Below, in pieces: positions 1 through 64,000 of a DNA stretch of 64,000 bases (within the stretch, counting starts at the first letter, position 1; every line of letters begins with the position of its first letter). The notes beneath the pieces were generated by a model, which saw only the letters and a program-made list of their open reading frames with translations, was not told the origin of the DNA and did not search any database. The translations under genes and the position numbers were made by a program. The stretch is from Alkaliphilus metalliredigens QYMF (GTDB taxonomy: Bacteria > Bacillota > Clostridia > Peptostreptococcales > Natronincolaceae): NCBI RefSeq assembly GCF_000016985.1, contig NC_009633.1, positions 4,817,539 through 4,881,538 of the forward strand, given 5' to 3'.

Positions 1-298
1 AACCCTAAGATATCTAGGTTCTGGTAGATTAGATGCATTGGGTTATACAAGAACTGGCCAAAATGTTGACACCATCAGTACTACAGTGTATCTTCAACAA
101 TACGACGAATCCCGAAGGGTATGGGTAAGTATCCACACTATATCTAACACTTTAAATAATGCTGGCTACTCACAGGTAACCCGAAGCTATAGTGTTCCAG
201 TAGGGGCTAGATATAGGCTTCAGGTAATACATGAAGCTACAGTGGGGGGGCAAATCGAAAGAATTTCTACGTATTCTTCAGTAGCTAATACCTATTAA
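1..298 (+). CDS. C-terminal part of a hypothetical secreted protein (DUF6147-like)
   Basis: The reading frame is open to the left window edge (frame from base 2), so the N-terminus lies outside. The visible ~98 residues are rich in Ser, Thr, Tyr and Val with alternating polar and hydrophobic residues, as expected for an extracellular beta-sandwich. The tail resembles small clostridial secreted proteins annotated DUF6147, but that is recollection only. It is followed directly by a strong hairpin that it shares with the convergent gene on the other strand. Function unknown. Confidence 0.6.
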   Translation, partial: TLRYLGSGRLDALGYTRTGQNVDTISTTVYLQQYDESRRVWVSIHTISNTLNNAGYSQVTRSYSVPVGARYRLQVIHEATVGGQIERISTYSSVANTY

Positions 299-310
299 TC
301 CTTACTGCAT

Positions 311-345
311 AATAAAGGCAATGGAGTTATTCCATTGCCTTTATT
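311..345. terminator. Bidirectional terminator hairpin
   Basis: A 15-bp perfect stem (311-325 with 331-345) has a 5-base loop. A-rich and T-rich flanks serve both convergent genes. The stop codon of the minus-strand gene (327-329) lies inside the hairpin. Confidence 0.75.
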
Positions 346-1058
346 ATTTCTTTAACTTCTTCAATTTCAATAACATAAAAAATATCCATAGTATGATTTA
401 CTCCAAATGAAGACCAAACTACTTTAGTATGAGTTTCAGTAACTTTTACGATGGTGTAGGGAATATTATCAAGCAGTATCTCTAAAATCTCGCTAGTTGG
501 GTTAACGTTAATTGACTGAGTAAATTCAAGCCCTTGCCTCATTTGCTGTAAGCTTATTCTGCCTTGATTAGTTGTGTAGTTTAAGTCTAGAATTTCTGCC
601 CCGTCAAATGGACCTTCAATTAAGGCATCTCCTAACTGATAAGGAAGCTCTTTAAAGTTAAAGGATACAATATGTCTTACTTCTTCAATAGAGTTTGTTA
701 GAATCCGCTCCTCCTCAAGTACTTCTAGCCCACCACCAACAGATAGGTTATGCTCAATAGAGGAACCCTTATCACTAGCATTTAGAATATTGGTTAGCCC
801 AGGGATTTTCCAAGCAGAGATCTCAATATTAGCTAAATTTAATAGTGTAAATCCTGACAGCACTCCTATTATAATTATAGCTGCCTTTTTGTAATTGGTT
901 TTTCTGGGAATCTTTTTCTTTTTAGATTTTTCTTGTAATTTCAACCATTGTTGTTCAATCTCTTCATCGGTAATATCAATAGCATTCATTTCTTCTTCCA
1001 AAACCTCAGTTATGAGTGTATCTAATTGATCTAATTTATCTTTTCTCATTTTCTTCAC
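327..1058 (-). CDS. Membrane-anchored anti-sigma-like protein, DUF4367 type
   Basis: This 243-residue protein has an acidic cytoplasmic N-terminus (~1-50), a Lys/Arg-rich stop, one membrane segment (~residues 58-80) and an extracytoplasmic domain ending in a DUF4367-like fold. The start overlaps the 3' end of the ECF sigma gene by 23 bp, the usual sign of translational coupling between a sigma factor and its anti-sigma factor. I infer that it sequesters that sigma factor until an envelope signal arrives. It lacks a clear zinc-binding ZAS motif, so the interaction surface is not evident. A piece of its N-terminal coding sequence recurs as a fragment at 3331-3400. Confidence 0.7.
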   Translation of the reverse strand: MKKMRKDKLDQLDTLITEVLEEEMNAIDITDEEIEQQWLKLQEKSKKKKIPRKTNYKKAAIIIIGVLSGFTLLNLANIEISAWKIPGLTNILNASDKGSSIEHNLSVGGGLEVLEEERILTNSIEEVRHIVSFNFKELPYQLGDALIEGPFDGAEILDLNYTTNQGRISLQQMRQGLEFTQSINVNPTSEILEILLDNIPYTIVKVTETHTKVVWSSFGVNHTMDIFYVIEIEEVKEIIKAME

Positions 1059-1602
1059 CCTCTGAATTGAATATTTTAATGAGTTTGTCCTTAGCCCTTC
1101 TTAACCTAGATTTCACGGTTCCTTGCTTTAAGGACAATGCTTTTCCCACATCTTCATATGTTAGGTGATGATAATACCTTAAAGTAATGATCTCTTTAGC
1201 ATCAGGATCTAACTGTTCTAATGAATTTCGCAATTTTTCTTTTTGTTCTTCCTTGTCCATGTTCTCAATCACGATGTCTTCTGTTATATGATCATCTGCT
1301 AGTGTTTCCATAGGATAAAAAGAAATCACTTTACTGTGTTTTCTAATATGATTTTTTGCTAAGTTTGCAGCAATGACACAAATCCATTGTTTAAATTTAT
1401 TAATATCATCAAGTGTTTTTAGTTTATCATATGCTTTCAAATATGCTTCATTTGTTAGATCCTGAGATAGCTCTTTGTTTTTAGTTATGTAGTACACAGT
1501 TCTATAGACATCTCTATAATATAATTTATACATTGAGTACTGAATATCTTCTGTTGAGTCTTGTAGCTTTATATGTTCTTTAGAACTTACCGCTTTTTCC
1601 AT
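1036..1602 (-). CDS. ECF-type RNA polymerase sigma factor
   Basis: The protein has 188 residues. Region 2 is recognisable from about residue 24 (YKLYYRDVYRTVYYI) to 85, with DLTNEAYLKAY typical of helix 2.2. Region 4 has a helix-turn-helix near residues 140-175 (LTYEDVGKAL, TVKSRLRRAKDKL). This matches the SigW/SigV-like ECF group by family pattern. It is probably autoregulated with the downstream anti-sigma gene, though no promoter was assigned. The preceding 700 bp hold only a tiny gene and hairpins. Confidence 0.88.
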   Translation of the reverse strand: MEKAVSSKEHIKLQDSTEDIQYSMYKLYYRDVYRTVYYITKNKELSQDLTNEAYLKAYDKLKTLDDINKFKQWICVIAANLAKNHIRKHSKVISFYPMETLADDHITEDIVIENMDKEEQKEKLRNSLEQLDPDAKEIITLRYYHHLTYEDVGKALSLKQGTVKSRLRRAKDKLIKIFNSEGEENEKR

Positions 1603-1761
1603 CGCAATACCACCTCATATGTTCAATCTTGTTATTCTAATAAATCATTTTCTTAACTTATTCTATTCCAATCCTTTGTTCTCCTTTAATTTTAAAGCCT
1701 TTACAATAATTTCTAAATAAGGCATTAGTACCTAACTTACTATAAAAATACGTTTAGAGTA

Positions 1762-1800
1762 TAAACCAAGCCCCTGGATCAAGTCCAGGAGTTTGGTTTA
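1762..1800. repeat. Inverted repeat / hairpin
   Basis: TAAACCAA (1762-1769) pairs with TTGGTTTA, and CCTGGA pairs with TCCAGG around a TCAAG loop. It lies in the gene-poor stretch upstream of the sigma gene. It could be a terminator for the small minus-strand gene cluster, but there is no strong T run. Confidence 0.5.
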
Positions 1801-1954
1801 GTCAACAGAATTGAGATTGTATTGAGCTGGGTGGCGCTTAACCCTTAAAATATATTGAAAATTCTATAAATTTCAAGCCTACGATTCTTCGCCAAAACCA
1901 CTATTCCAAGAAGCACGCCATTTGCAATTTTTTTAACCTTATCCTAGTATCAGA

Positions 1955-1989
1955 CAAATAAATCCGCATAAAATATGCAGATTTATTTG
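1955..1989. terminator. Hairpin downstream of the small membrane-protein gene
   Basis: CAAATAAATC and GCATA pair with TATGC and GATTTATTTG around a short loop. It sits about 13 bp after the stop of the 35-residue gene. The T-run is weak, so this is a likely transcript end rather than a classical terminator. Confidence 0.45.
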
Positions 1990-2001
1990 TTTGAAGTTCA
2001 C

Positions 2002-2109
2002 TTATTTTTTTAAATCTTTTATCCATAAAATTAAACGTAAAACTAAATAAACAGCAATAATTATTGATATAACTAAAACAATTTCTGCAGCACCTATCAT
2101 TTTAAGCAT
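2002..2109 (-). CDS. Small single-pass membrane protein, 35 aa
   Basis: The ATG at 2109 is preceded by an AAGGAAG ribosome site and opens a 35-residue frame. It consists of a hydrophobic helix (EIVLVISIIIAVYLVLRLIL) and a basic tail (WIKDLKK). A hairpin follows the stop. The start, ribosome site and composition support a real small membrane peptide, but no family is recognised. It lies downstream of a two-TM protein gene on the same strand, after a separate hairpin. Confidence 0.5.
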   Translation of the reverse strand: MLKMIGAAEIVLVISIIIAVYLVLRLILWIKDLKK

Positions 2110-2252
2110 TCTCAACTTCCTTATAATATTATTTTTTTGATTTAAAAGATCACAGACTTCCCTCCTTTTTAAAAAATAAGGTTCAACGCTACATTTTCGT
2201 TGGCAGTATCCTATTCTTCTTCATCCATTCCCTACGCCTTAGTAAACTTGAC

Positions 2253-2306
2253 AAATAGGGTGTAAAAAGTAGTTCCATACAGGAGCCACTTCTATACACC
2301 CTATTT
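2253..2306. terminator. Long hairpin downstream of the two-TM protein gene
   Basis: AAATAGGGTGTA (2253-2264) and TACACCCTATTT (2295-2306) pair perfectly, and the interior stem extends imperfectly. It starts 5 bp after the stop of the minus-strand gene. It lacks a clear T run. Confidence 0.5.
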
Positions 2307-2311
2307 ACCTT

Positions 2312-2590
2312 TTATAGATTCTGATTATATTGTATTTTATAAAATAGTAAAATTATTTCAACGAATAACTTTACTAAAATTAATACAATTATTGGTTCTA
2401 ACACTTGGTAGTATAATGAATGAAAGTAAAAGATTGACTTTTCATATAGTGTACTATCAACCGAAACGTTGGCTGTAGAGAAATATAACCTCATAAAAAT
2501 AAAAATAAATGTTAACGGAAATAATAGCTTACATATCGTTTCCATTGGTGTTTTGTTGGATTTAACCAATAGATTTAGCACCTTTTTCAT
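2312..2590 (-). CDS. Small membrane protein with two predicted TM helices, unknown function
   Basis: The 92-residue protein has hydrophobic segments near residues 20-38 and 65-85, separated by a polar loop with several Ser and Tyr residues. It starts 4 bp after the stop of the secreted-protein gene, so the two form an operon. The lysine-rich N-terminus puts the ends in the cytoplasm by the positive-inside rule. No family is recognised. The pairing of a secreted protein with a small two-TM protein could be a toxin/immunity or export pair, but that is speculation. Confidence 0.55.
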   Translation of the reverse strand: MKKVLNLLVKSNKTPMETICKLLFPLTFIFIFMRLYFSTANVSVDSTLYEKSIFYFHSLYYQVLEPIIVLILVKLFVEIILLFYKIQYNQNL

Positions 2591-2594
2591 AATT

Positions 2595-3221
2595 CTATAA
2601 ATCGCTCAGTCCGAAACTCATTACATATGTTTTGGCTCGAGTGGTAACTGTGTAGGTTTCAGATGATGTTTGAGATATATTTAGTATATCACCACCAATA
2701 GTTATTCCTGTTGAACTACCTACTTCATAAACTAGTGTAGCTGTTCTACTAATTCTAGCGTTAGTTGTAGAAACTTCTTTATTATAACCTCCACCAGATA
2801 ATTGAACATTGCTTAATCCAGGTATGTACATATGTGGCTCACCTACAGACATTATTTCCAGTGCCTTTCCTGTGGTATAAGAATAAACGTACTTTACCTC
2901 AACTGCCATTTCTACAGACTGTGGAGCGCCGCTGAGTGAAGTGCTACCAATTAGGGTTTTGTAATTAATTATTTCATCTAACCCCAAGGTTCCTATTTCT
3001 GATAAGTACTCTTGATTTTCTTTTTGGTTCATTTCATATGCTTCTTTATATGAAATGTTCAGTTCATTAGCTAAACTTTGTACATACCTTTCTTCACTAC
3101 TATTTTCTGATCGAGTCACAACAAAAATGTCATTAGATACATCATTAGTATATGCATTTGCTGCATATAGATTACTGGATAATAACAGAGCAAAGATCAC
3201 CATAACTATAATTTTTTTCAT
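2595..3221 (-). CDS. Secreted protein of unknown function
   Basis: The 208-residue protein begins with a clear signal peptide (MKKIIVMVIFALLLSS, cleavage after an Ala-rich AANA site near residue 23). The mature part starts with a charged helical stretch (~30-75). The C-terminal half is beta-type, rich in Ser, Thr, Gly and Val, and recalls the composition of the partial protein at the left window edge. A GGAGG ribosome site precedes the ATG. It is co-transcribed with the two-TM protein gene 4 bp downstream. No known enzyme motif is visible. Confidence 0.6.
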   Translation of the reverse strand: MKKIIVMVIFALLLSSNLYAANAYTNDVSNDIFVVTRSENSSEERYVQSLANELNISYKEAYEMNQKENQEYLSEIGTLGLDEIINYKTLIGSTSLSGAPQSVEMAVEVKYVYSYTTGKALEIMSVGEPHMYIPGLSNVQLSGGGYNKEVSTTNARISRTATLVYEVGSSTGITIGGDILNISQTSSETYTVTTRAKTYVMSFGLSDL

Positions 3222-3271
3222 AAAAATCCTCCTTTGTTGAAATAGTTAGAATGTTTCTGCTTTCATTAAGA

Positions 3272-3332
3272 AAACACCTTAGTTTTAAAAAAGTTCCATG
3301 TAAAATGGAACTTTTTTAAAACTAAGGTGTTT
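3272..3332. repeat. 28-bp perfect inverted repeat
   Basis: The arms at 3272-3299 and 3305-3332 are perfectly complementary over 28 bp with a 5-base loop (GTAAA). The stem includes A/T runs that would make it a bidirectional terminator between recQ and the secreted-protein operon's promoter region. It abuts a fragment copied from the anti-sigma gene, which makes it more unusual than a plain terminator. Confidence 0.8.
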
Positions 3333-3400
3333 CTTGTAATTTTAACCATTGTTGCTCAATTTCTTCATGGGTCATATCAATCGCATTCATTTCACTTCAG
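3331..3400 (-). pseudogene. Fragment of a DUF4367/anti-sigma-like gene
   Basis: About 70 bp matches 929-998 in the intact anti-sigma-like gene at roughly 85 percent by eye. It would encode MNAIDMTHEEIEQQWLKLQE, against MNAIDITDEEIEQQWLKLQE in the intact gene. The rest of the gene is absent and the fragment runs straight into the 28-bp inverted repeat. It is probably a relic of a tandem paralogue lost by deletion. Confidence 0.75.
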
Positions 3401-3416
3401 CTAAAACCAGTGTATA

Positions 3417-5597
3417 CTAATGATATTTCATAATCACCAGACGAATGTCTTCATAGCTCACCTCTGGGGACAAAGCCTCCTTAATTGGCTTTAGCTTCAT
3501 GATTCCTATCTCTTCTATCACATCTAATATTGCTCTTTCCTTATTTGGATCATCTATAAACCTTCCCCAGTCAACTTCTTGTCCATTATCCTCACATCTT
3601 TTTAAATGTTCAATAATTGTGGTTCCCTTTAGATTTCTCTCGTGGGCAATTTTAGGTAAAGACAGTCCTTCTAAGTAGCAGTCATAGGTTATTTGGTATC
3701 GATCAAGCCCCGCTCCTACTTGGGAATTACTTTCATCAGTGTTGACTACCTCATCTACTTTAGACTCCGTTCCCTGGATTTTATTTTCAATACAATACGC
3801 TTCAACTAAATCCATAAATTGTGCTCCATAGTTTTCATACTTCTTCATCCCCACACCATCTATTGTGAGAAATACCTCTTTAGTCCGGGGAAAACAAGCT
3901 GCCATTTCTTTCAATGTCCTATCATGAAAAATCATAAAGGGAGGCACCCTTTTTTCGCTGGCTATGGTGCTTCTCAGTTCCTTTAATTGACTTAATAATT
4001 CCTCATCAAAATGATCACTAACTGCTTTCTTTGATTTTCTTTCCTTTTCATCTTTTGAGCCAATTGCCTCTACTAGTTCTTTTTTGTGATGTATTTTTAC
4101 ATCTCCTTGCAATATTTCCCGACATTGGGCTGTCAGCTTCAATACAGGAAATTTATCTGTGGTCACATGTATATATCCTCTAGCCACTAAGGTCATAATG
4201 ATTTCCCTGACCCCCTGCTCACTGTAGTTTTTCATAATATTGTAGGTGGAAACCTTATCTAACCCTAGCTGTAATATTTTTTTGTTTTTCGATCCCCTTA
4301 AAACCTGGGTGACAATATTGACACCATATCGTTGGTCAATACGGTAAATACAAGATAGCACTTTTTGAGCCTCTAGGGTGATGTCTATCATTTCCGATCT
4401 ATCTAGACAATTACTGCAATTCCCACAATCTTCCTCTATGATGACTTCACCAAAGTAGGTTAATATTTTATTTCGAAGACAATCGTTTGTGTGGCAAAAA
4501 TCGATTAGATATTGTAGATTCTTATATTGTAATGCTTGTCTTTCTGGGGAACTATACTCATTTTCCATAATCAATTTTTGTTTGACAACATCCGAGGGTG
4601 AATACATTAAAATACATTGGCTTTTCTCCCCATCTCTGCCCCCTCTACCTGCCTCTTGGTAGTATGCTTCCATATTTTTAGGCATATTATAATGGATAAC
4701 AAATCGTACATCAGGCTTGTCAATTCCCATACCAAAGGCGTTGGTTGCCACAATAATTCTAGTTCTATTGTACATAAAGTCCTCTTGGTTTTTCATGCGT
4801 ATATCTGCATTCATGCCTCCATGGTATCCTTCCACTGAAAAACCTTTTTCCTTTAATTTCTTTACTAGTGACTCCACTGTTTTTCTCGTTGAACAGTAAA
4901 TGATCCCCGTCTCACTTTGGAAATTTTCCTTTAAATAACTCATCAAATAAGTGAACTTATTCCCTGCCTTACTTACTTGATAAAATAAATTAGGTCGATC
5001 AAATCCTGTTGTGATTTCGATGGGCTTCTGTAATTCGATTAGTTTTTTGATTTCGATGATGATTTCCTTTGTGGCAGTAGCTGTAAAGGCTGCCACCATG
5101 GGCCTATTTGCAAAACCCTTAATAAATTTAGGAATTTCAATATAGCTTGGTCGAAAATCATGACCCCATTGACTAATACAATGGGCTTCATCAATTGCAA
5201 CAAATGAAACCGTAATATGCCTTATGGTATTCCTAAAAATATTGGTATTGAGTCGCTCCGGAGCCACAAACAGTATTTTATATTGATTTTCCTTAATCTC
5301 CTTAATTCTTTCCATTAATTCTTCTTGATCCAGGGTACTATTAATACATGTAGCATTAATCCCTATTTCATTTAATGAATCTACTTGATCCTTCATCAAT
5401 GAGATCAATGGGGAAATCACAATCGTGACTCCCTCTAGCATAACAGCCGGCAATTGATAGCAAAGGGACTTTCCCCCGCCGGTGGGCATGATCCCCAGGA
5501 CATCCTTACCTGCTAATATACCGGTTACCAGCTTTTCTTGCCCTTCTTTAAATGTATCGTATCCAAAATATGTTTTTAATTCTTTATATATATTCAT
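3417..5597 (-). CDS. recQ: ATP-dependent DNA helicase RecQ
   Basis: This is a 726-residue superfamily 2, 3'-5' DNA helicase for repair and recombination. Walker A is GIMPTGGGKS (~residue 35-44). The DEAH box is DEAHCISQWGHD (~135). The second RecA domain carries ATNAFGMGIDKPDVR, followed by EAGRGGRDG. A zinc-binding RQC segment has CGNCSNC (~390). An HRDC domain lies near 525-600, and an extra helix-turn-helix domain occupies ~640-726 (YLEGLSLPKIAHERN). This layout matches long Firmicute RecQ proteins. The 3' end lies next to the anti-sigma fragment and the long inverted repeat. It is apparently monocistronic. Confidence 0.96.
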   Translation of the reverse strand: MNIYKELKTYFGYDTFKEGQEKLVTGILAGKDVLGIMPTGGGKSLCYQLPAVMLEGVTIVISPLISLMKDQVDSLNEIGINATCINSTLDQEELMERIKEIKENQYKILFVAPERLNTNIFRNTIRHITVSFVAIDEAHCISQWGHDFRPSYIEIPKFIKGFANRPMVAAFTATATKEIIIEIKKLIELQKPIEITTGFDRPNLFYQVSKAGNKFTYLMSYLKENFQSETGIIYCSTRKTVESLVKKLKEKGFSVEGYHGGMNADIRMKNQEDFMYNRTRIIVATNAFGMGIDKPDVRFVIHYNMPKNMEAYYQEAGRGGRDGEKSQCILMYSPSDVVKQKLIMENEYSSPERQALQYKNLQYLIDFCHTNDCLRNKILTYFGEVIIEEDCGNCSNCLDRSEMIDITLEAQKVLSCIYRIDQRYGVNIVTQVLRGSKNKKILQLGLDKVSTYNIMKNYSEQGVREIIMTLVARGYIHVTTDKFPVLKLTAQCREILQGDVKIHHKKELVEAIGSKDEKERKSKKAVSDHFDEELLSQLKELRSTIASEKRVPPFMIFHDRTLKEMAACFPRTKEVFLTIDGVGMKKYENYGAQFMDLVEAYCIENKIQGTESKVDEVVNTDESNSQVGAGLDRYQITYDCYLEGLSLPKIAHERNLKGTTIIEHLKRCEDNGQEVDWGRFIDDPNKERAILDVIEEIGIMKLKPIKEALSPEVSYEDIRLVIMKYH

Positions 5598-5688
5598 ATG
5601 ATTCCCTCACTTCTAATCACAAATTAAATCTGACTAACCCATTGTATTGTTAAATCAGATATTATTCTTTACACATAACTTATCGTAT

Positions 5689-5724
5689 TAAGCCCCACCT
5701 ACACTAACACTTAGGCGGGGCTTA
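5689..5724. terminator. GC-rich hairpin between gloA and recQ
   Basis: TAAGCCCC (5689-5696) pairs with GGGGCTTA (5717-5724), and CCTA pairs with TAGG inside. It lies downstream of gloA on the minus strand. It is a probable terminator, but the following T run is poor. Confidence 0.5.
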
Positions 5725-5750
5725 TACCCTAAAAATAAAATCACGATTAA

Positions 5751-6134
5751 TTAATCTGCTCTAATGACTTCCACATCATACCCATCTGGATCCGTTACAA
5801 AATAGTATCTAGGTGGGCTCCCTGGAAGCCCCGTTAATTTTGTCACCTTATAGCCCATTTTTCGATGTCTTTCTTGAGAAGCCTCTAAATCATCAACAGA
5901 AACCGCTATGTGACTAAACCCATTTCCAATCTCATAGGATTGATCTTGATTATAGTTGTAGGTTAGTTCTAGATCATAATGACCTGCTTCGTCACTCAAG
6001 AATACTAAAGTAAATTCATGTTCCGGAAAATCTTTTCTTCTTTTTTCTACTAGGCCTAGGGCGTCTTCATAGAACCTTAAAGATTTTTCTAAATCCATTA
6101 CTCGTATACAGGTATGTAGCATTTTATATTTCAT
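5751..6134 (-). CDS. gloA: Lactoylglutathione lyase-type glyoxalase I (VOC family)
   Basis: The 127-residue protein MKYKMLHTCIRVMDLEKSLRFY is the classic GloA start, with a metal-binding His near residue 7. Other features are FVFL-type strands, HIAVSVDD (second His, ~residue 70) and a terminal YFVTDPDGYDVEVI with the metal Glu. It converts the methylglyoxal-thiol adduct to the lactoyl thioester. The thiol cofactor in this lineage is uncertain, since clostridia usually lack glutathione. I chose the internal start at 6134 because it has a GGGG ribosome site and a TATAAT box (6170-6175) lies inside the longer ORF. Confidence 0.9.
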   Translation of the reverse strand: MKYKMLHTCIRVMDLEKSLRFYEDALGLVEKRRKDFPEHEFTLVFLSDEAGHYDLELTYNYNQDQSYEIGNGFSHIAVSVDDLEASQERHRKMGYKVTKLTGLPGSPPRYYFVTDPDGYDVEVIRAD

Positions 6135-6215
6135 GAAATAACCCCTTTCTTTTTTTATTCTAATATCATTATAACAAATTTTCATGGTAAGATCCATTTT
6201 ATGTAATTTTCCTAG

Positions 6216-6255
6216 GAAATCCTATGGCTTTTCAGCTTCAAAATCATAGGATTTC
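6216..6255. repeat. 11-bp inverted repeat in the gloA/T-box divergent region
   Basis: GAAATCCTATG (6216-6226) pairs perfectly with CATAGGATTTC (6245-6255) over an 18-base loop. It lies upstream of both gloA and the T-box promoter. It could be an operator or a transcription barrier. Confidence 0.4.
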
Positions 6256-6366
6256 TCCACACATTTTTATTTTACCCTTGGTTGCCATTAAAAAACAGGT
6301 TAAATTTACTCCCCTGACACAATTAGGACCCTGTAAATTTTTCCTTATTTTTTTTAATATATTCTA

Positions 6367-6395
6367 TTGACAAGAACAAAATAAATTGTTATACT
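6367..6395 (+). promoter_or_regulatory. Consensus sigma-A promoter of the T-box transcript
   Basis: TTGACA (6367-6372), a 17-bp spacer and TATACT (6390-6395) give a near-perfect housekeeping promoter. Transcription should start near 6402, which fits the following T-box leader. Confidence 0.85.
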
Positions 6396-6401
6396 ATTCT
6401 A

Positions 6402-6695
6402 AATTAACAGAATATTATAAATGCATTGAAGGAGAAGGATATTTTAACTACAGTTTTAGAGAGTCGGTGGTGGGTGTAAACCGATACTGTAATAAAATAT
6501 AGATCACTCCCAAGCAGTATCTTCGAAATTTTCAAAGTAGTTGATACCGATTAGCCTCGATAACGGCTTAGGTTTGTTAGAACCGAAAAAGTGGTTTCTT
6601 TCTATTTTATTATATTTTAAAATAGGAGAGACAATTAAGGTGGTACCGCGAGTGATAACTCGCCCTTAGAATAATAATCTAAGGGCGGTTTTTTT
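6402..6695 (+). promoter_or_regulatory. T-box leader (tRNA-sensing riboswitch) with terminator
   Basis: Stem I contains the AGAGAG k-turn element and the GGTGGTGGGTG region near 6455-6476. The T-box sequence AAGGTGGTACCGCG lies at 6637-6650. The terminator pairs CGCCCTTAGA (6661-6670) with TCTAAGGGCG (6678-6687) and is followed by a T run. The UGGU bulge would pair with a tRNA ending ACCA, so a discriminator A. The triplet AUC at 6503-6505 in GATCACTCC is the best specifier candidate (Ile). I infer Ile sensing with modest confidence, and the T-box itself with high confidence. Confidence 0.93.
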
Positions 6696-6723
6696 AACCC
6701 CAAAATATAAAGGAGGAATTATT

Positions 6724-6939
6724 ATGTACAATGTAGCCGCAAATTTAGTCAATTCGTCAAAGGAGAAGGCACCCACTTTTGTTTTAAGTGCCACAAAGAA
6801 AGTCAATCCATCCAAGGAAAAATCTGTTTCCCCAAAAGAATTGTTGTCCACAACTAACCACTGGGGTCAAGGGCTCTATAAGGATGATCTAAACTTCTAT
6901 GAGTCTGACTCTTGCTCATACCTAAAGGTGATGAAATAA
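6724..6939 (+). CDS. Orphan 71-aa protein under T-box control
   Basis: The ORF has an excellent AAGGAGG ribosome site at 6710-6716 and is the only gene between the T-box terminator and the next terminator at 6972. The product is hydrophilic, rich in Ser (10) and Lys, and contains no isoleucine. It has no signal peptide, membrane helix or recognised motif. It may be a real small effector made when the sensed tRNA is uncharged, or the stub left after deletion of a larger biosynthetic or transport gene. Confidence in translation is better than in function. Confidence 0.55.
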   Translation: MYNVAANLVNSSKEKAPTFVLSATKKVNPSKEKSVSPKELLSTTNHWGQGLYKDDLNFYESDSCSYLKVMK

Positions 6940-6971
6940 TGGATTTAGGGATTAGATCCTTAGGGAGGCAT

Positions 6972-7007
6972 AATATAGGCAGGGCCTCTAGAGGCCCTGC
7001 CTATATT
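6972..7007. terminator. Perfect palindromic terminator
   Basis: A 17-bp perfect stem with a TA centre (AATATAGGCAGGGCCTC and its complement) lies between the T-box ORF and the convergent rluF. It is symmetric and can stop transcription from both sides. Confidence 0.75.
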
Positions 7008-7018
7008 AACCTTTTACC

Positions 7019-7726
7019 TTAGTTTTTATTAGATCTCAGATCCTTCACTTCTTCTTCCGTTAAGTTTCTCCATTTTCCTATGGTTAAATCCTTAAGTGTC
7101 AAATTCATGATTCGAACTCGTTTGAGCTTGACAACACGATAGCCAAAATGAGTACACATTCTTCGAATCTGTCGATTTAACCCTTGGCATAGGGTAATCT
7201 TAAATGTTCTATCATTTATTCTAACTAGCTTGCACCGTTTGGTCATGGTGTCCTTATTCTTCACAGGGTTATAGATTTTAACACCCTTAGACATCCCCTC
7301 TATAAAAGAAGGGGTTATTTTTTTGTTCACAGTAACAATATAATCCTTCTCATGTTTGTTTTCCTCTGCCAAAATCTCATTAACGATGCTCCCGTCGTTT
7401 GTAAGCAGAATCAGCCCTTCGGAGTCCTTATCCAATCTACCAATTGGGAAAATCCGTTCTGGGTGATTGATAAAATCAATGATATTTCCTCTGATATGTC
7501 TTTCCGTAGTACAAGTAATTCCTACGGGCTTATTTAAGGCAATATAAACATCATTATTTTTTGCCTGTAGAGGTTTCCCCTTTAGCATCACCTGATCTCC
7601 GGGATCTACTTTGCAGCCTAATGTTGCAATTTTACCATTAACCGTTACTTTTTTCTGTTTAATGAGTTCATCTGCTTCTCTTCTAGAGCATTTACCAGTT
7701 GAGCTTATAAAATTGTTTAATCTCAT
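7019..7726 (-). CDS. rluF: 23S rRNA pseudouridine synthase, RluF/RsuA family
   Basis: This 235-residue protein has an N-terminal S4 RNA-binding domain (residues 1-60, MRLNNFISSTGKCSRREAD). The catalytic domain carries the signature GRLDKDSEGLILLTNDG (~residue 98) with the nucleophilic Asp, and CQGLNRQIRRMCTHFG near 180-195. Family knowledge links RluF to U2604 (and U2605-type sites) of 23S rRNA. It has an AAGGAGAAG ribosome site. The DEAD-box helicase gene lies 20 bp upstream on the same strand, so the two probably form an RNA-maturation operon. Confidence 0.9.
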   Translation of the reverse strand: MRLNNFISSTGKCSRREADELIKQKKVTVNGKIATLGCKVDPGDQVMLKGKPLQAKNNDVYIALNKPVGITCTTERHIRGNIIDFINHPERIFPIGRLDKDSEGLILLTNDGSIVNEILAEENKHEKDYIVTVNKKITPSFIEGMSKGVKIYNPVKNKDTMTKRCKLVRINDRTFKITLCQGLNRQIRRMCTHFGYRVVKLKRVRIMNLTLKDLTIGKWRNLTEEEVKDLRSNKN

Positions 7727-7746
7727 AAAACTTCTCCTTACTCTTT

Positions 7747-8910
7747 TTACTTTGTGTCAATCATCTCGCCCTTGTACATCATCTTTTCCGTAGCTGATAT
7801 CTCTAATTCATTGGTTATTTTCCTAAACATACTCTCTTCTCTTTTGTTAACTATTGAAACCACAGTGCCTAGGGCACCCATTCTCCCAGTTCTTCCAGAT
7901 CGATGTGTATATTGATCAGCAGTCAATGGTACATCCCAATTAATGACATGGGTGAGTCCCTCAATGTCAAGTCCCCTGGCAGCCACATCAGTAGCAACTA
8001 ACAATGGAAATTTGCCCATTCGAAATCCATTTAAGGCTTCTTTTCGTTGGGTTTTGTTAGATCCTCCCATGAGTACGCCTAAATCGATGCCATTATAGCT
8101 GAGCTTTACTTGAATTTCCTCAATCTTTCTTACATCATTTGTAAAAACCAAAGCCTTTACATTGCCTGATCTGATTATTTTCCGAAGCACCTCGAATTTT
8201 TCTCTATGCTCACATATAATGTAGGTGTGTTGTATGTTAGATAGGGTAGATAGGCTAGACTGACCCTTCTGAATTTGAATGATTTTAGGCTCCTTCATTA
8301 ATTCCATTCCAATTTGCTCTGTATTCTCTGATATTGTAGCGGAAAAACAGACAATCTGTCTTTCCTTTAGTGTTGTTTTAATAATATGTTTTAGATTTTC
8401 CGCGTGTTCCTCTGCGATCAAGATATCAAATTCATCCACTACAATGGTCTTGACCTCATGCATTTTTATTTTTTTTAATTTAATCACTTCAAGCAATCTA
8501 CCGGTTGTAGCTACAATGATCTGAGGACGTTTCTTGAGATTCTCTATTTGTCTTTTAATATTCGCTCCCCCTATTAAGGGCTCACTGCTTATGTTATTAT
8601 CCTTTGTCCACTTTTCAATGGTTTGGTGGATTTGCATAGCTAATTCATGAGAGGGTGCTAGAATGACTGCTTGCACAGCTTTACTTTCAGGGTCTATCCT
8701 ATGTAGTATTGGTATGAGGTAGGCTAGGGTTTTACCGGTTCCTGTTGGTGACTCAGCGATTAAATCCTTTCCCTCTAAAATTAAGGGTATTGCCTCCTCT
8801 TGGATAGGAGTCGGGGCTGTAAATCCCACACGATTCCATGTCTCTTGTAAAAAGGGTTTCATCTTTAATAATAATGGCCACTGTTGGGCCTTTGAATTAT
8901 TCTGTTCCAT
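7747..8910 (-). CDS. DEAD-box ATP-dependent RNA helicase with variant DEFD box
   Basis: The 387-residue protein has a Q-motif region (FTAPTPIQEEAIP), motif I (ESPTGTGKT, ~50), PSHELAMQ, the variant motif II VDEFD (~152), SAT (motif III), VATDVAARGLDIEG and HRSGRTGRMG. The core is complete but there is no C-terminal extension. Size and context suggest the YfmL/CshC-like small helicases of Firmicutes involved in ribosome assembly; this is inference. It sits in an operon with rluF. Confidence 0.92.
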   Translation of the reverse strand: MEQNNSKAQQWPLLLKMKPFLQETWNRVGFTAPTPIQEEAIPLILEGKDLIAESPTGTGKTLAYLIPILHRIDPESKAVQAVILAPSHELAMQIHQTIEKWTKDNNISSEPLIGGANIKRQIENLKKRPQIIVATTGRLLEVIKLKKIKMHEVKTIVVDEFDILIAEEHAENLKHIIKTTLKERQIVCFSATISENTEQIGMELMKEPKIIQIQKGQSSLSTLSNIQHTYIICEHREKFEVLRKIIRSGNVKALVFTNDVRKIEEIQVKLSYNGIDLGVLMGGSNKTQRKEALNGFRMGKFPLLVATDVAARGLDIEGLTHVINWDVPLTADQYTHRSGRTGRMGALGTVVSIVNKREESMFRKITNELEISATEKMMYKGEMIDTK

Positions 8911-9007
8911 TATCTCAGTTCCTTTCTGTTCCTTGATCTATATAACCACTTATCTTAGTGTTTACTTAACTTTAGTATACCATATAGATGAAAATTCTAT
9001 CATGATG

Positions 9008-9283
9008 TTATTCCTTTAGCTCTTCTACCCTTACCCGGTAGCTTCTTTCCTTCACTGTAATTAAGTATTCCTTTACGGAATGTATCCCTTGGGTCCTTGA
9101 ATTAAAGTCCTTCTCCAAATTCACAATGGCTTCTTCTTTCTTAATAGCAACTGAACTGAGCCTCTTCCATATCAATAGAAATAAATTGAATGACATCCCC
9201 AGGTTTTTTTGAGCAACCACTGGTATATCTACAGAGATGACGTTGGAAATTTTTGTATAACCTCCTGTGGTTTGCCTATCTGA
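9008..9283 (-). pseudogene. pxpC: C-terminal remnant of 5-oxoprolinase subunit PxpC (biotin-dependent carboxyltransferase family)
   Basis: Reading 9283 leftwards gives [19 protein letters not shown], then IPVVAQ, the conserved C-terminal block of PxpC/KipA proteins. After an A7 run the frame slips. In the next frame KPGDVIQFISIDMEEAQ continues the family pattern, and then the first frame returns. Two frameshifts and the missing N-terminal two thirds make it a pseudogene. The tail (VKEYLITVKERSYRVRVEEL) resembles the first strands of a biotin-carrier domain. The 70-codon open frame at 9008-9220 is just the relic. Confidence 0.75.
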
Positions 9284-9319
9284 TACTCACCTTTTTAAAA
9301 TGTAGCTTTCCCCTCTTGT

Positions 9320-9480
9320 GTAAATAGCATGGCTTCACATACTGTAATCTACCACCCTGTGCTTGAACAAATCCTTGTAACACACCGATTTGATAGATCA
9401 TATAGGCTTTCGCTTCTTCCAAGGAGGCTTGCATGTTTCTCCTACCAAAGCCTAGTAGATCTGGAAAGCCTGGGTGGGCT
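9320..9480 (-). pseudogene. pxpA: Internal fragment of 5-oxoprolinase subunit PxpA (LamB/YcsF family)
   Basis: In the frame offset from the D-glutamate cyclase, 9479 leftwards encodes [16 protein letters not shown], then [17 protein letters not shown], then LQYVKP. These are hallmark PxpA/YcsF blocks. The family would continue HGALYN; here a frame slip gives nonsense. The segment is fused in the wrong frame to the 3' end of the cyclase gene, so a deletion joined the two. Upstream and downstream pxpA sequence is gone. Confidence 0.8.
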
Positions 9481-10371
9481 CCGATGAGCTGATAGGGCCT
9501 CTAGGGTGATTACCTTGAGCTGCTCTAGCATATCTAAATTCACTTCTAAGCTTAAACCATCCACTGTACAAACAACTTTTTTACTACATCCGTCTACGCC
9601 GCCTTCACCAATCATACCCTCTAGCATTTCTATTTCCTTATCCACATTATGAAGCAACATTTTAGAAGTCATAATTGATAAACCTGCAACCAGGCCATGA
9701 GCTCCCCAGTTTGAGACACCCGCTACGATCAAATAGTCCGATGCACTCACTGCACATATTTTCTCACCAAGCTTTACATTTTTCTTTATATGTTCAGCAA
9801 TTTTTCCCATTCCCATTTCATTGCCACCATCACCCACTGCCATGGTTTTAATCTCACTTTCTTTTGCTATGGAAAACAAATGATCTGTATTGGGCACAAA
9901 ACTACTCAAATCCTCTCCCCTCATAGAGTAACATCCACCATCTGCAGCTCTTCCAGGACGCTCAATGGCTACAACCAGATCAGGTTCAAAATCCCTTATG
10001 CTTTGTTCACAATAGTCTTCTGCCCCTTCAAAGGGGACTATTCCTATATCAATCTCCATATCCATATCCATATCCATCGCCTTACAACAAGCAACCACTA
10101 ATTTATAGGAGTATTCGTCGGTGATGATCACGACCTCCTTATCAAGCTTTTTTAGTGCAGCTCCAAGGGATACGGCTCCTATTGGACCATCGGTTTCACC
10201 TGTCATGGTATCTCTAATACAAAATCCCGTAATAATCATGATGCGTTGGGCTTGGTTTAATTCTTCTAAGGCCTGTCCTAAATCCCCAGTCTTAAAATCT
10301 GACCCTAAGCCTCTACAACCAACGTCTACGCCAATGAGTGTTTCAATACGATCTATATATGTTTGCTTCAT
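9442..10371 (-). CDS. D-glutamate cyclase-like protein (DUF4392)
   Basis: This 309-residue protein matches the D-glutamate cyclase fold, which converts D-glutamate to 5-oxo-D-proline. Visible motifs are [30 protein letters not shown]-like and the conserved [12 protein letters not shown] (~190). It also has a short MDMDMDME repeat at ~100, encoded by a tandem CCATAT array at 10058-10075. The start codon overlaps the stop of the ycsI remnant (ATGA). The natural C-terminus ends near LEALSAH; the last ~15 residues are read from out-of-frame pxpA DNA. It is probably still functional, but that is unproven. Confidence 0.8.
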
Positions 10372-10533
10372 AGTCCTTTCATCTCCTCATCCTTTATGTC
10401 GGTAATGAACATGTACCCAAGGGAGTGGGTGATCACGATTTCAGGCTTGGGTGTATCCTGGAGCAAGACCAGGTGTTGGTCCCTGCCAAACTCTTTTTCG
10501 TATCGCTTCTCTTGCTAACGGGCCAGCATTCAT
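10368..10533 (-). pseudogene. ycsI: Internally deleted putative hydro-lyase, YcsI/DUF1445 family
   Basis: The ATG at 10533 has a GGGGG ribosome site and begins a normal family N-terminus (AREAIRKRVWQGPTPGLAP, then GYTQA), which hits a stop at 10441. Immediately after, in another frame, comes the family C-terminus (PEIVITHSLGYMFITDIKDE). About 200 internal codons are therefore missing. Its last codons overlap the D-glutamate cyclase start, preserving the original operon coupling. Confidence 0.8.
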
Positions 10534-10994
10534 ACCATAATCCCCCTTATGTGTTATTAATTACTCTTTGAGACTAATCATTCGACAACAATTTGGAAAT
10601 TCCTTTATACCTAGTGGATTAACACTGCTTGTTTATTCATTTCAACTAATAATTATTATGTTTTCCACCCTTGTAATCCTTCAATTTTCTGTCAATTGTT
10701 TCTTGCGTTATAATTTTATTTATTTTACCAATGGTAAAGTAATATAAAATATAGTATAATATACTCATGTTACCATGTTGGCCCTTTTGTTTTCAAGGTA
10801 TGCATGTAGGTTTTTGTCGGTTTATCGCGTTTGATAGTTTGAATCATCATATGAATTGTAAAGTTGTCTTCATTTCATTTTAACGTATTTTCAATTTATT
10901 TTGTACAATCTTTATAATGAATAAATAATATGTTTTTTAAAAAGTTATTTATCATGTAAATAACTTTTTATAAATAATAAAAGGGGGAAAAAAA
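10534..10994. other. Intergenic promoter region of the TRAP operon
   Basis: No gene is seen in this stretch. A TATAAT box lies at 10913-10918 with only a weak -35. A 13-bp perfect hairpin (10939-10951 with 10957-10969) in the leader is followed by a short T run and then the AGGGGG ribosome site. The hairpin may be an attenuator or an mRNA-stabilising element. Confidence 0.5.
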
Positions 10995-11981
10995 ATGAAA
11001 AAGTCTAAATTTATTTATGTATTACTAGCTTGTTTATTACTAGTGTCAGCATTTGCAGTCGGGTGCAGTACCGATACCGGTACAGGTGGTGGCGAAGAAG
11101 CAACGCCATCTCGTTTAGCAATTGCCACAGGTGGAACAACGGGTACTTACTATCCATTAGGTGGGGCCTTTGCTAACATCATTAATGAAAATGTGGATAA
11201 CGTTTCTGCTAATGCAGAATCCACTGGCGCATCTGTTGAGAATGTCAACCTATTAAACGCTGGAGATGTTGATTTTGCAATGGTTCAAAATGATATTTCC
11301 TATTATGCTTTTAATGGCGCTGAAATGTTTGATGAACATGACCCATTAACAAACCTTCAAGGTTTAGCAACTCTTTACCCAGAAATCATCCAGATCGTAG
11401 CCGATGGCTCTGCTGGGATCAATTCCGTTGAAGATTTAAAAGGTAAGCGTGTTGCAGTAGGAGCTCCAGGAAGTGGTACAGAAGCCAATGCACGCCAAAT
11501 TTTAGCAGCCTATGGATTGACTTATGATGATATCCAAGCTGACTTCTTATCATTTGGTGAAGCAGCGGATAACTTAAAAGACGGACATGTTCAAGCAGCC
11601 TTTGTTACTGCTGGTACACCAACCGCTGCTATTACTGACTTATCTACAACCCATAATATCAACTTAGTACCTGTTCCTTCAGACATGGCCCAAGCCTTAA
11701 TCGCTGAATATCCATTCTATGCAGAAGTTGTGATTCCTGCAGGCACTTACCGAAATCAAGATACAGACGTCAATGCTGTAGCCGTTATGGCGATGTTAGC
11801 AGTTAGAGCTGACCTATCTGAAGATTTAGTTTATGACATCACAAAATCATTGTTTGAGAACTTAGACTCTTTATCCGCTGCTCACGCTAGAGGTGGCGAT
11901 GTAACCTTAGATACAGCCTTAGAAGGTATGTCACTAGAAGTTCATCCAGGAGCACAGCGTTACTTTGACGAAGTTAAGTAA
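10995..11981 (+). CDS. TAXI-family TRAP transporter solute-binding lipoprotein
   Basis: The 328-residue protein has a lipoprotein signal peptide with a lipobox ending AVGC (Cys ~24). The mature protein starts with the TAXI-type pattern LAIATGGTTGTYYPLGGAFA, then VDFAMVQNDI and GKRVAVGAPGSGTEANARQI. It captures a small organic acid or amino-acid-like solute outside the membrane and delivers it to the fused permease downstream. Context next to a sulfur-uptake cluster and a degraded D-glutamate operon gives no firm substrate. It is the first gene of a three-gene operon. Confidence 0.93.
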   Translation: MKKSKFIYVLLACLLLVSAFAVGCSTDTGTGGGEEATPSRLAIATGGTTGTYYPLGGAFANIINENVDNVSANAESTGASVENVNLLNAGDVDFAMVQNDISYYAFNGAEMFDEHDPLTNLQGLATLYPEIIQIVADGSAGINSVEDLKGKRVAVGAPGSGTEANARQILAAYGLTYDDIQADFLSFGEAADNLKDGHVQAAFVTAGTPTAAITDLSTTHNINLVPVPSDMAQALIAEYPFYAEVVIPAGTYRNQDTDVNAVAVMAMLAVRADLSEDLVYDITKSLFENLDSLSAAHARGGDVTLDTALEGMSLEVHPGAQRYFDEVK

Positions 11982-12504
11982 TCTAATTGGGAACGGGTAT
12001 CGAAGTGTTCGATACCCGACCCTTTTGATTTCTTGTGTTTTTATAGTAATACTACTATTGATTTACCTACTTTGGCCAGTCTATGCAATTGAAGTTTCTC
12101 GTGATGGTGACATATTAAAAACATTTATTGTGCCGAACAACAGCGAGGCTTATATCGATTACACTCACTCCGTTGAAAAAACACCCGTAAGGGATGTCAT
12201 TGAAATCAAAAGCAATCTTATTTTTTTATTAAAACGAACTGAGTATAGCTCCTTTGGAGCAGGACTCCCTACAGACAATCTCGGTGACTTTAAAGTTGTC
12301 AATGGCATTTTTATAAACAGTGGCATTAATCAAGAGTTATCCAGTATTTCTCTACGGGTTGGAAGAATAGCAAACCATAGTTTAGGTTTAGAAGATGGTA
12401 GACAGTTGTATTTAAAAGACTATGTAGATGGTGGTACTTTAGTAATCATCAGACCTGTAAGCGTAACAAGATTGCAGGCTTTCTTTATTGAAAAGGAGGA
12501 TTAG
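11965..12504 (+). CDS. DUF1850 TRAP accessory protein
   Basis: The 179-residue protein has one N-terminal membrane helix (~residues 18-38), then an extracytoplasmic domain with the conserved motif IDYTHSVEKTPVRDVIEI of DUF1850. It includes the family's SFGAGLP element. DUF1850 genes regularly sit between TAXI binding proteins and fused TRAP permeases, as here. The listed TTG start overlaps the upstream gene by 17 bp and has only a distant GGAG, so the true start could be slightly downstream. The precise role is unknown. Confidence 0.82.
   Translation: MTKLSNLIGNGYRSVRYPTLLISCVFIVILLLIYLLWPVYAIEVSRDGDILKTFIVPNNSEAYIDYTHSVEKTPVRDVIEIKSNLIFLLKRTEYSSFGAGLPTDNLGDFKVVNGIFINSGINQELSSISLRVGRIANHSLGLEDGRQLYLKDYVDGGTLVIIRPVSVTRLQAFFIEKED
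11995..12017 (+). promoter_or_regulatory. Intra-operon stem-loop at the SBP/DUF1850 junction
   Basis: GGGTATCGAA and TTCGATACCC form a perfect 10-bp stem with a 3-base loop just after the solute-binding gene. It falls in the first codons of DUF1850. Such hairpins commonly raise binding-protein mRNA relative to permease mRNA; that role is inferred. Confidence 0.55.
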
Positions 12505-12506
12505 CA

Positions 12507-14486
12507 GTGGACAATAACAAAAAAAGCATTCAAGATAGTGTAGAAGAACAAATCGATATTGATGAAAAATTAGCTGAATTTGATACATCATCCAATATAC
12601 GTAATTTAAAAGGATTGTTAGGAAAAATCATTGTATATATTGCAATATTCATGTCTCTTTTCCATCTGTACACCGCAGGTTTTGGGACCCTCTTAGCCAT
12701 GAAGCAAAGAACAGTTCATTTACTATTTGTATTTGTTTTGGGTTTTTTACTCTATCCTCTTCGTAAAAAATCAGATAAAACAAAGGTACCTTTTTATGAT
12801 TGGATCTTTATGGGGGGCGGAATTTTAGTTACTTCTTATATTCTGTTCTTTTACGAACAACTAGTACGACGTGGTGGCATGCCTACCAACTTAGATATTT
12901 TCATGGGTATTATAGCAATACTCCTAGTATTAGAGGTAACACGTCGTAGTATTGGACCAGAACTTCCTATCATTGCAATTATTTTTATTGCCTATGTTTT
13001 TATGGGGCCTTATATACCCGGTATGCTAGGTCATAGAGGATATAGCGTAGCCAGAATCGTCAATCAGCTTTACATGACTACCGAAGGTATATTTGGAACA
13101 CCCTTGGGTGTCTCCTCCACCTTTGTTTTTATGTTTATCTTGTTCGGAGCCTTTCTAGAAATAACTGGCGTCGGTCAATTCTTCATTGATGTGGCTTTTG
13201 CCGCAGCTGGTCACCGAAAGGGCGGACCTGCTAAAGCAGCGGTAATCGCCAGTGGATTCATGGGATCTATTTCTGGTAGTTCCATCGCCAATACCGTTAC
13301 CACAGGTGCTTTTACCATTCCACTTATGAAAAAGGTAGGATATAAGCCTAATTTTGCCGGTGCTGTAGAAGCTGCTGCTTCTACCGGTGGCCAAATTTTA
13401 CCACCTGTTATGGGGGCTGCTGCATTTATTATGTCAGAGTTCACTAACATCCCCTATATTACCATTGTTAAAAGTGCCGTTGTACCGGCTTTATTATATT
13501 ATTTAGGCGTGATCATTATGGTTCACCTTCAAGCTTCTAAGCAGGACCTTAAAGGAATTCCCAAGGAAGAGCTTCCGGATTTCAAACAGACTTTTAAAAT
13601 GGGCTTTCATTTGCTCTTGCCACTTGTATCAGTTGTAATCTTCCTGATTAGATACTCTCCTTTGAAAGCTGCATTCTTAAGTATTCTAGTAGCTTTAGGT
13701 GTTAGTATGCTTCGTAAACATACAAGAATAAAGCCAAAGGATCTTTTAGTTGCTTTGGAAAGCGGTGCCAAAAAAGCAGTGAGTGTTGCAGCTGCTTGTG
13801 CCTGCGCAGGAATTATTGTAGGAATTGTTACTTTAACTGGCTTAGGACTGACCTTTGCAAATCTAATCATTAATTTAGCTGGTGGAATGCTTTTACCTAC
13901 TTTATTCTTAACAATGATAGCTTCAATTATATTGGGCATGGGACTCCCCACCACAGCAAAGTACATTGTGTTGGCTACCATGGCTGCACCTGCTTTAGTT
14001 GAATTGGGTGTACCAATCATCGCAGCTCATTTATTTATTCTATATTTTGGTGTAATCGCCGACGTAACCCCACCTGTTGCCTTGGCAGCCTATGCTGGTG
14101 CAGGCATAGCTGGCGGTGATGCCTTTAAGACAGGCATACAAGCTTTAAAACTAGGATCTGCAGGGTTTCTCATTCCCTTTATATTTGCAACAAGCCCAGC
14201 ACTTCTACTGATTGATGTGACACCAGTGCAAGCAATTATTGCCATCGTTACAGCCTGCTTAGGAATCGTAGGCTTTGCCAGTGCCGTACAGGGTTATTTC
14301 TTAAGCGTTACAAAAATCCATGAACGAATTATGTTCCTATTTGCTGCCTTTTTCTTGATTCATCCAAATGCAATGATTGATATTGCCGGTTTAGTATTAC
14401 TTGCCATTCCAGTGGCATTACAGTATACTAGACATAAAAAAGAAAAGACAGAAAAAGAAAATATGCCAATTAGAGAATCTATGTAG
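12507..14486 (+). CDS. TRAP transporter fused small-large permease (DctQM type)
   Basis: This 659-residue polytopic protein starts at GTG 12507 after AAAGGAGG. The N-terminal ~150 residues hold four TM helices (DctQ-like). The remainder is the DctM-like domain with the hallmark GFMGSISGSSIANTVTTGAF (~250) and GMGLPTTAKYIVLATMAAPA (~480). It uses ion gradients to import the solute presented by the TAXI binding protein. The C-terminus is short and charged. It is the last gene of the operon, followed by a strong bidirectional terminator. Confidence 0.94.
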   Translation: MDNNKKSIQDSVEEQIDIDEKLAEFDTSSNIRNLKGLLGKIIVYIAIFMSLFHLYTAGFGTLLAMKQRTVHLLFVFVLGFLLYPLRKKSDKTKVPFYDWIFMGGGILVTSYILFFYEQLVRRGGMPTNLDIFMGIIAILLVLEVTRRSIGPELPIIAIIFIAYVFMGPYIPGMLGHRGYSVARIVNQLYMTTEGIFGTPLGVSSTFVFMFILFGAFLEITGVGQFFIDVAFAAAGHRKGGPAKAAVIASGFMGSISGSSIANTVTTGAFTIPLMKKVGYKPNFAGAVEAAASTGGQILPPVMGAAAFIMSEFTNIPYITIVKSAVVPALLYYLGVIIMVHLQASKQDLKGIPKEELPDFKQTFKMGFHLLLPLVSVVIFLIRYSPLKAAFLSILVALGVSMLRKHTRIKPKDLLVALESGAKKAVSVAAACACAGIIVGIVTLTGLGLTFANLIINLAGGMLLPTLFLTMIASIILGMGLPTTAKYIVLATMAAPALVELGVPIIAAHLFILYFGVIADVTPPVALAAYAGAGIAGGDAFKTGIQALKLGSAGFLIPFIFATSPALLLIDVTPVQAIIAIVTACLGIVGFASAVQGYFLSVTKIHERIMFLFAAFFLIHPNAMIDIAGLVLLAIPVALQYTRHKKEKTEKENMPIRESM

Positions 14487-14556
14487 TTTATGAAAAAAAG
14501 CTGAGATCCTCGGACTCCAGTTTTTTTATAGACATAACTGACTTATTTTAAAAGAA

Positions 14557-14588
14557 AAGAGCAGGTACCCTTCAGGGTGCCTGCTCTT
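14557..14588. terminator. Bidirectional terminator
   Basis: GAGCAGG-ACCCT pairs with AGGGT-CCTGCTC around a 2-base loop, flanked by AAAAGAAAA and TTTTCT. It separates the convergent TRAP operon and the rhodanese gene. Confidence 0.8.
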
Positions 14589-14643
14589 TTCTATGATTGT
14601 TTACAACATCACAACATCATAGGGATTCAATACTTTTCTCTAC

Positions 14644-15330
14644 TTAGTTTCTAGTTAGTCCCTCCATACTATAAGTAACATCTATTGTAAATTCAAGGGT
14701 ATCGGTAATATGTGCCGCATACTTCGCATCTGTGTATTGACCCAAGCCACCAACATTGTATATTTTACTCATGTCATATCCTTTTGCTTCTAAAATCTCC
14801 ATCATCCATGCCACACGTGCACCAGATTGGCACATAATGAAGATTGTTTTATCCTTTGGAAATATTTCATTTAGAATTGCATCAGATTGATCGTAAGCTG
14901 CGATGGGATCTGTTGGTACGCCACCATATAATTGAACCTTCGTTTCATCTGAGTGTGCCTCGGCATTGAACATCAATGCGAAATAAGGTATCACCTCAAA
15001 GTTTTTAAAATGTTTTTTTGCATAGTCGTCATAATCTCTTAAGTCAATATACACAACATCACTTCTATTAAGGTACTGATCTAAATTTTCAACATTAATA
15101 GAAGAACAATCAGCAGAAAATACGTTTTCTTTACATTCATCCTTTACGCTTTGTGGTAATTCCTCTTGGAATATATATCCTTGTTCTTCTAATTCTTCTA
15201 AGAGTACATATCCTTGTTCCATTGGATTTTGTACCCATCCATCGGCAATAAGTTCTACCTCGGTTTGCCCTGAAGAGCATCCTGTAAGTGCTAAAATTGA
15301 AATAAGTAGAATTAATAATTTTTTTGACAT
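14644..15330 (-). CDS. Rhodanese-domain lipoprotein
   Basis: The signal peptide ends in a lipobox LALTGC, so the protein is anchored outside the membrane. The rhodanese fold follows, with DVVYIDLRDYDDYAKKHF (~105) and the active-site loop IFIMCQSGARVAWM (~175) containing the catalytic Cys. It probably binds or transfers sulfane sulfur, delivering it to the nearby YeeE channels; this is inferred from position. The start was taken at the ATG 7 nt after GGGGG. It lies 21 bp after the next lipoprotein gene, so the two form an operon. Confidence 0.85.
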   Translation of the reverse strand: MSKKLLILLISILALTGCSSGQTEVELIADGWVQNPMEQGYVLLEELEEQGYIFQEELPQSVKDECKENVFSADCSSINVENLDQYLNRSDVVYIDLRDYDDYAKKHFKNFEVIPYFALMFNAEAHSDETKVQLYGGVPTDPIAAYDQSDAILNEIFPKDKTIFIMCQSGARVAWMMEILEAKGYDMSKIYNVGGLGQYTDAKYAAHITDTLEFTIDVTYSMEGLTRN

Positions 15331-15357
15331 TTGCATTCCCCCTAGAACTTTTATAAT

Positions 15358-16089
15358 TTATTCTTGAAAAAATTCATTCTCTGCATGGTAATCCATCATT
15401 CCATCAATGATTCGAATGATGTTATTTGTTGAAACAGAAGAACCGGTAAATGTATCAATTTCAAAATCTTCTCTTCCTTCACCAGCAGTATAATCATCCA
15501 TATCAATGTCCCACATCGTACTCAATGTTTGAAGATATGAATTTTCTTTACCATTGAAAAAAGAGATATACTCATCTTTAAAAACTTCATAGGTCACTCC
15601 CGCTGGAGTTGGATCACTATCCCCCCAAAAACCAGCAAGGTAATCTCCTGAAGCATCTTGGTCAAAAGAGATATGTCTTAAAACAACATCATCAGGATTT
15701 TTACTACTTGGTAAACTTAGTTCAATATAAGCAGTTTGCCAATAATTTACAGCTGCCGAACGACAGGTACAGGATAAATACGTAACTTGATATTTAACAT
15801 AGTCCCGTGATTGATACTCAAAATTTACAAAGGCATAGAAATCAGATTCATTTTGAGGACCATCAATATGGGCAAAAGGAATTACTGCAACAGGATTTGC
15901 AATAGAGCCAGGACCTAGGTCTCCACTCTGGTTAAGAAACTCGTTAACCATTTCTAAAGTAACGTCTCCTGTCTCTACCACCTCTGTTGAGGCTTGATTC
16001 TCTTGACCTCCCTCGACTTCAGTTGAACCACAACCAGCCAAACCCAAAACTAGAAAACCAATAATCATTAATAACATAATTTTTTTCAT
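15358..16089 (-). CDS. Lipoprotein with a possible FMN-attachment motif
   Basis: The lipobox is LGLAGC, with the start at 16089 behind GAGGAGG (the longer ORF start overlaps that site). The domain carries two adjacent Cys (SCTCRSAAV, ~120) and near the C-terminus DTFTGSSVSTNNI. That resembles the Asp-x-x-Thr-Gly-Ala/Ser-Thr/Ser pattern where ApbE links FMN to a Thr or Ser. I infer an extracytoplasmic redox lipoprotein linked to the sulfur cluster. No exact family is recognised and no apbE is in the window. Confidence 0.6.
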   Translation of the reverse strand: MKKIMLLMIIGFLVLGLAGCGSTEVEGGQENQASTEVVETGDVTLEMVNEFLNQSGDLGPGSIANPVAVIPFAHIDGPQNESDFYAFVNFEYQSRDYVKYQVTYLSCTCRSAAVNYWQTAYIELSLPSSKNPDDVVLRHISFDQDASGDYLAGFWGDSDPTPAGVTYEVFKDEYISFFNGKENSYLQTLSTMWDIDMDDYTAGEGREDFEIDTFTGSSVSTNNIIRIIDGMMDYHAENEFFQE

Positions 16090-16457
16090 TTTTATCCTCC
16101 TCACAAAAATTGCTCATTAAATTACCGAAACATATTTTAATGTTAACTAATAAAGAATCTTGGAAACACCTTGTATCCTGTTGCTTTTTTATCACATCCC
16201 TTTTTAATAATGAGTCAATCAATTATATAGACTGTTAAATTTTTGTGTTAAATAGACTTCTGTAGCTCTTATTATATTCTAGTTTCACCTACAGGGATAA
16301 TAAGAGTTAGTTATGATGTATAATGATCACTTATACTTGATTAAAAATTAACAATTTCCATTAGCGTAATTGGCTTTTCCAAAAAAAATATTTCATGATA
16401 TAATAACAATTAGTATTCAACGATAAAATGAGACTTACTTTAGAGGGAGCGGATCAA

Positions 16458-17348
16458 ATGAACCTCCAATATTTAAAAGCTTTTTATGTCACAGTAAAGC
16501 TAAATAGCATTTCCAAAGCAGCCAAGGAACTCCATTTAACCCAACCAGGCTTAAGTATGCAAATTCAGTCTTTAGAAAAGGAGTTAGACGTAACGCTTCT
16601 CAGTAGAAGTAACAAAGGGGTTGAGCTGACCGAGGCAGGAATGGTGGTCTTTGACTATGCAAATACCATTCTTTCTATGCAGGGCAACATTGAAAGGGAT
16701 TTAGAAAACCTTAAAACCAGTAAGAAGGATTTAATCATTGGTTGCTGTAAGGCCGTAGGAGAATATGCCCTTCCCTGTAGTATTTATGTGTACAAACAAG
16801 ATCACCAGGATGTGAGCATCACCTATGATGTTACCAATTCAGAAACCGTCATGGAAAATCTTTCAGACCGAACCGTCAACATCGGTCTCATTCATAGTAG
16901 TATGAAAAGAAAAAATATCAAAACAGAAAAAATTACCTCTGATAGATTAATCTTAAGTACTTCCTTGCCTATGTTAAAGAATAAAATCACCCTAGAGGAG
17001 TTAAATCGTCTTCCCCTCATCTTCCGAGAAGAGGGATCTGGAACACGGGAAACTATCAAACAGCATTTATCCCCTTCTGGTATTAAAGTGCAGGACTTAA
17101 ATATTATTTATCAACTAAATTCCATGGAAGCCATTAAGACTTCTGTTATCTCTGGTAAAGGTATTTCTTTTATTCCAGCCCTAACAATACAAAAAGAACT
17201 TCGGGATGGCGTACTGCATGAGATCGAAATAGAAGGTCTTGATATCTACAGCGATTTTTATATAGCTTATCGAGAGGATCATCAGTTTACAGCCTATGAG
17301 AGCCAATTTATCGATTTTATTAAGTCCTCTAAGAAAGGATTTTGTTAA
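16458..17348 (+). CDS. LysR-family transcriptional regulator
   Basis: The 296-residue protein has an N-terminal winged HTH (MNLQYLKAFYVTVKLNSISK; LTQPGLSMQIQSLEKEL) and a periplasmic-binding-like effector domain with LIFREEGSGTRETIKQH typical of the CysB/CysL-like group. The ATG at 16458 was preferred because GAGGGAGCGG lies upstream. It is divergent from the two lipoproteins and convergent with the YeeE-TusA-YeeE genes, and so is the best candidate regulator of this sulfur module. Confidence 0.9.
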   Translation: MNLQYLKAFYVTVKLNSISKAAKELHLTQPGLSMQIQSLEKELDVTLLSRSNKGVELTEAGMVVFDYANTILSMQGNIERDLENLKTSKKDLIIGCCKAVGEYALPCSIYVYKQDHQDVSITYDVTNSETVMENLSDRTVNIGLIHSSMKRKNIKTEKITSDRLILSTSLPMLKNKITLEELNRLPLIFREEGSGTRETIKQHLSPSGIKVQDLNIIYQLNSMEAIKTSVISGKGISFIPALTIQKELRDGVLHEIEIEGLDIYSDFYIAYREDHQFTAYESQFIDFIKSSKKGFC

Positions 17349-17361
17349 AAAAAAATAGCCT

Positions 17362-17430
17362 CACAAAATCCAACTGCACCTGTTATCATTCATTGCAAGG
17401 TGTGGTTTGATTTTTTTGAGACTACTTTTT
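17362..17430. terminator. Imperfect bidirectional terminator between lysR and the yeeE cluster
   Basis: CTCA-AAAATC-AAC-CACCT on the left is complementary to AGGTG-GTT-GATTTT-TGAG on the right, forming a long interrupted stem with A and T runs outside. Confidence 0.55.
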
Positions 17431-17453
17431 CATATTCACATATTATTTTTTAT

Positions 17454-17972
17454 CTATAAAATATATCTAATTAATACTTTACTCCCTATCCATGATCCAA
17501 CAAACATGAATGCGGCAAAAACCCATCCATGTAATGAAAAGGAAGGAATTGCACTGAAATAAGCGCTGATATTGCAGCCAAAGCTTAAGATTGTTCCATA
17601 CCCCATCACAATGCCACCAATTAAAGCAAAACAGAGCTGTTTTACATTTTTGATTTTTTTCCACTTAAACTCACTGGCCCATAAAGCAGCTATCAATGCC
17701 CCCACAATAACAGCAATATTAAGAACTGTATTTGGATTATTTAAAAAGGTTTGACCTTCCTCTACTCCATTTTGATACACACTAAAATAATACCAGTTGG
17801 CAGGAGTGAATCCTATCTTTTCCAAGCCCCATGCCCCCCAATACAAAAACCCTCCGCTCACCCTCCAAGTAGATCCCGTGACAATCAGTAAGCAAATATT
17901 GAGTAGGGCTAATAATATGCCTCCAATCCAGTAGGGCCAAGGGTCTTTAACTACTTTATCATACACTCTCAA
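17454..17972 (-). CDS. YeeE/YedE-family transporter subunit (C-terminal type half)
   Basis: This 172-residue protein has about four hydrophobic helices. It contains the conserved channel motif MGYGTILSFGCNISAYFSAI with the key Cys, then HGWVFAAFMFVGSWIGS. Full-length YeeE/TsuA proteins (~330-350 aa) carry two such halves; here they are split between two genes with tusA between. Family knowledge: TsuA takes up thiosulfate through conserved cysteines. The start is TTG with AGGAGG 8 nt upstream. Confidence 0.85.
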   Translation of the reverse strand: MRVYDKVVKDPWPYWIGGILLALLNICLLIVTGSTWRVSGGFLYWGAWGLEKIGFTPANWYYFSVYQNGVEEGQTFLNNPNTVLNIAVIVGALIAALWASEFKWKKIKNVKQLCFALIGGIVMGYGTILSFGCNISAYFSAIPSFSLHGWVFAAFMFVGSWIGSKVLIRYIL

Positions 17973-17995
17973 TGGCTTATCCTCCTAACTTAAGG

Positions 17996-18223
17996 CTATT
18001 TTACCTTTTCAATATAGATTTCCCACTCACCTTCTGCAATCTCGATATAATCAATTTCATGTCCTTGCTTTTTAGTCCATTCTACTACATTTCTAATGGA
18101 ACAATTATGATCTGTGTGCATAATTAAAAGATCACCTATTTCCATTTTTTTTAATTGCTTTAATGCCTTTAACAAAGGGATAGGACATGCCTCATATAGA
18201 CAATCTAACTTGTACTCTTCCAT
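17996..18223 (-). CDS. TusA/SirA-family sulfur carrier protein
   Basis: The 75-residue protein begins near LDCLYEACPIPLLKALKQL, the TusA signature with the active Cys in the CPxP-type motif. It is a small cytoplasmic sulfur-relay protein that would accept sulfane sulfur arriving through the YeeE halves. AGGAGG precedes the ATG. It is embedded between the two yeeE-like genes with gaps of 10 and 23 bp, so all three are co-transcribed. Confidence 0.92.
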   Translation of the reverse strand: MEEYKLDCLYEACPIPLLKALKQLKKMEIGDLLIMHTDHNCSIRNVVEWTKKQGHEIDYIEIAEGEWEIYIEKVK

Positions 18224-18233
18224 CGTCTACCTC

Positions 18234-18935
18234 CTACATCATTTTCATTATATTATTCTTTTTATCGTACCAATCCGCAATAAAATATAAACTACCCAGT
18301 GATACTAATTGTATTATCAAAGAAGGAAAAAAACCAAAGTAGCTAGGAAAATAGATAACTGGTGCCTGAGATATTAATAACCTGTCCCAAAAAGGGAAAT
18401 GCCAGCTTCCTATAAGTGCTCCCACAATAAAACCCATCAAAACCACTAGCTGGAGCATATATCCTTCCCCGATCCGCATCAGTGTTCCAGAGGCACATCC
18501 TCCAGCAATCACCATTCCCCCACCAAACAAAATCCCCCCAAAGGCAGTATGGACGCCTACAGGCTTCAGTTGTCCGGGAATATCTATCAACAGATAGTCA
18601 GGGTTCATTAACACAGCATGATACTGTATGATAAAAAATCCAATAGTTGATACCATAAATGCTAAAAGGACCGCCTTTAAAAGCGAAGTGCTTCCTACCA
18701 TAATGGGATCCCTAAATCCTGCAGTAAAGCAAAATCTAGCCCGCTGCATAGTCACTCCCATTAGAATACCAATGATCCAAAAGCTACTAAATTTCAAATT
18801 ATAATTGATAAGCACTATATATACTAACAATGCCACAACTGTCACTACCCTTGCATATGGTAATTGATTTTTTCTTTTTCTCAGTTGCTTTGTTCTTTGC
18901 TTTTTTAGTTCCTCGATCTTACTAGATGACATCAA
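18234..18935 (-). CDS. YeeE/YedE-family transporter subunit (N-terminal type half)
   Basis: The 233-residue polytopic protein has a basic N-terminus (RTKQLRKRKNQ). Channel motifs are GVTMQRARFCFTAGFRD (~80) and FGGGMVIAGGCASGTLMRIG (~155), each with a conserved Cys. Together with the smaller half downstream it should form a complete TsuA-like thiosulfate or reduced-sulfur channel. Start may be TTG 18935 or ATG 18932, both behind AAGGAGG. It is the first gene of the cluster. Confidence 0.87.
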   Translation of the reverse strand: MMSSSKIEELKKQRTKQLRKRKNQLPYARVVTVVALLVYIVLINYNLKFSSFWIIGILMGVTMQRARFCFTAGFRDPIMVGSTSLLKAVLLAFMVSTIGFFIIQYHAVLMNPDYLLIDIPGQLKPVGVHTAFGGILFGGGMVIAGGCASGTLMRIGEGYMLQLVVLMGFIVGALIGSWHFPFWDRLLISQAPVIYFPSYFGFFPSLIIQLVSLGSLYFIADWYDKKNNIMKMM

Positions 18936-19443
18936 GCTTTTACCTCCTTAAGCCATTGCTCCAATCAGTTAATACTCTATTATTATGAGACTATGGAGTA
19001 TATAGTTAATTATATCACAAAACATATCTAGTCTTTATAGCACTTTTGTAATTAAGTCAACTACGATTTTTACTTTTATAAATCATTGATTGAATAATGA
19101 TAAAAATTCTTATGACTCTTTGTGTTGACCTTCTATAATTTCAACAAATTTAGTAGATGCAGGAGAGAGAGACACTTTTTAAAAAACAAAAACCGATGCC
19201 TCTTTTAGGTATTGCATCAACAATCTGCACCTCATGTAATCTCTTATTTTGTAGGTATTCCTTGGAAAAACTTTTGCATTTTGCTACCTCACTAAAAACC
19301 TTATACAAATCTAGTTTTGCTATCATATAAGCTTATATTAAATATTACATATATTTATTTTACTTATACCATAAATATAATGTATAGTACAAGTATAGAG
19401 TTGGTAGTTTAACAAAAAGCCAATCATTAAGGAGATGTTATAA
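18936..19443. other. Intergenic region, no gene seen
   Basis: The 508-bp region is AT-rich. A TATAAT at 19376-19381 with a poor -35 may drive the ligase gene, which has an AAGGAG site at 19429-19434. Several scattered short runs resemble decayed coding sequence, but no family could be read. Confidence 0.4.
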
Positions 19444-20634
19444 ATGGAAAGAATAGTAGGAACTGTGGTTAGAGGTCTTCGTGCACCGATCATTAGTCAA
19501 GGAGATTCTATACCAGAGATCGTTGTTGATACAGTACTAAAGGCTTCACAGGTAGAAGGATTTACCGTGAATGATAAGGATGTTGTTGCCATCACCGAAT
19601 CTGTAGTGGCTCGTGCACAAGGAAACTATGCAACCATCGATGCCATTGCAAAGGATGTAAACTCAAAGTTTGGAAATGACACCATCGGCGTGATCTTCCC
19701 TATATTAAGTCGTAACCGTTTTGCCATTTGCCTTCGTGGCATAGCCAAGGAGGCTAAGAAAATCGTTTTAATGTTTAGCTATCCATCGGATGAAGTGGGT
19801 AACCACTTAGTAGATCTAGATTTGCTTGATGAGAAAGGCGTTAATCCTTGGACAGATGTTTTAACCGAGAAACAGTTCCGTGATTACTTTGGATATGAAA
19901 AACATACATTTACAGGTGTTGACTATATCGATTATTATAAGTCTTTAATCCAAGAATATGGTGTTGAATGTGAGGTTATTTTCTCCAACAATGCCAAGAC
20001 AATTTTAGACTATACAAAAAATGTTCTTGCCTGCGATATTCACACAAGATCTAGAACAAAAAAAATACTGAAAGCCAACGGCGCTGATAAAGTTTACAGT
20101 CTCGATGAGATTTTATCGACATCTATTGATGGAAATGGATATAACCAGGACTATGGTCTTTTAGGCTCAAATAAATCAACTGAAAACAGTGTTAAACTTT
20201 TCCCTCGGGATTCCCAGCCTGTTGTTGATAAGATTCAATCTATATTAAAAGAAAAAACGGGAAAAACCGTAGAAGTCATGATTTATGGAGATGGTGCATT
20301 TAAAGACCCTGTGGGGAAAATTTGGGAACTTGCTGATCCTGTTGTATCACCAGCCTACACATCAGGACTTGAAGGAACACCTAACGAAGTTAAATTGAAA
20401 TATCTTGCGGATAATAACTTTGCTCACTTAACAGGCGCCGCACTAAAAGAAGCAATCTCTACTCATATTAAAAACAAAGGTTCTAACCTTGTGGGTGCCA
20501 TGGAAGCCCAAGGTACGACTCCTAGAAGACTTACTGACCTGCTAGGCTCCCTGTGTGACTTGACTTCAGGAAGCGGAGATAAAGGGACCCCTATTATATA
20601 CATCCAAGGTTACTTTGATAACTACACGGAATAA
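19444..20634 (+). CDS. CofE-like F420-0:gamma-glutamyl ligase family protein
   Basis: The 396-residue protein follows the CofE pattern: GDSIPEIVVDTVLKA, then DKDVVAITESVVARAQGN, and a metal/GTP region with SRNRFAICLRGIAKEAKK and MIYGDGAFKDPVGKIWELADP. CofE adds glutamates to F420-0 using GTP. Most clostridia do not make F420, so this lone, longer protein probably glutamylates another acceptor or has another ligase role. It is followed by a palindromic terminator that recurs at 30965. No F420 genes are nearby. Confidence 0.8.
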   Translation: MERIVGTVVRGLRAPIISQGDSIPEIVVDTVLKASQVEGFTVNDKDVVAITESVVARAQGNYATIDAIAKDVNSKFGNDTIGVIFPILSRNRFAICLRGIAKEAKKIVLMFSYPSDEVGNHLVDLDLLDEKGVNPWTDVLTEKQFRDYFGYEKHTFTGVDYIDYYKSLIQEYGVECEVIFSNNAKTILDYTKNVLACDIHTRSRTKKILKANGADKVYSLDEILSTSIDGNGYNQDYGLLGSNKSTENSVKLFPRDSQPVVDKIQSILKEKTGKTVEVMIYGDGAFKDPVGKIWELADPVVSPAYTSGLEGTPNEVKLKYLADNNFAHLTGAALKEAISTHIKNKGSNLVGAMEAQGTTPRRLTDLLGSLCDLTSGSGDKGTPIIYIQGYFDNYTE

Positions 20635-20648
20635 AACATGTATTCATT

Positions 20649-20697
20649 AATACAGAAGGTAATGGGACAATGATTCAATTCATTGTCCCATTACCTT
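20649..20697 (+). repeat. Palindromic terminator repeat, copy 1
   Basis: A 49-bp unit holds a stem of GGTAATGGGACAATGA against its complement. A near-identical copy (one visible mismatch) lies at 30965-31013. It acts here as terminator of the ligase gene. Confidence 0.85.
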
Positions 20698-20756
20698 TAT
20701 GATCTGATAATTACATTCTTAACGAATCCATTCTTGATTTAGATCAAGTCCATTCA

Positions 20757-21680
20757 TTAATTCAATAATTTTATCTTTTCCACTAACATTCTCTTTTTAT
20801 TTGCATTTTTATTTAGTCTTCCTCCAAAAACATTGACTGCCAAACCTAACATTACCAACAAAGCTCCAATAATCTGCCACAGAGAAAATGTCTCATTTAA
20901 AAACAAGGCAGCACTACTCATACCTATTACTGGAACCAATAAGGAAAAAGGAGAAACTACAGCTGCAGGGTAACACGAAAGTAATCTGCCCCATAGCCCA
21001 TAACCACCTAATGATGCAAAGTATGCTAAGTAAATTATTGAAACTATTGTTATCCAATTTAGAGAATCCCAGGCTAACTTCCATGCAGTAGCTCCTTCAA
21101 AGTATAAGGAGAAAAGACCAAGGGGTAGAATAGCAATCCCACCCGCCCATACGACTAAAGATAACATAGAAAAAGGAGGAGCGTCTTTTGTTGTACGTCG
21201 CATAATTACATTTCCAATCCCCCAGCTAGCAGCTGCAATTAATGTTAACCAGAATCCAACTGCTGTCATACTGCCTCCTTGCTGTGATCCTACAACAACC
21301 ATACCTCCTGTCGCTATTATAAGACCAACTACATGATTCCATTTCCACTGTTCTCCTAGAAACAAGGTCGCAATAACTAAAGTAAAAAAGACCTGGGACT
21401 GGTGCACAAGTGATGAAAGCCCCGCAGGCATACCTAGTTTAACTCCCATAAAAAGAAAAGCAAATTGTCCAACATTTAGGGTCAATCCTAGAGCAATGAG
21501 CCATCGCCAATCTACTGGTGGCTTAGGCAAAAAAAAGATAGCAGGTATACAAACAACCATAAAGCGAATGGTAGCTAATAACAATGGTGGCATATCGGCC
21601 AATCCAAGTTTAATAGCTATAAAGTTCAGTCCCCATAAAGTTGCCACAATTAATCCTATCCCTATATCACGTTTATTCAA
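20757..21680 (-). CDS. EamA/DMT-family transporter
   Basis: The 307-residue protein has ten hydrophobic helices in two EamA repeats. The first is IGLIVATLWGLNFIAIKLGL; the second starts near residue 150 (AASWGIGNVIMRR). Proteins of the RhtA/YdcZ kind export amino acids or metabolites. The start is TTG at 21680 with AGGGGGG 7 nt upstream, right after the stop of the shortened folT. The C-terminus is Lys/Arg rich and cytoplasmic. Confidence 0.9.
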   Translation of the reverse strand: MNKRDIGIGLIVATLWGLNFIAIKLGLADMPPLLLATIRFMVVCIPAIFFLPKPPVDWRWLIALGLTLNVGQFAFLFMGVKLGMPAGLSSLVHQSQVFFTLVIATLFLGEQWKWNHVVGLIIATGGMVVVGSQQGGSMTAVGFWLTLIAAASWGIGNVIMRRTTKDAPPFSMLSLVVWAGGIAILPLGLFSLYFEGATAWKLAWDSLNWITIVSIIYLAYFASLGGYGLWGRLLSCYPAAVVSPFSLLVPVIGMSSAALFLNETFSLWQIIGALLVMLGLAVNVFGGRLNKNANKKRMLVEKIKLLN

Positions 21681-21693
21681 TAGTACAACCCCC

Positions 21694-22104
21694 CTAGCTT
21701 ACAGCTAATGGAATATTAAAAAGAGTATTAAGAAAATACGGAACCATTACAACAGTTGTTATCATTTGTCCTACAAATATAGATACGATTATCTTCCATG
21801 AAGACAGTTTGGCTAGATCAATCTTTAAACTTCTAACTACAATTGCAGGAATAATACCTGTAAGAGCAGAAGTTAAAACAAAATGTGGCATAAAAAGTCC
21901 TGTAGGTCTAACTATGTGGCTAACAATATCCCCTATTGTACCTATTATTCCACCAACTACAGGTCCAAATACTAAGCCTCCAAATATAATTAGAAACCCG
22001 CCAAACTTTATAATACCTGGAATAGCAACAATTCTTGACAGTACAATGTTTAATGAAATTAAAAAACCCGATATTATAATAATCTTTGTATCTAACTTTT
22101 TCAT
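21694..22104 (-). CDS. folT: Truncated folate ECF transporter S component (FolT)
   Basis: The 136-residue protein starts at ATG 22104 behind AAAGGAGG. It has helices typical of the FolT S component, with GGFLIIFGGLVFGPVVGG and GDIVSHIVRPTG. It stops at LNTLFNIPLAVS, where the family normally continues about 30-40 residues with a last helix. A THF riboswitch directly upstream confirms the folate assignment. The missing last helix may abolish function. It would share an energising EcfAA'T module encoded elsewhere. Confidence 0.85.
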   Translation of the reverse strand: MKKLDTKIIIISGFLISLNIVLSRIVAIPGIIKFGGFLIIFGGLVFGPVVGGIIGTIGDIVSHIVRPTGLFMPHFVLTSALTGIIPAIVVRSLKIDLAKLSSWKIIVSIFVGQMITTVVMVPYFLNTLFNIPLAVS

Positions 22105-22130
22105 AAAAATACCTCCTTTCATACAAAATA

Positions 22131-22150
22131 TGACAGACTGTCATATTAGA
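22131..22150 (-). promoter_or_regulatory. Short hairpin in the folT leader
   Basis: AATATGACAG and CTGTCATATT pair perfectly, followed on the transcribed strand by TTTT and then the folT ribosome site. It is a candidate expression platform of the THF riboswitch. Confidence 0.55.
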
Positions 22151-22170
22151 AAGAAGATATTACTGATATT

Positions 22171-22266
22171 AACAGCGAACGCAATAATATGTCGCAAGCA
22201 TTTGCTCTTCGTTCAAATACAACGTTCCATCCTTTGACACTTTACGCATATTATTTACTCTGTCTT
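22171..22266 (-). promoter_or_regulatory. Tetrahydrofolate (THF) riboswitch
   Basis: Reading the minus strand, the leader has the class-I THF blocks in order: AGAGTA, ATAATATGCGT-AAGTGT, GGATGG-ACGTTG, ACGAAGAGC, TGCTTGCG, then ATATTATTGC and TTCGCTGT. The P1 (ACAG/CTGT) and P2 (ATAATA/TATTAT) pairings form. It lies directly upstream of folT. Confidence 0.9.
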
Positions 22267-22948
22267 CTAATATTTATATTGTTATATTAAAGATAACCTC
22301 GCATACATTATATACCAATACCCAAAATACAACAAATTTAAATTAGTCTTATTAAATTCGGATTGTATGATTTTTATCTTCGTGTCTTTCTGGCTTTTCT
22401 CGATAATCTCATCCATACACGAAATAATTCCCATATCCTGTGTTCCGTCAACAACGCCGACAGAATTGTTCAATTGAATTAATTGACATACATACTGTTG
22501 AAAATAAAATATGAATAGAACTGTCTTTCCATGAGCAATAAAGAGAACCAGGGTTAAGATGAGCCAAAAGCGATAAATTTTCCACTAAAGAAATTTGATA
22601 TTCATGGTGAGTACGTCATTTACCTAACATGCTAAAACCGCCTTTATAATAATTAGTAACGAAAATCAATCCGTTCACATTTATTATTGGGGGGATTTAA
22701 AAAAGTCAAGTATTTTTTGAAATATGTACTAAAGCTAAACAAAATGGAGGAAAAGAAAAAACCAGCAGTCATTAAGAACGCTGGATTTATGGTGGGAAGC
22801 TTTGACGGCCTAGTATCCATTTTTTTTAGGATAGGGTCCACGGACAATAAAGCTATAAGAGAGAGGGTGATGTTACCACCACCCTACCAGATGAATCACT
22901 GAAATTTAAGGTAATGAAGGGATTAAAATCATTGCGTCTGATTGTATT
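22267..22948. other. Intergenic region without a convincing gene
   Basis: This 680-bp stretch holds only short frames without ribosome sites or family matches. Decayed coding sequence is possible, but I could not identify any. Confidence 0.4.
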
Positions 22949-24949
22949 CTAAAGTTGGAATTTTGAAATATTCTTCTTCATTTCCTCGGCCAATTGACCT
23001 AAAGCTTCACTTGAATTTGCAATCTCTATCATAGAGGCAGTTTGCTCTTCAACAGAAGCAGCGGCTTCTTGTGTTCCTGCTGCAGTTTCTTCTGATATAG
23101 CCGATAGGTTTTCAATGATACTAATAACTTCACTCTTTTTACCTTCCATTTCTTTTCCCGATAAGGTAATCATTGAAATTAATTTCTGTATGTTTTCAAT
23201 TGCTTTAGCAATTCCTTCAAATTTATCATTAGTCATTGAAACACTCATTGTTTGAGATGTCGTGATTGAATCTACTTCTTGCATTGTGCTAACGGTGAGT
23301 TCTGTTTTAGCTGTTAACTCTTGAGTAATAGTAGCTATTTGTTGTGTAAATTCACTAGAGTTTTCTGCTAGTTTTCGTATTTCCTCTGCTACAACTGCAA
23401 ATCCCCTTCCGGCGTCCCCTGCTCTGGCTGCTTCTATAGCAGCATTTAATGCTAAAAGGTTTGTTTGCTCTGCTATACTTCTAATCATTTGGCTAGCAAC
23501 TTCTATTTTTTGTGCACTTTCATTGGTATTAATAATAACGCCATTTATGATTTGTAAAGCTTCATTATTAGATTCTGTTTTTTCTACTAAGTCTTTAATA
23601 ATTTCAGAGCCTTCATTTTTTAGGGTATTAACGACATCAATCGAAGTATTTAATTCCTGAACATATTGCTGATCATTTTCTATCAATTTACCTAATTCAT
23701 TAATACTTCCTGCTCCAAGTTCTGTATCTTTGGCTTGTTCACTTGTACCCCTAGCAATCTCTTCAATTGTTTTTGCTACTTCTTCTGCTGCTATGGCGGA
23801 TTGTTCACTGGTGGCAGTCAATGCCACTGATGAAGAAGCCACTTGATCGGAAGTATTTACAATTTGTTGGATGAACTCCCGTAGACTGTTTGTCATTAAC
23901 GTAACATTTTGATGGAGCTGGCCTAGTTCATCCTTGCTTTTAATATCTACATTGTCTTGCTTAAGGTTACCACTGGCTATTTTTTTTGTGATTTCATTAA
24001 TTAGAATTATCGGTGAGATCAGCTTCATGCTGAAGAGTATTGCAATTATAACTGCGATGAAAATACATGTTGCAGAAATAATCAAAAATATCCATTTTAA
24101 AGAATGAACATTTTGTTGTATTTCAGCTTGTTCAACAGAAAGTCCTAAATACCATGGTGTGTTTCCCATAATATTCACAGGAACAATTGTTGTTAAGTAT
24201 TCACTTCCATGCAGATCATGTTCCAATAAAGCATAACGAGAATCATCTTGTGATTCTTTATGATCCCATATATATTTTATGGGGTGTTGTTGCATGCTCT
24301 CAGATTCTGTAATTAATTCGCCTAGAAGGGAATCCTCTGCTCCATGGGCTAGTATCATACCATGTTGGTCAAAGATAAAACCGAATCCTGTTTCCCCAAA
24401 TTCCAATCCAGTGATTATCTCTTGTATTCTATCTAATTCTAATGTTGCATAACCTACTCCTTTAGTCATATTTTCTTCATTCATGATTGGCGATACAACA
24501 ATCACAGATAGTTTTCCAGATGTATTTGATACCAGTACATCAGAAATCATTGACTCATTTGTAGTCATTGTATGGGTAAAATACTCCCGGCTAGCAATGG
24601 AACCTTCTTCACCGATATAATTCCATCTCGTTCCTTCTGCATTTGCCATGGAGATATTGGCAAATGTATCTTGAAAAGAGGGAAATACCCTTGCTAATTC
24701 CGGAACAGCTTCTTCAGGGTTAGCATCAAGCAAACCTTTAAGGCGAGAAAAACCTTCTACCTTGGAAATCGAATCTACTAAAAACAGCTCTACTTCTTGA
24801 GTTCGTATATCAACAGCACTTTTTAAGAGGTCATCATTTGATTCCAGCATAGACCTCTTAGAAAAGGTGTACCCCCCAAATGATAACAAAGATAAAGATA
24901 GTACAATTAACAGCGAAATTACTAATGATAATTTTAAGCGAATACCCAT
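22949..24949 (-). CDS. Methyl-accepting chemotaxis protein
   Basis: The 666-residue chemoreceptor has an N-terminal TM helix (~8-28), a dCache-type extracellular sensor (~30-280, with [14 protein letters not shown] and [11 protein letters not shown]), a second TM (~285-310) and a HAMP domain. The signalling domain contains the hairpin tip [21 protein letters not shown] (~500). It ends in ISKFQL without a CheR-binding pentapeptide. The sensor presumably binds a small ligand. It stands alone, with no che genes nearby. Confidence 0.95.
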
Positions 24950-25374
24950 ATGTAATCATCTCTCCTATCTCTTCTGTAATCTGTAAATACAGCTGTTTAT
25001 AAAATACTGAATCTCTTATAAGTTCAATTCTAATGCTTCATGACAGTTCACCACCTTCCTTAGTTATTAAATTGCAACACAAGTTTGGATTTCCCATAAG
25101 AGCCTCTTCAAAGAGTACACAAATTCCATAAAAAAATAAAATACACCTGATCAAAATGGTAAAATGGAAGTGGCTAAACAGCCTCAAATACCATATTATG
25201 GGTGTATTTCCATAAATTCACAATCGAAGTTGCTACCCCTCTACTATTACTATAGCACACTTATATTTGATTCAGAATGCATAGATGACATTAATCATGT
25301 AAATGATCTGATTGTCCTAAAAAACATCAGTAAAAGATGCAATACTTACTATCACCACCACATTTTTCCTCACT
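24950..25374. other. Intergenic region, no gene seen
   Basis: A 70-codon open frame at 25164-25376 has no ribosome site and no plausible composition, so nothing is called. At 25453-25463 (just past the terminator) there is a GAACCGTCCCC motif that also occurs near 30947 on the other strand. Confidence 0.4.
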
Positions 25375-25409
25375 AAAAAAGGCAGTATGAGAAAATTCTT
25401 CATACTACC
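25375..25409 (-). terminator. Terminator of the ABC importer operon
   Basis: On the minus strand, GGTAGTATGA and TCATACTGCC pair around a loop and are followed by TTTTTT. Confidence 0.75.
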
Positions 25410-25480
25410 CACTCATATTTATAATCTAAAATATGTCAATTAACCAATCGAAAGAACCGTCCCCCAGATTCACCCCAGAT

Positions 25481-26236
25481 TCATGCTTCAAAAGCTATCA
25501 CAGAGGATAATAATTTCTTAGCATATTCATTTTCAGTTCTCGCTAGTTCTGTTATAGGCAACCTTTCTTCTATCTTACCTTTATATAGAAACAGTACCTT
25601 GTCACATAAACTGGCCACGGCCTGAAGATCATGGGCTATAAACAAATAGGTAAGATTTAAATCAGTCTTAAGCTCTTTTAATAAATCTAATATCTGAGCT
25701 TGTATTGAGACATCTAGAGAGCTTATGGCTTCATCCAAAATAACAAATCTTGGCTTGGTAGAAATTGCTCTAGCAATACACACCCTCTGTAATTGTCCTC
25801 CACTTAGTTCATGGGGGTATCTATTCAAAAACTGCGATGACAGATTTACTCTATCTAACAGTTGCGTTGCTTTGGTTTTTATATGCTCTTGCTTGCCTCT
25901 TATCATCATAGGCTCTGTAATAACTTGTTCTACAGTAAATCGTGGATTTACAGATGAAGTATAGTCTTGAAACACCACACTTATTTGACCTTGGTTCTTC
26001 TTTTTCCATACTTGTATACTTTCATCCTCTAAAGTAATCAGCCCTTTATCTGGTTTCTCTAAATCCATGATCAATCTAGACAACGTACTTTTACCGCTAC
26101 CACTTTCTCCAATCAAGCCAACGCACTCACCTTCTTCAATTTCAAAACTAATTCCAGAAAGAACTTGTATTTGATCTTTTCTAAATAGGCTCCCTGCCTT
26201 TGAATAACTTTTATATACATTTTGAACTTTTAACAT
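25481..26236 (-). CDS. Nickel/oligopeptide-type ABC transporter ATP-binding protein (OppF/NikE-like)
   Basis: The 251-residue ATPase has Walker A GESGSGKST (~40), a Q-loop in VFQDYTSS, signature LSGGQLQRVCIARAI (~145), Walker B FVILDEAISSLD and an H-loop (FIAHDLQAV). It is the second ATPase of a five-gene importer. It overlaps the upstream ATPase gene by 26 bp. The five-gene set lies behind a cobalamin riboswitch, so cobalt is the likely cargo. Confidence 0.93.
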   Translation of the reverse strand: MLKVQNVYKSYSKAGSLFRKDQIQVLSGISFEIEEGECVGLIGESGSGKSTLSRLIMDLEKPDKGLITLEDESIQVWKKKNQGQISVVFQDYTSSVNPRFTVEQVITEPMMIRGKQEHIKTKATQLLDRVNLSSQFLNRYPHELSGGQLQRVCIARAISTKPRFVILDEAISSLDVSIQAQILDLLKELKTDLNLTYLFIAHDLQAVASLCDKVLFLYKGKIEERLPITELARTENEYAKKLLSSVIAFEA

Positions 26237-27056
26237 TTATAACTTTAACCTCCTCCCTATTCATAATTTTGTGAAAAGGCTGTGAAAGAGCAATGCGAGT
26301 TTCTACTAAATAGCGAGTATAATCATTTTTAGGTTCTTTAAAAATCTGATTTGCATCTCCGTACTCTACACAAGCACCACCCTTCATCACCAATACTTTT
26401 TGTGCTAACCTCTGCACAACACCTAAATCATGGGATATAAATAAGATCGCAGTGCCGGTTATACTTTGTAATAGTTCAAACTGTTCTACCACATCACGCT
26501 GATTGATAGAGTCTAAAGCAGTGGTAGGCTCATCGGCTATAATAATATCTGGCTTCATAACCATAGCAATCGCAATCATACTCCTTTGGAGCATGCCACC
26601 TGATAACTGATGAGGATATTTTTTCAGTACATCTTTTGCATCATAAATACTCATCTTATTCATAGCTTCTATCCCCATTGCCCTTGCATCCTTCTTTGAC
26701 ACCTTTAAATTCTCACAAAGGGTCTCTTCTATTTGATAACCTATAGTATAGAGAGGATCAAAAGCTGTCATTGCATCTTGTAGAATCATTGAAATGTTTT
26801 TACCTCTGATCTTTCGCATGGCACCAGAATCATTTCTTTTGATTTCTTTTCCATGAAGGAAAACAGTTCCCGTTACTTCCAGCCAAGGATTGGTCAAATT
26901 TAATATGGCCTTGCATGTCATAGACTTACCACTACCGCTTTCCCCCACAATGGCAAGACAGCTATCGGGTTCAAGAGAAAAGTTCAGATTGTGAAGGATT
27001 CTTTCCCCGTTACGCAAATCAACTACAGACAGATTCTCCACTTTCAACAAACTCAT
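26211..27056 (-). CDS. Nickel/oligopeptide-type ABC transporter ATP-binding protein (OppD/NikD-like)
   Basis: The 281-residue ATPase has Walker A GESGSGKSM (~37-45), signature LSGGMLQRSMIAIAM (~150), Walker B IIIADEPTTALD and FISHDLGVVQRLA. The C-terminus is shorter than OppD and lacks the Fe-S cysteines of the peptide systems. Start overlaps the 3' end of the permease gene by 38 bp, so translation is coupled. Confidence 0.93.
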   Translation of the reverse strand: MSLLKVENLSVVDLRNGERILHNLNFSLEPDSCLAIVGESGSGKSMTCKAILNLTNPWLEVTGTVFLHGKEIKRNDSGAMRKIRGKNISMILQDAMTAFDPLYTIGYQIEETLCENLKVSKKDARAMGIEAMNKMSIYDAKDVLKKYPHQLSGGMLQRSMIAIAMVMKPDIIIADEPTTALDSINQRDVVEQFELLQSITGTAILFISHDLGVVQRLAQKVLVMKGGACVEYGDANQIFKEPKNDYTRYLVETRIALSQPFHKIMNREEVKVINVKSSKCI

Positions 27057-27897
27057 TGTTTTTCACCCTCCTATCCATATGTTTAGGATCCATAATATCC
27101 CTCACTTTATCTCCAATAAAATTAAAAGCCGCCACCACCGCTAATATAGCGATACCAGGAGGAATCATTTTTGTGGGATGTGTAATCATAATGTTTTTGG
27201 CCTCGTTCAGCATCATGCCCCATTCCGGAGTTGGTGCCTGCACCCCTAGCCCTAAGAAAGATAATGCAGAAACACTCAATATAACTGCTCCTGTATCTAA
27301 AGAGGCTAATACCACGATTTCACCTAGAGACCCCGGTAACAAATGGTTTTTCATAATATGAAAGGGACTCCCACCCACTACCTTAGCAAAAGAAATATAG
27401 TTTTTATCCATATACTGTATCACAATGGATCTTATCATCCGAGTATACCAAGCCCACTTGGCAATAATATTAGCTATAACGATATTACCCAGTCCAGGCC
27501 CTAGCATTCCTACGATGGCCAGTATCATCACTTCACTAGGAAAAGATAGCATCACATCACATAAACGCATGATGATCTCATCTATCCACCCTCTAAAGTA
27601 CCCTGACACAAACCCCAATATTGTTCCAATAGAAATAGTGGCCAGCGTCGTCCAAATAGACATCCACACTGTAGTACGGATCCCATAGAGTAGCCGAGAG
27701 AAAATGCATCTCCCAAGCTGATCTGTACCAAAGGGATATTGTAGACTGATACCAGAAAGCTTTTCTGTAATATTTGTTTCCACAGGATCATTGGGAGCAG
27801 CTACCGGTGCTATAACTCCCAACAGAATAATCGTCACAAGGAAAAACAAACATACCCCCGCAAGCTTATCTGATTTAATTTTTTTCCAAATATACAT
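27019..27897 (-). CDS. ABC transporter permease, DppC/NikC type
   Basis: The 292-residue protein has six TM helices. The EAA loop region includes AKVVGGSPFHIMKNHLLPGS (~180-200), which contacts the ATPases. N-terminal helix is AGVCLFFLVTIILLGVIAPV. It pairs with the adjacent DppB/NikB-type permease, 1 bp away. Substrate inferred as a transition metal complex from the riboswitch. Confidence 0.93.
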   Translation of the reverse strand: MYIWKKIKSDKLAGVCLFFLVTIILLGVIAPVAAPNDPVETNITEKLSGISLQYPFGTDQLGRCIFSRLLYGIRTTVWMSIWTTLATISIGTILGFVSGYFRGWIDEIIMRLCDVMLSFPSEVMILAIVGMLGPGLGNIVIANIIAKWAWYTRMIRSIVIQYMDKNYISFAKVVGGSPFHIMKNHLLPGSLGEIVVLASLDTGAVILSVSALSFLGLGVQAPTPEWGMMLNEAKNIMITHPTKMIPPGIAILAVVAAFNFIGDKVRDIMDPKHMDRRVKNNEFVESGESVCS

Positions 27898-27898
27898 A

Positions 27899-28828
27899 CT
27901 ATGTTGTCCTCCTTATCCTAGGATCTAAGGATGCACTAATAATATCTACAATTAGATTACATACCACAAACAATAGAGCCATCATAACAATATAGGCTTG
28001 AATGATAGGATAATCTCGATTAAATATAGCACTAACACACAATCTTCCAATTCCCGGCCATGCAAAAATGTTTTCTACAATTACAGTTCCAGCTATAAGT
28101 TTAGGAATTGACATCCCTAGTGCCGTAATAGAGGATTGGATTGAATTTCTAAATATATGTTTCGTGACAGCCCAATTCTTTAAACCCCTTATACGGGTAT
28201 ACAGTACATAATTCTCATTTTTATTTTGTATCATGTTATTTCGAATCAATCGCGTATAGATGGAAATATAGCTTAAGGATAATGTAGCTGCCGGCAAAAT
28301 CACTGAGCTAAAACCACTCATCCCACTGGTAGGGAACAAGTCCAATTTTACAGCAAACAACCACATTAGTAGTAGCCCCACCCAGAAGTTAGGCATTGCC
28401 GTCCCAACAAATATGATTCCTCGTATTATTTTATCTCCTATAGAGTCTTCAAATATAGCGCATAAAATCCCTGCCACAATACTAATTCCCAAAATCATGA
28501 TCAGTGCTATTGCTGCCAAATATAGTGTAGCAGGTAATGCGCTTAGCATTTCATCTGAAACTGACTTGTTATTTATATAACTATTTCCAAAGTCAAAGCG
28601 AAGACTATTTCCCAACCAAATAATATACCTTTCAAAAAAAGGTTTGTCTAAACCTAACTCTTCCCGCATGGCTGCTACAGCTTCATCGGTAGGGGTAATT
28701 TCATTGACCCTTAGGGCAACTTCTGCCGGGTCACTGGTGTTTAAATTAATTAGCAAAAACGAAATGAAGGTTATTCCTATTAATATCGGTATAATAAATA
28801 ATATTCGGCGAATTATATAATTTCTCAT
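27899..28828 (-). CDS. ABC transporter permease, DppB/NikB type
   Basis: The 309-residue protein starts with the typical MRNYIIRRILFIIPILIGIT. It has about six helices and an EAA-type loop (TRIRGLKNWAVTKHIFRNSI). C-terminus ends DPRIRRTT as in the family. It is separated from the binding-protein gene by a strong 15-bp hairpin. Confidence 0.93.
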   Translation of the reverse strand: MRNYIIRRILFIIPILIGITFISFLLINLNTSDPAEVALRVNEITPTDEAVAAMREELGLDKPFFERYIIWLGNSLRFDFGNSYINNKSVSDEMLSALPATLYLAAIALIMILGISIVAGILCAIFEDSIGDKIIRGIIFVGTAMPNFWVGLLLMWLFAVKLDLFPTSGMSGFSSVILPAATLSLSYISIYTRLIRNNMIQNKNENYVLYTRIRGLKNWAVTKHIFRNSIQSSITALGMSIPKLIAGTVIVENIFAWPGIGRLCVSAIFNRDYPIIQAYIVMMALLFVVCNLIVDIISASLDPRIRRTT

Positions 28829-28869
28829 TGATTGCCCCCCTTACTAATTCAGATCTAAACATCATCTTT

Positions 28870-28902
28870 TACATAGGATTCCTTACCTAGTAAGGAATCC
28901 TA
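28870..28902 (-). promoter_or_regulatory. Intra-operon stem-loop after the binding-protein gene
   Basis: A perfect 15-bp stem (28870-28884 with 28888-28902) has a 3-base loop and no T run after it. Probably it protects the binding-protein mRNA and lowers read-through to the permeases. Confidence 0.6.
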
Positions 28903-28911
28903 TGTTTAGCT

Positions 28912-30513
28912 TTATTGCTGAAAATACATGTTTTCAAAAGGTATCTCATATTGGGATGTATTAAAACCAACACCTCTTAATGAAGGTTCATATACCGCTT
29001 TTGTTCTAGAATAAGTTAGTGGTATGTATACACTGGCATCGTGGATATAAGTTAGTATCTCATTGTACATTTCCTGTCGTGTATTTTCGTCGGTTTCTAT
29101 CATAACATTTCCAATCATTTCATCTAGCCACGCTTTTTTTTCAAGTCCTACTTGAGCCTGATAGTCACCATGGGCTGGGATTCTCCATGAAGATACGTAG
29201 GATTGAGGGTCGTAGGGAATACCCCAAGATAAGGAATATTGAAGGTCAAAATCTCCTGTTTTTTGTCGATCTAAGAAGGCTTGTTTTTCTTCACCAACTA
29301 TTTTCAAGTTTACACCTGCATTTTTTAAATTATCTTGCATATACTCACTGATCATACGTTCTTGACTATTATCGGAATTGTAATAAATAGTGATTTCCAT
29401 TTTAGCACCATCCTTGTACCGATAACCATCATTACCTAAAGTCCAACCGGCTGCATCTAAAAGTTTTGATGCCTTATCTATATCATAGGACCTTTTTTCC
29501 AAGTCTACATTGCAATAGGCAACAGTAGGAGACAGTACGGTATCTGCTACGGATTCCGAACCATTAAGTATACCCTCGGCGATGCCTTCTTTATCTATGG
29601 CGTATTGCAAGGCTTCTCTTACCTTGATATCTCCTGTAATCTCTTTATTTGAATTTAATAGGATGGCCCTAGAAGCTATGGGCTCACTCATTACAGTAAC
29701 ATATTTCCCCCTATCTTCTAAAGCCTTAAAGGAATCTAAATCAACCATGTCTCCATCAGCTCCAAATAATAGGTCAATCTCTCCCTTTTCAAGGGCAAGA
29801 AGTATGGTTTGATGATCCGGCATAACTTGCCATTTAACGGCATTAAGCTTTGCTTTTTCACCCCAGTAGGATTCATTGGCAGTAAATATTGCATACTGAT
29901 TTTCTTTATGCTCACTAAGCACCCAAGGACCTGTTCCAATGTAACCATTTACTCCTTCTTTCGTGTTGCCATCAATAAAGGAGTTAGGCGATATAAATCT
30001 AAAGGGTCTCGTTAATGCCAATTCGCTAAGGGTAGGATAATAAGCATTTTTTAGGACTAAATCAATGGTAAAGTCATCTATAATATCCACATGATCGATT
30101 TGATTTACTAGCTCTAACCATGCATGTCTTTCGAAATTATTCATGACGGCATCGATATTCATCTTAGCTGCTGCTGCATTGAACACCTCTCCGTCAGTAA
30201 ATTTCACATCTTCCCTCAATTTGAAGGTATAGGTCTTCCCATCCTCTGATATCTCCCAATTTTCAGCTAACCAAGGTTTTACCCCCTCGTCTGTATTTAT
30301 TACTAAGGATTCAAAAACCATATTTTGTGCTGCCATTTCTCCAGAGTAGGTATGGGGGTTAATATCCCTTATATCCTTGGTACTGGCGTATACCAGCTGT
30401 GTTTTTTCTTCACCAATATCTCCACTTGCTTGTGTTGTCGCTGTATTACAGCCTACCATAGAAAAACTTAATGCTAAAACCAATATCATCACTACTATTT
30501 TATTGCATTTCAT
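28912..30513 (-). CDS. ABC transporter substrate-binding lipoprotein, NikA/DppA family
   Basis: The 533-residue protein has a lipobox SMVGC (Cys ~22). It carries the SBP family 5 pattern AENWEISEDGKTYTFKLRED and DVKFTDGEVFNAAAAK. The His/Asn-rich region (NPHTYSGEMAAQNMV) fits the NikA clade, which binds nickel or cobalt complexes. The gene follows a cobalamin riboswitch with a terminator, so I infer cobalt uptake that is shut off by B12. GAGGAGG precedes the ATG. Confidence 0.92.
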   Translation of the reverse strand: MKCNKIVVMILVLALSFSMVGCNTATTQASGDIGEEKTQLVYASTKDIRDINPHTYSGEMAAQNMVFESLVINTDEGVKPWLAENWEISEDGKTYTFKLREDVKFTDGEVFNAAAAKMNIDAVMNNFERHAWLELVNQIDHVDIIDDFTIDLVLKNAYYPTLSELALTRPFRFISPNSFIDGNTKEGVNGYIGTGPWVLSEHKENQYAIFTANESYWGEKAKLNAVKWQVMPDHQTILLALEKGEIDLLFGADGDMVDLDSFKALEDRGKYVTVMSEPIASRAILLNSNKEITGDIKVREALQYAIDKEGIAEGILNGSESVADTVLSPTVAYCNVDLEKRSYDIDKASKLLDAAGWTLGNDGYRYKDGAKMEITIYYNSDNSQERMISEYMQDNLKNAGVNLKIVGEEKQAFLDRQKTGDFDLQYSLSWGIPYDPQSYVSSWRIPAHGDYQAQVGLEKKAWLDEMIGNVMIETDENTRQEMYNEILTYIHDASVYIPLTYSRTKAVYEPSLRGVGFNTSQYEIPFENMYFQQ

Positions 30514-30613
30514 TGCTTTTCCTCCTCCTAATTTAAAATAGATCTAATATTATAACTCTTATCAACTGAAGATTTCACCAGTACAGTTGCTGTTATTAAC
30601 AAATTTCTGCAAC

Positions 30614-30643
30614 AAAAAATCTCCTTAACTACATAAGGAGATC
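30614..30643 (-). terminator. Riboswitch-controlled terminator
   Basis: On the minus strand ATCTCCTTA and TAAGGAGAT form a 9-bp stem followed by TTTTTT, between the cobalamin aptamer and the binding-protein gene. Confidence 0.85.
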
Positions 30644-30711
30644 ATTGGTAAAATAACCTGTATTTTATCAAAACATACCCCCCTATCCTCCGTAGAGTTG
30701 TGATTTATAAT

Positions 30712-30880
30712 AATAGGCAGGTCTTCTGACTCAAGTATCATCACAGTGCAAAGCCTTCCCATATCAACAGTGGCATATTTTGCACTACTACTCTTTTACA
30801 GCGGCGGGACCGTACAGGATTTACACCTGTTTCCCTTTTAATTGAAGGCTCAACTTCCTTGATCCTTCAAACCTATTATC
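30712..30880 (-). promoter_or_regulatory. Cobalamin (B12) riboswitch
   Basis: The minus strand shows the conserved blocks in order: GGGAAACAGGTG, AATCCTGTACGGTCCCGCCG, CTGTAA, GGGAAGG, GATGA and the 3' part AGTCAGAAGACCTGCCTAT. This is a full B12 aptamer. It controls the ABC importer through the downstream terminator. Confidence 0.96.
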
Positions 30881-30907
30881 GTAGAATATTAGATTTTTAA
30901 CAATTTC

Positions 30908-30936
30908 AGTATATATTGTATATTGTTTCCTGTCAA
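30908..30936 (-). promoter_or_regulatory. Sigma-A promoter of the riboswitch operon
   Basis: On the minus strand TTGACA (30931-30936), a 17-bp spacer and TATACT (30908-30913). It lies about 30 bp upstream of the aptamer. Confidence 0.85.
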
Positions 30937-30964
30937 GAAATCAAGGGGACGGTTCTGTTGATTA

Positions 30965-31013
30965 AATACAGAAGGTAATGGGACAATGATTCAATTCATC
31001 GTCCCATTACCTT
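30965..31013 (+). repeat. Palindromic terminator repeat, copy 2
   Basis: It matches 20649-20697 with one visible mismatch. Here it stands between a minus-strand promoter and the plus-strand MFS gene with no gene end to terminate, and is preceded by a GGGGACGGTTC motif. This suggests a mobile or duplicated repeat. Confidence 0.85.
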
Positions 31014-31144
31014 CTCTTATTTTTTGACGACCTTCAGCTCATTTTATATGTAAAAGACTTTGAGTTTATGTCATAATGGAAGTAATACTTTATCTATATC
31101 ATCGTATTTTATTTGTTTCTGGAACTTAAGAGGAGGTTACACTT

Positions 31145-32320
31145 TTGGAATCAAAAAAAATGATAAATCTGTCATTCCTGTTTATTGTTAATTTTTTAGT
31201 CATGGTCATCTTTAATTCAACTTTCACTTTACTTCCACTCTATATACTAAAACTTGGTGGCACTGAGTTTCACTCGGGTCTTCAGACCGCCTTGTTTTTT
31301 ATTACTGCTATTTGTCTGCGCTTCTATTTCGGACCCTTGGCAGATCGTGTTGGCCGCAAAATTCCCTTACTCATAGGAACTGCCTGCTTTGCTCTAACCT
31401 CATTATTATTTTATTATAGCAATAGCCTCTGGTTATTGACTTTAGCCCGTATGCTTCAGGCCCTTGGCCTATCTGCTTTTCTATCTAGTTCAATTTCTGC
31501 TGTTGCTGATATGGCTCCAGTAAATAAAGTGGGTACTTATATGGGGGTTTACAGATTGATCGGCGCCTTTGCTTTATTGGTGGGTCCCGCTACTTCATCC
31601 TTCATTATGAATCAATTTAGCTTTGGATTTTGGTTTATGACTTGTTTTTTATTTGGTCTTATTGCTCTCATTCTTCTATTTAAAACTCAATTTGTAGAAA
31701 TCACTCAATCTACAAATTTAAGGATTTCTAATTCCATGTTATCAGTTTTGCTTGATAAAAAATATTGGGCGATCTACTTAGGCATAGGATTAACTGCAAC
31801 CTCCTTTGGCGCCTTACTTTCCTTTGTGACACTTTACATTTCCAGAGTGACCGAAATCAGTAACCCTGGTATTTATTTTACTTTTTTTGGAATTGCTAGC
31901 ATTTTCTCCACTCTTATCTCAGGACATCTATCTGATCGTTGGGGACGTTCAATGGTGGCCTGGCCAGCCATAGGCCTTCTAGGTTTGGGTGTTTCCATAC
32001 TGTACTACCTAGATTCCGGTCAATATACGATTTTAATCATTAGCAGCCTGCTAACTGGTATCGGGTTTAATGGTGGTATTTCTGTCTTGTCTGCTTGGTT
32101 GGTTGATTTATCCCCCGTCAGCACAAGAGCCACTGTATTATCTGTACAAGAGAGTATCATTGATTTTTCCATTGGTCTCATTGCTCTTGCACTTGGTTCT
32201 TTAAGTAGCTCAATTGATTTTTCCATTTCTTTCCTATTCACTGGGCTGATTGTTGTGGTCTTTGCCATTTCATTGATTATTAGAACCAATGCCTCTTCTG
32301 CGACTACCCTTAGAGGTTAA
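31145..32320 (+). CDS. MFS transporter
   Basis: The 391-residue protein has twelve hydrophobic helices. The MFS loop 2-3 motif is present (FGPLADRVGRKIPLL, ~60-75), and the second half repeats it (SGHLSDRWGRS, ~255-265). It resembles YfkF/AraJ-like drug or sugar exporters. Start is TTG at 31145, 8 nt after AGGAGG. It is monocistronic with a strong terminator at 32419-32460. Confidence 0.92.
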   Translation: MESKKMINLSFLFIVNFLVMVIFNSTFTLLPLYILKLGGTEFHSGLQTALFFITAICLRFYFGPLADRVGRKIPLLIGTACFALTSLLFYYSNSLWLLTLARMLQALGLSAFLSSSISAVADMAPVNKVGTYMGVYRLIGAFALLVGPATSSFIMNQFSFGFWFMTCFLFGLIALILLFKTQFVEITQSTNLRISNSMLSVLLDKKYWAIYLGIGLTATSFGALLSFVTLYISRVTEISNPGIYFTFFGIASIFSTLISGHLSDRWGRSMVAWPAIGLLGLGVSILYYLDSGQYTILIISSLLTGIGFNGGISVLSAWLVDLSPVSTRATVLSVQESIIDFSIGLIALALGSLSSSIDFSISFLFTGLIVVVFAISLIIRTNASSATTLRG

Positions 32321-32418
32321 AATAATGAGATTACTTTATCCTCTATGAGCTCTAGGGTTCTAATTAATTATCCTAGGCCCGTTACCCTTTTAAAATATGT
32401 AAAATATATTTTTACTTT

Positions 32419-32460
32419 AAAAAAGAGAAATCCTAAAATGAAAGAGGATTTCTCTTTTTT
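32419..32460. terminator. Terminator after the MFS gene
   Basis: AAAAAGAGAAATCCT pairs with AGGATTTCTCTTTTT and a T run follows. Confidence 0.85.
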
Positions 32461-32532
32461 TAAATAGTTGATATAGATAAGAAGCGTGACATTGCTTATC
32501 CATATCATAACATATTAACAAATGGTTACTAA

Positions 32533-33462
32533 CTACTCTGGTAAAAGTGGCAAATTACATGACCTAACTCTAGAGGGATATGGAATCACCTGATTGTATG
32601 GATGGGGATGTAACCTCGCATTTAAATCCTGTGTTGAAGGTCTATCAATCCCATTGTTATTCCCATCAAGCTGACACTTTAATATATCTACAATCAGCAT
32701 TCCAATCTGCCTTCCAAGTCTTAGTCCTTCGTTTAAATCCGATGGAAAGTGTACGCCTCCATATAGGCGTGAAATAGAGTTCTCTTGGGCTAATTCTTTT
32801 AAACGCTCAGCTTCTGGAGGGAAAAAATAACTTAGGATGACTTCAGCTGTTCCCGATATAACAGAGTGTCCTGATGGATAAGCTGGAAATTTTGGAGTAC
32901 AAATTGCTGTAATCAGTTTTGAATCCAATTGATTTGGACGGGGAACGTCCCAAAGGTATTTATAGAACCAAGTGATGACAAGTGCATCGCTCATTCCCGC
33001 CTGAACTGCTGCAATTACACGAGCAGATTGAGCTGGACTAAGGTTATAGGTATCTACCAACCGATCTATGATAGGGGTCCATTGCTTTGTAGGTGGCCCG
33101 TCTCCCCAGTATTCTGCAATTTTCCTTTGATCACATGTAATATTCTTTAGTACACGCTTGACAATCGATAGCTCTTTACAGAAATCGATATTGTCTGGAT
33201 GTTGTATTGTAAGTCTAATCATTTTTCCATCTAGTGTCGTAAATCTCCCAGTTCTACTTCTTTTCATGAAGTACAAGGGCCATGAACCAGCGGCTGGGTC
33301 AATTCCTATGGGCTTTCGTGTTTCTCCAGCATAAGGCAAGCAGGACCATTTCTTGTGAGCCTTTTTATGGACTTTACCTTTGTTTGGCTTATTTATCTTT
33401 ATGTTTTTGTTATGAAATCTTAGATATTCTACTGCTATGTTAGAGCGTATCACGATCTTCAT
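32533..33462 (-). CDS. Vanadium-dependent haloperoxidase / PAP2-superfamily protein
   Basis: The 309-residue protein has all three PAP2/haloperoxidase motifs: KYLWDVPRP (Lys-x6-Arg-Pro, ~180), YPSGHS (~205) and SRLYGGVHFPSD (Ser-Arg-x5-His-x3-Asp, ~245). In the family these bind vanadate or phosphate. The soluble all-helical form without TM segments and its PSGHS context favour the vanadium chloroperoxidase-like clade over lipid phosphatases. In an anaerobe it may act as an acid phosphatase. N-terminal ~60 residues are basic. GGGGG precedes the ATG. Confidence 0.85.
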   Translation of the reverse strand: MKIVIRSNIAVEYLRFHNKNIKINKPNKGKVHKKAHKKWSCLPYAGETRKPIGIDPAAGSWPLYFMKRSRTGRFTTLDGKMIRLTIQHPDNIDFCKELSIVKRVLKNITCDQRKIAEYWGDGPPTKQWTPIIDRLVDTYNLSPAQSARVIAAVQAGMSDALVITWFYKYLWDVPRPNQLDSKLITAICTPKFPAYPSGHSVISGTAEVILSYFFPPEAERLKELAQENSISRLYGGVHFPSDLNEGLRLGRQIGMLIVDILKCQLDGNNNGIDRPSTQDLNARLHPHPYNQVIPYPSRVRSCNLPLLPE

Positions 33463-33557
33463 AATTATCCCCCATCACTACATAATATTGATTATTACAT
33501 TATATGAAGGGAAATTGTCTATGTTACTTGAAATATATAAGTCACTGAAGGACTTTT

Positions 33558-34424
33558 TTAGATGTCCCTTGAAACCACAAGTCTAATCTGGTTTCCCGAA
33601 GGATCCTCAGTGATGAATACACCTTCTTCCTTTTTTACCTGATAATTAAGATCCCTTAGTTTCTTTATGACTTTTTCCCTAGCTTCATCACTAGGAAACA
33701 CAACAGAAAATGAACTCATGCCCACACTATTTTCCGAAGGCGCAGGAGCGCCTATTCCGTTCCAGATATTTGTTCCTATATGATGATGATACTCGCCTGT
33801 AGAGAAAAAGACTGCATTCCTTGGAATTCGCATTACCACATCAAATCCCATACCCTGATGATAAAATGCTTCTGTTTTTTCTAGCTCTGACACACTTAAA
33901 TGTATGTGTCCAATCAGTGCTTCAGAGGGGATTCCTTTCCATTCTTTATCTTCAGCTTCCGCTAACAGGCCTTTTATATCCAATGCCTTTCCTTCTGCTG
34001 GCAACACTCCATTCTCCCATTTCCATGTGGAAGGTGGCGTGTCTGCATATATTTCGATTCCATTTCCATCGGGATCCTCTAAATAAATGGCTTCACTAAT
34101 ACCATGATGAGATCCTCCCTGTAATGGATAACTTATTTCTCTTAGTTTCTTTATTATGGTTCCTAAATCAGCCCGGCTCGGTAACAGGATTGCAAAATGA
34201 TATAGCCCTGTTGTTTGTGATTCCTTTGAAATTATATCTTCAGGCTGCTCAATTTTAATGAGGGGGAGCTTACCATCTGCTGTGAGCGTGATCTTTCCTT
34301 CATGATTTTCTAATATAGTAAATCCAAGAACTCCTTGGTAAAAGTTAAGTGTTCTCTCTAAGTCCCCCACTTTAATGTCCACTTGACCAACAAAGGTATT
34401 GGGTGGTCGATGATATTTTGACAT
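33558..34424 (-). CDS. Catechol-2,3-dioxygenase-like VOC protein (CatE/YfiE type)
   Basis: The 288-residue protein has two tandem glyoxalase/bleomycin folds: the first near residues 8-130 (VDIKVGDLERTLNFYQGVLG) and the second from ~165 (GHIHLSVSELEKTEAFYHQG). Metal-ligand His residues are in each half (GLYHFAILLPSR; HHHIGTNIWNG) and Glu at IEIYA. B. subtilis CatE is the closest recalled homologue and detoxifies catechol. Strong AAAGGAGG precedes the ATG. Confidence 0.85.
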   Translation of the reverse strand: MSKYHRPPNTFVGQVDIKVGDLERTLNFYQGVLGFTILENHEGKITLTADGKLPLIKIEQPEDIISKESQTTGLYHFAILLPSRADLGTIIKKLREISYPLQGGSHHGISEAIYLEDPDGNGIEIYADTPPSTWKWENGVLPAEGKALDIKGLLAEAEDKEWKGIPSEALIGHIHLSVSELEKTEAFYHQGMGFDVVMRIPRNAVFFSTGEYHHHIGTNIWNGIGAPAPSENSVGMSSFSVVFPSDEAREKVIKKLRDLNYQVKKEEGVFITEDPSGNQIRLVVSRDI

Positions 34425-34499
34425 AATTCACTGCCTCCTTTAAGCCACATAGTGTTTATCTATATAATACCAACTTAAAGATTCCATTAAACTGTCAAG

Positions 34500-34946
34500 T
34501 CATGATCTAATTTTATAATAATCCATGATTGATGTCTCCATGAAGCCACAGGACTTATAAAAATTCAGGGCATTGGCATTTTCAGCAGCCACTTGGAGCA
34601 TCACTTCACCTGCATTGGCTTCTTTTAGCTTTTCTATAGCCATCATTAGAATTGCTCGTCCAAATCCTTTTCCTCTATACTCAGGTAATACACCTAGACC
34701 ATATATTCCACCAATTTTAGTACTCAATTGAAGATTGACTTTTCCAATAATCTGTTGATCTTTTTCTGCCAAGTAGATCGTCATCCCCCTCTTTTCTTCC
34801 TCTTCTGGTAGTATCAAACCTTCATTTAGATGAGATGCTTTTAAAATATGACAAAATTCATCGCTGAATCGGAGTACAAGCAAAATGCTGAGCAAACCGG
34901 AAGTATGGGTTAGAATCATAATTAATCCATGTGAGAAATTAGCCAT
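34500..34946 (-). CDS. GNAT N-acetyltransferase, probably N-terminally shortened
   Basis: From ~residue 54 the protein is a standard GNAT core (IYLAEKDQQIIGKVNLQ, LGVLPEYRGKGFGRAILM for acetyl-CoA binding, NALNFYKSCGFM). The first ~50 residues are unlike the family and hydrophobic in places. Related proteins are often ~280 aa with two GNAT-like halves, so this may be the surviving C-terminal half. The ATG lies only about 12 bp after a TTGACA-N15-TAGAAT-like element. Substrate unknown. Confidence 0.7.
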   Translation of the reverse strand: MANFSHGLIMILTHTSGLLSILLVLRFSDEFCHILKASHLNEGLILPEEEEKRGMTIYLAEKDQQIIGKVNLQLSTKIGGIYGLGVLPEYRGKGFGRAILMMAIEKLKEANAGEVMLQVAAENANALNFYKSCGFMETSIMDYYKIRS

Positions 34947-35007
34947 TACTTATTCTACTATGATATTTATTCTGTCAATTCTATTATACGATTTAATGGC
35001 AAAATTA

Positions 35008-35047
35008 AAAAGCTCCCCTCTGGTTTTGTTTACCAGAAAGGAGCTTT
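35008..35047 (-). terminator. Terminator of the mocR gene
   Basis: On the minus strand AAAGCTCC-CTGG pairs with CCAG-GGAGCTTTTTAA; the T run follows. Confidence 0.75.
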
Positions 35048-35087
35048 AGGTTCTAATATCCTTAGACTAGAATAAACCTTGTAGATT

Positions 35088-36491
35088 TCAGTGGTTCTTT
35101 GATTGCATAACTTTTTTCAATATCCTAATTCCTTCCGTTATCATCTTTTCATCTACATTTCCATAACCAAAGATTAATTGATTTAAATGCTCATCTCTGC
35201 GAACTGCATATTCCCTAACACAGTGGATATTTAGACCTTTACTTTTTAGTTTGTCTAAGTGCTCTTTTGTAAAGATTATGTCTTTCCATTGAGCGACTAA
35301 ATGCATACCTGTGGATTCTCCCATTATTTTTATATCAGGGAAGTTAATTTTTAGCTCATGAATTAGCTGGTTTTGCCTTCTTTTATAAACCTTTTTCATT
35401 TTTCTAATATGCTTGAGTAATTGTCCTTCCTCTATAAACCTTTCCAATGCCAGTTGAGTCAGGGTTTCTGTATGTAGATCGGAGATGTATTTCTCTTTCC
35501 TGCAATTATCAACCAGTTTTTCTGGAAGAATTAAATAACCTATCCTTAGGGCAGGAGATAATATTTTACTAAAGGTCCCAACATAGATGACATTTTCTGG
35601 TGCCAAGCCTTGAATGGAGGGAATTGGGTAGCCTTCATATCGATATTCACTGTCATAGTCGTCTTCAACGATGTAACAGTTTTTTTGCTTTGCATACTGG
35701 ATAAGCTCTAGCCGTCTTGCAATAGGCATCACTCCACCCAGTGGAAATTGATGGGAAGGAGTTACTAGGATTAGTTTAGGATGTAGCTCCTGGGGAAGTA
35801 ATCCTGTATTGAGTCCCTGTTCATCTACGGAAATTGATATACCCCTAGCTCCTCTTCTTTCAAAGGATTTTCTAATCTCTATATTAGTAGGGTCCTCACT
35901 GATGAAGCAATCCTCTTCTTTTAATAGTACTTGGGCAATAATCCCGAGGGCTTGCACAGCACCATTAGTAATAATAACCTGATTTTCATTACATTTAACA
36001 TTTCTCATTTGCTGTAAATAATCTACCAATGTTTTTCTTAATTTTAGATGTCCCATGGTTTCTGAATACCCTAAATCGCTTGGTTCTATTTCTGCGCAAA
36101 TGCTTTTATAAATTTGCCCCCACTTATTATGAGGAAAGCAGTCTAGGGCAGGTATGCCGGAACGAAAATTTATTTTTATTGATGGTTCCTGATTTTTTGA
36201 TAGGGTCTGTTTTGGTGTTGATGGACTTTCTTTTATCGTATCTATTTGAAGTCCTTCGGTTATATAGGTCCCCGAGCCTTCATGGCTCTGTATATAGCCT
36301 TCGCTCATTAATTGATCATAAGCTTCTATCACCACATTTCTAGAAACATTCAGTTCTTGTGCTAGGGCTCTTGTGGAGGGGAGCTTATTCTCCTCTTTTA
36401 ATTTGCCAGATAATATCATATCTCGAATCTGACTATACATTTGTTGAATGATAGACATATCACTTTTTTTATTTATTGTAATCCAAATCAT
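35088..36491 (-). CDS. MocR-type GntR regulator with PLP aminotransferase domain
   Basis: The protein (467 residues from ATG 36491, chosen for its GGAGGGG spacing) has an N-terminal GntR wHTH (IYSQIRDMILSGKL, KLPSTRALAQELNVSRNVV). The fold-type I aminotransferase domain has ITNGAVQALGII, VEDDYDSEYRYEG and VGTFSKILSPALRIGYL, with the PLP Lys in SK. Such regulators sense PLP-amino acid adducts. It is divergent from an EamA exporter 110 bp away, so it probably controls that gene. Confidence 0.92.
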   Translation of the reverse strand: MIWITINKKSDMSIIQQMYSQIRDMILSGKLKEENKLPSTRALAQELNVSRNVVIEAYDQLMSEGYIQSHEGSGTYITEGLQIDTIKESPSTPKQTLSKNQEPSIKINFRSGIPALDCFPHNKWGQIYKSICAEIEPSDLGYSETMGHLKLRKTLVDYLQQMRNVKCNENQVIITNGAVQALGIIAQVLLKEEDCFISEDPTNIEIRKSFERRGARGISISVDEQGLNTGLLPQELHPKLILVTPSHQFPLGGVMPIARRLELIQYAKQKNCYIVEDDYDSEYRYEGYPIPSIQGLAPENVIYVGTFSKILSPALRIGYLILPEKLVDNCRKEKYISDLHTETLTQLALERFIEEGQLLKHIRKMKKVYKRRQNQLIHELKINFPDIKIMGESTGMHLVAQWKDIIFTKEHLDKLKSKGLNIHCVREYAVRRDEHLNQLIFGYGNVDEKMITEGIRILKKVMQSKNH

Positions 36492-36607
36492 TTTCACCCC
36501 TCCAAGTGGCTCTATTAAATTTAATTAAAAGCGGATCTACATCTAACCACTTCTCTCATGCTATTATAATACCATAAAATGAAACTTAATTTAGAAGGAG
36601 TGGTTTG

Positions 36608-37549
36608 ATGAAACAATCTTATCGAGCATATGTAGAAATGACTTTAGGTATGTTCATATCAGGAAGTGCAGTAGTGGTTGGAAAAATCGTGGTAATAGAT
36701 ATGCCCATTTTCTTATTTCAGATATATAGCTTAGCTATCGCCCTGATTTTTTCAGGAATGATTCTTTTATGTAGGAAAGAGGGCTCTAGTGTAGTACAGC
36801 TTTCTAAAAAAAACCTAGTAGTTTTGTTTTTCCAGGCCTTGATGGGTACTTTCTTATATCGTGTATTTCTATTATATGGTCTTCGTTTTACTAGTGCTAG
36901 GGAAAGTGGTGCTATTCTTAGTACCATTCCAGCTGTGATTGCCCTTTTATCTTGGATTTTTTTGAAAGAAAAGATTCGCTCAAATACCATTTGGGGGATA
37001 TTTTTTAGTATTCTTGGAATTATAGTTTTTAATTTCACTACTTCTAGTACTGATATTGCTCTTTCCTATCGTCTATTTGGTAATCTTCTCGTTTTTTTTG
37101 CTGTGCTAGGAGAGTCTTTATTTACATTTTTACGGAAAAAGCTTTCACCTGTGCCGTCGCCTCTTGTGAGTACCTTTATGGTTTCTTTCTATGGCTTTAT
37201 GCTCGCTTTGCCCCTTGCTTTATATGAGCAGTATCATTTCAACTTATCTAGTTTAACCTATAAACACTACTTTGCAATACTTTATTATGGTGCTTTTGTA
37301 ACGGTACTTTCCTTTTCTCTATGGTTTGCTGGAATATCAAAGGTATCCGGCAGTACAGCAGGTGCCTATTATGGTATTTTTCCTATAAGTGTATTTCTTC
37401 TCTCTTATTTTATACTAGGTGAACCTATTTATCTTAAACATATTGTGGGCCTTCTCTTCATTGTTTCTTCTATTATATTACTATCTAAGCAATCTACTGT
37501 TAAAGATATCCAAATCGCATCTCATCCAGAAACACACAAGGATAAATAA
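36608..37549 (+). CDS. EamA/DMT-family transporter
   Basis: The 313-residue protein has ten hydrophobic helices and two EamA repeats (first ~10-145; second ~155-295, e.g. STAGAYYGIFPISVFLLSYF). ATG 36608 has AGAAGGAG 7 nt upstream. It is divergent from the MocR-type regulator, which suggests amino-acid or amine export. The C-terminus is His/Lys rich. Confidence 0.9.
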   Translation: MKQSYRAYVEMTLGMFISGSAVVVGKIVVIDMPIFLFQIYSLAIALIFSGMILLCRKEGSSVVQLSKKNLVVLFFQALMGTFLYRVFLLYGLRFTSARESGAILSTIPAVIALLSWIFLKEKIRSNTIWGIFFSILGIIVFNFTTSSTDIALSYRLFGNLLVFFAVLGESLFTFLRKKLSPVPSPLVSTFMVSFYGFMLALPLALYEQYHFNLSSLTYKHYFAILYYGAFVTVLSFSLWFAGISKVSGSTAGAYYGIFPISVFLLSYFILGEPIYLKHIVGLLFIVSSIILLSKQSTVKDIQIASHPETHKDK

Positions 37550-37756
37550 ATAAATCAATGATTTTCGTAAAGGCAAGTCGGGACAATCCTTGCTTGCTTT
37601 ACGCTAAAACCCTCTTCATATAAGGTATTTAAATAATCTGTTCCCATCCTATCATAAACAGGATATCATAAAACCCAATACTCATTAAATCGAATTTACA
37701 ACTCTATTACATTAGTTAATTACCATATGTGCTAAAATAAGAACGGAGGTGGTTTT

Positions 37757-38413
37757 ATGGCACACATTCTCATCGTCGAGGATGAACAATCCATAAACGA
37801 CCTTATTGCTATGAATCTCGAGCTGGTAGGCCATACCAGCACACAGGTCTATGAAGGCAATGAGGCGCTTGAATTCATAAAACAGAATACTTATTCACTG
37901 ATTATCCTAGACATCATGCTTCCAGAGCTAGATGGTTTTTCCCTGATGGAATATGTTCCTGAGAACATACCTGTAATTTTCCTCACTGCCATGGGTAATC
38001 TATCTGATCGAGTCAAAGGACTTAAACTAGGTGCAGACGATTATATTGTAAAGCCCTTTGAAACCATTGAACTGCTGGCCCGTATCGAAGCTGTACTCCG
38101 CCGTACCCAGCGATCTTTAAATATTTTTTCTCTTGATAGTACCGTTGTAAACCTAGAAAGCAGAGTCGTTACGGTGAACGGAGATGAAATTGAACTTACC
38201 CTTCGTGAATATGAATTACTGGAAATACTCATTAAAAATAGAAACATCGCACTATCTCGTGAAAAACTGCTGAAATTGGCCTGGGAGTACGACTACTTCG
38301 GAGAGACCAGAACAGTAGATGTACACATTCAGAAACTGCGTAAAAAATTAAATTGGGAAAACAAAATAAAAACTGTATATAAGATGGGGTATCGATTGGA
38401 GGTGGATCAGTGA
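37757..38413 (+). CDS. OmpR/PhoB-family response regulator
   Basis: The 218-residue protein has receiver motifs VEDEQ, the phospho-Asp in LIILDIMLPELDG (~52), FLTAMG and DDYIVKPFE. The C-terminal winged helix (~125-218) contains RLTLREYELLEILI-like and TVDVHIQKLRKKL. GGAGG precedes the ATG. The stop overlaps the kinase GTG start by 4 bp. Confidence 0.95.
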   Translation: MAHILIVEDEQSINDLIAMNLELVGHTSTQVYEGNEALEFIKQNTYSLIILDIMLPELDGFSLMEYVPENIPVIFLTAMGNLSDRVKGLKLGADDYIVKPFETIELLARIEAVLRRTQRSLNIFSLDSTVVNLESRVVTVNGDEIELTLREYELLEILIKNRNIALSREKLLKLAWEYDYFGETRTVDVHIQKLRKKLNWENKIKTVYKMGYRLEVDQ

Positions 38414-39855
38414 AGTTTTGGCAAAAAGCATTTATTGGCATTCTAATCATTTTCATTGTATCCATCAACATTAGCTCATACCTGACTTCTAAACATAGTT
38501 TTTCCCTTAATATGCAGCGGGATAAGAATCGAGCACTGGGTGAATATCACTTCATCAGGAATGGTATTCTTGAAGCAATTAACAGTAATTACTATCGTGA
38601 AGAAGCTGAGATACCGCCCGCCTCTATGGAAAGTGTGATGCGGTCCTATGCTAACTACTATAGAAAGCAAGATGTATTCTTAGAACTGAAACACTCCAAT
38701 GATCTTCTTTTCACAAATATCCCTTTTTCTGTCCCATACAGCACAGGTAATGAAGAATTAGATTGGAATGCTGTTGAATTACAAGTTCTATCAATCAACG
38801 AAAAAAGATACTTATATATCTCTGGGAGAGTCCATGGGCAACACCAAGATTATGCCCTTGCCTATGTTCGGGATCTATCTGAACTATATGATACCCACTC
38901 ACAACTTATTCGTTATCTCATTACGGTCAGTGCCTCAGTTGAGATCGTGTTGACATTGGTATTGCTACTGTTTTTAAGAAAGCTTACTCAGCCTATAAGA
39001 ATTATGCAAACAGCTACTCGTAAAATATCTAGCGGCGTATATGACGACCGAATCAGTATCCCAGGCAAAGATGAGTTCCATGACTTAGCAGAAAACTTCA
39101 ATCAGATGGCTTCCAGCATACAAGAAAAGATTACTGAGCTTGACAAAAATGCTCAAGATAAACAGCGTCTCGTGGACAATCTAGCCCACGAGCTGAGGAC
39201 ACCCCTTACAGCCATTCGTGGCTACGGTGAATATTTACAAAACGCTAATGCAAGTGAGCAGAATCGCATAAAAGCAACTGGTTATATTATTAGTGAAACT
39301 GATAGAATGCAAAACTTAGCATTTAAACTACTGGATTTAGCTCTCATAAAAAATAGTAAACTGGATGTTCACAGAATAATACCTTCTGAGCTGCTTCATC
39401 AGATAAGATTAGTATTAGCCCCGAAGTTAAAAGAAAAATCTATCAAGCTTGATATTCATTCCTCATTAAATGAATTATCGGGAGATTTTATCCTTCTTCA
39501 ATCACTATTGGTAAACCTTGTAGACAATGCAGTGAAAGCATCTACCGAGAATTCTTCCATACACCTGTCTGCTTATTTGGATATTGTACCAATACTTGAA
39601 GTAAAGGACTTTGGGTGTGGTATGGATGAGGAACAAACTGCTTTGGTATGTGAACCCTTTTATCGGGTGGACACAGCTCGTTCACGAAGTTCAGGTGGGA
39701 TAGGTTTGGGTTTGTCCCTTTGCAGGGAGATTGCCCATCTGCATGGCGCCCAGTTAAAGATCTATTCTTGTTTAGGAAAAGGCACCAGCGTTCAAATTCT
39801 TTTTACAACTCCTTTACAACCTTCTGAAAACTCCGTAACCTATAAGGATGTATGA
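38410..39855 (+). CDS. Sensor histidine kinase
   Basis: The 481-residue kinase has TM helices near 8-28 and 168-192 around an extracellular sensor of ~140 residues. HAMP (~190-245) is followed by HisKA with NLAHELRTPLTAIRGYGEYL (~260) and an HATPase domain (LVNLVDNAVKA; GIGLGLSLCREIAHLHGAQL). It starts at GTG overlapping the response-regulator stop. Signal unknown. The following secreted protein is a likely output or sensor partner. Confidence 0.95.
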   Translation: MKFWQKAFIGILIIFIVSINISSYLTSKHSFSLNMQRDKNRALGEYHFIRNGILEAINSNYYREEAEIPPASMESVMRSYANYYRKQDVFLELKHSNDLLFTNIPFSVPYSTGNEELDWNAVELQVLSINEKRYLYISGRVHGQHQDYALAYVRDLSELYDTHSQLIRYLITVSASVEIVLTLVLLLFLRKLTQPIRIMQTATRKISSGVYDDRISIPGKDEFHDLAENFNQMASSIQEKITELDKNAQDKQRLVDNLAHELRTPLTAIRGYGEYLQNANASEQNRIKATGYIISETDRMQNLAFKLLDLALIKNSKLDVHRIIPSELLHQIRLVLAPKLKEKSIKLDIHSSLNELSGDFILLQSLLVNLVDNAVKASTENSSIHLSAYLDIVPILEVKDFGCGMDEEQTALVCEPFYRVDTARSRSSGGIGLGLSLCREIAHLHGAQLKIYSCLGKGTSVQILFTTPLQPSENSVTYKDV

Positions 39856-39902
39856 TGTATTTGTAGTACTACATTACATTTATTAAAAAGGAGATTATAA
39901 AA

Positions 39903-40775
39903 ATGGCAAAATTTAAAACAATCGTTAAAAAGACATGGGTATTTATTGCAGCTGCTACTCTGATAGTGGGAAGCAACTCCTTGATGGTTTCTGCTCTTAA
40001 CCGTAATATACCTGAAAGTGCATCGGCTTATGTAGTTCTCGATACAAACAATAATACGGCATATAGTAAAAATCAAACTGCCGAAACTGAAGATACGGTG
40101 GAATACTCCGTTGTTGACCTATCTAAGAGAGTCCATGATGGTGCCCACGAAAATGCAATCAAAGACAAATTAAGCTATATAAAAGATATTACACCTGAGC
40201 AGATCGAGGAAAAATACAATGCTACTATAGCGAATATGATTCCAGGAGAAAAAGATATTTCAGCAGAACAGGCTGCCTCCTATGCTGTAGCCGTACTTGA
40301 AAAGGCCTATGGAGTAGATTTAACAGGTTACACCGCTGAAGCAAGTTTTTCAAGAAGTCCTGTTCCAAACTCAGATATTTGGGGAATAACATTCCTCTCT
40401 CCTAATGAAGCCGAGAGTTCAAAGAGTTATCATGTCTCCGTAGATTCTGTGAGCGGTACAATAATTCATGTAGGTTTTTACAACCTCAATTCTAGGGACG
40501 ATAATAATAAGGATCTAGAAAGCCCTGAATGGAAAAATAAAGCTGTACAGGAAATTTTAAAATTAATCCCAGAAAATGTTACAATAAGCAGCAGTAAAGT
40601 GGTATTCTCAGACCCACAAACTGGCGTCACCGTAGTATCCGAGCTATCTGACGGCTCCGCATACGCAGTTCGCTTAATCGGTGAAAACAAGGAAGTAGCA
40701 GTCATCATATACTTCCCAGATGGTTACGATGGAAGTTTCGATCCCAAACCACTGACAGATAAAGCAGTAGGCTAA
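39903..40775 (+). CDS. Secreted protein of unknown function (possible PepSY-like domain)
   Basis: The 290-residue protein has a signal peptide (KKTWVFIAAATLIVGS, cleavage near VSALN). The mature part has ISAEQAASYAVAVLEKAYGV and a later SSKSYHVSVDSVSGTIIHV, which look like PepSY-type repeats (helix plus beta-hairpin). AAGGAG precedes the ATG. It sits 47 bp after the kinase gene and ends at a strong hairpin, so it is probably co-expressed with the TCS. Confidence 0.65.
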   Translation: MAKFKTIVKKTWVFIAAATLIVGSNSLMVSALNRNIPESASAYVVLDTNNNTAYSKNQTAETEDTVEYSVVDLSKRVHDGAHENAIKDKLSYIKDITPEQIEEKYNATIANMIPGEKDISAEQAASYAVAVLEKAYGVDLTGYTAEASFSRSPVPNSDIWGITFLSPNEAESSKSYHVSVDSVSGTIIHVGFYNLNSRDDNNKDLESPEWKNKAVQEILKLIPENVTISSSKVVFSDPQTGVTVVSELSDGSAYAVRLIGENKEVAVIIYFPDGYDGSFDPKPLTDKAVG

Positions 40776-40783
40776 TATATCAA

Positions 40784-40827
40784 TAGGACGGCTTATTTGA
40801 TATAAACTTATCAAACAGGCCGTCCTA
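40784..40827. terminator. Strong bidirectional hairpin
   Basis: TAGGACGGC and GCCGTCCTA form the outer stem; TTTGATA and TATCAAA the inner stem. It closes the TCS/secreted-protein operon. Confidence 0.8.
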
Positions 40828-40975
40828 TACTTACATATCGTTTCACTCACCAGCTTTACTAGCTAAATGAGCTCGTCTTTCTCACCCCTCAAAATATTCA
40901 TTATACCATCCACTAGTAATCCATTCAGCCAAAGCCCACTGGGACGATCTATGCTGAAAACACTAAGGTCTAGAG

Positions 40976-41004
40976 AAAATCACCGTCACTTATGGTAAGG
41001 TTCA
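40976..41004 (-). repeat. rlmH 3'-end-like attachment site, distal copy
   Basis: On the minus strand, 29 bases match the 3' end of rlmH and the bases just after it (58739-58767) at 25 of 29 positions. They encode EPYHK and a stop as in RlmH, though no rlmH gene lies upstream here. Flanks on both sides differ. It is in the same orientation as the rlmH copy, as for SCC-type attL/attR. Confidence 0.7.
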
Positions 41005-41049
41005 GCGTATCGCTGTAACTGCGGTTTCGTATCTTTATTATTATTAATA

Positions 41050-41352
41050 TTGGTAAACGAAATGCCCCCTTCAAGAAAGCCTAGGCGTGTGTTTACACCA
41101 GAATTTAAAAGTCAGATGGTTCAACTTTACCATAATAGAAAAAGAAAATGTGACATTATCAAAGAATATGATGTTGCTGCATTCGTTCTTGATAAATGGA
41201 TTAAACAAGCGGAAACAACAGGTTCTTTTGAAAAGAAGGATAATCGGAGCACCCAAGAACAAGAAATCATTAAACTCAAGAAAGAGTTAAAACAACTGCA
41301 AATGGAGAATGACATTCTAAAGCAAGCAGCATTGATCTTAGGACAAAGGTAA
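41050..41352 (+). CDS. IS3-family transposase OrfA
   Basis: The 100-residue protein has an HTH (KPRRVFTPEFKSQMVQLYHN; CDIIKEYDVAAFVLDKWIKQ) and a leucine-zipper coiled coil (EIIKLKKELKQLQMENDILKQ, split) ending ALILGQR. It matches IS3/IS150-group OrfA. It looks intact, but the partner OrfB is broken, so the element is dead. Confidence 0.88.
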   Translation: MVNEMPPSRKPRRVFTPEFKSQMVQLYHNRKRKCDIIKEYDVAAFVLDKWIKQAETTGSFEKKDNRSTQEQEIIKLKKELKQLQMENDILKQAALILGQR

Positions 41353-41354
41353 AT

Positions 41355-41960
41355 GTGATAAAAAATAATGTACACAAATACCCAATGTCAGCAATGTGCA
41401 AAGTCTTACAAATCTCAAGAAGTACGTATTATTATGAAGCTACACAAAATTCTGATGAGAGCCTATTAACCAAACATATTACTGATATATTTAAATCTAG
41501 TCGCAATAATTATGGCACTCGTAAAATTAATAGAGAACTCCTAAAAAGAGGATATCAAGTTTCACGCCGCCGTATTGGCAGGATTATGAAACAAGAGGGA
41601 CTTATATATAATTACACCATTGCTCAATTTAAACCAACTACTGACAAAACTAATTAATCTAAAGTAGCTAATTTAGCAGATCTCAACTTTGATGAACAGC
41701 TTCATTTAAATGTCGTAGTAAGCTATTTGACCTATGTAAGGGTAGGTATGAGTTGGAACTATATCTGTATTCTTATTGATTTATTTAACCGATAAATTAT
41801 TGGATACATTAGATGGCTTGAAATTTCAACTAGATGACTATGTTAACTGGTTTAATAACCATAGATTCCATTCATCACTAGGATATTTATCACTAACTCA
41901 GTATAAAAGTAATACCCTTAAAAAAACTGTCCAAATAAGTAAATAAGTGTTGACAGTCCA
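41355..41960 (+). pseudogene. Broken IS3-family OrfB (DDE transposase)
   Basis: The HTH_21/N-terminal part is readable (NNVHKYPMSAMCKVLQISRS, then YYYEA). A stop at 41657 interrupts it. Fragments of the rve core (HLNVVVSYLTYV, SWNYICILIDLFNR) and the C-terminal end (WFNNHRFHSSLGYLS) remain after a large internal deletion. Confidence 0.85.
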
Positions 41961-42120
41961 ACCTTGTTATTAAGCGCTTACTGATTAGATAATCATTGGC
42001 TCCCATATCTAAACCTATTACTCTGTCTTCTATATCACTACGGGCAGATTAGATCTAGAATAACTAAATCATATTCATCCTCAGCTAAAAGCAATTTCAT
42101 CTCGTTATACGCTCCTCTGC
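41961..42120 (-). pseudogene. Fragment of an OmpR-type response regulator
   Basis: Minus-strand frames encode LLLAEDEYDLVILDL (phospho-Asp region). After a deletion with frameshift comes ARSDIEDRVIGLDMGANDYL (the receiver alpha4-beta5 region). The rest is cut off at the IS right end. The missing middle is about 25 residues. The kinase partner is not present. Confidence 0.75.
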
Positions 42121-42175
42121 TTAGTATAAAAAATGACGCAGCAGTAATTATAGCGCTGCCCCAAAACTATTTTGA

Positions 42176-42376
42176 TTAATTTGTAACTACCTTAGCAGGT
42201 TCAGTTTTGCTCATATCAACATTGTCAAGATTTTCTGTCTTAACTGTTTCTAACTTTGTAGCCGATTCAAACTTCGAAGATGTAGAAGATGCAAATGCTG
42301 CCATAGACATTGATACAATCATTGTAACTGCTAGTGCTGAAATACCCATTATTTTAATTTTTCTTGTTATATACAT
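42176..42376 (-). CDS. Small secreted peptide, ~66 aa
   Basis: Start chosen at ATG 42376 (AGAAGG upstream), giving a signal peptide (KIKIMGISALAVTMIVSMSM) cleaved near AFAS. The mature ~35 residues are hydrophilic (SKFESATKLETVKTENLDNV). No family recognised. It lies inside the att-bounded island, surrounded by broken genes. Confidence 0.5.
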   Translation of the reverse strand: MYITRKIKIMGISALAVTMIVSMSMAAFASSTSSKFESATKLETVKTENLDNVDMSKTEPAKVVTN

Positions 42377-42448
42377 GATAAAGCCTTCTGTTATTTGTTT
42401 TATTTTTGTAAGGTTGCAACCTATGTACCTAGTATACCAAAACAAAAG

Positions 42449-42800
42449 TTAGGAGACGGTTAGTTTTATATTCTCAGCAACTCTAAATTTAACTATCTCA
42501 ATTACTAATTTATATGGCAGTGGCTTTTCTATAGGGAATTGAACTGCTCCTTTTCCTCCTGTATACTCTGATAATTCATGCTTGAATGCCTCAATTCCAC
42601 TAGGTGCTGGATAAAATCCAATACGGTTTTTAAAAGCAGCAAAATGCACAATTTTTTATATAGCACAAATGTAGGCATTTGATAACTTATCTTTTCCTTA
42701 GCATCTGGTGCTGCCCCTTTTATAACATTCCTTAACGTTTTAAATATTTCCTGAACCTCTTCTGGAAATTTAGAAATATAGTCATCAATCGGTTTATAGA
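42449..42800 (-). pseudogene. Frameshifted DUF1801 (YdhG-like) gene
   Basis: One frame encodes KPIDDYISKFPEEVQEIFK and KISYQMPTFVLYK. After a single-base slip in an A run near 42650, another frame continues VHFAAFKNRIGFYPAPSGIE and QFPIEKPLPYKL, the DUF1801 pattern. The usual start codon is missing too. It is therefore a pseudogene (or carries a sequencing slip). Confidence 0.75.
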
Positions 42801-42924
42801 AAAAATTATATAATAATATTTACTCTATTAATCCTACTGCTTTTAATAGGTTTCTAATAGCAGTTGCAGCTTCTGTATCGGTGAACTTTCCTATCTTAGC
42901 TTTAACCGTCACCAATCTGATCTG

Positions 42925-44226
42925 CTATTTAAAGTTATATCTGATTGGGTATAAGTCAGATAGCATATTCGTAGCATTTATATTTATTCTATTTTCAACA
43001 TCTGCCCCCTCCGTTCCTGACAGTATCTCTGGGTTATAGATTAAAACACGTTTTCCTTGAATATGTTTAGGAATATTTAGTTTCAATATTTTAGGATTCT
43101 CTCCACTGCTGTAAATAAGGATATCCTCACCATCACCACCTATAGGCGTCCTGCTAATTACTCTATCATCAACATCTTTTAAAGTAACCATTCCCTCTTC
43201 ATTAAGCTCGAATCTGAACCTACCATTATCTGTTTGAATTACTCTATATAAGTGAGGCGCTTTGGTTTCAGTACTTTCACCAAACACTAATGTTGCTCCT
43301 GCCACAAGTATAAATGTTAGCATCAGACTAAGTACTGATGTTTTCTTAAATTTCATAATAGACACGATTCTTTCTTCAGTGGCATTTTTGCTGAAACTGC
43401 TATATAAAGGGGTACATTTAGTTCTACCTTCCGCCATTTCAATTAAGGATAACGCATAATGAGATTTTGTGCTCTCACCGAATAGTTTGATTACCTCCTC
43501 ATCGCAGGCAATCTCCAAATCTCTATTCATTAACACATACAATACCCATACCATAGGGTTGAACCAATGTAAGCATAGTGCAATGATCAGTAAAAGCTTC
43601 CATAGAGCATCAAATCGCTTAATATGTATACATTCATGAGCAAGAATATATCTGACTTCCAGTTCGTTGCTGTAATCCATAGACTTTGGAAGTATAATTT
43701 TAGGCTTTAGTATGCCATAGGTGAGGGGTGTTGTCACTTTATCGGATACTAGAATTCTAATGAGTCGATTTGTCTTTTGCTCACTCAACCATTTGTCAAT
43801 CAAATTATTCCCTTTAATTGGCAACGCTGTTCTAATTTCTCTATAGCTTCTATAAAAGGATACGACAAAAAATAGAGCAAGCAAAGCGATACCCGCAATC
43901 CAAAGTATCATCATGGGTTCTATGTACCAAGGTTTATTCACTGCCTCCACATATTCTGTATTTCCATAGATAAACACTCTTGCATCGTTGCTATTTGTCC
44001 CTCCGACTTCTAGTGCAAATTTTTCCTTTAAGCGATTAATCACGTTATACAGACCAAATTTTGAAGGAATGGAAAAAGGAATGATCAATCTAGATAAAGC
44101 AATTCCCCAAAGTACAATAAAGGTTGTTTTAGGTAGCCTGTTAATGGCAAGTCCTCTTATAACAACAACCATCAGAATAAGAATGCCGGCTGAGACACTC
44201 ATTTGCAACAGATTCATTGTATTCAC
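42925..44226 (-). CDS. BlaR1/MecR1-like M56 peptidase without penicillin-binding domain
   Basis: The 433-residue protein has N-terminal TM helices (~8-27, 33-53, ~108-128). The zinc motif ILAHECIHIKRFDALW (HExxH, ~200) follows, and a further TM near 305. The C-terminal ~120 residues are extracellular and beta-rich (YRVIQTDNGRFRFELNEEG). They lack SxxK and KTG motifs of the penicillin sensor. Family role: signal-triggered cleavage that inactivates the BlaI repressor. The gene follows blaI with a 1-bp gap. The inducing signal is unknown. Confidence 0.88.
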   Translation of the reverse strand: MNTMNLLQMSVSAGILILMVVVIRGLAINRLPKTTFIVLWGIALSRLIIPFSIPSKFGLYNVINRLKEKFALEVGGTNSNDARVFIYGNTEYVEAVNKPWYIEPMMILWIAGIALLALFFVVSFYRSYREIRTALPIKGNNLIDKWLSEQKTNRLIRILVSDKVTTPLTYGILKPKIILPKSMDYSNELEVRYILAHECIHIKRFDALWKLLLIIALCLHWFNPMVWVLYVLMNRDLEIACDEEVIKLFGESTKSHYALSLIEMAEGRTKCTPLYSSFSKNATEERIVSIMKFKKTSVLSLMLTFILVAGATLVFGESTETKAPHLYRVIQTDNGRFRFELNEEGMVTLKDVDDRVISRTPIGGDGEDILIYSSGENPKILKLNIPKHIQGKRVLIYNPEILSGTEGADVENRININATNMLSDLYPIRYNFK

Positions 44227-44227
44227 C

Positions 44228-44587
44228 TCACTTCAACTTATCAACAATTTTTTTTAATTTGTCAATTTGCTCTTTCGTTAGGTTTTTTTCATTAACAAAT
44301 GTCGCAAAGAACATTTCTGTAGATCCATCAAACATTTTGTTAATCAGTTCTTCTGTTTCCTGCTCCTGGATCTCTTCCTTGGAGAGCAGCGCCCTGCATA
44401 TAAAATTAGGTTCCAATCTTTCAATGGCATCTTTGTCAATACATTTTTTGATGACAGTATAGGTGGTATTTCTATTCCAACCTGTTTCTTCTTTTAAAAT
44501 AAGGGCAAGCTGACCTGCCGTCAAATTACCTTCTCTCCATAGCACTTCCATCACCTTTAGTTCGGAATCGAATAATTTAATTTTCAT
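44228..44587 (-). CDS. BlaI/MecI/CopY-family repressor
   Basis: The ~119-residue protein has a winged helix (KLFDSELKVMEVLWREGNLT, NRNTTYTVIKKCIDKDAIE) and a C-terminal dimerisation helix set. ATG 44587 is 8 nt after AAGGAG. Three ACTAT-N4-ATAGT-like dyads overlap its promoter, consistent with autorepression. A second promoter of the same design drives the transporter operon. blaI is transcribed with the BlaR1-like gene. Confidence 0.92.
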   Translation of the reverse strand: MKIKLFDSELKVMEVLWREGNLTAGQLALILKEETGWNRNTTYTVIKKCIDKDAIERLEPNFICRALLSKEEIQEQETEELINKMFDGSTEMFFATFVNEKNLTKEQIDKLKKIVDKLK

Positions 44588-44606
44588 ATTCATCTCTCCT
44601 TACTTG

Positions 44607-44678
44607 ACTATTTCAATAGTTGAATACAAGTCAATACTATCGCAGCAGTAATAACATGTCAATTACTATTTCAATCGT
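44607..44678 (-). promoter_or_regulatory. blaI promoter with three BlaI-type operators
   Basis: On the minus strand -35 TTGACA (44657-44662), 17-bp spacer, -10 TAGTAT (44634-44639). Dyads are at 44607-44620 (ACTATTTCAATAGT, perfect), 44636-44649 and 44665-44678 (imperfect). They cover the -35, -10 and leader. Confidence 0.8.
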
Positions 44679-44709
44679 TAATGACAAAAGCGTCTCCGAT
44701 GCTTTCCCT

Positions 44710-45536
44710 TTAGCTCACATCATCCATCATGTATTTTTTTAGTATGGGGGATATGTAAAAATTGGTAATCAATCCTATGGTACTCATTGTTATAAAGAAA
44801 AACAATAACATTCCAACTGTCGGGAATAGTAACAGCGGTAAGGCGCTCAATATAAAGCATAAAGTCAGTACTCCCAGATTTGGAAAGAATCTGATTATAG
44901 AAAATATAAAAGCATTCTGATAGATCTGTTTGATCGAAAGTCTGAATGTAATCAGCATTGGGTACATATACATATGCATCATTAAAAAGAAGAGAAATAG
45001 TAATATGATCAAAAAAGTAATTGCGGTGAAAAATATGCTTTCTGTACTTATTCCAAAATAGAAGTTGATAGCAATTCCAATGACCAACACAACAACCAGG
45101 TCAATCAGACATATAAAAATGCTTTGTCTCGCATTGCTCAAAGCATGCTCCTTAAAATCCCCCCATAAAAATGCATGCTCTTCACCAGCGAATTTTTTCA
45201 GTACATAAGTGAATCCAGCCTGCGCTGGACCTATTGTCACAACTGGTATGCATACTAAAATAGCACCCATGGCAAAATAAAATACCAACTCATAAACACT
45301 ATTTCCCATTGGGCCTCCGTTTTTATTCAACGTTGGTAAAAAAACTGTGCCACAAAGGGCATGACAACAACTGCTGGCAGGTTAAATACAAAGAACAGCA
45401 TGTTCAACTTAACAAGGTGCCAGAACTTGCGAAAAAATATATGGAAGAAAACCACGATACGCGGTTTCGACAGAGTATTTTTAGGAATATCCATTTCCGT
45501 TTTTGTGTCCTTAAACATACCGAAAATACGTAACAT
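44710..45536 (-). pseudogene. DUF624 (YesL-like) membrane protein, split by a frameshift
   Basis: The first frame (45536-45327, ~69 aa) has FFHIFFRKFWHLVKLNMLFF and the second (45330-44710, ~206 aa) begins after a TTGA overlap and contains IGPAQAGFTYVLKKFAGEEHAF. Together they equal one normal DUF624 protein (~270 aa, 5-6 TM). A one-base shift near 45328 separates them. DUF624 proteins accompany sugar ABC importers. It could also be translated as two coupled ORFs. Confidence 0.65.
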
Positions 45537-45626
45537 AAGAGATCATTCCTTTCTAATTGCACTCAACGATGGAAACACCTGTTAATTACAAACTCATTTT
45601 ATTATTTAGTCATGCTAAATGAACAT

Positions 45627-46739
45627 TTAGTTCGTAATTGTTTTTTCCGTTTCTCTGTCAAAAATATGGACTTTACTGGGATCTAATGCGAGTCTTATGG
45701 TATCCCCTACTTTTATCTGTTTTTTAGGATTAACTCTTGCAATAAAGCCGGTATCTTCAATTTTTACATGCAAATGAATTTCAGAACCAAGCATTTCAAC
45801 AACTTCTACCTCTGCTTCTACAACACAATCTGCAAGTGAATCAAGGTATCTCTGCTCATCAAATACATTTTCAGGCCTGACTCCCATGATTACTTCCTTG
45901 CCTATATAATCCAGTTCCTCTAGCTTCCTTGCCTTTTCATAGGGCAACTTTATGCTATTTCTGCCAAATTTCAGATGTACTTCCTCTCCGAATTTCTCTA
46001 CCAGGACTTCCATGAAGTTCATCTGAGGACTTCCTATAAATCCGGCCACAAACAAATTATCAGGCTTTTCGTAAACAGTTTGTGGCGTATTAACTTGTTG
46101 GATATACCCGTCCTTCATCACAACAATCCGTGTCCCCATTGTCATGGCTTCTGTCTGATCATGAGTAACATATATGAAGGTTGTTTGTAGCTCTCTGTGA
46201 AGCTTGCTGATTTCAGTCCTCATCTGGCCCCTCAATTTCGCGTCCAGGTTTGACATCGGTTCATCCATGAGGAATACCTTTGGTCTGCGTACAATTGCAC
46301 GACCCAGTGCCACCCTTTGCCTCTGACCTCCAGATAGCGCCTTTGGTTTTCTGTCAAGAAATTGCTCTATGTCAAGTATTTTAGCAGCTTCATATACACT
46401 TGCTTTGATTTCATCTTTTGGGGTTTTTCTTAACTTCAAGCTGTACGCCATGTTTTCAAAAACAGTCATATGGGGATACAGCGCATAGTTCTGGAAAACC
46501 ATAGCAATATCCCTGTCTTTAGATTGTACGTCGTTCACCAGCCTACCGTCTATCGATATTTCTCCTTGGGTTATTTCTTCTAACCCTGCAATCATCCTAA
46601 GTGTAGTAGTCTTTCCGCAGCCGGAAGGACCAACAAAAATGATAAATTCCTTATCTTCAATATCCAGATTGAAATCCGCAACTGCAACAACATTACCTTC
46701 AAATTTTTTTATCACATGTTTTAAATTTACACTGGCCAT
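45627..46739 (-). CDS. MsmX/UgpC-type ABC transporter ATP-binding protein
   Basis: The ~370-residue ATPase has Walker A GPSGCGKTT (~38), signature LSGGQRQRVALGRAI (~135), Walker B VFLMDEPMSNLD and H-loop YVTHDQTEAMTMG. C-terminal regulatory TOBE-type domain (~240-370). It energises carbohydrate-uptake permeases such as the MalF/MalG pair upstream. ATG 46739 is 9 nt after AGAGGAGG. It lies after a hairpin that may reduce its expression. Confidence 0.94.
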   Translation of the reverse strand: MASVNLKHVIKKFEGNVVAVADFNLDIEDKEFIIFVGPSGCGKTTTLRMIAGLEEITQGEISIDGRLVNDVQSKDRDIAMVFQNYALYPHMTVFENMAYSLKLRKTPKDEIKASVYEAAKILDIEQFLDRKPKALSGGQRQRVALGRAIVRRPKVFLMDEPMSNLDAKLRGQMRTEISKLHRELQTTFIYVTHDQTEAMTMGTRIVVMKDGYIQQVNTPQTVYEKPDNLFVAGFIGSPQMNFMEVLVEKFGEEVHLKFGRNSIKLPYEKARKLEELDYIGKEVIMGVRPENVFDEQRYLDSLADCVVEAEVEVVEMLGSEIHLHVKIEDTGFIARVNPKKQIKVGDTIRLALDPSKVHIFDRETEKTITN

Positions 46740-46806
46740 AATCATCATCCTCCTCTTACTTCAATTAATCACCCATTTTATTCAGTTTACTGATTATTAG
46801 AAAATA

Positions 46807-46830
46807 TATCAGGGGCTTAAACCCCTGATA
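46807..46830 (-). promoter_or_regulatory. Intra-operon hairpin before the ATPase gene
   Basis: TATCAGGGG and CCCCTGATA form a 9-bp stem; a short T-rich run follows on the minus strand. It may partly terminate transcription after the binding-protein gene. Confidence 0.6.
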
Positions 46831-46866
46831 CATTTTCATTTTCCACCCACTATACTACCCTCTTCC

Positions 46867-49293
46867 TTACTCTCCAAGATAGGTATTTACCCTGTCCTGC
46901 ATCAGTCTTGTTGTCTCTTCTACAGATTTGTCTCCAGAGAAAAATGATCTCGTCTCATCCTGTACAATACGACTAATGTTTGTATCTACATTGGCATATG
47001 TTCTTAATCCCGAAATAAATTCATTTATATAATCGATATCCGTTTGGGACATCAACGCTTGGCTTACTGTAATACTACTGTCTCCGCTTCTTAGCATCAT
47101 TTTTGCATTTCCACTTTGAGACAACGCTACAGCCTGTTGGGCTTTCTGTTGCTGTGCAGCTTTGTTGACCGAAAAGCCTCCCATTGCCTGTTGCGATTGT
47201 CCTGCTCCTCCCTGCATTGCCCCTCCTTGCATCTCCTGGGATTGGATCTCATCAGATAAAAGCGTTTTTAAGAATTCCCAGCTTTCCGATACATATTCGG
47301 AATTTCTGTTGATTGCATACATTGAATTAGATGAAAATGTTCCTCCACTAGGACCACCTCCAGAGGGCATATTATAAAGACTTAATTGTTCTTTAAATGC
47401 AGCTTTCATAAATCCATACATATTATAACCGCTAATACTATAAGGATAAAAGACGATGGACTCCCTGCCTGCTGCTTCTAGGATCGAAATCATATGGTTT
47501 TTAACGCTGCTATCGGTAAGACTTCCGTCATCAAAGGCCTTGATAGTATTCAACAAGTCAACAAAGTTTGGTGAAGTGAAGTTGGCATTCTTCCTATCAA
47601 CATCAATGTAATTGCTGTAGCTGTCTCCGGTAAATAGATTCAACAGTTCCATAGAGCTTACAGAAGGTAGCGCTGCTCGACTTCCATTACTGTCACTTTT
47701 TTGAGTCACTTTCTCAGCAATTGATTTAAAATCATTCCAAGTCCATTCACTATCATCAATTATGATTGATTCCTGATTAAGGATTCCTTGATTGGCCATT
47801 AAAACATTGAATGTAAATTCGATGGGCAGTACATACAGGCTTCCATTGGATTTCAAAGCATCAAAAATGTTAGTGTGGTATTTGTTCATGTCGAAGCTAT
47901 TGTCACTAGCCATCATCTCGCTTAAATCTACCAGTATGTTTCTAGAAATATAGTTCTCATATTGCAGCCCAGCCACGGATATAATATCAGGTCCCTTTCC
48001 CGAAAGTATTTGGGTATTCAGATTTGTTATATAGGTTTCATAGTCATCACTTGGATATGTCTGTATATCAATCCTGTACCCAGGGTTCTCCCGCTGGAAT
48101 TGGCCTGCTGCTACTTCAAGTGCTCTATTGGATCCAGGAACTGAAATCGTAATGACTTCTTGAGTTTGTACGATGCTGTCTCCACTCTGTATTGAGTACT
48201 TATACAATTCATATTTTATAAAGTCTGCAGAATCAACGGTTGCTTCACTAGCCCCACCTTTCATCACAGGTTGGTCAGAAGAATTACTATCTGGGGTATC
48301 TTGGGTATTTGGAGTATTTCCTCCAGATCCCATGTTGATTCTCCCTGGGTCTGCAGGTACCGATGTAGTGGACACATAGATATTGCCCTCGCCATCAATA
48401 CTCATATCAGAAATATTATATCCGCTGGCCATAATGGTGTAGGATTTGAAATCTATAGCAGTCCCCATGAGGTTTCCCGAGGAATCATATTTGGTAATGT
48501 CTTGGCTAGTTAGATAGTATATACTTTCATCCTCTTTTGAAAACCTAATTCTATTGACTCCCATCATAGAGATTCCACTTGAATTCTGACCTGATAAATC
48601 AATGGACCAAATGGGATTGCCCGTTGAAGCATCTAATTTTTCAATACTTCTCTTCCCCATGATGAGGCTTGCTGCAATAATATTACCCTCGGAATCGATA
48701 TCAATACTTTCGTATCCTTCGGATCCCAAGGTTTTTACCGGCTGTCCCTCCTTGTCAAGGACTTGAATACTCTTTGAAGGATCTGATATGTAAATATTCC
48801 CATTACCATCTACTGCGATATCAGAAAAACCCATACTTTGCATTCTGACACTTCCGCTACTTCCGGTATTTGAAACGGTCCCAAGGTCAACAGTCTTTAG
48901 GGTATCTCCTTGGGGACTGATTACTGTAAGTTTTTGTGAAGTATTGTCACCTTGGGTTTCTGCTGTCACCGCATAAATGTTGTCCTCTTCATCAAGGGTA
49001 AATGCTCTGACATTTCCCAAAAAGCTGATTGAATCACCTACTGGGTTACCTTCCTGATCTAAGGTTACAAATCCAGAATTTGTTCCATAGCCCCTGTCAA
49101 AAATCACCAGTTGGTTTTGAGAATTAACTCGGCCCCCCCCTGGCCACATAAGGTCTGAATGAATTCCTATTTCCATTTCTGAATATGTATCCACACTTTG
49201 TTGTTGAGAAACGTTGCTATTCCCCATCCCGCAAGCTGCAAGGCTCACTGTAATCATCACTACCATTAATAGACACATTATTTTTTTCAACAT
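46867..49293 (-). CDS. Lipoprotein fusion: beta-propeller-like domain plus ABC solute-binding domain
   Basis: The 808-residue lipoprotein has a lipobox SLAAC (Cys ~20). Residues ~35-300 contain repeated GNxYxxD/DxxGNIY units (DEEDNIYAVTAE, DGNGNIYISDPS, DSEGNIIAAS, DGEGNIYVSTTS), typical of NHL-type propellers. From ~380 it is an extracellular family-1 solute-binding protein (VAAGQFQRENPGYRIDIQTY; KGPDIISVAGLQ). Such fusions are unusual. Near residue 700 there is a Gln/Gly-rich stretch (QEMQGGAMQGGAGQSQQ). It overlaps the upstream gene by 77 bp. Confidence 0.88.
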   Translation of the reverse strand: MLKKIMCLLMVVMITVSLAACGMGNSNVSQQQSVDTYSEMEIGIHSDLMWPGGGRVNSQNQLVIFDRGYGTNSGFVTLDQEGNPVGDSISFLGNVRAFTLDEEDNIYAVTAETQGDNTSQKLTVISPQGDTLKTVDLGTVSNTGSSGSVRMQSMGFSDIAVDGNGNIYISDPSKSIQVLDKEGQPVKTLGSEGYESIDIDSEGNIIAASLIMGKRSIEKLDASTGNPIWSIDLSGQNSSGISMMGVNRIRFSKEDESIYYLTSQDITKYDSSGNLMGTAIDFKSYTIMASGYNISDMSIDGEGNIYVSTTSVPADPGRINMGSGGNTPNTQDTPDSNSSDQPVMKGGASEATVDSADFIKYELYKYSIQSGDSIVQTQEVITISVPGSNRALEVAAGQFQRENPGYRIDIQTYPSDDYETYITNLNTQILSGKGPDIISVAGLQYENYISRNILVDLSEMMASDNSFDMNKYHTNIFDALKSNGSLYVLPIEFTFNVLMANQGILNQESIIIDDSEWTWNDFKSIAEKVTQKSDSNGSRAALPSVSSMELLNLFTGDSYSNYIDVDRKNANFTSPNFVDLLNTIKAFDDGSLTDSSVKNHMISILEAAGRESIVFYPYSISGYNMYGFMKAAFKEQLSLYNMPSGGGPSGGTFSSNSMYAINRNSEYVSESWEFLKTLLSDEIQSQEMQGGAMQGGAGQSQQAMGGFSVNKAAQQQKAQQAVALSQSGNAKMMLRSGDSSITVSQALMSQTDIDYINEFISGLRTYANVDTNISRIVQDETRSFFSGDKSVEETTRLMQDRVNTYLGE

Positions 49294-50689
49294 TTTTTAC
49301 ATCACTTTCCTTTCGATTTGTAATTTGCAAAATATTTAAAAATATAAAAGCCCAGGCCACTAGAATACTTTTCACATCCAGTATAAAGGGCAGTTTTATC
49401 ATAAAAGCTACCACAGCTAGCATACCCAGAGAAAGAAGAAAGAACAAAGCAAATATTAATGTAAGTCTATTTGAATCCACATTTAATGTTTTAATCTCTC
49501 GGAAGCCGGTATATAAAAGTAGGGAGCCCAACACAATAGAAATCCAAAAAAGCAGGCTCACCATTATATTAGTAGCATTAAGAATCAACTCGGATTGGGG
49601 TGGGACATAACCCATATCTTGTATACCACCTTGAATGACGCTTTTAATCAAATCCAAATAATAGGAAATATTGATTAACTCATCAGGAATATAATGAGAT
49701 GGAATATAGGGGCTGAATCTAATTCCTAGCCAAAACAATATAATTCCTAATGATACCCCTGTCATTTCAAAGAAGCAGGTTGCGATTATCCTTCGATGGT
49801 ACTTAATCACATTTGTCAAATAATCCGTCTTACACCCATCTCTTATCAATGAATATAACTTTATGATTAAGTTCTTAGCATGCACCATCAATATAAAAAT
49901 TGATATCATTCCAATAATAAATACGAAGAGAAGTAACAATTGTTCCATTAATTCATACCTCAAATTAAAGTCAATGATATTATAATTTGAAGGGTTTTGC
50001 CCTATTTGCCTTAGGGCAGTTGATACATTGGTGACATTCTCATCCAACCTTCCAGCATTGTCAGTCTTTATCTGGAGAGCCGTAATCCGAGACGTACTAT
50101 CTATATCTAATATGACTTCACTTGGTATATATACCTTCGGCAAGCCTTCATCCGTTACTTTTTCAATAAGGGTATCATCCTTTTTCACAACCCCAATGAT
50201 CCTAAAGACGTTACCAAAGATATCAATATTTTTTCCTGTGGCGTTTACTGTTTTAAATAATTTCCAGGCCAACTCCTCATCGATTACTGCAACCATTGCC
50301 CCTTCTTCTTCCTGTTGCCGTGTAATAAAGCTTCCCTCTTCAATCATTAAGCCATAAAACAGAGGGTACATGTGATCTACACCCGTTAGTCTGACAGGTA
50401 GAGTGGAACTGTCGTTGGAAACCGATGTATTGATACTACCTGACTGTACAGTATAGCTGATTTCTTCTGTTGCAAGCTCCCTTTTCAGCCTTTTTATATC
50501 ATCAATTGAAAAGGCATTGATACCCTGAAGATCTATGTGGTTCTTAACAGACACCAACACCTTTTCCATGGAATAGTCTCCATTCAACTGAGAAGATTCT
50601 ACAACCAGCCCATTTCCAAGGACAATCAATGAAAGCATCAATAAAATTCCTGAGAAGGTTAGAATCCATGCAACTTTTCTTTTTCTCAT
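49217..50689 (-). CDS. ABC-type permease with MacB periplasmic-like domain
   Basis: The 490-residue protein has an N-terminal TM (~8-28), then an extracellular MacB_PCD-like domain (~30-235; FYGLMIEEGSFITRQQEEE, VAVIDEELAWKLF, IFGNVFRIIGVV). Five or so further TM helices follow from ~250. It fits the FtsX/MacB exporter-permease class, but no dedicated ATPase is adjacent. It is preceded by an HlyD-type adaptor gene (14 bp). The pairing suggests a tripartite-like exporter or envelope sensor inside an import operon. Confidence 0.75.
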   Translation of the reverse strand: MRKRKVAWILTFSGILLMLSLIVLGNGLVVESSQLNGDYSMEKVLVSVKNHIDLQGINAFSIDDIKRLKRELATEEISYTVQSGSINTSVSNDSSTLPVRLTGVDHMYPLFYGLMIEEGSFITRQQEEEGAMVAVIDEELAWKLFKTVNATGKNIDIFGNVFRIIGVVKKDDTLIEKVTDEGLPKVYIPSEVILDIDSTSRITALQIKTDNAGRLDENVTNVSTALRQIGQNPSNYNIIDFNLRYELMEQLLLLFVFIIGMISIFILMVHAKNLIIKLYSLIRDGCKTDYLTNVIKYHRRIIATCFFEMTGVSLGIILFWLGIRFSPYIPSHYIPDELINISYYLDLIKSVIQGGIQDMGYVPPQSELILNATNIMVSLLFWISIVLGSLLLYTGFREIKTLNVDSNRLTLIFALFFLLSLGMLAVVAFMIKLPFILDVKSILVAWAFIFLNILQITNRKESDVKNVEKNNVSINGSDDYSEPCSLRDGE

Positions 50690-50703
50690 GATAATCTCAC
50701 TCC

Positions 50704-52083
50704 TTAATTGACCAGCATGACTCGCGAGCCGTTGGATAACGGTTTATTACTATTAGAAACAACCTGATCTCTAGAGCTTATGCCACTCAAAACTGCGGTT
50801 TTTATATTATCGGATTCACCGATGCTGACAGATACTTTTTCTACATAAAATTCATTTCCAAGTGGACCCTCCCTCTCTTTAAGTACATATACAAAATCTC
50901 CATCACTATCTTGGCCTACTGCTGAATTGGACACTAGCACATTATAAGATCCAATATTTTTTCTTATACTTGCTGTTCCAATTTCTCCACCAATCAACTC
51001 ATCAGAGTCAATGTCAATGATAACATCCTTTTTCACACCAATTTCTTGCTGGTTATCTCTAATTTGATTTACTTTCCCTTGTATATTCCTATTGTTTAAT
51101 GAATTTATTGATATTTCAGCTGTATCACCCACTTCCAGATATTCCCCTGCACTTATATTAACAGTGGCAATAAATTGAAATCCTCCTTGGATATCTGCAA
51201 TTTTGTATAGTGGTTGAGAAGTATTTGCCGTCATACCCTCTGAATAATACAACTCTGTAACGATACCATCACTGGGAGCCGTCACCGTACCCATGTTGAT
51301 TTCCTTCGCTAACTCAGCTATTCTTCTCTCTGCCATATCTATGTCTAACTTTGTGATTTCGATATCTCGGTTGTTGTTTTCAATATCTCTATTGTTATTT
51401 TCAATATCTCTGTTATTCTCTCTTATTGCTTTATCCCTATTGTTTTTTGCTAACTCATAGTCCATCCTAGCACTGTCAAGACTCATTTTTGCATCGGCCA
51501 GTTCATTTGCAGATATAGCACCTACTTCATCATAAAGAACTTTATTATTATCGTAATTTCGCTGGGCCTTATCTACATTCTGCTGGGCAGTTTGAATTGC
51601 TTTGTCTAGGTTCATCAAATCCTCTGGCAAATTGGATTCTTTGAGCTTTTCGCCAGCTTGTATGAGCTTTTCAAGATGTAATTTTTTCTGGGTATATTGA
51701 TCCTGCTGATCCTTCAATTGATTTTCTATATCAGCTGTGTCCAATGTTAACAGTGTTTGCCCTTGATAAACTTCGTCCCCAACCTCCACCATAACTCCCG
51801 TCACCCTCATACTGGTATGAACATACAAATCGCGGATTGTTTTTGCCACTACATTCCCGGTATCTGTCACTTCCTTCATAAGTGCCCCACTTGTAGGCGT
51901 TTCATATGTTACCTTTGGCAGTGTCAAGTTATTTATGGTTTTTGAAAAAAAGGTTAAAAAAAGCATTACCATAAGAAATATTACCGTCGCCTTTCCGATT
52001 ATCTTTCTTTTCTCGATATTTGCATTTGCATCCGCATCTAATGCCTTCATATTCTTTGCCATACCTCCAATTCTAATTTTCAT
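50704..52083 (-). CDS. HlyD/MFP-type efflux adaptor (RND/MacA-like)
   Basis: The 459-residue protein has one N-terminal TM (~32-50), a split biotinyl-lipoyl domain (VGDEVYQGQTLLTLDTAD, ~100; GTVTAPSDGIVTELYYSEG, ~265) and a long coiled-coil hairpin between (~115-255). The hairpin contains a repeated 7-residue unit (ENNNRDI x3), encoded by 21-bp tandem repeats near 51365-51420. C-terminal beta-barrel domains follow. In Gram-positives such adaptors work with MacB-type permeases. The start is uncertain, with no good ribosome site. Confidence 0.88.
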   Translation of the reverse strand: MKIRIGGMAKNMKALDADANANIEKRKIIGKATVIFLMVMLFLTFFSKTINNLTLPKVTYETPTSGALMKEVTDTGNVVAKTIRDLYVHTSMRVTGVMVEVGDEVYQGQTLLTLDTADIENQLKDQQDQYTQKKLHLEKLIQAGEKLKESNLPEDLMNLDKAIQTAQQNVDKAQRNYDNNKVLYDEVGAISANELADAKMSLDSARMDYELAKNNRDKAIRENNRDIENNNRDIENNNRDIEITKLDIDMAERRIAELAKEINMGTVTAPSDGIVTELYYSEGMTANTSQPLYKIADIQGGFQFIATVNISAGEYLEVGDTAEISINSLNNRNIQGKVNQIRDNQQEIGVKKDVIIDIDSDELIGGEIGTASIRKNIGSYNVLVSNSAVGQDSDGDFVYVLKEREGPLGNEFYVEKVSVSIGESDNIKTAVLSGISSRDQVVSNSNKPLSNGSRVMLVN

Positions 52084-52118
52084 TAATCTAATTTCTATGC
52101 CTTAAAAGACTACCTATA

Positions 52119-53018
52119 TCAACCCTTAAGTCCGGAAAGTTGAATCCCTTTCACCAGGTAGTTCTCTCCATAAAGGAAAATCAACAACATCGGTAGCATA
52201 TAAATCGTCGACGCAGCAAAAGCAATCCCCATCTCCCCTTGGTTGATGTTCGACAGATAAACTGACAACGGATGCATATTCACGTCCTGCAGAAATATTA
52301 ACGGTTGCTCCACCATATTCCAGTTATCTATAAAAACCAAAATAGAAAGTGCAGCAAGTGCTGTTTTTGACATGGGAAGGATAATACCAAAAAAAATCTT
52401 AAACTGGCTGGCTCCATCCATCTTTGCAGATTCGATATAAGCATCCGGAATGTATACCATAAACTGCCTCATTAAAAAAACACCAAATGTACCAAATATG
52501 CCAGGCAGTATGATGGATGAATAACTTCCTATAAGCCCCAATTGGTTGGCCATGATATAATTGGGAACCAGCGTGACCTGGAAGGGCATCATCATGACAA
52601 TAATATAGGTAAAGAACAGCTTATCGCGGAAAACAAACTCTATTTTGGCAAAAGCGTATGCGGCCATAGATGCAACAAGCATCTGCCCCAATATGATTGG
52701 AACGACTATTATCGCTGAATTCCAAAACTTGATAAGAAACGAGGTCCTTTCAATAAGAGCCGTATAGTACTGTGTGATAGTCACCCTGTCTGGTATTAGT
52801 TTTACATTGGCATACTTGCTAGAGAATACATTTTCCTCTTGACTTGAGTTGTTTGAAGTTACCATACTGTAACTGGTTTCTATTTCTTGTTCGCTCATAA
52901 AAGAATTGGTAATTGTCAGTACAAGAGGAAATAGAACCACGACAACCATAGCAAACAGTATAACTGATAGAACTGTCTTTCCAAGTCTTTTCTTTATATA
53001 CCGCCTCATCTGCATCAC
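52119..53018 (-). CDS. Carbohydrate ABC transporter permease, MalG type
   Basis: The 299-residue protein has six TM helices and the EAA motif YIESAKMDGASQFKIFFGIILP (~190-212, in two parts). An insert near residues 45-70 (SYSMVTSNNSSQEENVFSSK) between the first TM and the core is longer than usual. It pairs with the MalF-type permease 4 bp upstream. Confidence 0.92.
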   Translation of the reverse strand: MMQMRRYIKKRLGKTVLSVILFAMVVVVLFPLVLTITNSFMSEQEIETSYSMVTSNNSSQEENVFSSKYANVKLIPDRVTITQYYTALIERTSFLIKFWNSAIIVVPIILGQMLVASMAAYAFAKIEFVFRDKLFFTYIIVMMMPFQVTLVPNYIMANQLGLIGSYSSIILPGIFGTFGVFLMRQFMVYIPDAYIESAKMDGASQFKIFFGIILPMSKTALAALSILVFIDNWNMVEQPLIFLQDVNMHPLSVYLSNINQGEMGIAFAASTIYMLPMLLIFLYGENYLVKGIQLSGLKG

Positions 53019-53022
53019 TTCA

Positions 53023-53901
53023 TCATCCTCCTATTGTACTGCTCACTTTTCTTTCAATCTTGAATAATAATAATACCAGTATGTAAATGAAAATAGCCAT
53101 AATAAAAGCAGCCGATGTAAGCATCTGGTAATCTAAGGATGCAAACTTGTTGTTCATATAATGCTGCAACATATAGATGCTATCATGAGGATATGCACCT
53201 GAAATCAAATACACCTCCCTGAACACCTTAAAAGAATTGATGATGGACATTACAAATACAAAAAACGTAGTAGGCGTAAGATAAACCAAAGTGATACTGG
53301 TAAACTTGCGCCAATTGCTGGCTCCGTCAATATCAGCTGCTTCATAATACTCTAATGGTATATTCTGAAGGCCTGCCAAGAAAAGTACCATATTATACCC
53401 GATATTCTTCCATAAATAGAGTATCACAACTATCATCCTGGCAAAATCAGTCTTCATCCAGTCTATAGGTGATAATCCAAGCCATATAATAAAAGCATTG
53501 AGGGATCCATTCATATCAAACAATATCTGCCACACCAGAACTACCGATGCCACTGGAACCACCAAGGGTATAATAAATCCCATACGTATAATATTCCTAC
53601 CATAAATTTTCCTATTAAGCAGTAGCGCAAGACCCAGGGAAAATAGAATATTGAGCGGGACAGCGATCACCGTAAAAATAAGGGTATTATATCCCGCTTT
53701 TTGAAAAACAGGATTCTTTATGAGTTCGATATAGTTTGCCAATCCAACAAAACTGCCACCAATGGGACTGTCTACAAATGAGTAATAAAGCCCTCCTATA
53801 AATGGTATGAAGAAAAAAATCAAAAACCCAATAAGACTTGGTGCCAGAAATAATAGTGCCGTTTTATTATCATATTTTTTTCCTGTATTTAATACTGACA
53901 T
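53023..53901 (-). CDS. Carbohydrate ABC transporter permease, MalF type
   Basis: The 292-residue protein starts at ATG 53901, 7 nt after AGGGGG; longer frames lack a site. It has six TM helices (first ALLFLAPSLIGFLIFFFIPF) and the EAA motif YYEAADIDGASNWRKFTSIT (~185). It is the first gene of the BlaI-type-operator operon that continues to the DUF624 gene. Confidence 0.92.
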   Translation of the reverse strand: MSVLNTGKKYDNKTALLFLAPSLIGFLIFFFIPFIGGLYYSFVDSPIGGSFVGLANYIELIKNPVFQKAGYNTLIFTVIAVPLNILFSLGLALLLNRKIYGRNIIRMGFIIPLVVPVASVVLVWQILFDMNGSLNAFIIWLGLSPIDWMKTDFARMIVVILYLWKNIGYNMVLFLAGLQNIPLEYYEAADIDGASNWRKFTSITLVYLTPTTFFVFVMSIINSFKVFREVYLISGAYPHDSIYMLQHYMNNKFASLDYQMLTSAAFIMAIFIYILVLLLFKIERKVSSTIGG

Positions 53902-54007
53902 CATCCATCCCCCTGTGGTATCCTTCACTTTGAAGCCATATACCTTATTTTGATTATGTACATACATCTTCCTTTTATGACTATTGATATAGTCATATTG
54001 CAATTAA

Positions 54008-54052
54008 ATACTATCAGAGTAGTCATCACTTGTCAATGACTATTCTGATAGT
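54008..54052 (-). promoter_or_regulatory. Promoter of the transporter operon with two BlaI-type operators
   Basis: On the minus strand -35 TTGACA (54031-54036), 17-bp spacer, -10 TAGTAT (54008-54013). Dyads at 54010-54023 (ACTATCAGAGTAGT) and 54039-54052 (ACTATTCTGATAGT). Layout and many bases match the blaI promoter at 44634-44678. Confidence 0.8.
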
Positions 54053-54137
54053 TGTCAAAAATAATTAATCATTCATTATAGTGAAGTTTTATTTACTGCT
54101 ATCTCAATCAACAATAGAGATTACGATTGAGACTCCA

Positions 54138-54806
54138 CTATTTCATTAAAAGTAGTTTTCCACCATTCATACCCCATACTTCATCCGCAACAGAAGATAC
54201 CTTTTTGGAGTGGGTAACGATTATTACACATTTACCTTCATTATGGGCCAGCGAAGTTAATATAGATAAAATGTTCTCTTCCGTTTCAATATCTAAGTTC
54301 CCAGTGGGTTCATCTGCAATGATAATGTCAGGATTATGAGATAAAGCTCTTGCAATACCAACTCGCTGTTGTTCGCCGCCGGAAAGTTTGAGGATTTTAC
54401 GGTCAGCGGTTTCTTTATTAATTCCAACTTTTTCAAGCAGCTTATAAGCGACTTTTTTCTTATTATTTTCCTTTGTTTTGCTAATGCACATCGACAACAC
54501 AATATTTTCAACAGCTGTTGCGTTTGTCAAAAGATTATAACCCTGAAAAATAACGCCAATACTTTCAGCTCTGTATTTATCACGGTCAATCTGTGAAAGT
54601 GGATTGCCGCCAAAACTTATTGTACCGTCCGTACAATTATCAAGCCCTGAAATAAGAGATAAGAGGGTAGTCTTTCCTGAACCTGACTTGCCCATAATCA
54701 CGTAGAGCTTACCACTGTTAAACTCCGCCGAAACTTTTTTTAATACGGTTTTTGTTGTGCCGCTGTATTTATAGGATACATTTTCTATTGTTAAAAGACT
54801 CATCAT
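54138..54806 (-). CDS. MacB-type ABC exporter ATP-binding protein
   Basis: The ~222-residue ATPase has Walker A GKSGSGKTT (~37), signature LSGGEQQRVGIARAL (~140), Walker B IIIADEPTGNLD and VTHSKKVSSVAD. It belongs to the LolD/MacB/BceA group. ATG 54806 is 8 nt after AAGG. It is 10 bp downstream of the FtsX-type permease gene and forms a two-gene exporter with it. Likely induced by the adjacent TCS. Confidence 0.93.
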   Translation of the reverse strand: MMSLLTIENVSYKYSGTTKTVLKKVSAEFNSGKLYVIMGKSGSGKTTLLSLISGLDNCTDGTISFGGNPLSQIDRDKYRAESIGVIFQGYNLLTNATAVENIVLSMCISKTKENNKKKVAYKLLEKVGINKETADRKILKLSGGEQQRVGIARALSHNPDIIIADEPTGNLDIETEENILSILTSLAHNEGKCVIIVTHSKKVSSVADEVWGMNGGKLLLMK

Positions 54807-54816
54807 AGTATTCACC

Positions 54817-56229
54817 TTAATTCCTTTCTGAAAGTATCTTTATAGGCTCGTATTTTGTGATATACATGATACCAGCAACGCTTGATATACCTGCAAGAAT
54901 AAGAGAGATTAAAATAATCTGTGTAATGGCGTCCGCACTTAAATTTACCTGAAGTTCTGAAAGTGGTTTAACGTCTGATGAAAATGTTGGAGCTCCAAGT
55001 CCTGTTCTACCCGACGATGGCACGCCGCCATTTGTATTACTGTTTTCTTCAGCAAGTTCAATTTGACCTGCAAGCATGCTATCCGCCACAGGTTGCGATG
55101 CCGCTAATCCTACGCCTAAACCAAGCACCAGGCATATCACTGTGATAACAAGCATTTCTGTAAGCAGTCCAAAAGCTACCTTAGCTTTTTTCATACCCAT
55201 TGCACGAAGGACACCGATTTCGTATTTACGTTCTCGAATCGCAAGACTTGATAAAAGAATAAGAACCATTGAACCGAAAATCAAAACAACAATCAAGAAC
55301 GTATTTGTTACCCCGGCAAGTCCTTCAACAGGGCCTACAACTTTTTTATATCCGGCTTCGTCAGTGACAACATTGTAATAATCAGCCAATCCCTTTTCCC
55401 TGAGTTCTTTTTCATAAGCAGGAAGCAGTGTGGGATCTTTCAAAAAATATTGCACCGAAACACGTCCGTGTACATTAAACATTTCCATATTAACGGCCGT
55501 ATCAAAACCGGTAAGAATCTCGTTATTTCTATTTTCCATCGAAGATATTACTTCAAGATTTGAACCAAGCATAGTATTGTCCATATAAATACCTGTAATA
55601 GTCAAGCTATGGGTCATTGGGTCATTTTTGTAATAACTGTCCACTTCAATGGTGTCACCAACGGATAAGTTGTTAAGGTCTGCGTATTGTTGGCTGACAA
55701 TACATTCATTGAGATTTTTATACATTTCACCGCTGGTAATTTTACGTGTTGAATTTTTGAAATCTTTGTCTGCTTCTGGGTTATCTGTCGCAATGATTTT
55801 ACCTTTTAATGGGACTGTTTCAGGGTTTTTTGTTCCATCCGCCCTTATTGCGCCGCTTATAAAATCAGAAATAAAATCATCCATTTCACTTTCACTAAGT
55901 GAAGACAGCTTTCTCGGTGAAATATCAATTGTTGCCGAAAAGTTTGCGCTCTGCAACAAATCAGACTTTCCAAATTCTATTTGCTGCTGGGGCGTGAGTT
56001 CTTTGTAGCTCTCAGCTACTTTTTTGTTTTGAAGCATTTCAAAATTGGTTTCAATAGAAACCTCCGAACCAAATCTCGACTTATAATCTGCAATGATAGC
56101 CGATGTTGTTGTGTTAATGATAATAGACACGGCTGTTGTGAGAATGATGGCAAAAATGATAATTGCCATTAAAATGTTTCTGCCCTTATTTCTTCCGATG
56201 TTCTTTACGGCATTTGCAATAATATACAT
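54817..56229 (-). CDS. FtsX/MacB-type ABC exporter permease
   Basis: The 470-residue permease has an N-terminal TM (~20-42), a ~250-residue extracellular MacB_PCD domain (ISPRKLSSLSESEMDDF etc.), and three C-terminal TMs with the FtsX motif ERKYEIGVLRAMGMKKAKV (~335). It includes a Gly/Ser/Asn-rich loop near 400. AAGGAG precedes the ATG. Upstream there is a PhoB-like box next to the -10, so the TCS at 56.5-58.3 kb probably activates it. Confidence 0.92.
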   Translation of the reverse strand: MYIIANAVKNIGRNKGRNILMAIIIFAIILTTAVSIIINTTTSAIIADYKSRFGSEVSIETNFEMLQNKKVAESYKELTPQQQIEFGKSDLLQSANFSATIDISPRKLSSLSESEMDDFISDFISGAIRADGTKNPETVPLKGKIIATDNPEADKDFKNSTRKITSGEMYKNLNECIVSQQYADLNNLSVGDTIEVDSYYKNDPMTHSLTITGIYMDNTMLGSNLEVISSMENRNNEILTGFDTAVNMEMFNVHGRVSVQYFLKDPTLLPAYEKELREKGLADYYNVVTDEAGYKKVVGPVEGLAGVTNTFLIVVLIFGSMVLILLSSLAIRERKYEIGVLRAMGMKKAKVAFGLLTEMLVITVICLVLGLGVGLAASQPVADSMLAGQIELAEENSNTNGGVPSSGRTGLGAPTFSSDVKPLSELQVNLSADAITQIILISLILAGISSVAGIMYITKYEPIKILSERN

Positions 56230-56274
56230 TGTTTGTTCGCTCCTTTAATCAGTATTTGTCTGTCCACATGACAT

Positions 56275-56308
56275 AGTGTAGCATATGGATTGTTAGGTTT
56301 TCGTTAGG
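56275..56308 (-). promoter_or_regulatory. Promoter with PhoB-type direct repeat before the exporter operon
   Basis: TGTTAGG (56291-56297) and CGTTAGG (56302-56308) are 11 bp apart, the classic spacing for OmpR/PhoB regulators. On the minus strand they lie 10 bp upstream of a TACACT -10 (56275-56280) in place of a -35. Confidence 0.65.
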
Positions 56309-56392
56309 TTATAAAGAGAGGATTATTTGTTTCATTTTATCTTCTTCTTTATAATTTTATTTGTAAGCCCGTACTCAGTATAAAGGAATGAT

Positions 56393-56410
56393 TGTTAGAT
56401 TAACGTTAGG
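56393..56410. promoter_or_regulatory. Second PhoB-type direct repeat
   Basis: TGTTAGA (56393-56399) and CGTTAGG (56404-56410) repeat the same 11-bp-spaced motif about 100 bp upstream. A second response-regulator site is likely. Confidence 0.55.
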
Positions 56411-56430
56411 GAATAGCATAACGCACAAAA

Positions 56431-56461
56431 AAGACGGACAACTTCCTTCGTTGACCGTCTT
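56431..56461 (-). terminator. Terminator of the TCS operon
   Basis: AAGACGG-CAA pairs with TTG-CCGTCTT around a loop and is followed by TTTTTTGTG on the minus strand. Confidence 0.8.
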
Positions 56462-56495
56462 GTAATTTGCGTGGAAATGCTGTGAAATTATTCTT

Positions 56496-57644
56496 TTATT
56501 GGGGAAGCTGTATTGAGATTTTTGTACCTTTCACATTTTCACTCGAAACGCTGATTGTTCCTCCGTGCCTTTCTATGATGGATTTTACAATAGATAATCC
56601 CAGTCCTGAGCCTGCAATTTTTCGAGAGCGTGAACCGTCCACCCGATAGAAAGCATCAAATATAAAGGGTATATGCTCGGCTGGAATTCCTATCCCGGTA
56701 TCTTCAACATCAATGCTAACGCACTTATTTGTTTTGCTTCCACGAACTGTAATACTTCCTTTCTCGCGGTTATATTTATATGAATTATCGATCAGGTTAA
56801 AAAAATTTCTGTAAAGAAGCGCCGCGTTTCCATGGAATGATATAGCGTCACATTCGATATTATAAGTGATTCCGCGATATTCATATACCGGCGACAACTC
56901 ATCAAATATTGTCTCAAACATGACATCTAAATATACTTCTTCCTTTAACTCATCCGTTTCCTCATTTGGAGAAGCCATAATTAATAAATCGTTTACTACT
57001 TGCGTCAGCCTATCAACGCTTGCTTCCATCATATGGGCGTTTTCCTTATATTCTTCCAATGTGGTGGATTTGTCGATTTTAAGCACCTGTATCCCCGCTT
57101 TCATTGTTGCAAGGGGTGTTTTAAGCTCATGTGCAGCACTAGCCGAGAAGCGTTTTTGCCTGTTAAATGCTTCTTCTAAGCGCTCAAGGGCCTGATTGAA
57201 ACTCTTTGTCAGACTACTCACTTCATCATGCGATAAACTTTCAGTTAATCTTTGAGATAAGTCCCGTTCGTCAATTTCAGACACCTGTTTGCTCAAATTT
57301 TTGACAGGCCGCAGGGCTTTCCCGGAAACAAAATATACAAGTCCTGTTCCGACAGTAGTTAGCGCAAGAAAAACCATTATGCTTTTCAAATCAAAATCTC
57401 TTTTGGCTGTTCCAAAACGGGTACTCTCGTTTTCTATTTCGTTATCGTCTATACCTCGAATTACTATATCGTCCGAATTATCATCGGCTTTGGTTATGCT
57501 GATTGGACCGTTTATTAAGGGCATAAGAGTTCTTTGGGCGTTTAATATGGAGAAGGCGGTTAATGCCGCAGAGCATATTATCAGCACTATAGCTACGAGT
57601 ATTGTAATTCGCCATTGTAAAGTTAATTTCATAAATAGCTTCAT
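56496..57644 (-). CDS. Sensor histidine kinase
   Basis: The 382-residue kinase has two TMs (~12-32, ~88-108) around a small ~55-residue sensor. HAMP (~110-160), HisKA with SASAAHELKTPLATMKAGIQ (~170), HATPase (FFNLIDNSYKYNREKG; GSGLGLSIVKSIIERHGG). It overlaps the response-regulator stop by 4 bp. Small sensor domains like this are common in antibiotic- or envelope-stress TCS; inferred to control the neighbouring ABC exporter. Confidence 0.94.
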   Translation of the reverse strand: MKLFMKLTLQWRITILVAIVLIICSAALTAFSILNAQRTLMPLINGPISITKADDNSDDIVIRGIDDNEIENESTRFGTAKRDFDLKSIMVFLALTTVGTGLVYFVSGKALRPVKNLSKQVSEIDERDLSQRLTESLSHDEVSSLTKSFNQALERLEEAFNRQKRFSASAAHELKTPLATMKAGIQVLKIDKSTTLEEYKENAHMMEASVDRLTQVVNDLLIMASPNEETDELKEEVYLDVMFETIFDELSPVYEYRGITYNIECDAISFHGNAALLYRNFFNLIDNSYKYNREKGSITVRGSKTNKCVSIDVEDTGIGIPAEHIPFIFDAFYRVDGSRSRKIAGSGLGLSIVKSIIERHGGTISVSSENVKGTKISIQLPQ

Positions 57645-58318
57645 TCTTGCGCCTCCTCTATGATATAGCCTTGACCACGGATTGTTTTTATTACTTCTTC
57701 ATTGCTGAAATTAGACAGCTTCTTTTTTAGTGTATGAATGTGGTAACGCAGGGTATTTGAAAAAGGATCGAATTCACTATCCCATATATGTTCCACTAAT
57801 TGTTCCGCACTGATAGTTTTATTCTTGTTCAAAATAAGGTACTCAAAAATGTTATATTCTTTGCGTGTCAAATTCAATACATCGTTATCACAGATTACCC
57901 TTTTAGCATTTATGTCAACTATAAAATTATCAAGCATAATAGTTGTGGGAGTCCCTGAAAAATTTCGGCGCAGTAAATTTCTTATTCTTGCTTCTAATTC
58001 TCCAAAATCGAAAGGCTTAATAAGATAATCGTTTGCACCTTCATCCAGTCCAAGAATTCTCTCGTCAACTTTCGTTCTTGCAGATAGAATTAAAATCTTT
58101 TGATCTGTATCTTTTTTACGAATTGTCCGCAATACGTTCAACCCATCTATTTTCGGGATATTTAAGTCTAAAATGATAATGTCGTACTCATAAATTTCGT
58201 AATATTCTAAGGCTTCTTCGCCATCAAATACCGTATCAACCGCATAGCCTACCTTACGCAGTCCCTTTGCTATTATAGCTGAAAGCATTTCTTCATCTTC
58301 AATAAGCAATATTTTCAT
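57641..58318 (-). CDS. OmpR/PhoB-family response regulator
   Basis: The 225-residue protein has receiver motifs IEDEE, DIIILDLNIPKIDGL (phospho-Asp ~51), LSARTKV and DYLIKPFDFGELEARI. The winged helix at ~125-225 includes LTRKEYNIFEYLILNKNKTI and FSNTLRYHIHTLKKKL. First gene of the TCS operon, lying ~430 bp inside the rlmH-proximal boundary. Probable target sites are the TGTTAGG/CGTTAGG boxes at 56.3-56.4 kb. Confidence 0.95.
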   Translation of the reverse strand: MKILLIEDEEMLSAIIAKGLRKVGYAVDTVFDGEEALEYYEIYEYDIIILDLNIPKIDGLNVLRTIRKKDTDQKILILSARTKVDERILGLDEGANDYLIKPFDFGELEARIRNLLRRNFSGTPTTIMLDNFIVDINAKRVICDNDVLNLTRKEYNIFEYLILNKNKTISAEQLVEHIWDSEFDPFSNTLRYHIHTLKKKLSNFSNEEVIKTIRGQGYIIEEAQE

Positions 58319-58374
58319 AAGAACACCTCTTTATATTAATCATCCTTTATAGTATATCAAAAGGAATGTTAGTT

Positions 58375-58651
58375 TTTGGTTTGTTTTCTTTTAGCCGAGC
58401 GTCCGCAGACTTTTCCACATTACTCGGAATAGCCCATCCCTTGCTGAACCGAATAACTCCTTCTATACCGCCTTCCTCTCACAGTTTTTGGATGCGGCCT
58501 TCGGAAATGCCCCACTTCACGGAAGCCGCCGCTCACAAAAAATTTGCAAAACAGCAAAAGCCCCACTGCCTTCCAGAGCAAACTGGCTGGCAGTGGGGAT
58601 AACATACTTCTCTATTTCTGTTGCTATTTTACTAATCTCATAATTGCTCAT
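58375..58651 (-). pseudogene. Decayed HTH DNA-binding protein gene
   Basis: The minus strand encodes ASVKWGISEGRIQKL, an in-frame TGA in place of a Cys codon, then EEGGIEGVIRFSKGWAIPS and NVEKSADARLKEN. This is the pattern of a small HTH protein common on Firmicute mobile elements. Another frame upstream starts at ATG 58651 (MSNYEISKIATEIEKY). A frameshift and a nonsense codon disrupt it. It lies just inside the rlmH boundary. Confidence 0.6.
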
Positions 58652-58738
58652 CCTCTATCCCTCATTTTTCTACACTTCCATTATAATACATTTCAAAAAT
58701 AAAAACATTATACTAGCTTCATTACCTCAATTTTTCAC

Positions 58739-58767
58739 AAAACCGCCGTCATTTATGGTACGGTTCA
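58739..58767 (-). repeat. rlmH 3'-end attachment site, proximal copy
   Basis: The last codons of rlmH (EPYHK and stop) plus ten following bases (CGGCGGTTTT). They match the distal copy at 40976-41004 in 25 of 29 bases, and recall the staphylococcal SCC site (GAAGCATATCATAAATGA). Confidence 0.7.
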
Positions 58768-59228
58768 TTTTTACTAATCCGAAAAGCCCGATACACCTGC
58801 TCTAATAAAATCAACTTCATTAACTGATGGGGAAAGGTCATGGGTGAAAAACATAGCTTGAAGTCAGCTCTTTTTAAAACACCTTGAGATAAACCTAGGG
58901 AGCCCCCTATCACAAATGTAATATGGCTATTGCCTTGTAAAGCTAATTTATCTATCTTTTCCGATAGTGCCTCTGATGAGAGCATTTTTCCTGCTAGGTC
59001 TAAGGCAATGACAAACATACCATCCTTGATGCTTTTTAAGATTGCTTCTCCCTCTTTATCTTTAATCATGATCTCTTCTGCTTCACTTAGGTTCTCAGGA
59101 GCCTTTTCATCTGCCACTTCTATAAAATTCAATTTACAATATCGACTCAGTCTTTTATCATACTCAGCAATTCCTTGCTTCAAATACTTTTCTTTTAGTT
59201 TCCCTACTGAAATCACTGTAATATTCAT
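58749..59228 (-). CDS. rlmH: 23S rRNA (pseudouridine1915-N3)-methyltransferase RlmH
   Basis: The 159-residue protein has the SPOUT knot with [15 protein letters not shown] (~105) and the usual [22 protein letters not shown], ending KNEPYHK. It methylates Psi1915 in 23S rRNA helix 69. Location after the CxxH/CxxC gene is typical in Firmicutes. Its 3' end matches a second site at 40976, see findings. Confidence 0.97.
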
Positions 59229-59252
59229 ATAACACCTTCCTTTTCCACAATA

Positions 59253-59275
59253 AAAAAGCCGAAAAATCTCGGCTA
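59253..59275 (-). terminator. Hairpin between the CxxH/CxxC gene and rlmH
   Basis: AGCCGAG and CTCGGCT-type arms overlap the stop codon at 59273; TTTTTT follows. It likely trims transcription into rlmH. Confidence 0.65.
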
Positions 59276-59440
59276 TACAACTAAATATTTGGGTATATGG
59301 TCACAAAAGTCACAGGTTTTTGGCGCCATCCACTCAGTAAAGGTCACATGGCCTAGCTCATATAAATCTGGTGGCTGTTCATATACTTGTACAAACTCCT
59401 CTAAAGCTTCCTCTAAATGCTGATTGCATACGACATACAT
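59273..59440 (-). CDS. CxxH/CxxC small zinc-binding-type protein
   Basis: The 55-residue protein has [15 protein letters not shown] (CxxH, ~5) and [14 protein letters not shown] (CxxC, ~43). It matches the small CxxH/CxxC family (B. subtilis YyzF-like) found next to rlmH and htrA in Firmicutes. ATG 59440 is 8 nt after GGAG. Probably binds a metal; function unknown. Confidence 0.85.
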
Positions 59441-59667
59441 TTTATTCACTCCATTTAATCGTTTTCATGAAGGTATAATTTCTTAGCATTATTATTTGTT
59501 AAATTATATCCTTCATACATTGAATGACGTTTTTTTTCATTTTTTAACATCTTTTTCCTTTGATTATATATCATTTTTTTTAATATTTCAAATATTTCAC
59601 CCTAAGCCTCAAAACAAGTACTGTGTAATTGCTTTGTCTGGCCATCTCATTGGTTTATTTTGCGAAA
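59441..59667. other. Short intergenic region
   Basis: It is AT-rich with no gene seen. It should hold the promoter for the CxxH/CxxC gene, but none was assigned. Confidence 0.4.
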
Positions 59668-59697
59668 ATATAAGCCAAGGGAACCCCCCTGGCTTAT
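59668..59697 (-). terminator. Terminator of htrA
   Basis: ATATAAGCCA-GGG and CCC-TGGCTTATAT form a strong stem directly after the stop, followed on the minus strand by TTTTCG. Confidence 0.8.
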
Positions 59698-59698
59698 A

Positions 59699-60925
59699 TT
59701 AAAATCCAATTTTAATGCTCATTTCCTGTCCATCTCTCAAGATATGAACGATGGCTTCATCTCCTGGTCGATACCGATAAATTTCTCGAATCAATTGTCC
59801 CATGGTTGCCACCTCTTGATTCCCAATACCAACAATAATATCATTTGCTCGAATGTCGTATTGATCCGCAGGAGAGTTGGCTTCGATTTCAAAAACATAT
59901 ACCCCATACTCTGCCTGTAATACTTCACCAGTCATGCCCTCAACCTCTTCTACATTAAGTCCACGAATTCCTAGATAAACCCTTGTGAACTCTCCTTTTT
60001 CAATAAATTGATCGACAATAGGCTTTGCCGTATTAATCGGGATGGAAAACCCTAATCCCTCAGCAGTTCGCATTTTAGCTGTATTAATCCCGATCACTTG
60101 TCCCTGTGCATTCAACAAAGGACCTCCACTATTTCCAGGATTAATAGATGCATCGGTTTGAATTAAATTATCAATTGCTTGGCCCTGCTCTGTTGGCAGG
60201 CTTCGATTCAATCCACTGATAATCCCTTGGGTCACCGTCCGCTCTAGGTTTAACCCGAGTGGATTGCCAATGGCAATGGCTAGCTCCCCTACTTGTAAAT
60301 TATCACTGTTTCCTAGCTCCGCCACAGGAAAGTTAGATCCTTCAACTTGAATAATTGCTAAATCTAAACTTTTCTCATTCCATAGCACCTCTGCTGGAAG
60401 TGTTTGACCATCATAAAAAAGCACCATGACTTCCTCAACTTCTCCATCCCCAACCACATGGGAATTGGTTAAGATGTATCCCCTCTCATCCACAACAACA
60501 CCAGTTCCCAATCCTTGGGCTCTACGAGTTCCAAAAAACGCATCTCTTTGAAGGGTGACGGTTGTAATCCCTACCACAGAGGGCATAGCCTTCTGGGTAA
60601 CAGCAGAATAGACCGTCATATCTTGTAATGGCTCAATGGTGATGGATTGTCCTGGTGTCTGACCAAGCAGACCTTGGTCTACAAGGATCTGTGGTAAAGC
60701 CACATAGGCAAAACTTAGGGTTAGTAGACTTCCAATAACTGCACCCATTAGAGCCATCAAAAAGTACCCTTTCTTAGCCCCTCGTCTTGATCTATAAATG
60801 TCTTCATCTTTGACATATCTACGGGGTCTGTCTATTGATGATTCAATTCTTTCCTGTGATTCTTTTTCCTCTTGATTTTCAGTTTCTCGATTTTCATTTT
60901 CATTATACAAGAATTTCACCCCCAA
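59699..60925 (-). CDS. htrA: HtrA/DegP-type membrane serine protease
   Basis: Up to 408 residues. The N-terminal ~55 residues are charged and cytoplasmic (ETENQEEKESQERIESS), one TM follows (~55-78). The trypsin domain has catalytic His in TNSHVVGDG (~155), Asp in SLDLAIIQVEG (~185) and Ser in INPGNSGGPLLNAQGQ (~262), then one PDZ domain (~310-405). It degrades or refolds envelope proteins. Start may be TTG 60910 (GGGGTG upstream) rather than 60925. It is part of the wal locus tail. Confidence 0.94.
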   Translation of the reverse strand: MGVKFLYNENENRETENQEEKESQERIESSIDRPRRYVKDEDIYRSRRGAKKGYFLMALMGAVIGSLLTLSFAYVALPQILVDQGLLGQTPGQSITIEPLQDMTVYSAVTQKAMPSVVGITTVTLQRDAFFGTRRAQGLGTGVVVDERGYILTNSHVVGDGEVEEVMVLFYDGQTLPAEVLWNEKSLDLAIIQVEGSNFPVAELGNSDNLQVGELAIAIGNPLGLNLERTVTQGIISGLNRSLPTEQGQAIDNLIQTDASINPGNSGGPLLNAQGQVIGINTAKMRTAEGLGFSIPINTAKPIVDQFIEKGEFTRVYLGIRGLNVEEVEGMTGEVLQAEYGVYVFEIEANSPADQYDIRANDIIVGIGNQEVATMGQLIREIYRYRPGDEAIVHILRDGQEMSIKIGF

Positions 60926-60947
60926 ATTTATTGACTGAAAGTGACAA

Positions 60948-61742
60948 CTAATACTGATATATCATGCTTACCCTATTTCGTTCTGCTAAACTAACTTCTA
61001 TGTCTCTACCTATTATCATTTCATTACTTTGCAAAATATTTTTTACTGTTATCATGGCTAACTCAGGAAAGTTGTTTTCCTTGCTTAAATGAGCTAGTAA
61101 AATAGCTTTTACATTTCTCTTCACTAAGTCAACAATTGCATCCCCTGCAGCATCATTGGATAAGTGTCCTACATCTGATAAAACTCTACGTTTTAAAGCA
61201 TAGGGATACTGTCCTATCTTTAACATTTCCACATCATGATTAGACTCTAGTACAACTAGGTCAGAGTTCCCCACCTTATTGAGTATCTCCTCATCGATAT
61301 GTCCTAAATCAGTGGCAATGCTAATTTTTGCATTGCTTCCTTGAAAGCAAAAACCGACTGGGTCCTTGGCATCATGTGAAATACTAAAGGGAGATACTGT
61401 TAATTTTCCAATTTTAAAGTCTCTTGTTTGATCAAAAAAACAAATATGCTCCTCTTTTACCTTGCCGACTTTATCAGCCATCCCCTTCCAGGTTCCTTCA
61501 TTTGCATAAACAGGTAAATTATATCTTCTAGATAGTATTCCTACCCCTAAAATATGATCACGATGCTCATGACTCACTAAAATTCCTGTTAAATCCTTGG
61601 GATTCATCCCAATATCCTTTAATCGTGATTCTATCTGCTTTCCACTTAATCCTGCGTCTACTAATAGATGTTCCTTGCCATCAGAAATCAAGTGACAGTT
61701 GCCACTACTTCCACTGGCTAAGGAGCAAAAGGTCATTGCCAT
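60948..61742 (-). CDS. walJ: MBL-fold metallo-hydrolase (YycJ/WalJ)
   Basis: The 264-residue protein has the MBL motif SHEHRDHILGVG (~55) and further metal ligands in ISHDAKDPVGF and HLSNDAAGDAIV, with LASGSSGNC at the N-terminus as in WalJ. It is a double-stranded DNA 5'-exonuclease of the WalRK locus by family knowledge. It is 22 bp from htrA and 15 bp from murA, so the three form an operon. Confidence 0.93.
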   Translation of the reverse strand: MAMTFCSLASGSSGNCHLISDGKEHLLVDAGLSGKQIESRLKDIGMNPKDLTGILVSHEHRDHILGVGILSRRYNLPVYANEGTWKGMADKVGKVKEEHICFFDQTRDFKIGKLTVSPFSISHDAKDPVGFCFQGSNAKISIATDLGHIDEEILNKVGNSDLVVLESNHDVEMLKIGQYPYALKRRVLSDVGHLSNDAAGDAIVDLVKRNVKAILLAHLSKENNFPELAMITVKNILQSNEMIIGRDIEVSLAERNRVSMIYQY

Positions 61743-61757
61743 GTGTCGCCTCCAATT

Positions 61758-63014
61758 CTATTCTAGTACCCTGGTTACATTGGCCCCAAGCAATTGTAGT
61801 TTCTCTTGTAATCGATCATAGCCTCTGTCTATATACTGTACATTTTCAATTTCAGTTTTACCCTCTGCCATCAAGCCTGCAACGACTAATGCAGCTCCAG
61901 CCCTTAAATCCGATGCAGATACCTTAGCTCCAGATAGCCTGGCTACTCCTTGAAACACTGCCACATGTCCTTCTACTTTTATGTTGGCTCCCATTCTTTT
62001 TAACTCATCTACATGCTTAAGTCTACCTTCAAAGATTGTTTCTGTCACCATCCCAGTTCCCTTTGCCATGGTTAATAAACTACTCATTGGCTGTTGTAGA
62101 TCCGTGGGAAACCCAGGATAAACAAGGGTTTTAACGTTAACGCTTTTCAGCGGTCTAGAGGCAACCACATGAAGTGAATCCCCATTTTCTACAATATCTA
62201 CACCCATTTCCTTTAGCTTTGCTGTAATAGCTTCTAAATGCTTTGGAATGACATTTTCAATGGTGACATCGCCACCTGTTGCAGCAGTGGCAATCATATA
62301 GGTTCCAGCTTCTATTTGATCAGGGATCACAGAATACTGGCATCCATTTAATTTTTCCACACCTTTAATTTTAATGACATCGGTTCCTGCACCACGAACC
62401 TTAGCCCCCATACAGTTTAAAAAATTAGCTACATCAACAATATGAGGTTCCTTAGCTGCATTTTCAATGGTTGTTGTACCTTCTGCCATTACAGCTGCCA
62501 ACATAATATTGATTGTAGCGCCAACACTGACAACATCTAAATAAATCTCTGTGCCGATAAGCCTTTCTGCTTCTACTGTGATGATTCCATGCTCTACAGT
62601 GACCGTTGCTCCTAGCGCTTCAAATCCTTTAATGTGCTGATCAATTGGGCGACTGCCAATAGAACACCCCCCGGGATAAGCCACCTTTGCTTTCTTGAAC
62701 CTGCCTAAGGATGCTCCTAGTAAATAATAGGAAGCCCTAAGCTCCTTTGCTACTTCATAATCTGCATAGCACTGCTTCATCGACGCTGTATTAATTTCCA
62801 GCTTATTAGATCCTATCTCTGTTACTATGGCCCCTAGGCTCCTTAATATATTCCCTAATACCTTTACGTCACTAATTTCTGGTAAGTTATCTAGCACACA
62901 AATATCTCCTGCTAAAACTGTGGCAGGGATTAATGCTACGGCTGCATTTTTAAATCCACTCACTCGAACGTTTCCTTGTAGTCTTTGTCCACCCTCAATG
63001 ATCAATTTATCCAT
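61758..63014 (-). CDS. murA: UDP-N-acetylglucosamine 1-carboxyvinyltransferase (MurA)
   Basis: The 418-residue protein performs the first committed step of peptidoglycan synthesis (PEP transfer to UDP-GlcNAc). Visible are [14 protein letters not shown] with the catalytic Lys-Asn region, the reactive-Cys loop [16 protein letters not shown] (~115) targeted by fosfomycin, and [10 protein letters not shown] near 300. EPSP-synthase-like repeats throughout. It is a MurA paralogue located in the wal locus, as in many clostridia. Confidence 0.96.
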
Positions 63015-63290
63015 ATATCTCGCTGATCTACATCAGCTGTTCACCACCCTCTATTAAAGTCTAATACTAAATCATCTATTTATGGTTTCTCTTTAATTAA
63101 CTATATTCATCTGTGTAATTCACAATTTGTTTACATTATAGCACTTCTTAGGCTTTTTGATAAGCATAATTCCTTTGAAAATTCCAATCAAATATTTTGT
63201 CTTCTTTTCATTTTTCAAAAATTCTAATTCCTAGATACATTATATCATGTAATTATGGAGTTATGAACCGGTTCTGCCTTCTAAGGCAAT
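63015..63290. other. Intergenic region with murA promoter area
   Basis: AT-rich, no gene seen. A promoter for murA should lie here but no confident box was assigned. Confidence 0.4.
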
Positions 63291-63327
63291 AAAAAAGCAG
63301 AAAAAGCATACTATACTTTTTCTACTT
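63291..63327 (-). terminator. Terminator downstream of walI
   Basis: AGAAAAAG pairs with CTTTTTCT, with CTTTTTTATT following on the minus strand. Confidence 0.7.
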
Positions 63328-63360
63328 CCTTTTACAAAATCCTTCATTATAGTTTAAGCG

Positions 63361-64000
63361 TTAGTTTTTATAAGCTTCCACATAATAAATCCTGCCATTA
63401 TCTAAGGTGATCCGCCAAGTGGGGAAGGCCGTTCCAGAATAAATATTCTCTACAGGCACATTGATGTCTTCAGGATTAAAGTAGTAACCAACTTCAATAT
63501 CTGTTATAAAAATCTCTTCTCCTCTATGATCATAAACCATCTCATCCATTCTTCGGAGAAGAGCCTCTGTGGCAGGTATAATTTTTTTCTTTTGTTCAGA
63601 GGTCTTTTCCTGCTCTAATAGCATAGCCTCTACCCCAATAATCCCGTATTGATTGGCATAAACATTAATATAACTTTCTCCTAAAAAGTGTTCCTGATAT
63701 GTTTGCCTGTAAATTAGCTGATAGACAGGATTTGAGCCAAATAATTTTACAGTTCCAAAGTAAATTTGCTCTAACACAATGTTTTCTTCCAATAGTCCAT
63801 ATTCCCTTAAGAAGGCTTGACTCTTGGCAATCATTTCTTCATCGGATAATGGTCGTCCTTGGTGTGATTTTTCCAGGTCATAATAGGTAATCCTTTTTCT
63901 TCCTTCAACCTTCAACTGTTTTTCCCCTAGTGTATACACACTCTCCTGGGCATTGGTTCCCTGGACTTCATATCCATCCCCCAAAAATTTTTCAGCTACC
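63361..64000 (-). CDS. walI: YycI/WalI-like WalRK regulatory protein, C-terminal part
   Basis: The frame is open to the right window edge (AEKFLGDGYEVQ continues beyond), so only the last ~213 residues are seen. It has the YycI/YycH2-type pattern of two small domains (FLREYGLLEENIVLEQIYFG; FPTWRITLDNGRIYYVEAY) and ends YYVEAYKN. WalI with WalH restrains the WalK kinase in the membrane. Gene order (then murA, walJ, htrA, CxxH, rlmH) agrees. Confidence 0.8.
   Translation of the reverse strand, partial: VAEKFLGDGYEVQGTNAQESVYTLGEKQLKVEGRKRITYYDLEKSHQGRPLSDEEMIAKSQAFLREYGLLEENIVLEQIYFGTVKLFGSNPVYQLIYRQTYQEHFLGESYINVYANQYGIIGVEAMLLEQEKTSEQKKKIIPATEALLRRMDEMVYDHRGEEIFITDIEVGYYFNPEDINVPVENIYSGTAFPTWRITLDNGRIYYVEAYKN

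Follow-up and report, generated by a model that had tools for sequence, protein, structure and literature searches.

The adjacent genes for sugar-importer permeases, an HlyD-type adaptor and a MacB-like protein in Alkaliphilus metalliredigens QYMF are, from the comparison of sequences, a MalF-MalG-HlyD-MacB cassette that is conserved in Bacillota, and their mixture is not random. The window in which they were found, that is, the whole stretch of DNA analysed, was 64,000 nucleotides long. On balance, and with modest confidence, we favour the explanation that the cassette belongs to a MalFGK2-type, substrate-inducible ABC importer, which would bear a motorless extracytoplasmic assembly derived from MacAB and whose substrate-binding protein (SBP) would feed a BlaR1-type receptor. 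No description of this gene combination was found in the open-access library searched. More tentatively, it may represent a separate class of ABC importers, in which MalFG carries a motorless collar derived from MacA-MacB and the SBP is both the ligand carrier and the sensor domain of a BlaR1-type protein, with transport and induction united in one machine.

As had been claimed in the original prediction, the seven adjacent genes were all on the minus strand (Table 1) and were tightly packed, with gaps of 4 bp between MalF and MalG, 35 bp between MalG and HlyD and 14 bp between HlyD and MacB, and an overlap of 77 bp between the MacB and SBP genes. This overlap was unusual, being 8-20 bp in L041-L046, whose MacB-like proteins did not have the C-terminal extension of the window copy. 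The HlyD adaptor was composed of a TM, a lipoyl/hairpin and a membrane-proximal domain. The MalF start first proposed, at 53901, was preferable to the start of the longest ORF, at 54003, whose extension would contain the third operator. The coding strand of the terminator-like hairpin that follows the SBP gene was, by eye, likewise T-rich. The seventh gene had been described as encoding a DUF624 protein, which was only partly accurate: the 206-aa ORF covers the C-terminal portion of a MusI/DUF624-like gene in which a run of T, in the region 45320-45350, apparently shifts the reading frame, and the N-terminal portion lies in a different frame. The MusI-family match of this incomplete ORF (44.5 of 160 bits) was sub-threshold; the ORF had no Pfam match, nor did the intact relative in L043 at E 0.01. 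The unit was also larger than first delimited, since it included a BlaI-type repressor, an M56 peptidase and four candidate operators, three of them ahead of MalF and the fourth ahead of BlaI.

Table 1. Features of the cassette and of the associated regulatory genes in the window
Feature	Position	Strand	Evidence
Candidate BlaI-type operator 1, MalF promoter	54039..54052		
Promoter-like TTGACA-17-TAGTAT, cassette	54008..54036	-	
Candidate BlaI-type operator 2, overlapping the -10 element	54010..54023		
Candidate BlaI-type operator 3	53980..53993		
MalF-like importer permease, cassette-specific subfamily	53023..53901	-	BPD_transp_1, E 3.7e-16; EAA loop EAADIDGAS
MalG-like importer permease	52119..53018	-	BPD_transp_1, E 2.6e-12; EAA loop ESAKMDGAS
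HlyD/MacA-type membrane-anchored adaptor	50704..52083	-	HlyD_D23, Biotin_lipoyl, HlyD_3; 15-sequence alignment
MacB-like protein without ATPase-coupling motif	49217..50689	-	MacB_PCD, E 8.3e-18; no FtsX domain; predicted MacB fold
Lipoprotein with propeller-like region and sugar-type SBP	46867..49293	-	SBP_bac_1 at 391-684, E 3.2e-20; lipobox LAAC
Terminator-like hairpin between SBP gene and MsmX	46807..46830	plus strand in scan	
MsmX/UgpC-type ATPase	45627..46748	-	NCBIfam UgpC, 490.7 bits, above cut-off; ABC_tran, OB_MalK, TOBE_2
MusI/DUF624-like membrane protein gene, apparently frameshifted	44710..45540	-	Frames compared with intact relatives; sub-threshold MusI match
Promoter-like TTGACA-17-TAGTAT upstream of BlaI	44634..44662	-	
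Candidate BlaI-type operator upstream of BlaI	44607..44620		
BlaI/MecI-type repressor	44228..44593	-	Penicillinase_R, E 4.1e-22
BlaR1-like M56 peptidase	42925..44226	-	Peptidase_M56, E 2.8e-52

When co-occurrence was examined across Firmicutes in 52 loci, part of which had been selected for the presence of HlyD or MacB, HlyD directly followed MalF-MalG in 49, including one MalG-HlyD fusion, and MacB directly followed HlyD in 47, where the spacing never exceeded 27 bp and the two genes overlapped in 24. Loci L041-L076 were selected through HlyD with two peptide patterns, giving a lower bound, and the others through MacB, MalF or the SBP. The fusion, found in a metagenome-assembled genome, joined MalG to the TM and membrane-proximal domain of HlyD. 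MacB was not found in L066-L068, implying that it is not always required. MsmX lay at most five genes away in 18 of the 52 cassettes and an SBP was recognised near 44.

A comparison of MalF homologues, independent of the selection by HlyD or MacB, was carried out in 10 genomes chosen as cassette holders, where 28 of 63 matches were examined. The best 20 (at least 183.8 bits) were all in cassettes, five of them previously unknown, and none of the next 8 was. All 15 strong MacB-like matches from 148 genomes of the order, the genome of the window included, also sat in the cassette; ranking by MacB was not clean, because divergent cassettes (L097, L098 and L100) scored below ordinary MacBs, and the loci fetched covered a minority of the weak MacB matches. 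Between-locus distances of the four proteins correlated (r 0.84-0.96, 46 loci); their nearest neighbours agreed in only 17 of the 46, a weak test because the distances are close. The idea that an HlyD/MacB pair occurs independently and stands only randomly next to importer genes failed at 20 ordinary-MacB loci (16 high-ranking ones from one MacB search and four from another): in every one, MacB was at most one gene away from a LolD-type ATPase, and the stretch displayed showed no MalF-MalG. The fixed gene order, the MalF subfamily confined to cassettes among the 28 matches, the fusion and the HlyD-MacB overlaps thus gave strong support to the earlier suggestion that the parts cooperate. An adjacency of unrelated transporter genes by chance, in favour of which nothing was found, is refuted by the 49 conserved loci, the MalF comparison and the fusion, and we give it practically no probability.

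The exporter half that had been proposed to function beside the importer was unsupported, and it probably is not an exporter at all, because the MacB-like protein has neither an FtsX domain nor the ATPase-coupling motif. The MacB periplasmic core domain was recognised in all 15 strong MacB-like matches, as well as in the short form of L071, and the FtsX domain in none of the 15. The coupling motif was absent from 40 of 40 MacB-like proteins (ORFs of at least 300 aa from 44 loci, from which L066, L067, L068 and L073 dropped out) and present in 20 of 20 ordinary MacBs; on these two grounds a working MacAB exporter was rejected. Seven copies stopped after TM2 and so were devoid of TM3 and TM4, and the HlyD of L034 had neither lipoyl domain nor hairpin. 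In the 47 loci where MacB is a separate gene after HlyD, no ATPase was encoded between the two and no LolD-type ATPase was labelled directly 3' of MacB.

Structure prediction gave the MacB-like protein the fold of a complete MacB (5gko, Z 19.7 over 331 residues; also 5xu1), the models of this protein and of an SBP relative being of moderate confidence (pLDDT 68.9 and 65.5, respectively). This complete fold would suit HlyD and MacB working as an exporter with an ATPase borrowed from elsewhere, for example the LolD-type ATPase encoded at 54138-54815, and a LolD-type ATPase with an FtsX permease was indeed recognised near five of the 52 cassettes (the window locus, L041, L042, L045 and L028). However, the loss of coupling motif, FtsX domain and, in seven copies, TM3 and TM4, the lack of an ATPase gene between HlyD and MacB, and the fact that the nearby ATPase already has its own FtsX permease make such borrowing very improbable. 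Membership in the system was also weighed for the upstream ABC-FtsX-two-component genes (54138-58318); these were left out, because they were recognisable near those five cassettes only.

For the proposed beta-propeller/SBP fusion, the SBP part stood (SBP_bac_1), while the propeller matches in Pfam (Reg_prop, SBBP and NHL) were all below the cut-off and the fold was not confirmed by a structure match. A propeller-like region in the window SBP is suggested by the all-beta region modelled in a collinear relative; the 50 structure matches listed for this relative were all binding proteins or constructs thereof, none confirming a propeller fold. The closest likeness of the SBP part was mostly to oligosaccharide-binding proteins. 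A selection of flanking genes was scanned for a common substrate (44 loci had 84 same-strand ORFs without a label), and no enzyme recurred across cassette types.

A palindromic operator pattern was present in the sequence of the MalF promoter as three phased sites. In the window alone, the count of four sites against 1.23 expected was not strong, being reached in 3 of 100 shuffles, so the proposed operators rest on the phased spacing and on a genome-wide pair search: in the 4.93-Mb genome, paired operators occurred at the MalF promoter only, and the reversed-pattern control gave none. Over the genomes searched, this control gave 0 in four and 1 in G111. The two promoter-like sequences came from a scan that was at chance level overall (43 sites against 44.6 in shuffles). 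Three operators preceded MalF in 5 of 5 loci with separate BlaI and BlaR1. The window M56 protein (433 aa) had an intact HExxH (HECIH in the alignment), and Peptidase_M56 was its sole Pfam match at E 0.01, with neither a beta-lactam sensor domain nor an SBP domain of its own. In a sister type, the M56 peptidase is fused to the propeller-SBP; seven full-length fusions were found in 6 of 148 genomes, every one at a cassette. The operator 14-mer was missing upstream of MalF in all six loci of the fused type, and upstream of BlaI in three of the six (L058, L059 and L028). The operators and the fusions lent support to the sensing role suggested originally. Regulators varied, BlaI being near 11 and response-regulator genes near 18 of the 52 cassettes, which places BlaR1 control outside the core.

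In the mechanism that we propose, MalF, MalG and the MsmX-type ATPase would form the engine, to which a MacA-MacB exporter would have permanently contributed two extracytoplasmic subunits. No longer coupled to an ATPase, the MacB-like protein would remain as a MacB periplasmic domain tethered to the membrane. Together with HlyD, placed beside MalG, it may surround the exterior of MalFG as a passive collar or vestibule. An oligosaccharide-like ligand would be delivered by the SBP, which is a lipoprotein in most cases and is frequently joined to a propeller-like region. In the type found in the window, BlaI bound to the three phased operators would repress the operon until the SBP or the transporter informs the BlaR1-like M56 peptidase, upon which BlaI would be inactivated and the operon opened. 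Only in the fused type would the SBP pass its signal straight to M56.

The cassette shares with MalEFGK2/MsmX-type (CUT1) importers two BPD_transp_1 permeases with EAA loops, an MsmX-type ATPase, a MalE-like SBP and, putatively, a MusI/DUF624-like protein; it differs from them in the added HlyD and motorless MacB-like subunits, in its fixed gene order and in an SBP to which a propeller-like region, or this together with M56, is often joined. With the MacB-type (type VII) ABC exporters that have an adaptor, such as MacA-MacB, YknXYZ and Spr0693-0695, it has in common an adaptor of the HlyD type next to a protein that contains the MacB periplasmic domain and is predicted to fold like MacB, but it has no cognate ATPase gene, FtsX domain or coupling motif, and MalF-MalG lie directly upstream. 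An efflux pump would appear to have been taken apart and remade as an importer, which bears on the roles open to HlyD adaptors and to the periplasmic domain of MacB without a driving ATPase and without an outer membrane. Like BlaR1-BlaI and MecR1-MecI, the window has a Penicillinase_R repressor, an M56 peptidase with HExxH and phased palindromic promoter sites; unlike them, it showed no beta-lactam-binding sensor domain and its predicted target is an importer, and in the sister type the M56 chain runs on into the propeller-like region and SBP. BlaR1-type proteolytic signalling is best known for beta-lactams, and the M56-propeller-SBP fusion suggests that it can also read other ligands through a sugar-type binding domain. 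If so, orphan M56/BlaI systems could be matched to their ligands in binding assays on the soluble part of the sensor.

Such control could also belong to a resistance or stress-sensing module, in which the transporter would act as a flux sensor that responds to a cell-wall-active compound or a bacteriocin, and nutrient uptake would not be its role. BceAB-BceRS-type sensing modules tie a MacB/FtsX-superfamily membrane protein to a signalling system; the cassette bears only a resemblance to them, and differs by its importer engine, its SBP and a MacB-like protein without an ATPase of its own. Beside the BlaI/BlaR1-type control, this reading draws on the lipoprotein and Cu_amine_oxidN1 protein genes next to the L041 and L042 cassettes, preceded in L041 by three more operators, on aminoglycoside adenylyltransferase-like genes that follow the cassettes of L060 and L064, on the nearby response-regulator genes and on RiPP genes adjoining four divergent cassettes. 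Against it, no resistance gene recurred across cassette types among the flanking genes scanned, the SBP mostly resembled oligosaccharide-binding proteins, and the importer engine appeared intact, with the simple EAA pattern in 46 of 51 MalF and 45 of 52 MalG and Walker A and LSGGQ in 17 of 18 MsmX; we consider it possible but rather unlikely.

The RiPP maturase clusters beside these four cassettes would also suit a permease-adaptor set that works outward and delivers a glycan or modified peptide to the exterior, the conduit being HlyD, which is classically an export adaptor; in L110, moreover, a protein with OEP and Cu_amine_oxidN1 matches comes after MacB. We regard outward transport as distinctly improbable, since SBPs and permeases of the EAA type are characteristic of importers, HlyD may lack its hairpin, as in L034, and the RiPP clusters of L034, L099 and L100 carry their own MsbA-like ABC exporter. 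The CXXX-repeat radical-SAM RiPP clusters gave eight TIGR04115 matches in 7 of 393 genomes of the order, and none in a 398-genome sample of the phylum, where the controls were equally without match. Three of the eight lay away from a cassette (L119-L121), one (L123) was on a contig that was too short, and four adjoined MalF-MalG-HlyD (L034, L099, L100 and L122, the last outside the 52-locus counts and with a 335-aa ORF after HlyD that was unrecognised as MacB). The RiPP link is thus that of a subset and not a rule, and in this divergent subset of the proposed importers the ligand may therefore differ from a sugar in places.

The original prediction placed seven genes, from MalF to a DUF624 protein, in a hybrid importer and exporter operon, and all seven were found at the predicted positions on the minus strand. 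The DUF624 ORF was present but turned out to be a fragment of a frameshifted gene rather than a whole gene; relatives carry it intact, and the frameshift may be either a real mutation or a sequencing error. The unit reaches past these genes, a BlaI-type repressor and a BlaR1-like M56 peptidase coming next, and a terminator-like hairpin between the SBP and MsmX genes might lower the MsmX transcript. FtsX-type transporter and two-component sets similar to the one beside the window operon were found near 5 of 52 cassettes.

Features of the window operon and of genes near it or near related loci of other genomes (L numbers)
Feature	Location	Strand	Evidence or remark
MalF, MalG	window	minus	BPD_transp_1 and EAA loops
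HlyD	window	minus	HlyD_D23 and lipoyl matches
MacB-like protein, 490 aa	window	minus	MacB_PCD the sole Pfam match
Lipoprotein, 808 aa	window	minus	propeller-like region, then SBP domain
ATPase	window	minus	above UgpC cut-off
MusI/DUF624-like gene	window 44710-45540	minus	frameshift at a run of T
Complete FtsX-type ABC transporter with own two-component system	window 54138-58318		just upstream
Two adjacent ORFs	window 41050-41657		resemble IS3-type transposase parts (by eye)
CXXX-repeat radical-SAM RiPP clusters	L034 301-2457; L099 11922-14354; L100 2212-5029; L122		next to divergent cassettes; maturase hits above cut-off
CXXX-repeat maturase locus	L119 5956-13749		no MalF-MalG
OEP/Cu_amine_oxidN1 gene	L110 12276-13865		overlaps MacB end
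Gene like that of L110 in size	L111 14859-16451
Lipoprotein and Cu_amine_oxidN1 protein genes	L041 17259-19048; L042 17624-19175		by cassette, adjoining BlaI/BlaR1
Aminoglycoside adenylyltransferase-like genes	L060 14258-15082; L064 14261-15097		downstream of SBP gene, two Paenibacillus cassettes

MalF-MalG-HlyD-MacB is a genuine cassette. With the MacB-like protein as query, 148 genomes of the order were searched; it matched strongly (E 4e-16 or better) 15 times, its own entry counted, in 10 genomes, and each of the 15 genes was preceded by MalF-MalG-HlyD. When a profile was run against 398 genomes of the phylum, five of the matches listed reached E 5e-70 or better, one of them the own protein, and a partial match at 4e-27 came after these; the four top matches outside the own genome were all in the cassette. 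An HlyD scan of an 84,980-species collection yielded 36 loci, with carriers including Anaerovirgula, Geosporobacter, Ruminiclostridium, Herbinix, Desulfosporosinus, Paenibacillus and metagenome-assembled clostridia. HlyD was directly preceded by MalF-MalG in 49 of 52 loci, the exceptions being L053 (order HlyD-MacB-SBP-MalF-MalG), L075 (MalG present, no MalF call) and L111 (truncated locus), and was directly followed by MacB in 47. The 49 include L100, in which MalG and HlyD share an ORF. Exceptions to the latter order were L073, at a contig end, L100, where MacB follows this MalG-HlyD fusion, and L066-L068, which yielded no MacB. In the 47 adjacent pairs the gap was at most 27 bp, with overlap in 24 pairs and an overlap of exactly 4 bp in 19. 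As an independent test, the window MalF was compared with all homologues in ten cassette-bearing genomes, which gave 63 matches; all 20 scoring at least 183.8 bits were in cassettes, five of these new, and the sequence fetched around each of the next eight (143.9-152.8 bits) contained neither HlyD nor MacB. Among the best 28 of the 63 matches, the window-type MalF subfamily keeps company with this adaptor and this MacB-like protein.

No link to a motor can be recognised in the MacB-like protein. At 20 loci with ordinary MacB, used as controls, a LolD-type ATPase gene was adjacent in 19 and one gene off in the other; HlyD was identified at 18 of these loci, MalF-MalG at none; in the cassette, zero genes lie between HlyD and MacB. 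The coupling motif ERT(R/K)EIG...A(L/I)G was present in 20/20 controls and in 0/40 cassette proteins, and all 15 cassette proteins scanned matched MacB_PCD and none the FtsX domain. The window protein is nevertheless predicted to keep the MacB fold, its model (pLDDT 68.9, pTM 0.60) aligning with 5gko over 331 residues (Z 19.7, rmsd 5.2). In seven metagenome-assembled clostridial loci (L069-L072, L074-L076) the aligned MacB-like protein stops after the second membrane helix, and HlyD is enlarged to 633-687 aa.

The place of HlyD is probably beside MalG. A single ORF of L100 joins MalG (residues 47-263, main match) to an HlyD membrane segment (277-327) and membrane-proximal domain (331-416), a topology that would fit because the MalG C-terminus and the HlyD N-terminus are both cytoplasmic. 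HlyD of L034 is a separate gene with a reduced form similar to the HlyD part of L100, so the lipoyl and hairpin parts are dispensable. The L110 gene gave OEP (TolC-like) and Cu_amine_oxidN1 matches, and its product may be a partner that HlyD has in the cell wall.

The operon is probably under the control of a BlaR1-type receptor. Four copies of the 14-mer ACTA-N6-TAGT lie in the window, three of them upstream of MalF, spaced 29-30 bp, and one upstream of BlaI, and identical promoter-like elements (TTGACA-17-TAGTAT) precede both genes. Wherever BlaI and BlaR1 are encoded separately (five of five loci), MalF is preceded by three 14-mers and BlaI by one or two; L048, which begins near MalF, had four before MalF. 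Genome-wide, 14-mer pairs with this spacing were found only at the MalF promoter in the window's genome, G111 and G121. G069 has them at MalF, at BlaI and at one additional site, and G123, whose two cassettes are without BlaI near their coordinates, has none. In L041 three more BlaI-type operators precede the lipoprotein and Cu_amine_oxidN1 genes, the products of which carry a similar C-terminal repeat in L041 and L042. A response-regulator gene was located near 18/52 cassettes, window included.

In the sister type, one chain combines the peptidase and the binding protein; that of L054, before MalF, comprises an M56 peptidase (9-352), a propeller-like region and an SBP (697-1002), collinear with the window propeller-SBP protein. 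Seven full-length fusions were found in 6/148 genomes; six of them immediately precede MalF, and the seventh stands in tandem a short way upstream of BlaI. In this type none of the six loci has the 14-mer before MalF and only three have it upstream of BlaI (L027, with two copies, L054 and L057), a scarcity that counts against the reading of BlaR1-type control. PMC9834060 describes the sensor of S. aureus BlaR1 as a relative of class D beta-lactamases and states that the M. tuberculosis homologue has no such sensor. The fusion model had an all-beta middle region (389-687), an SBP of fair confidence and a poor membrane part; its nearest structures were oligosaccharide-binding proteins such as CbpC, which points to oligosaccharides as a candidate ligand class. 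No shared enzyme was found across cassettes among the flanking genes scanned.

The sequences support an importer engine, an SBP, a co-inherited motorless MacB-like protein with HlyD, and a BlaI-type operator pattern. We propose that HlyD and the MacB domain would form an extracytoplasmic assembly on MalFG, on which the SBP may dock; M56 would read ligand binding, a step that would be direct in the fused type and would depend on contact in the window type, and BlaI would then be inactivated and the operon opened. No individual part is new. The open-access literature searched held no description of the gene set as a whole, of a motorless MacB, of a MalG-HlyD fusion or of an M56-propeller-SBP receptor; such descriptions may exist elsewhere.

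A divergent subset of cassettes has a link with CXXX-repeat radical-SAM RiPP genes: 393 genomes of the order gave 8 maturase matches, and 4 of these adjoin MalF-MalG-HlyD. A Cys-rich CXXX-repeat ORF was read by eye in L100, and the L119 maturase locus carried a LolD-type ATPase, another ABC protein and BlaR1/BlaI-like genes with weak matches (50 and 18 bits).
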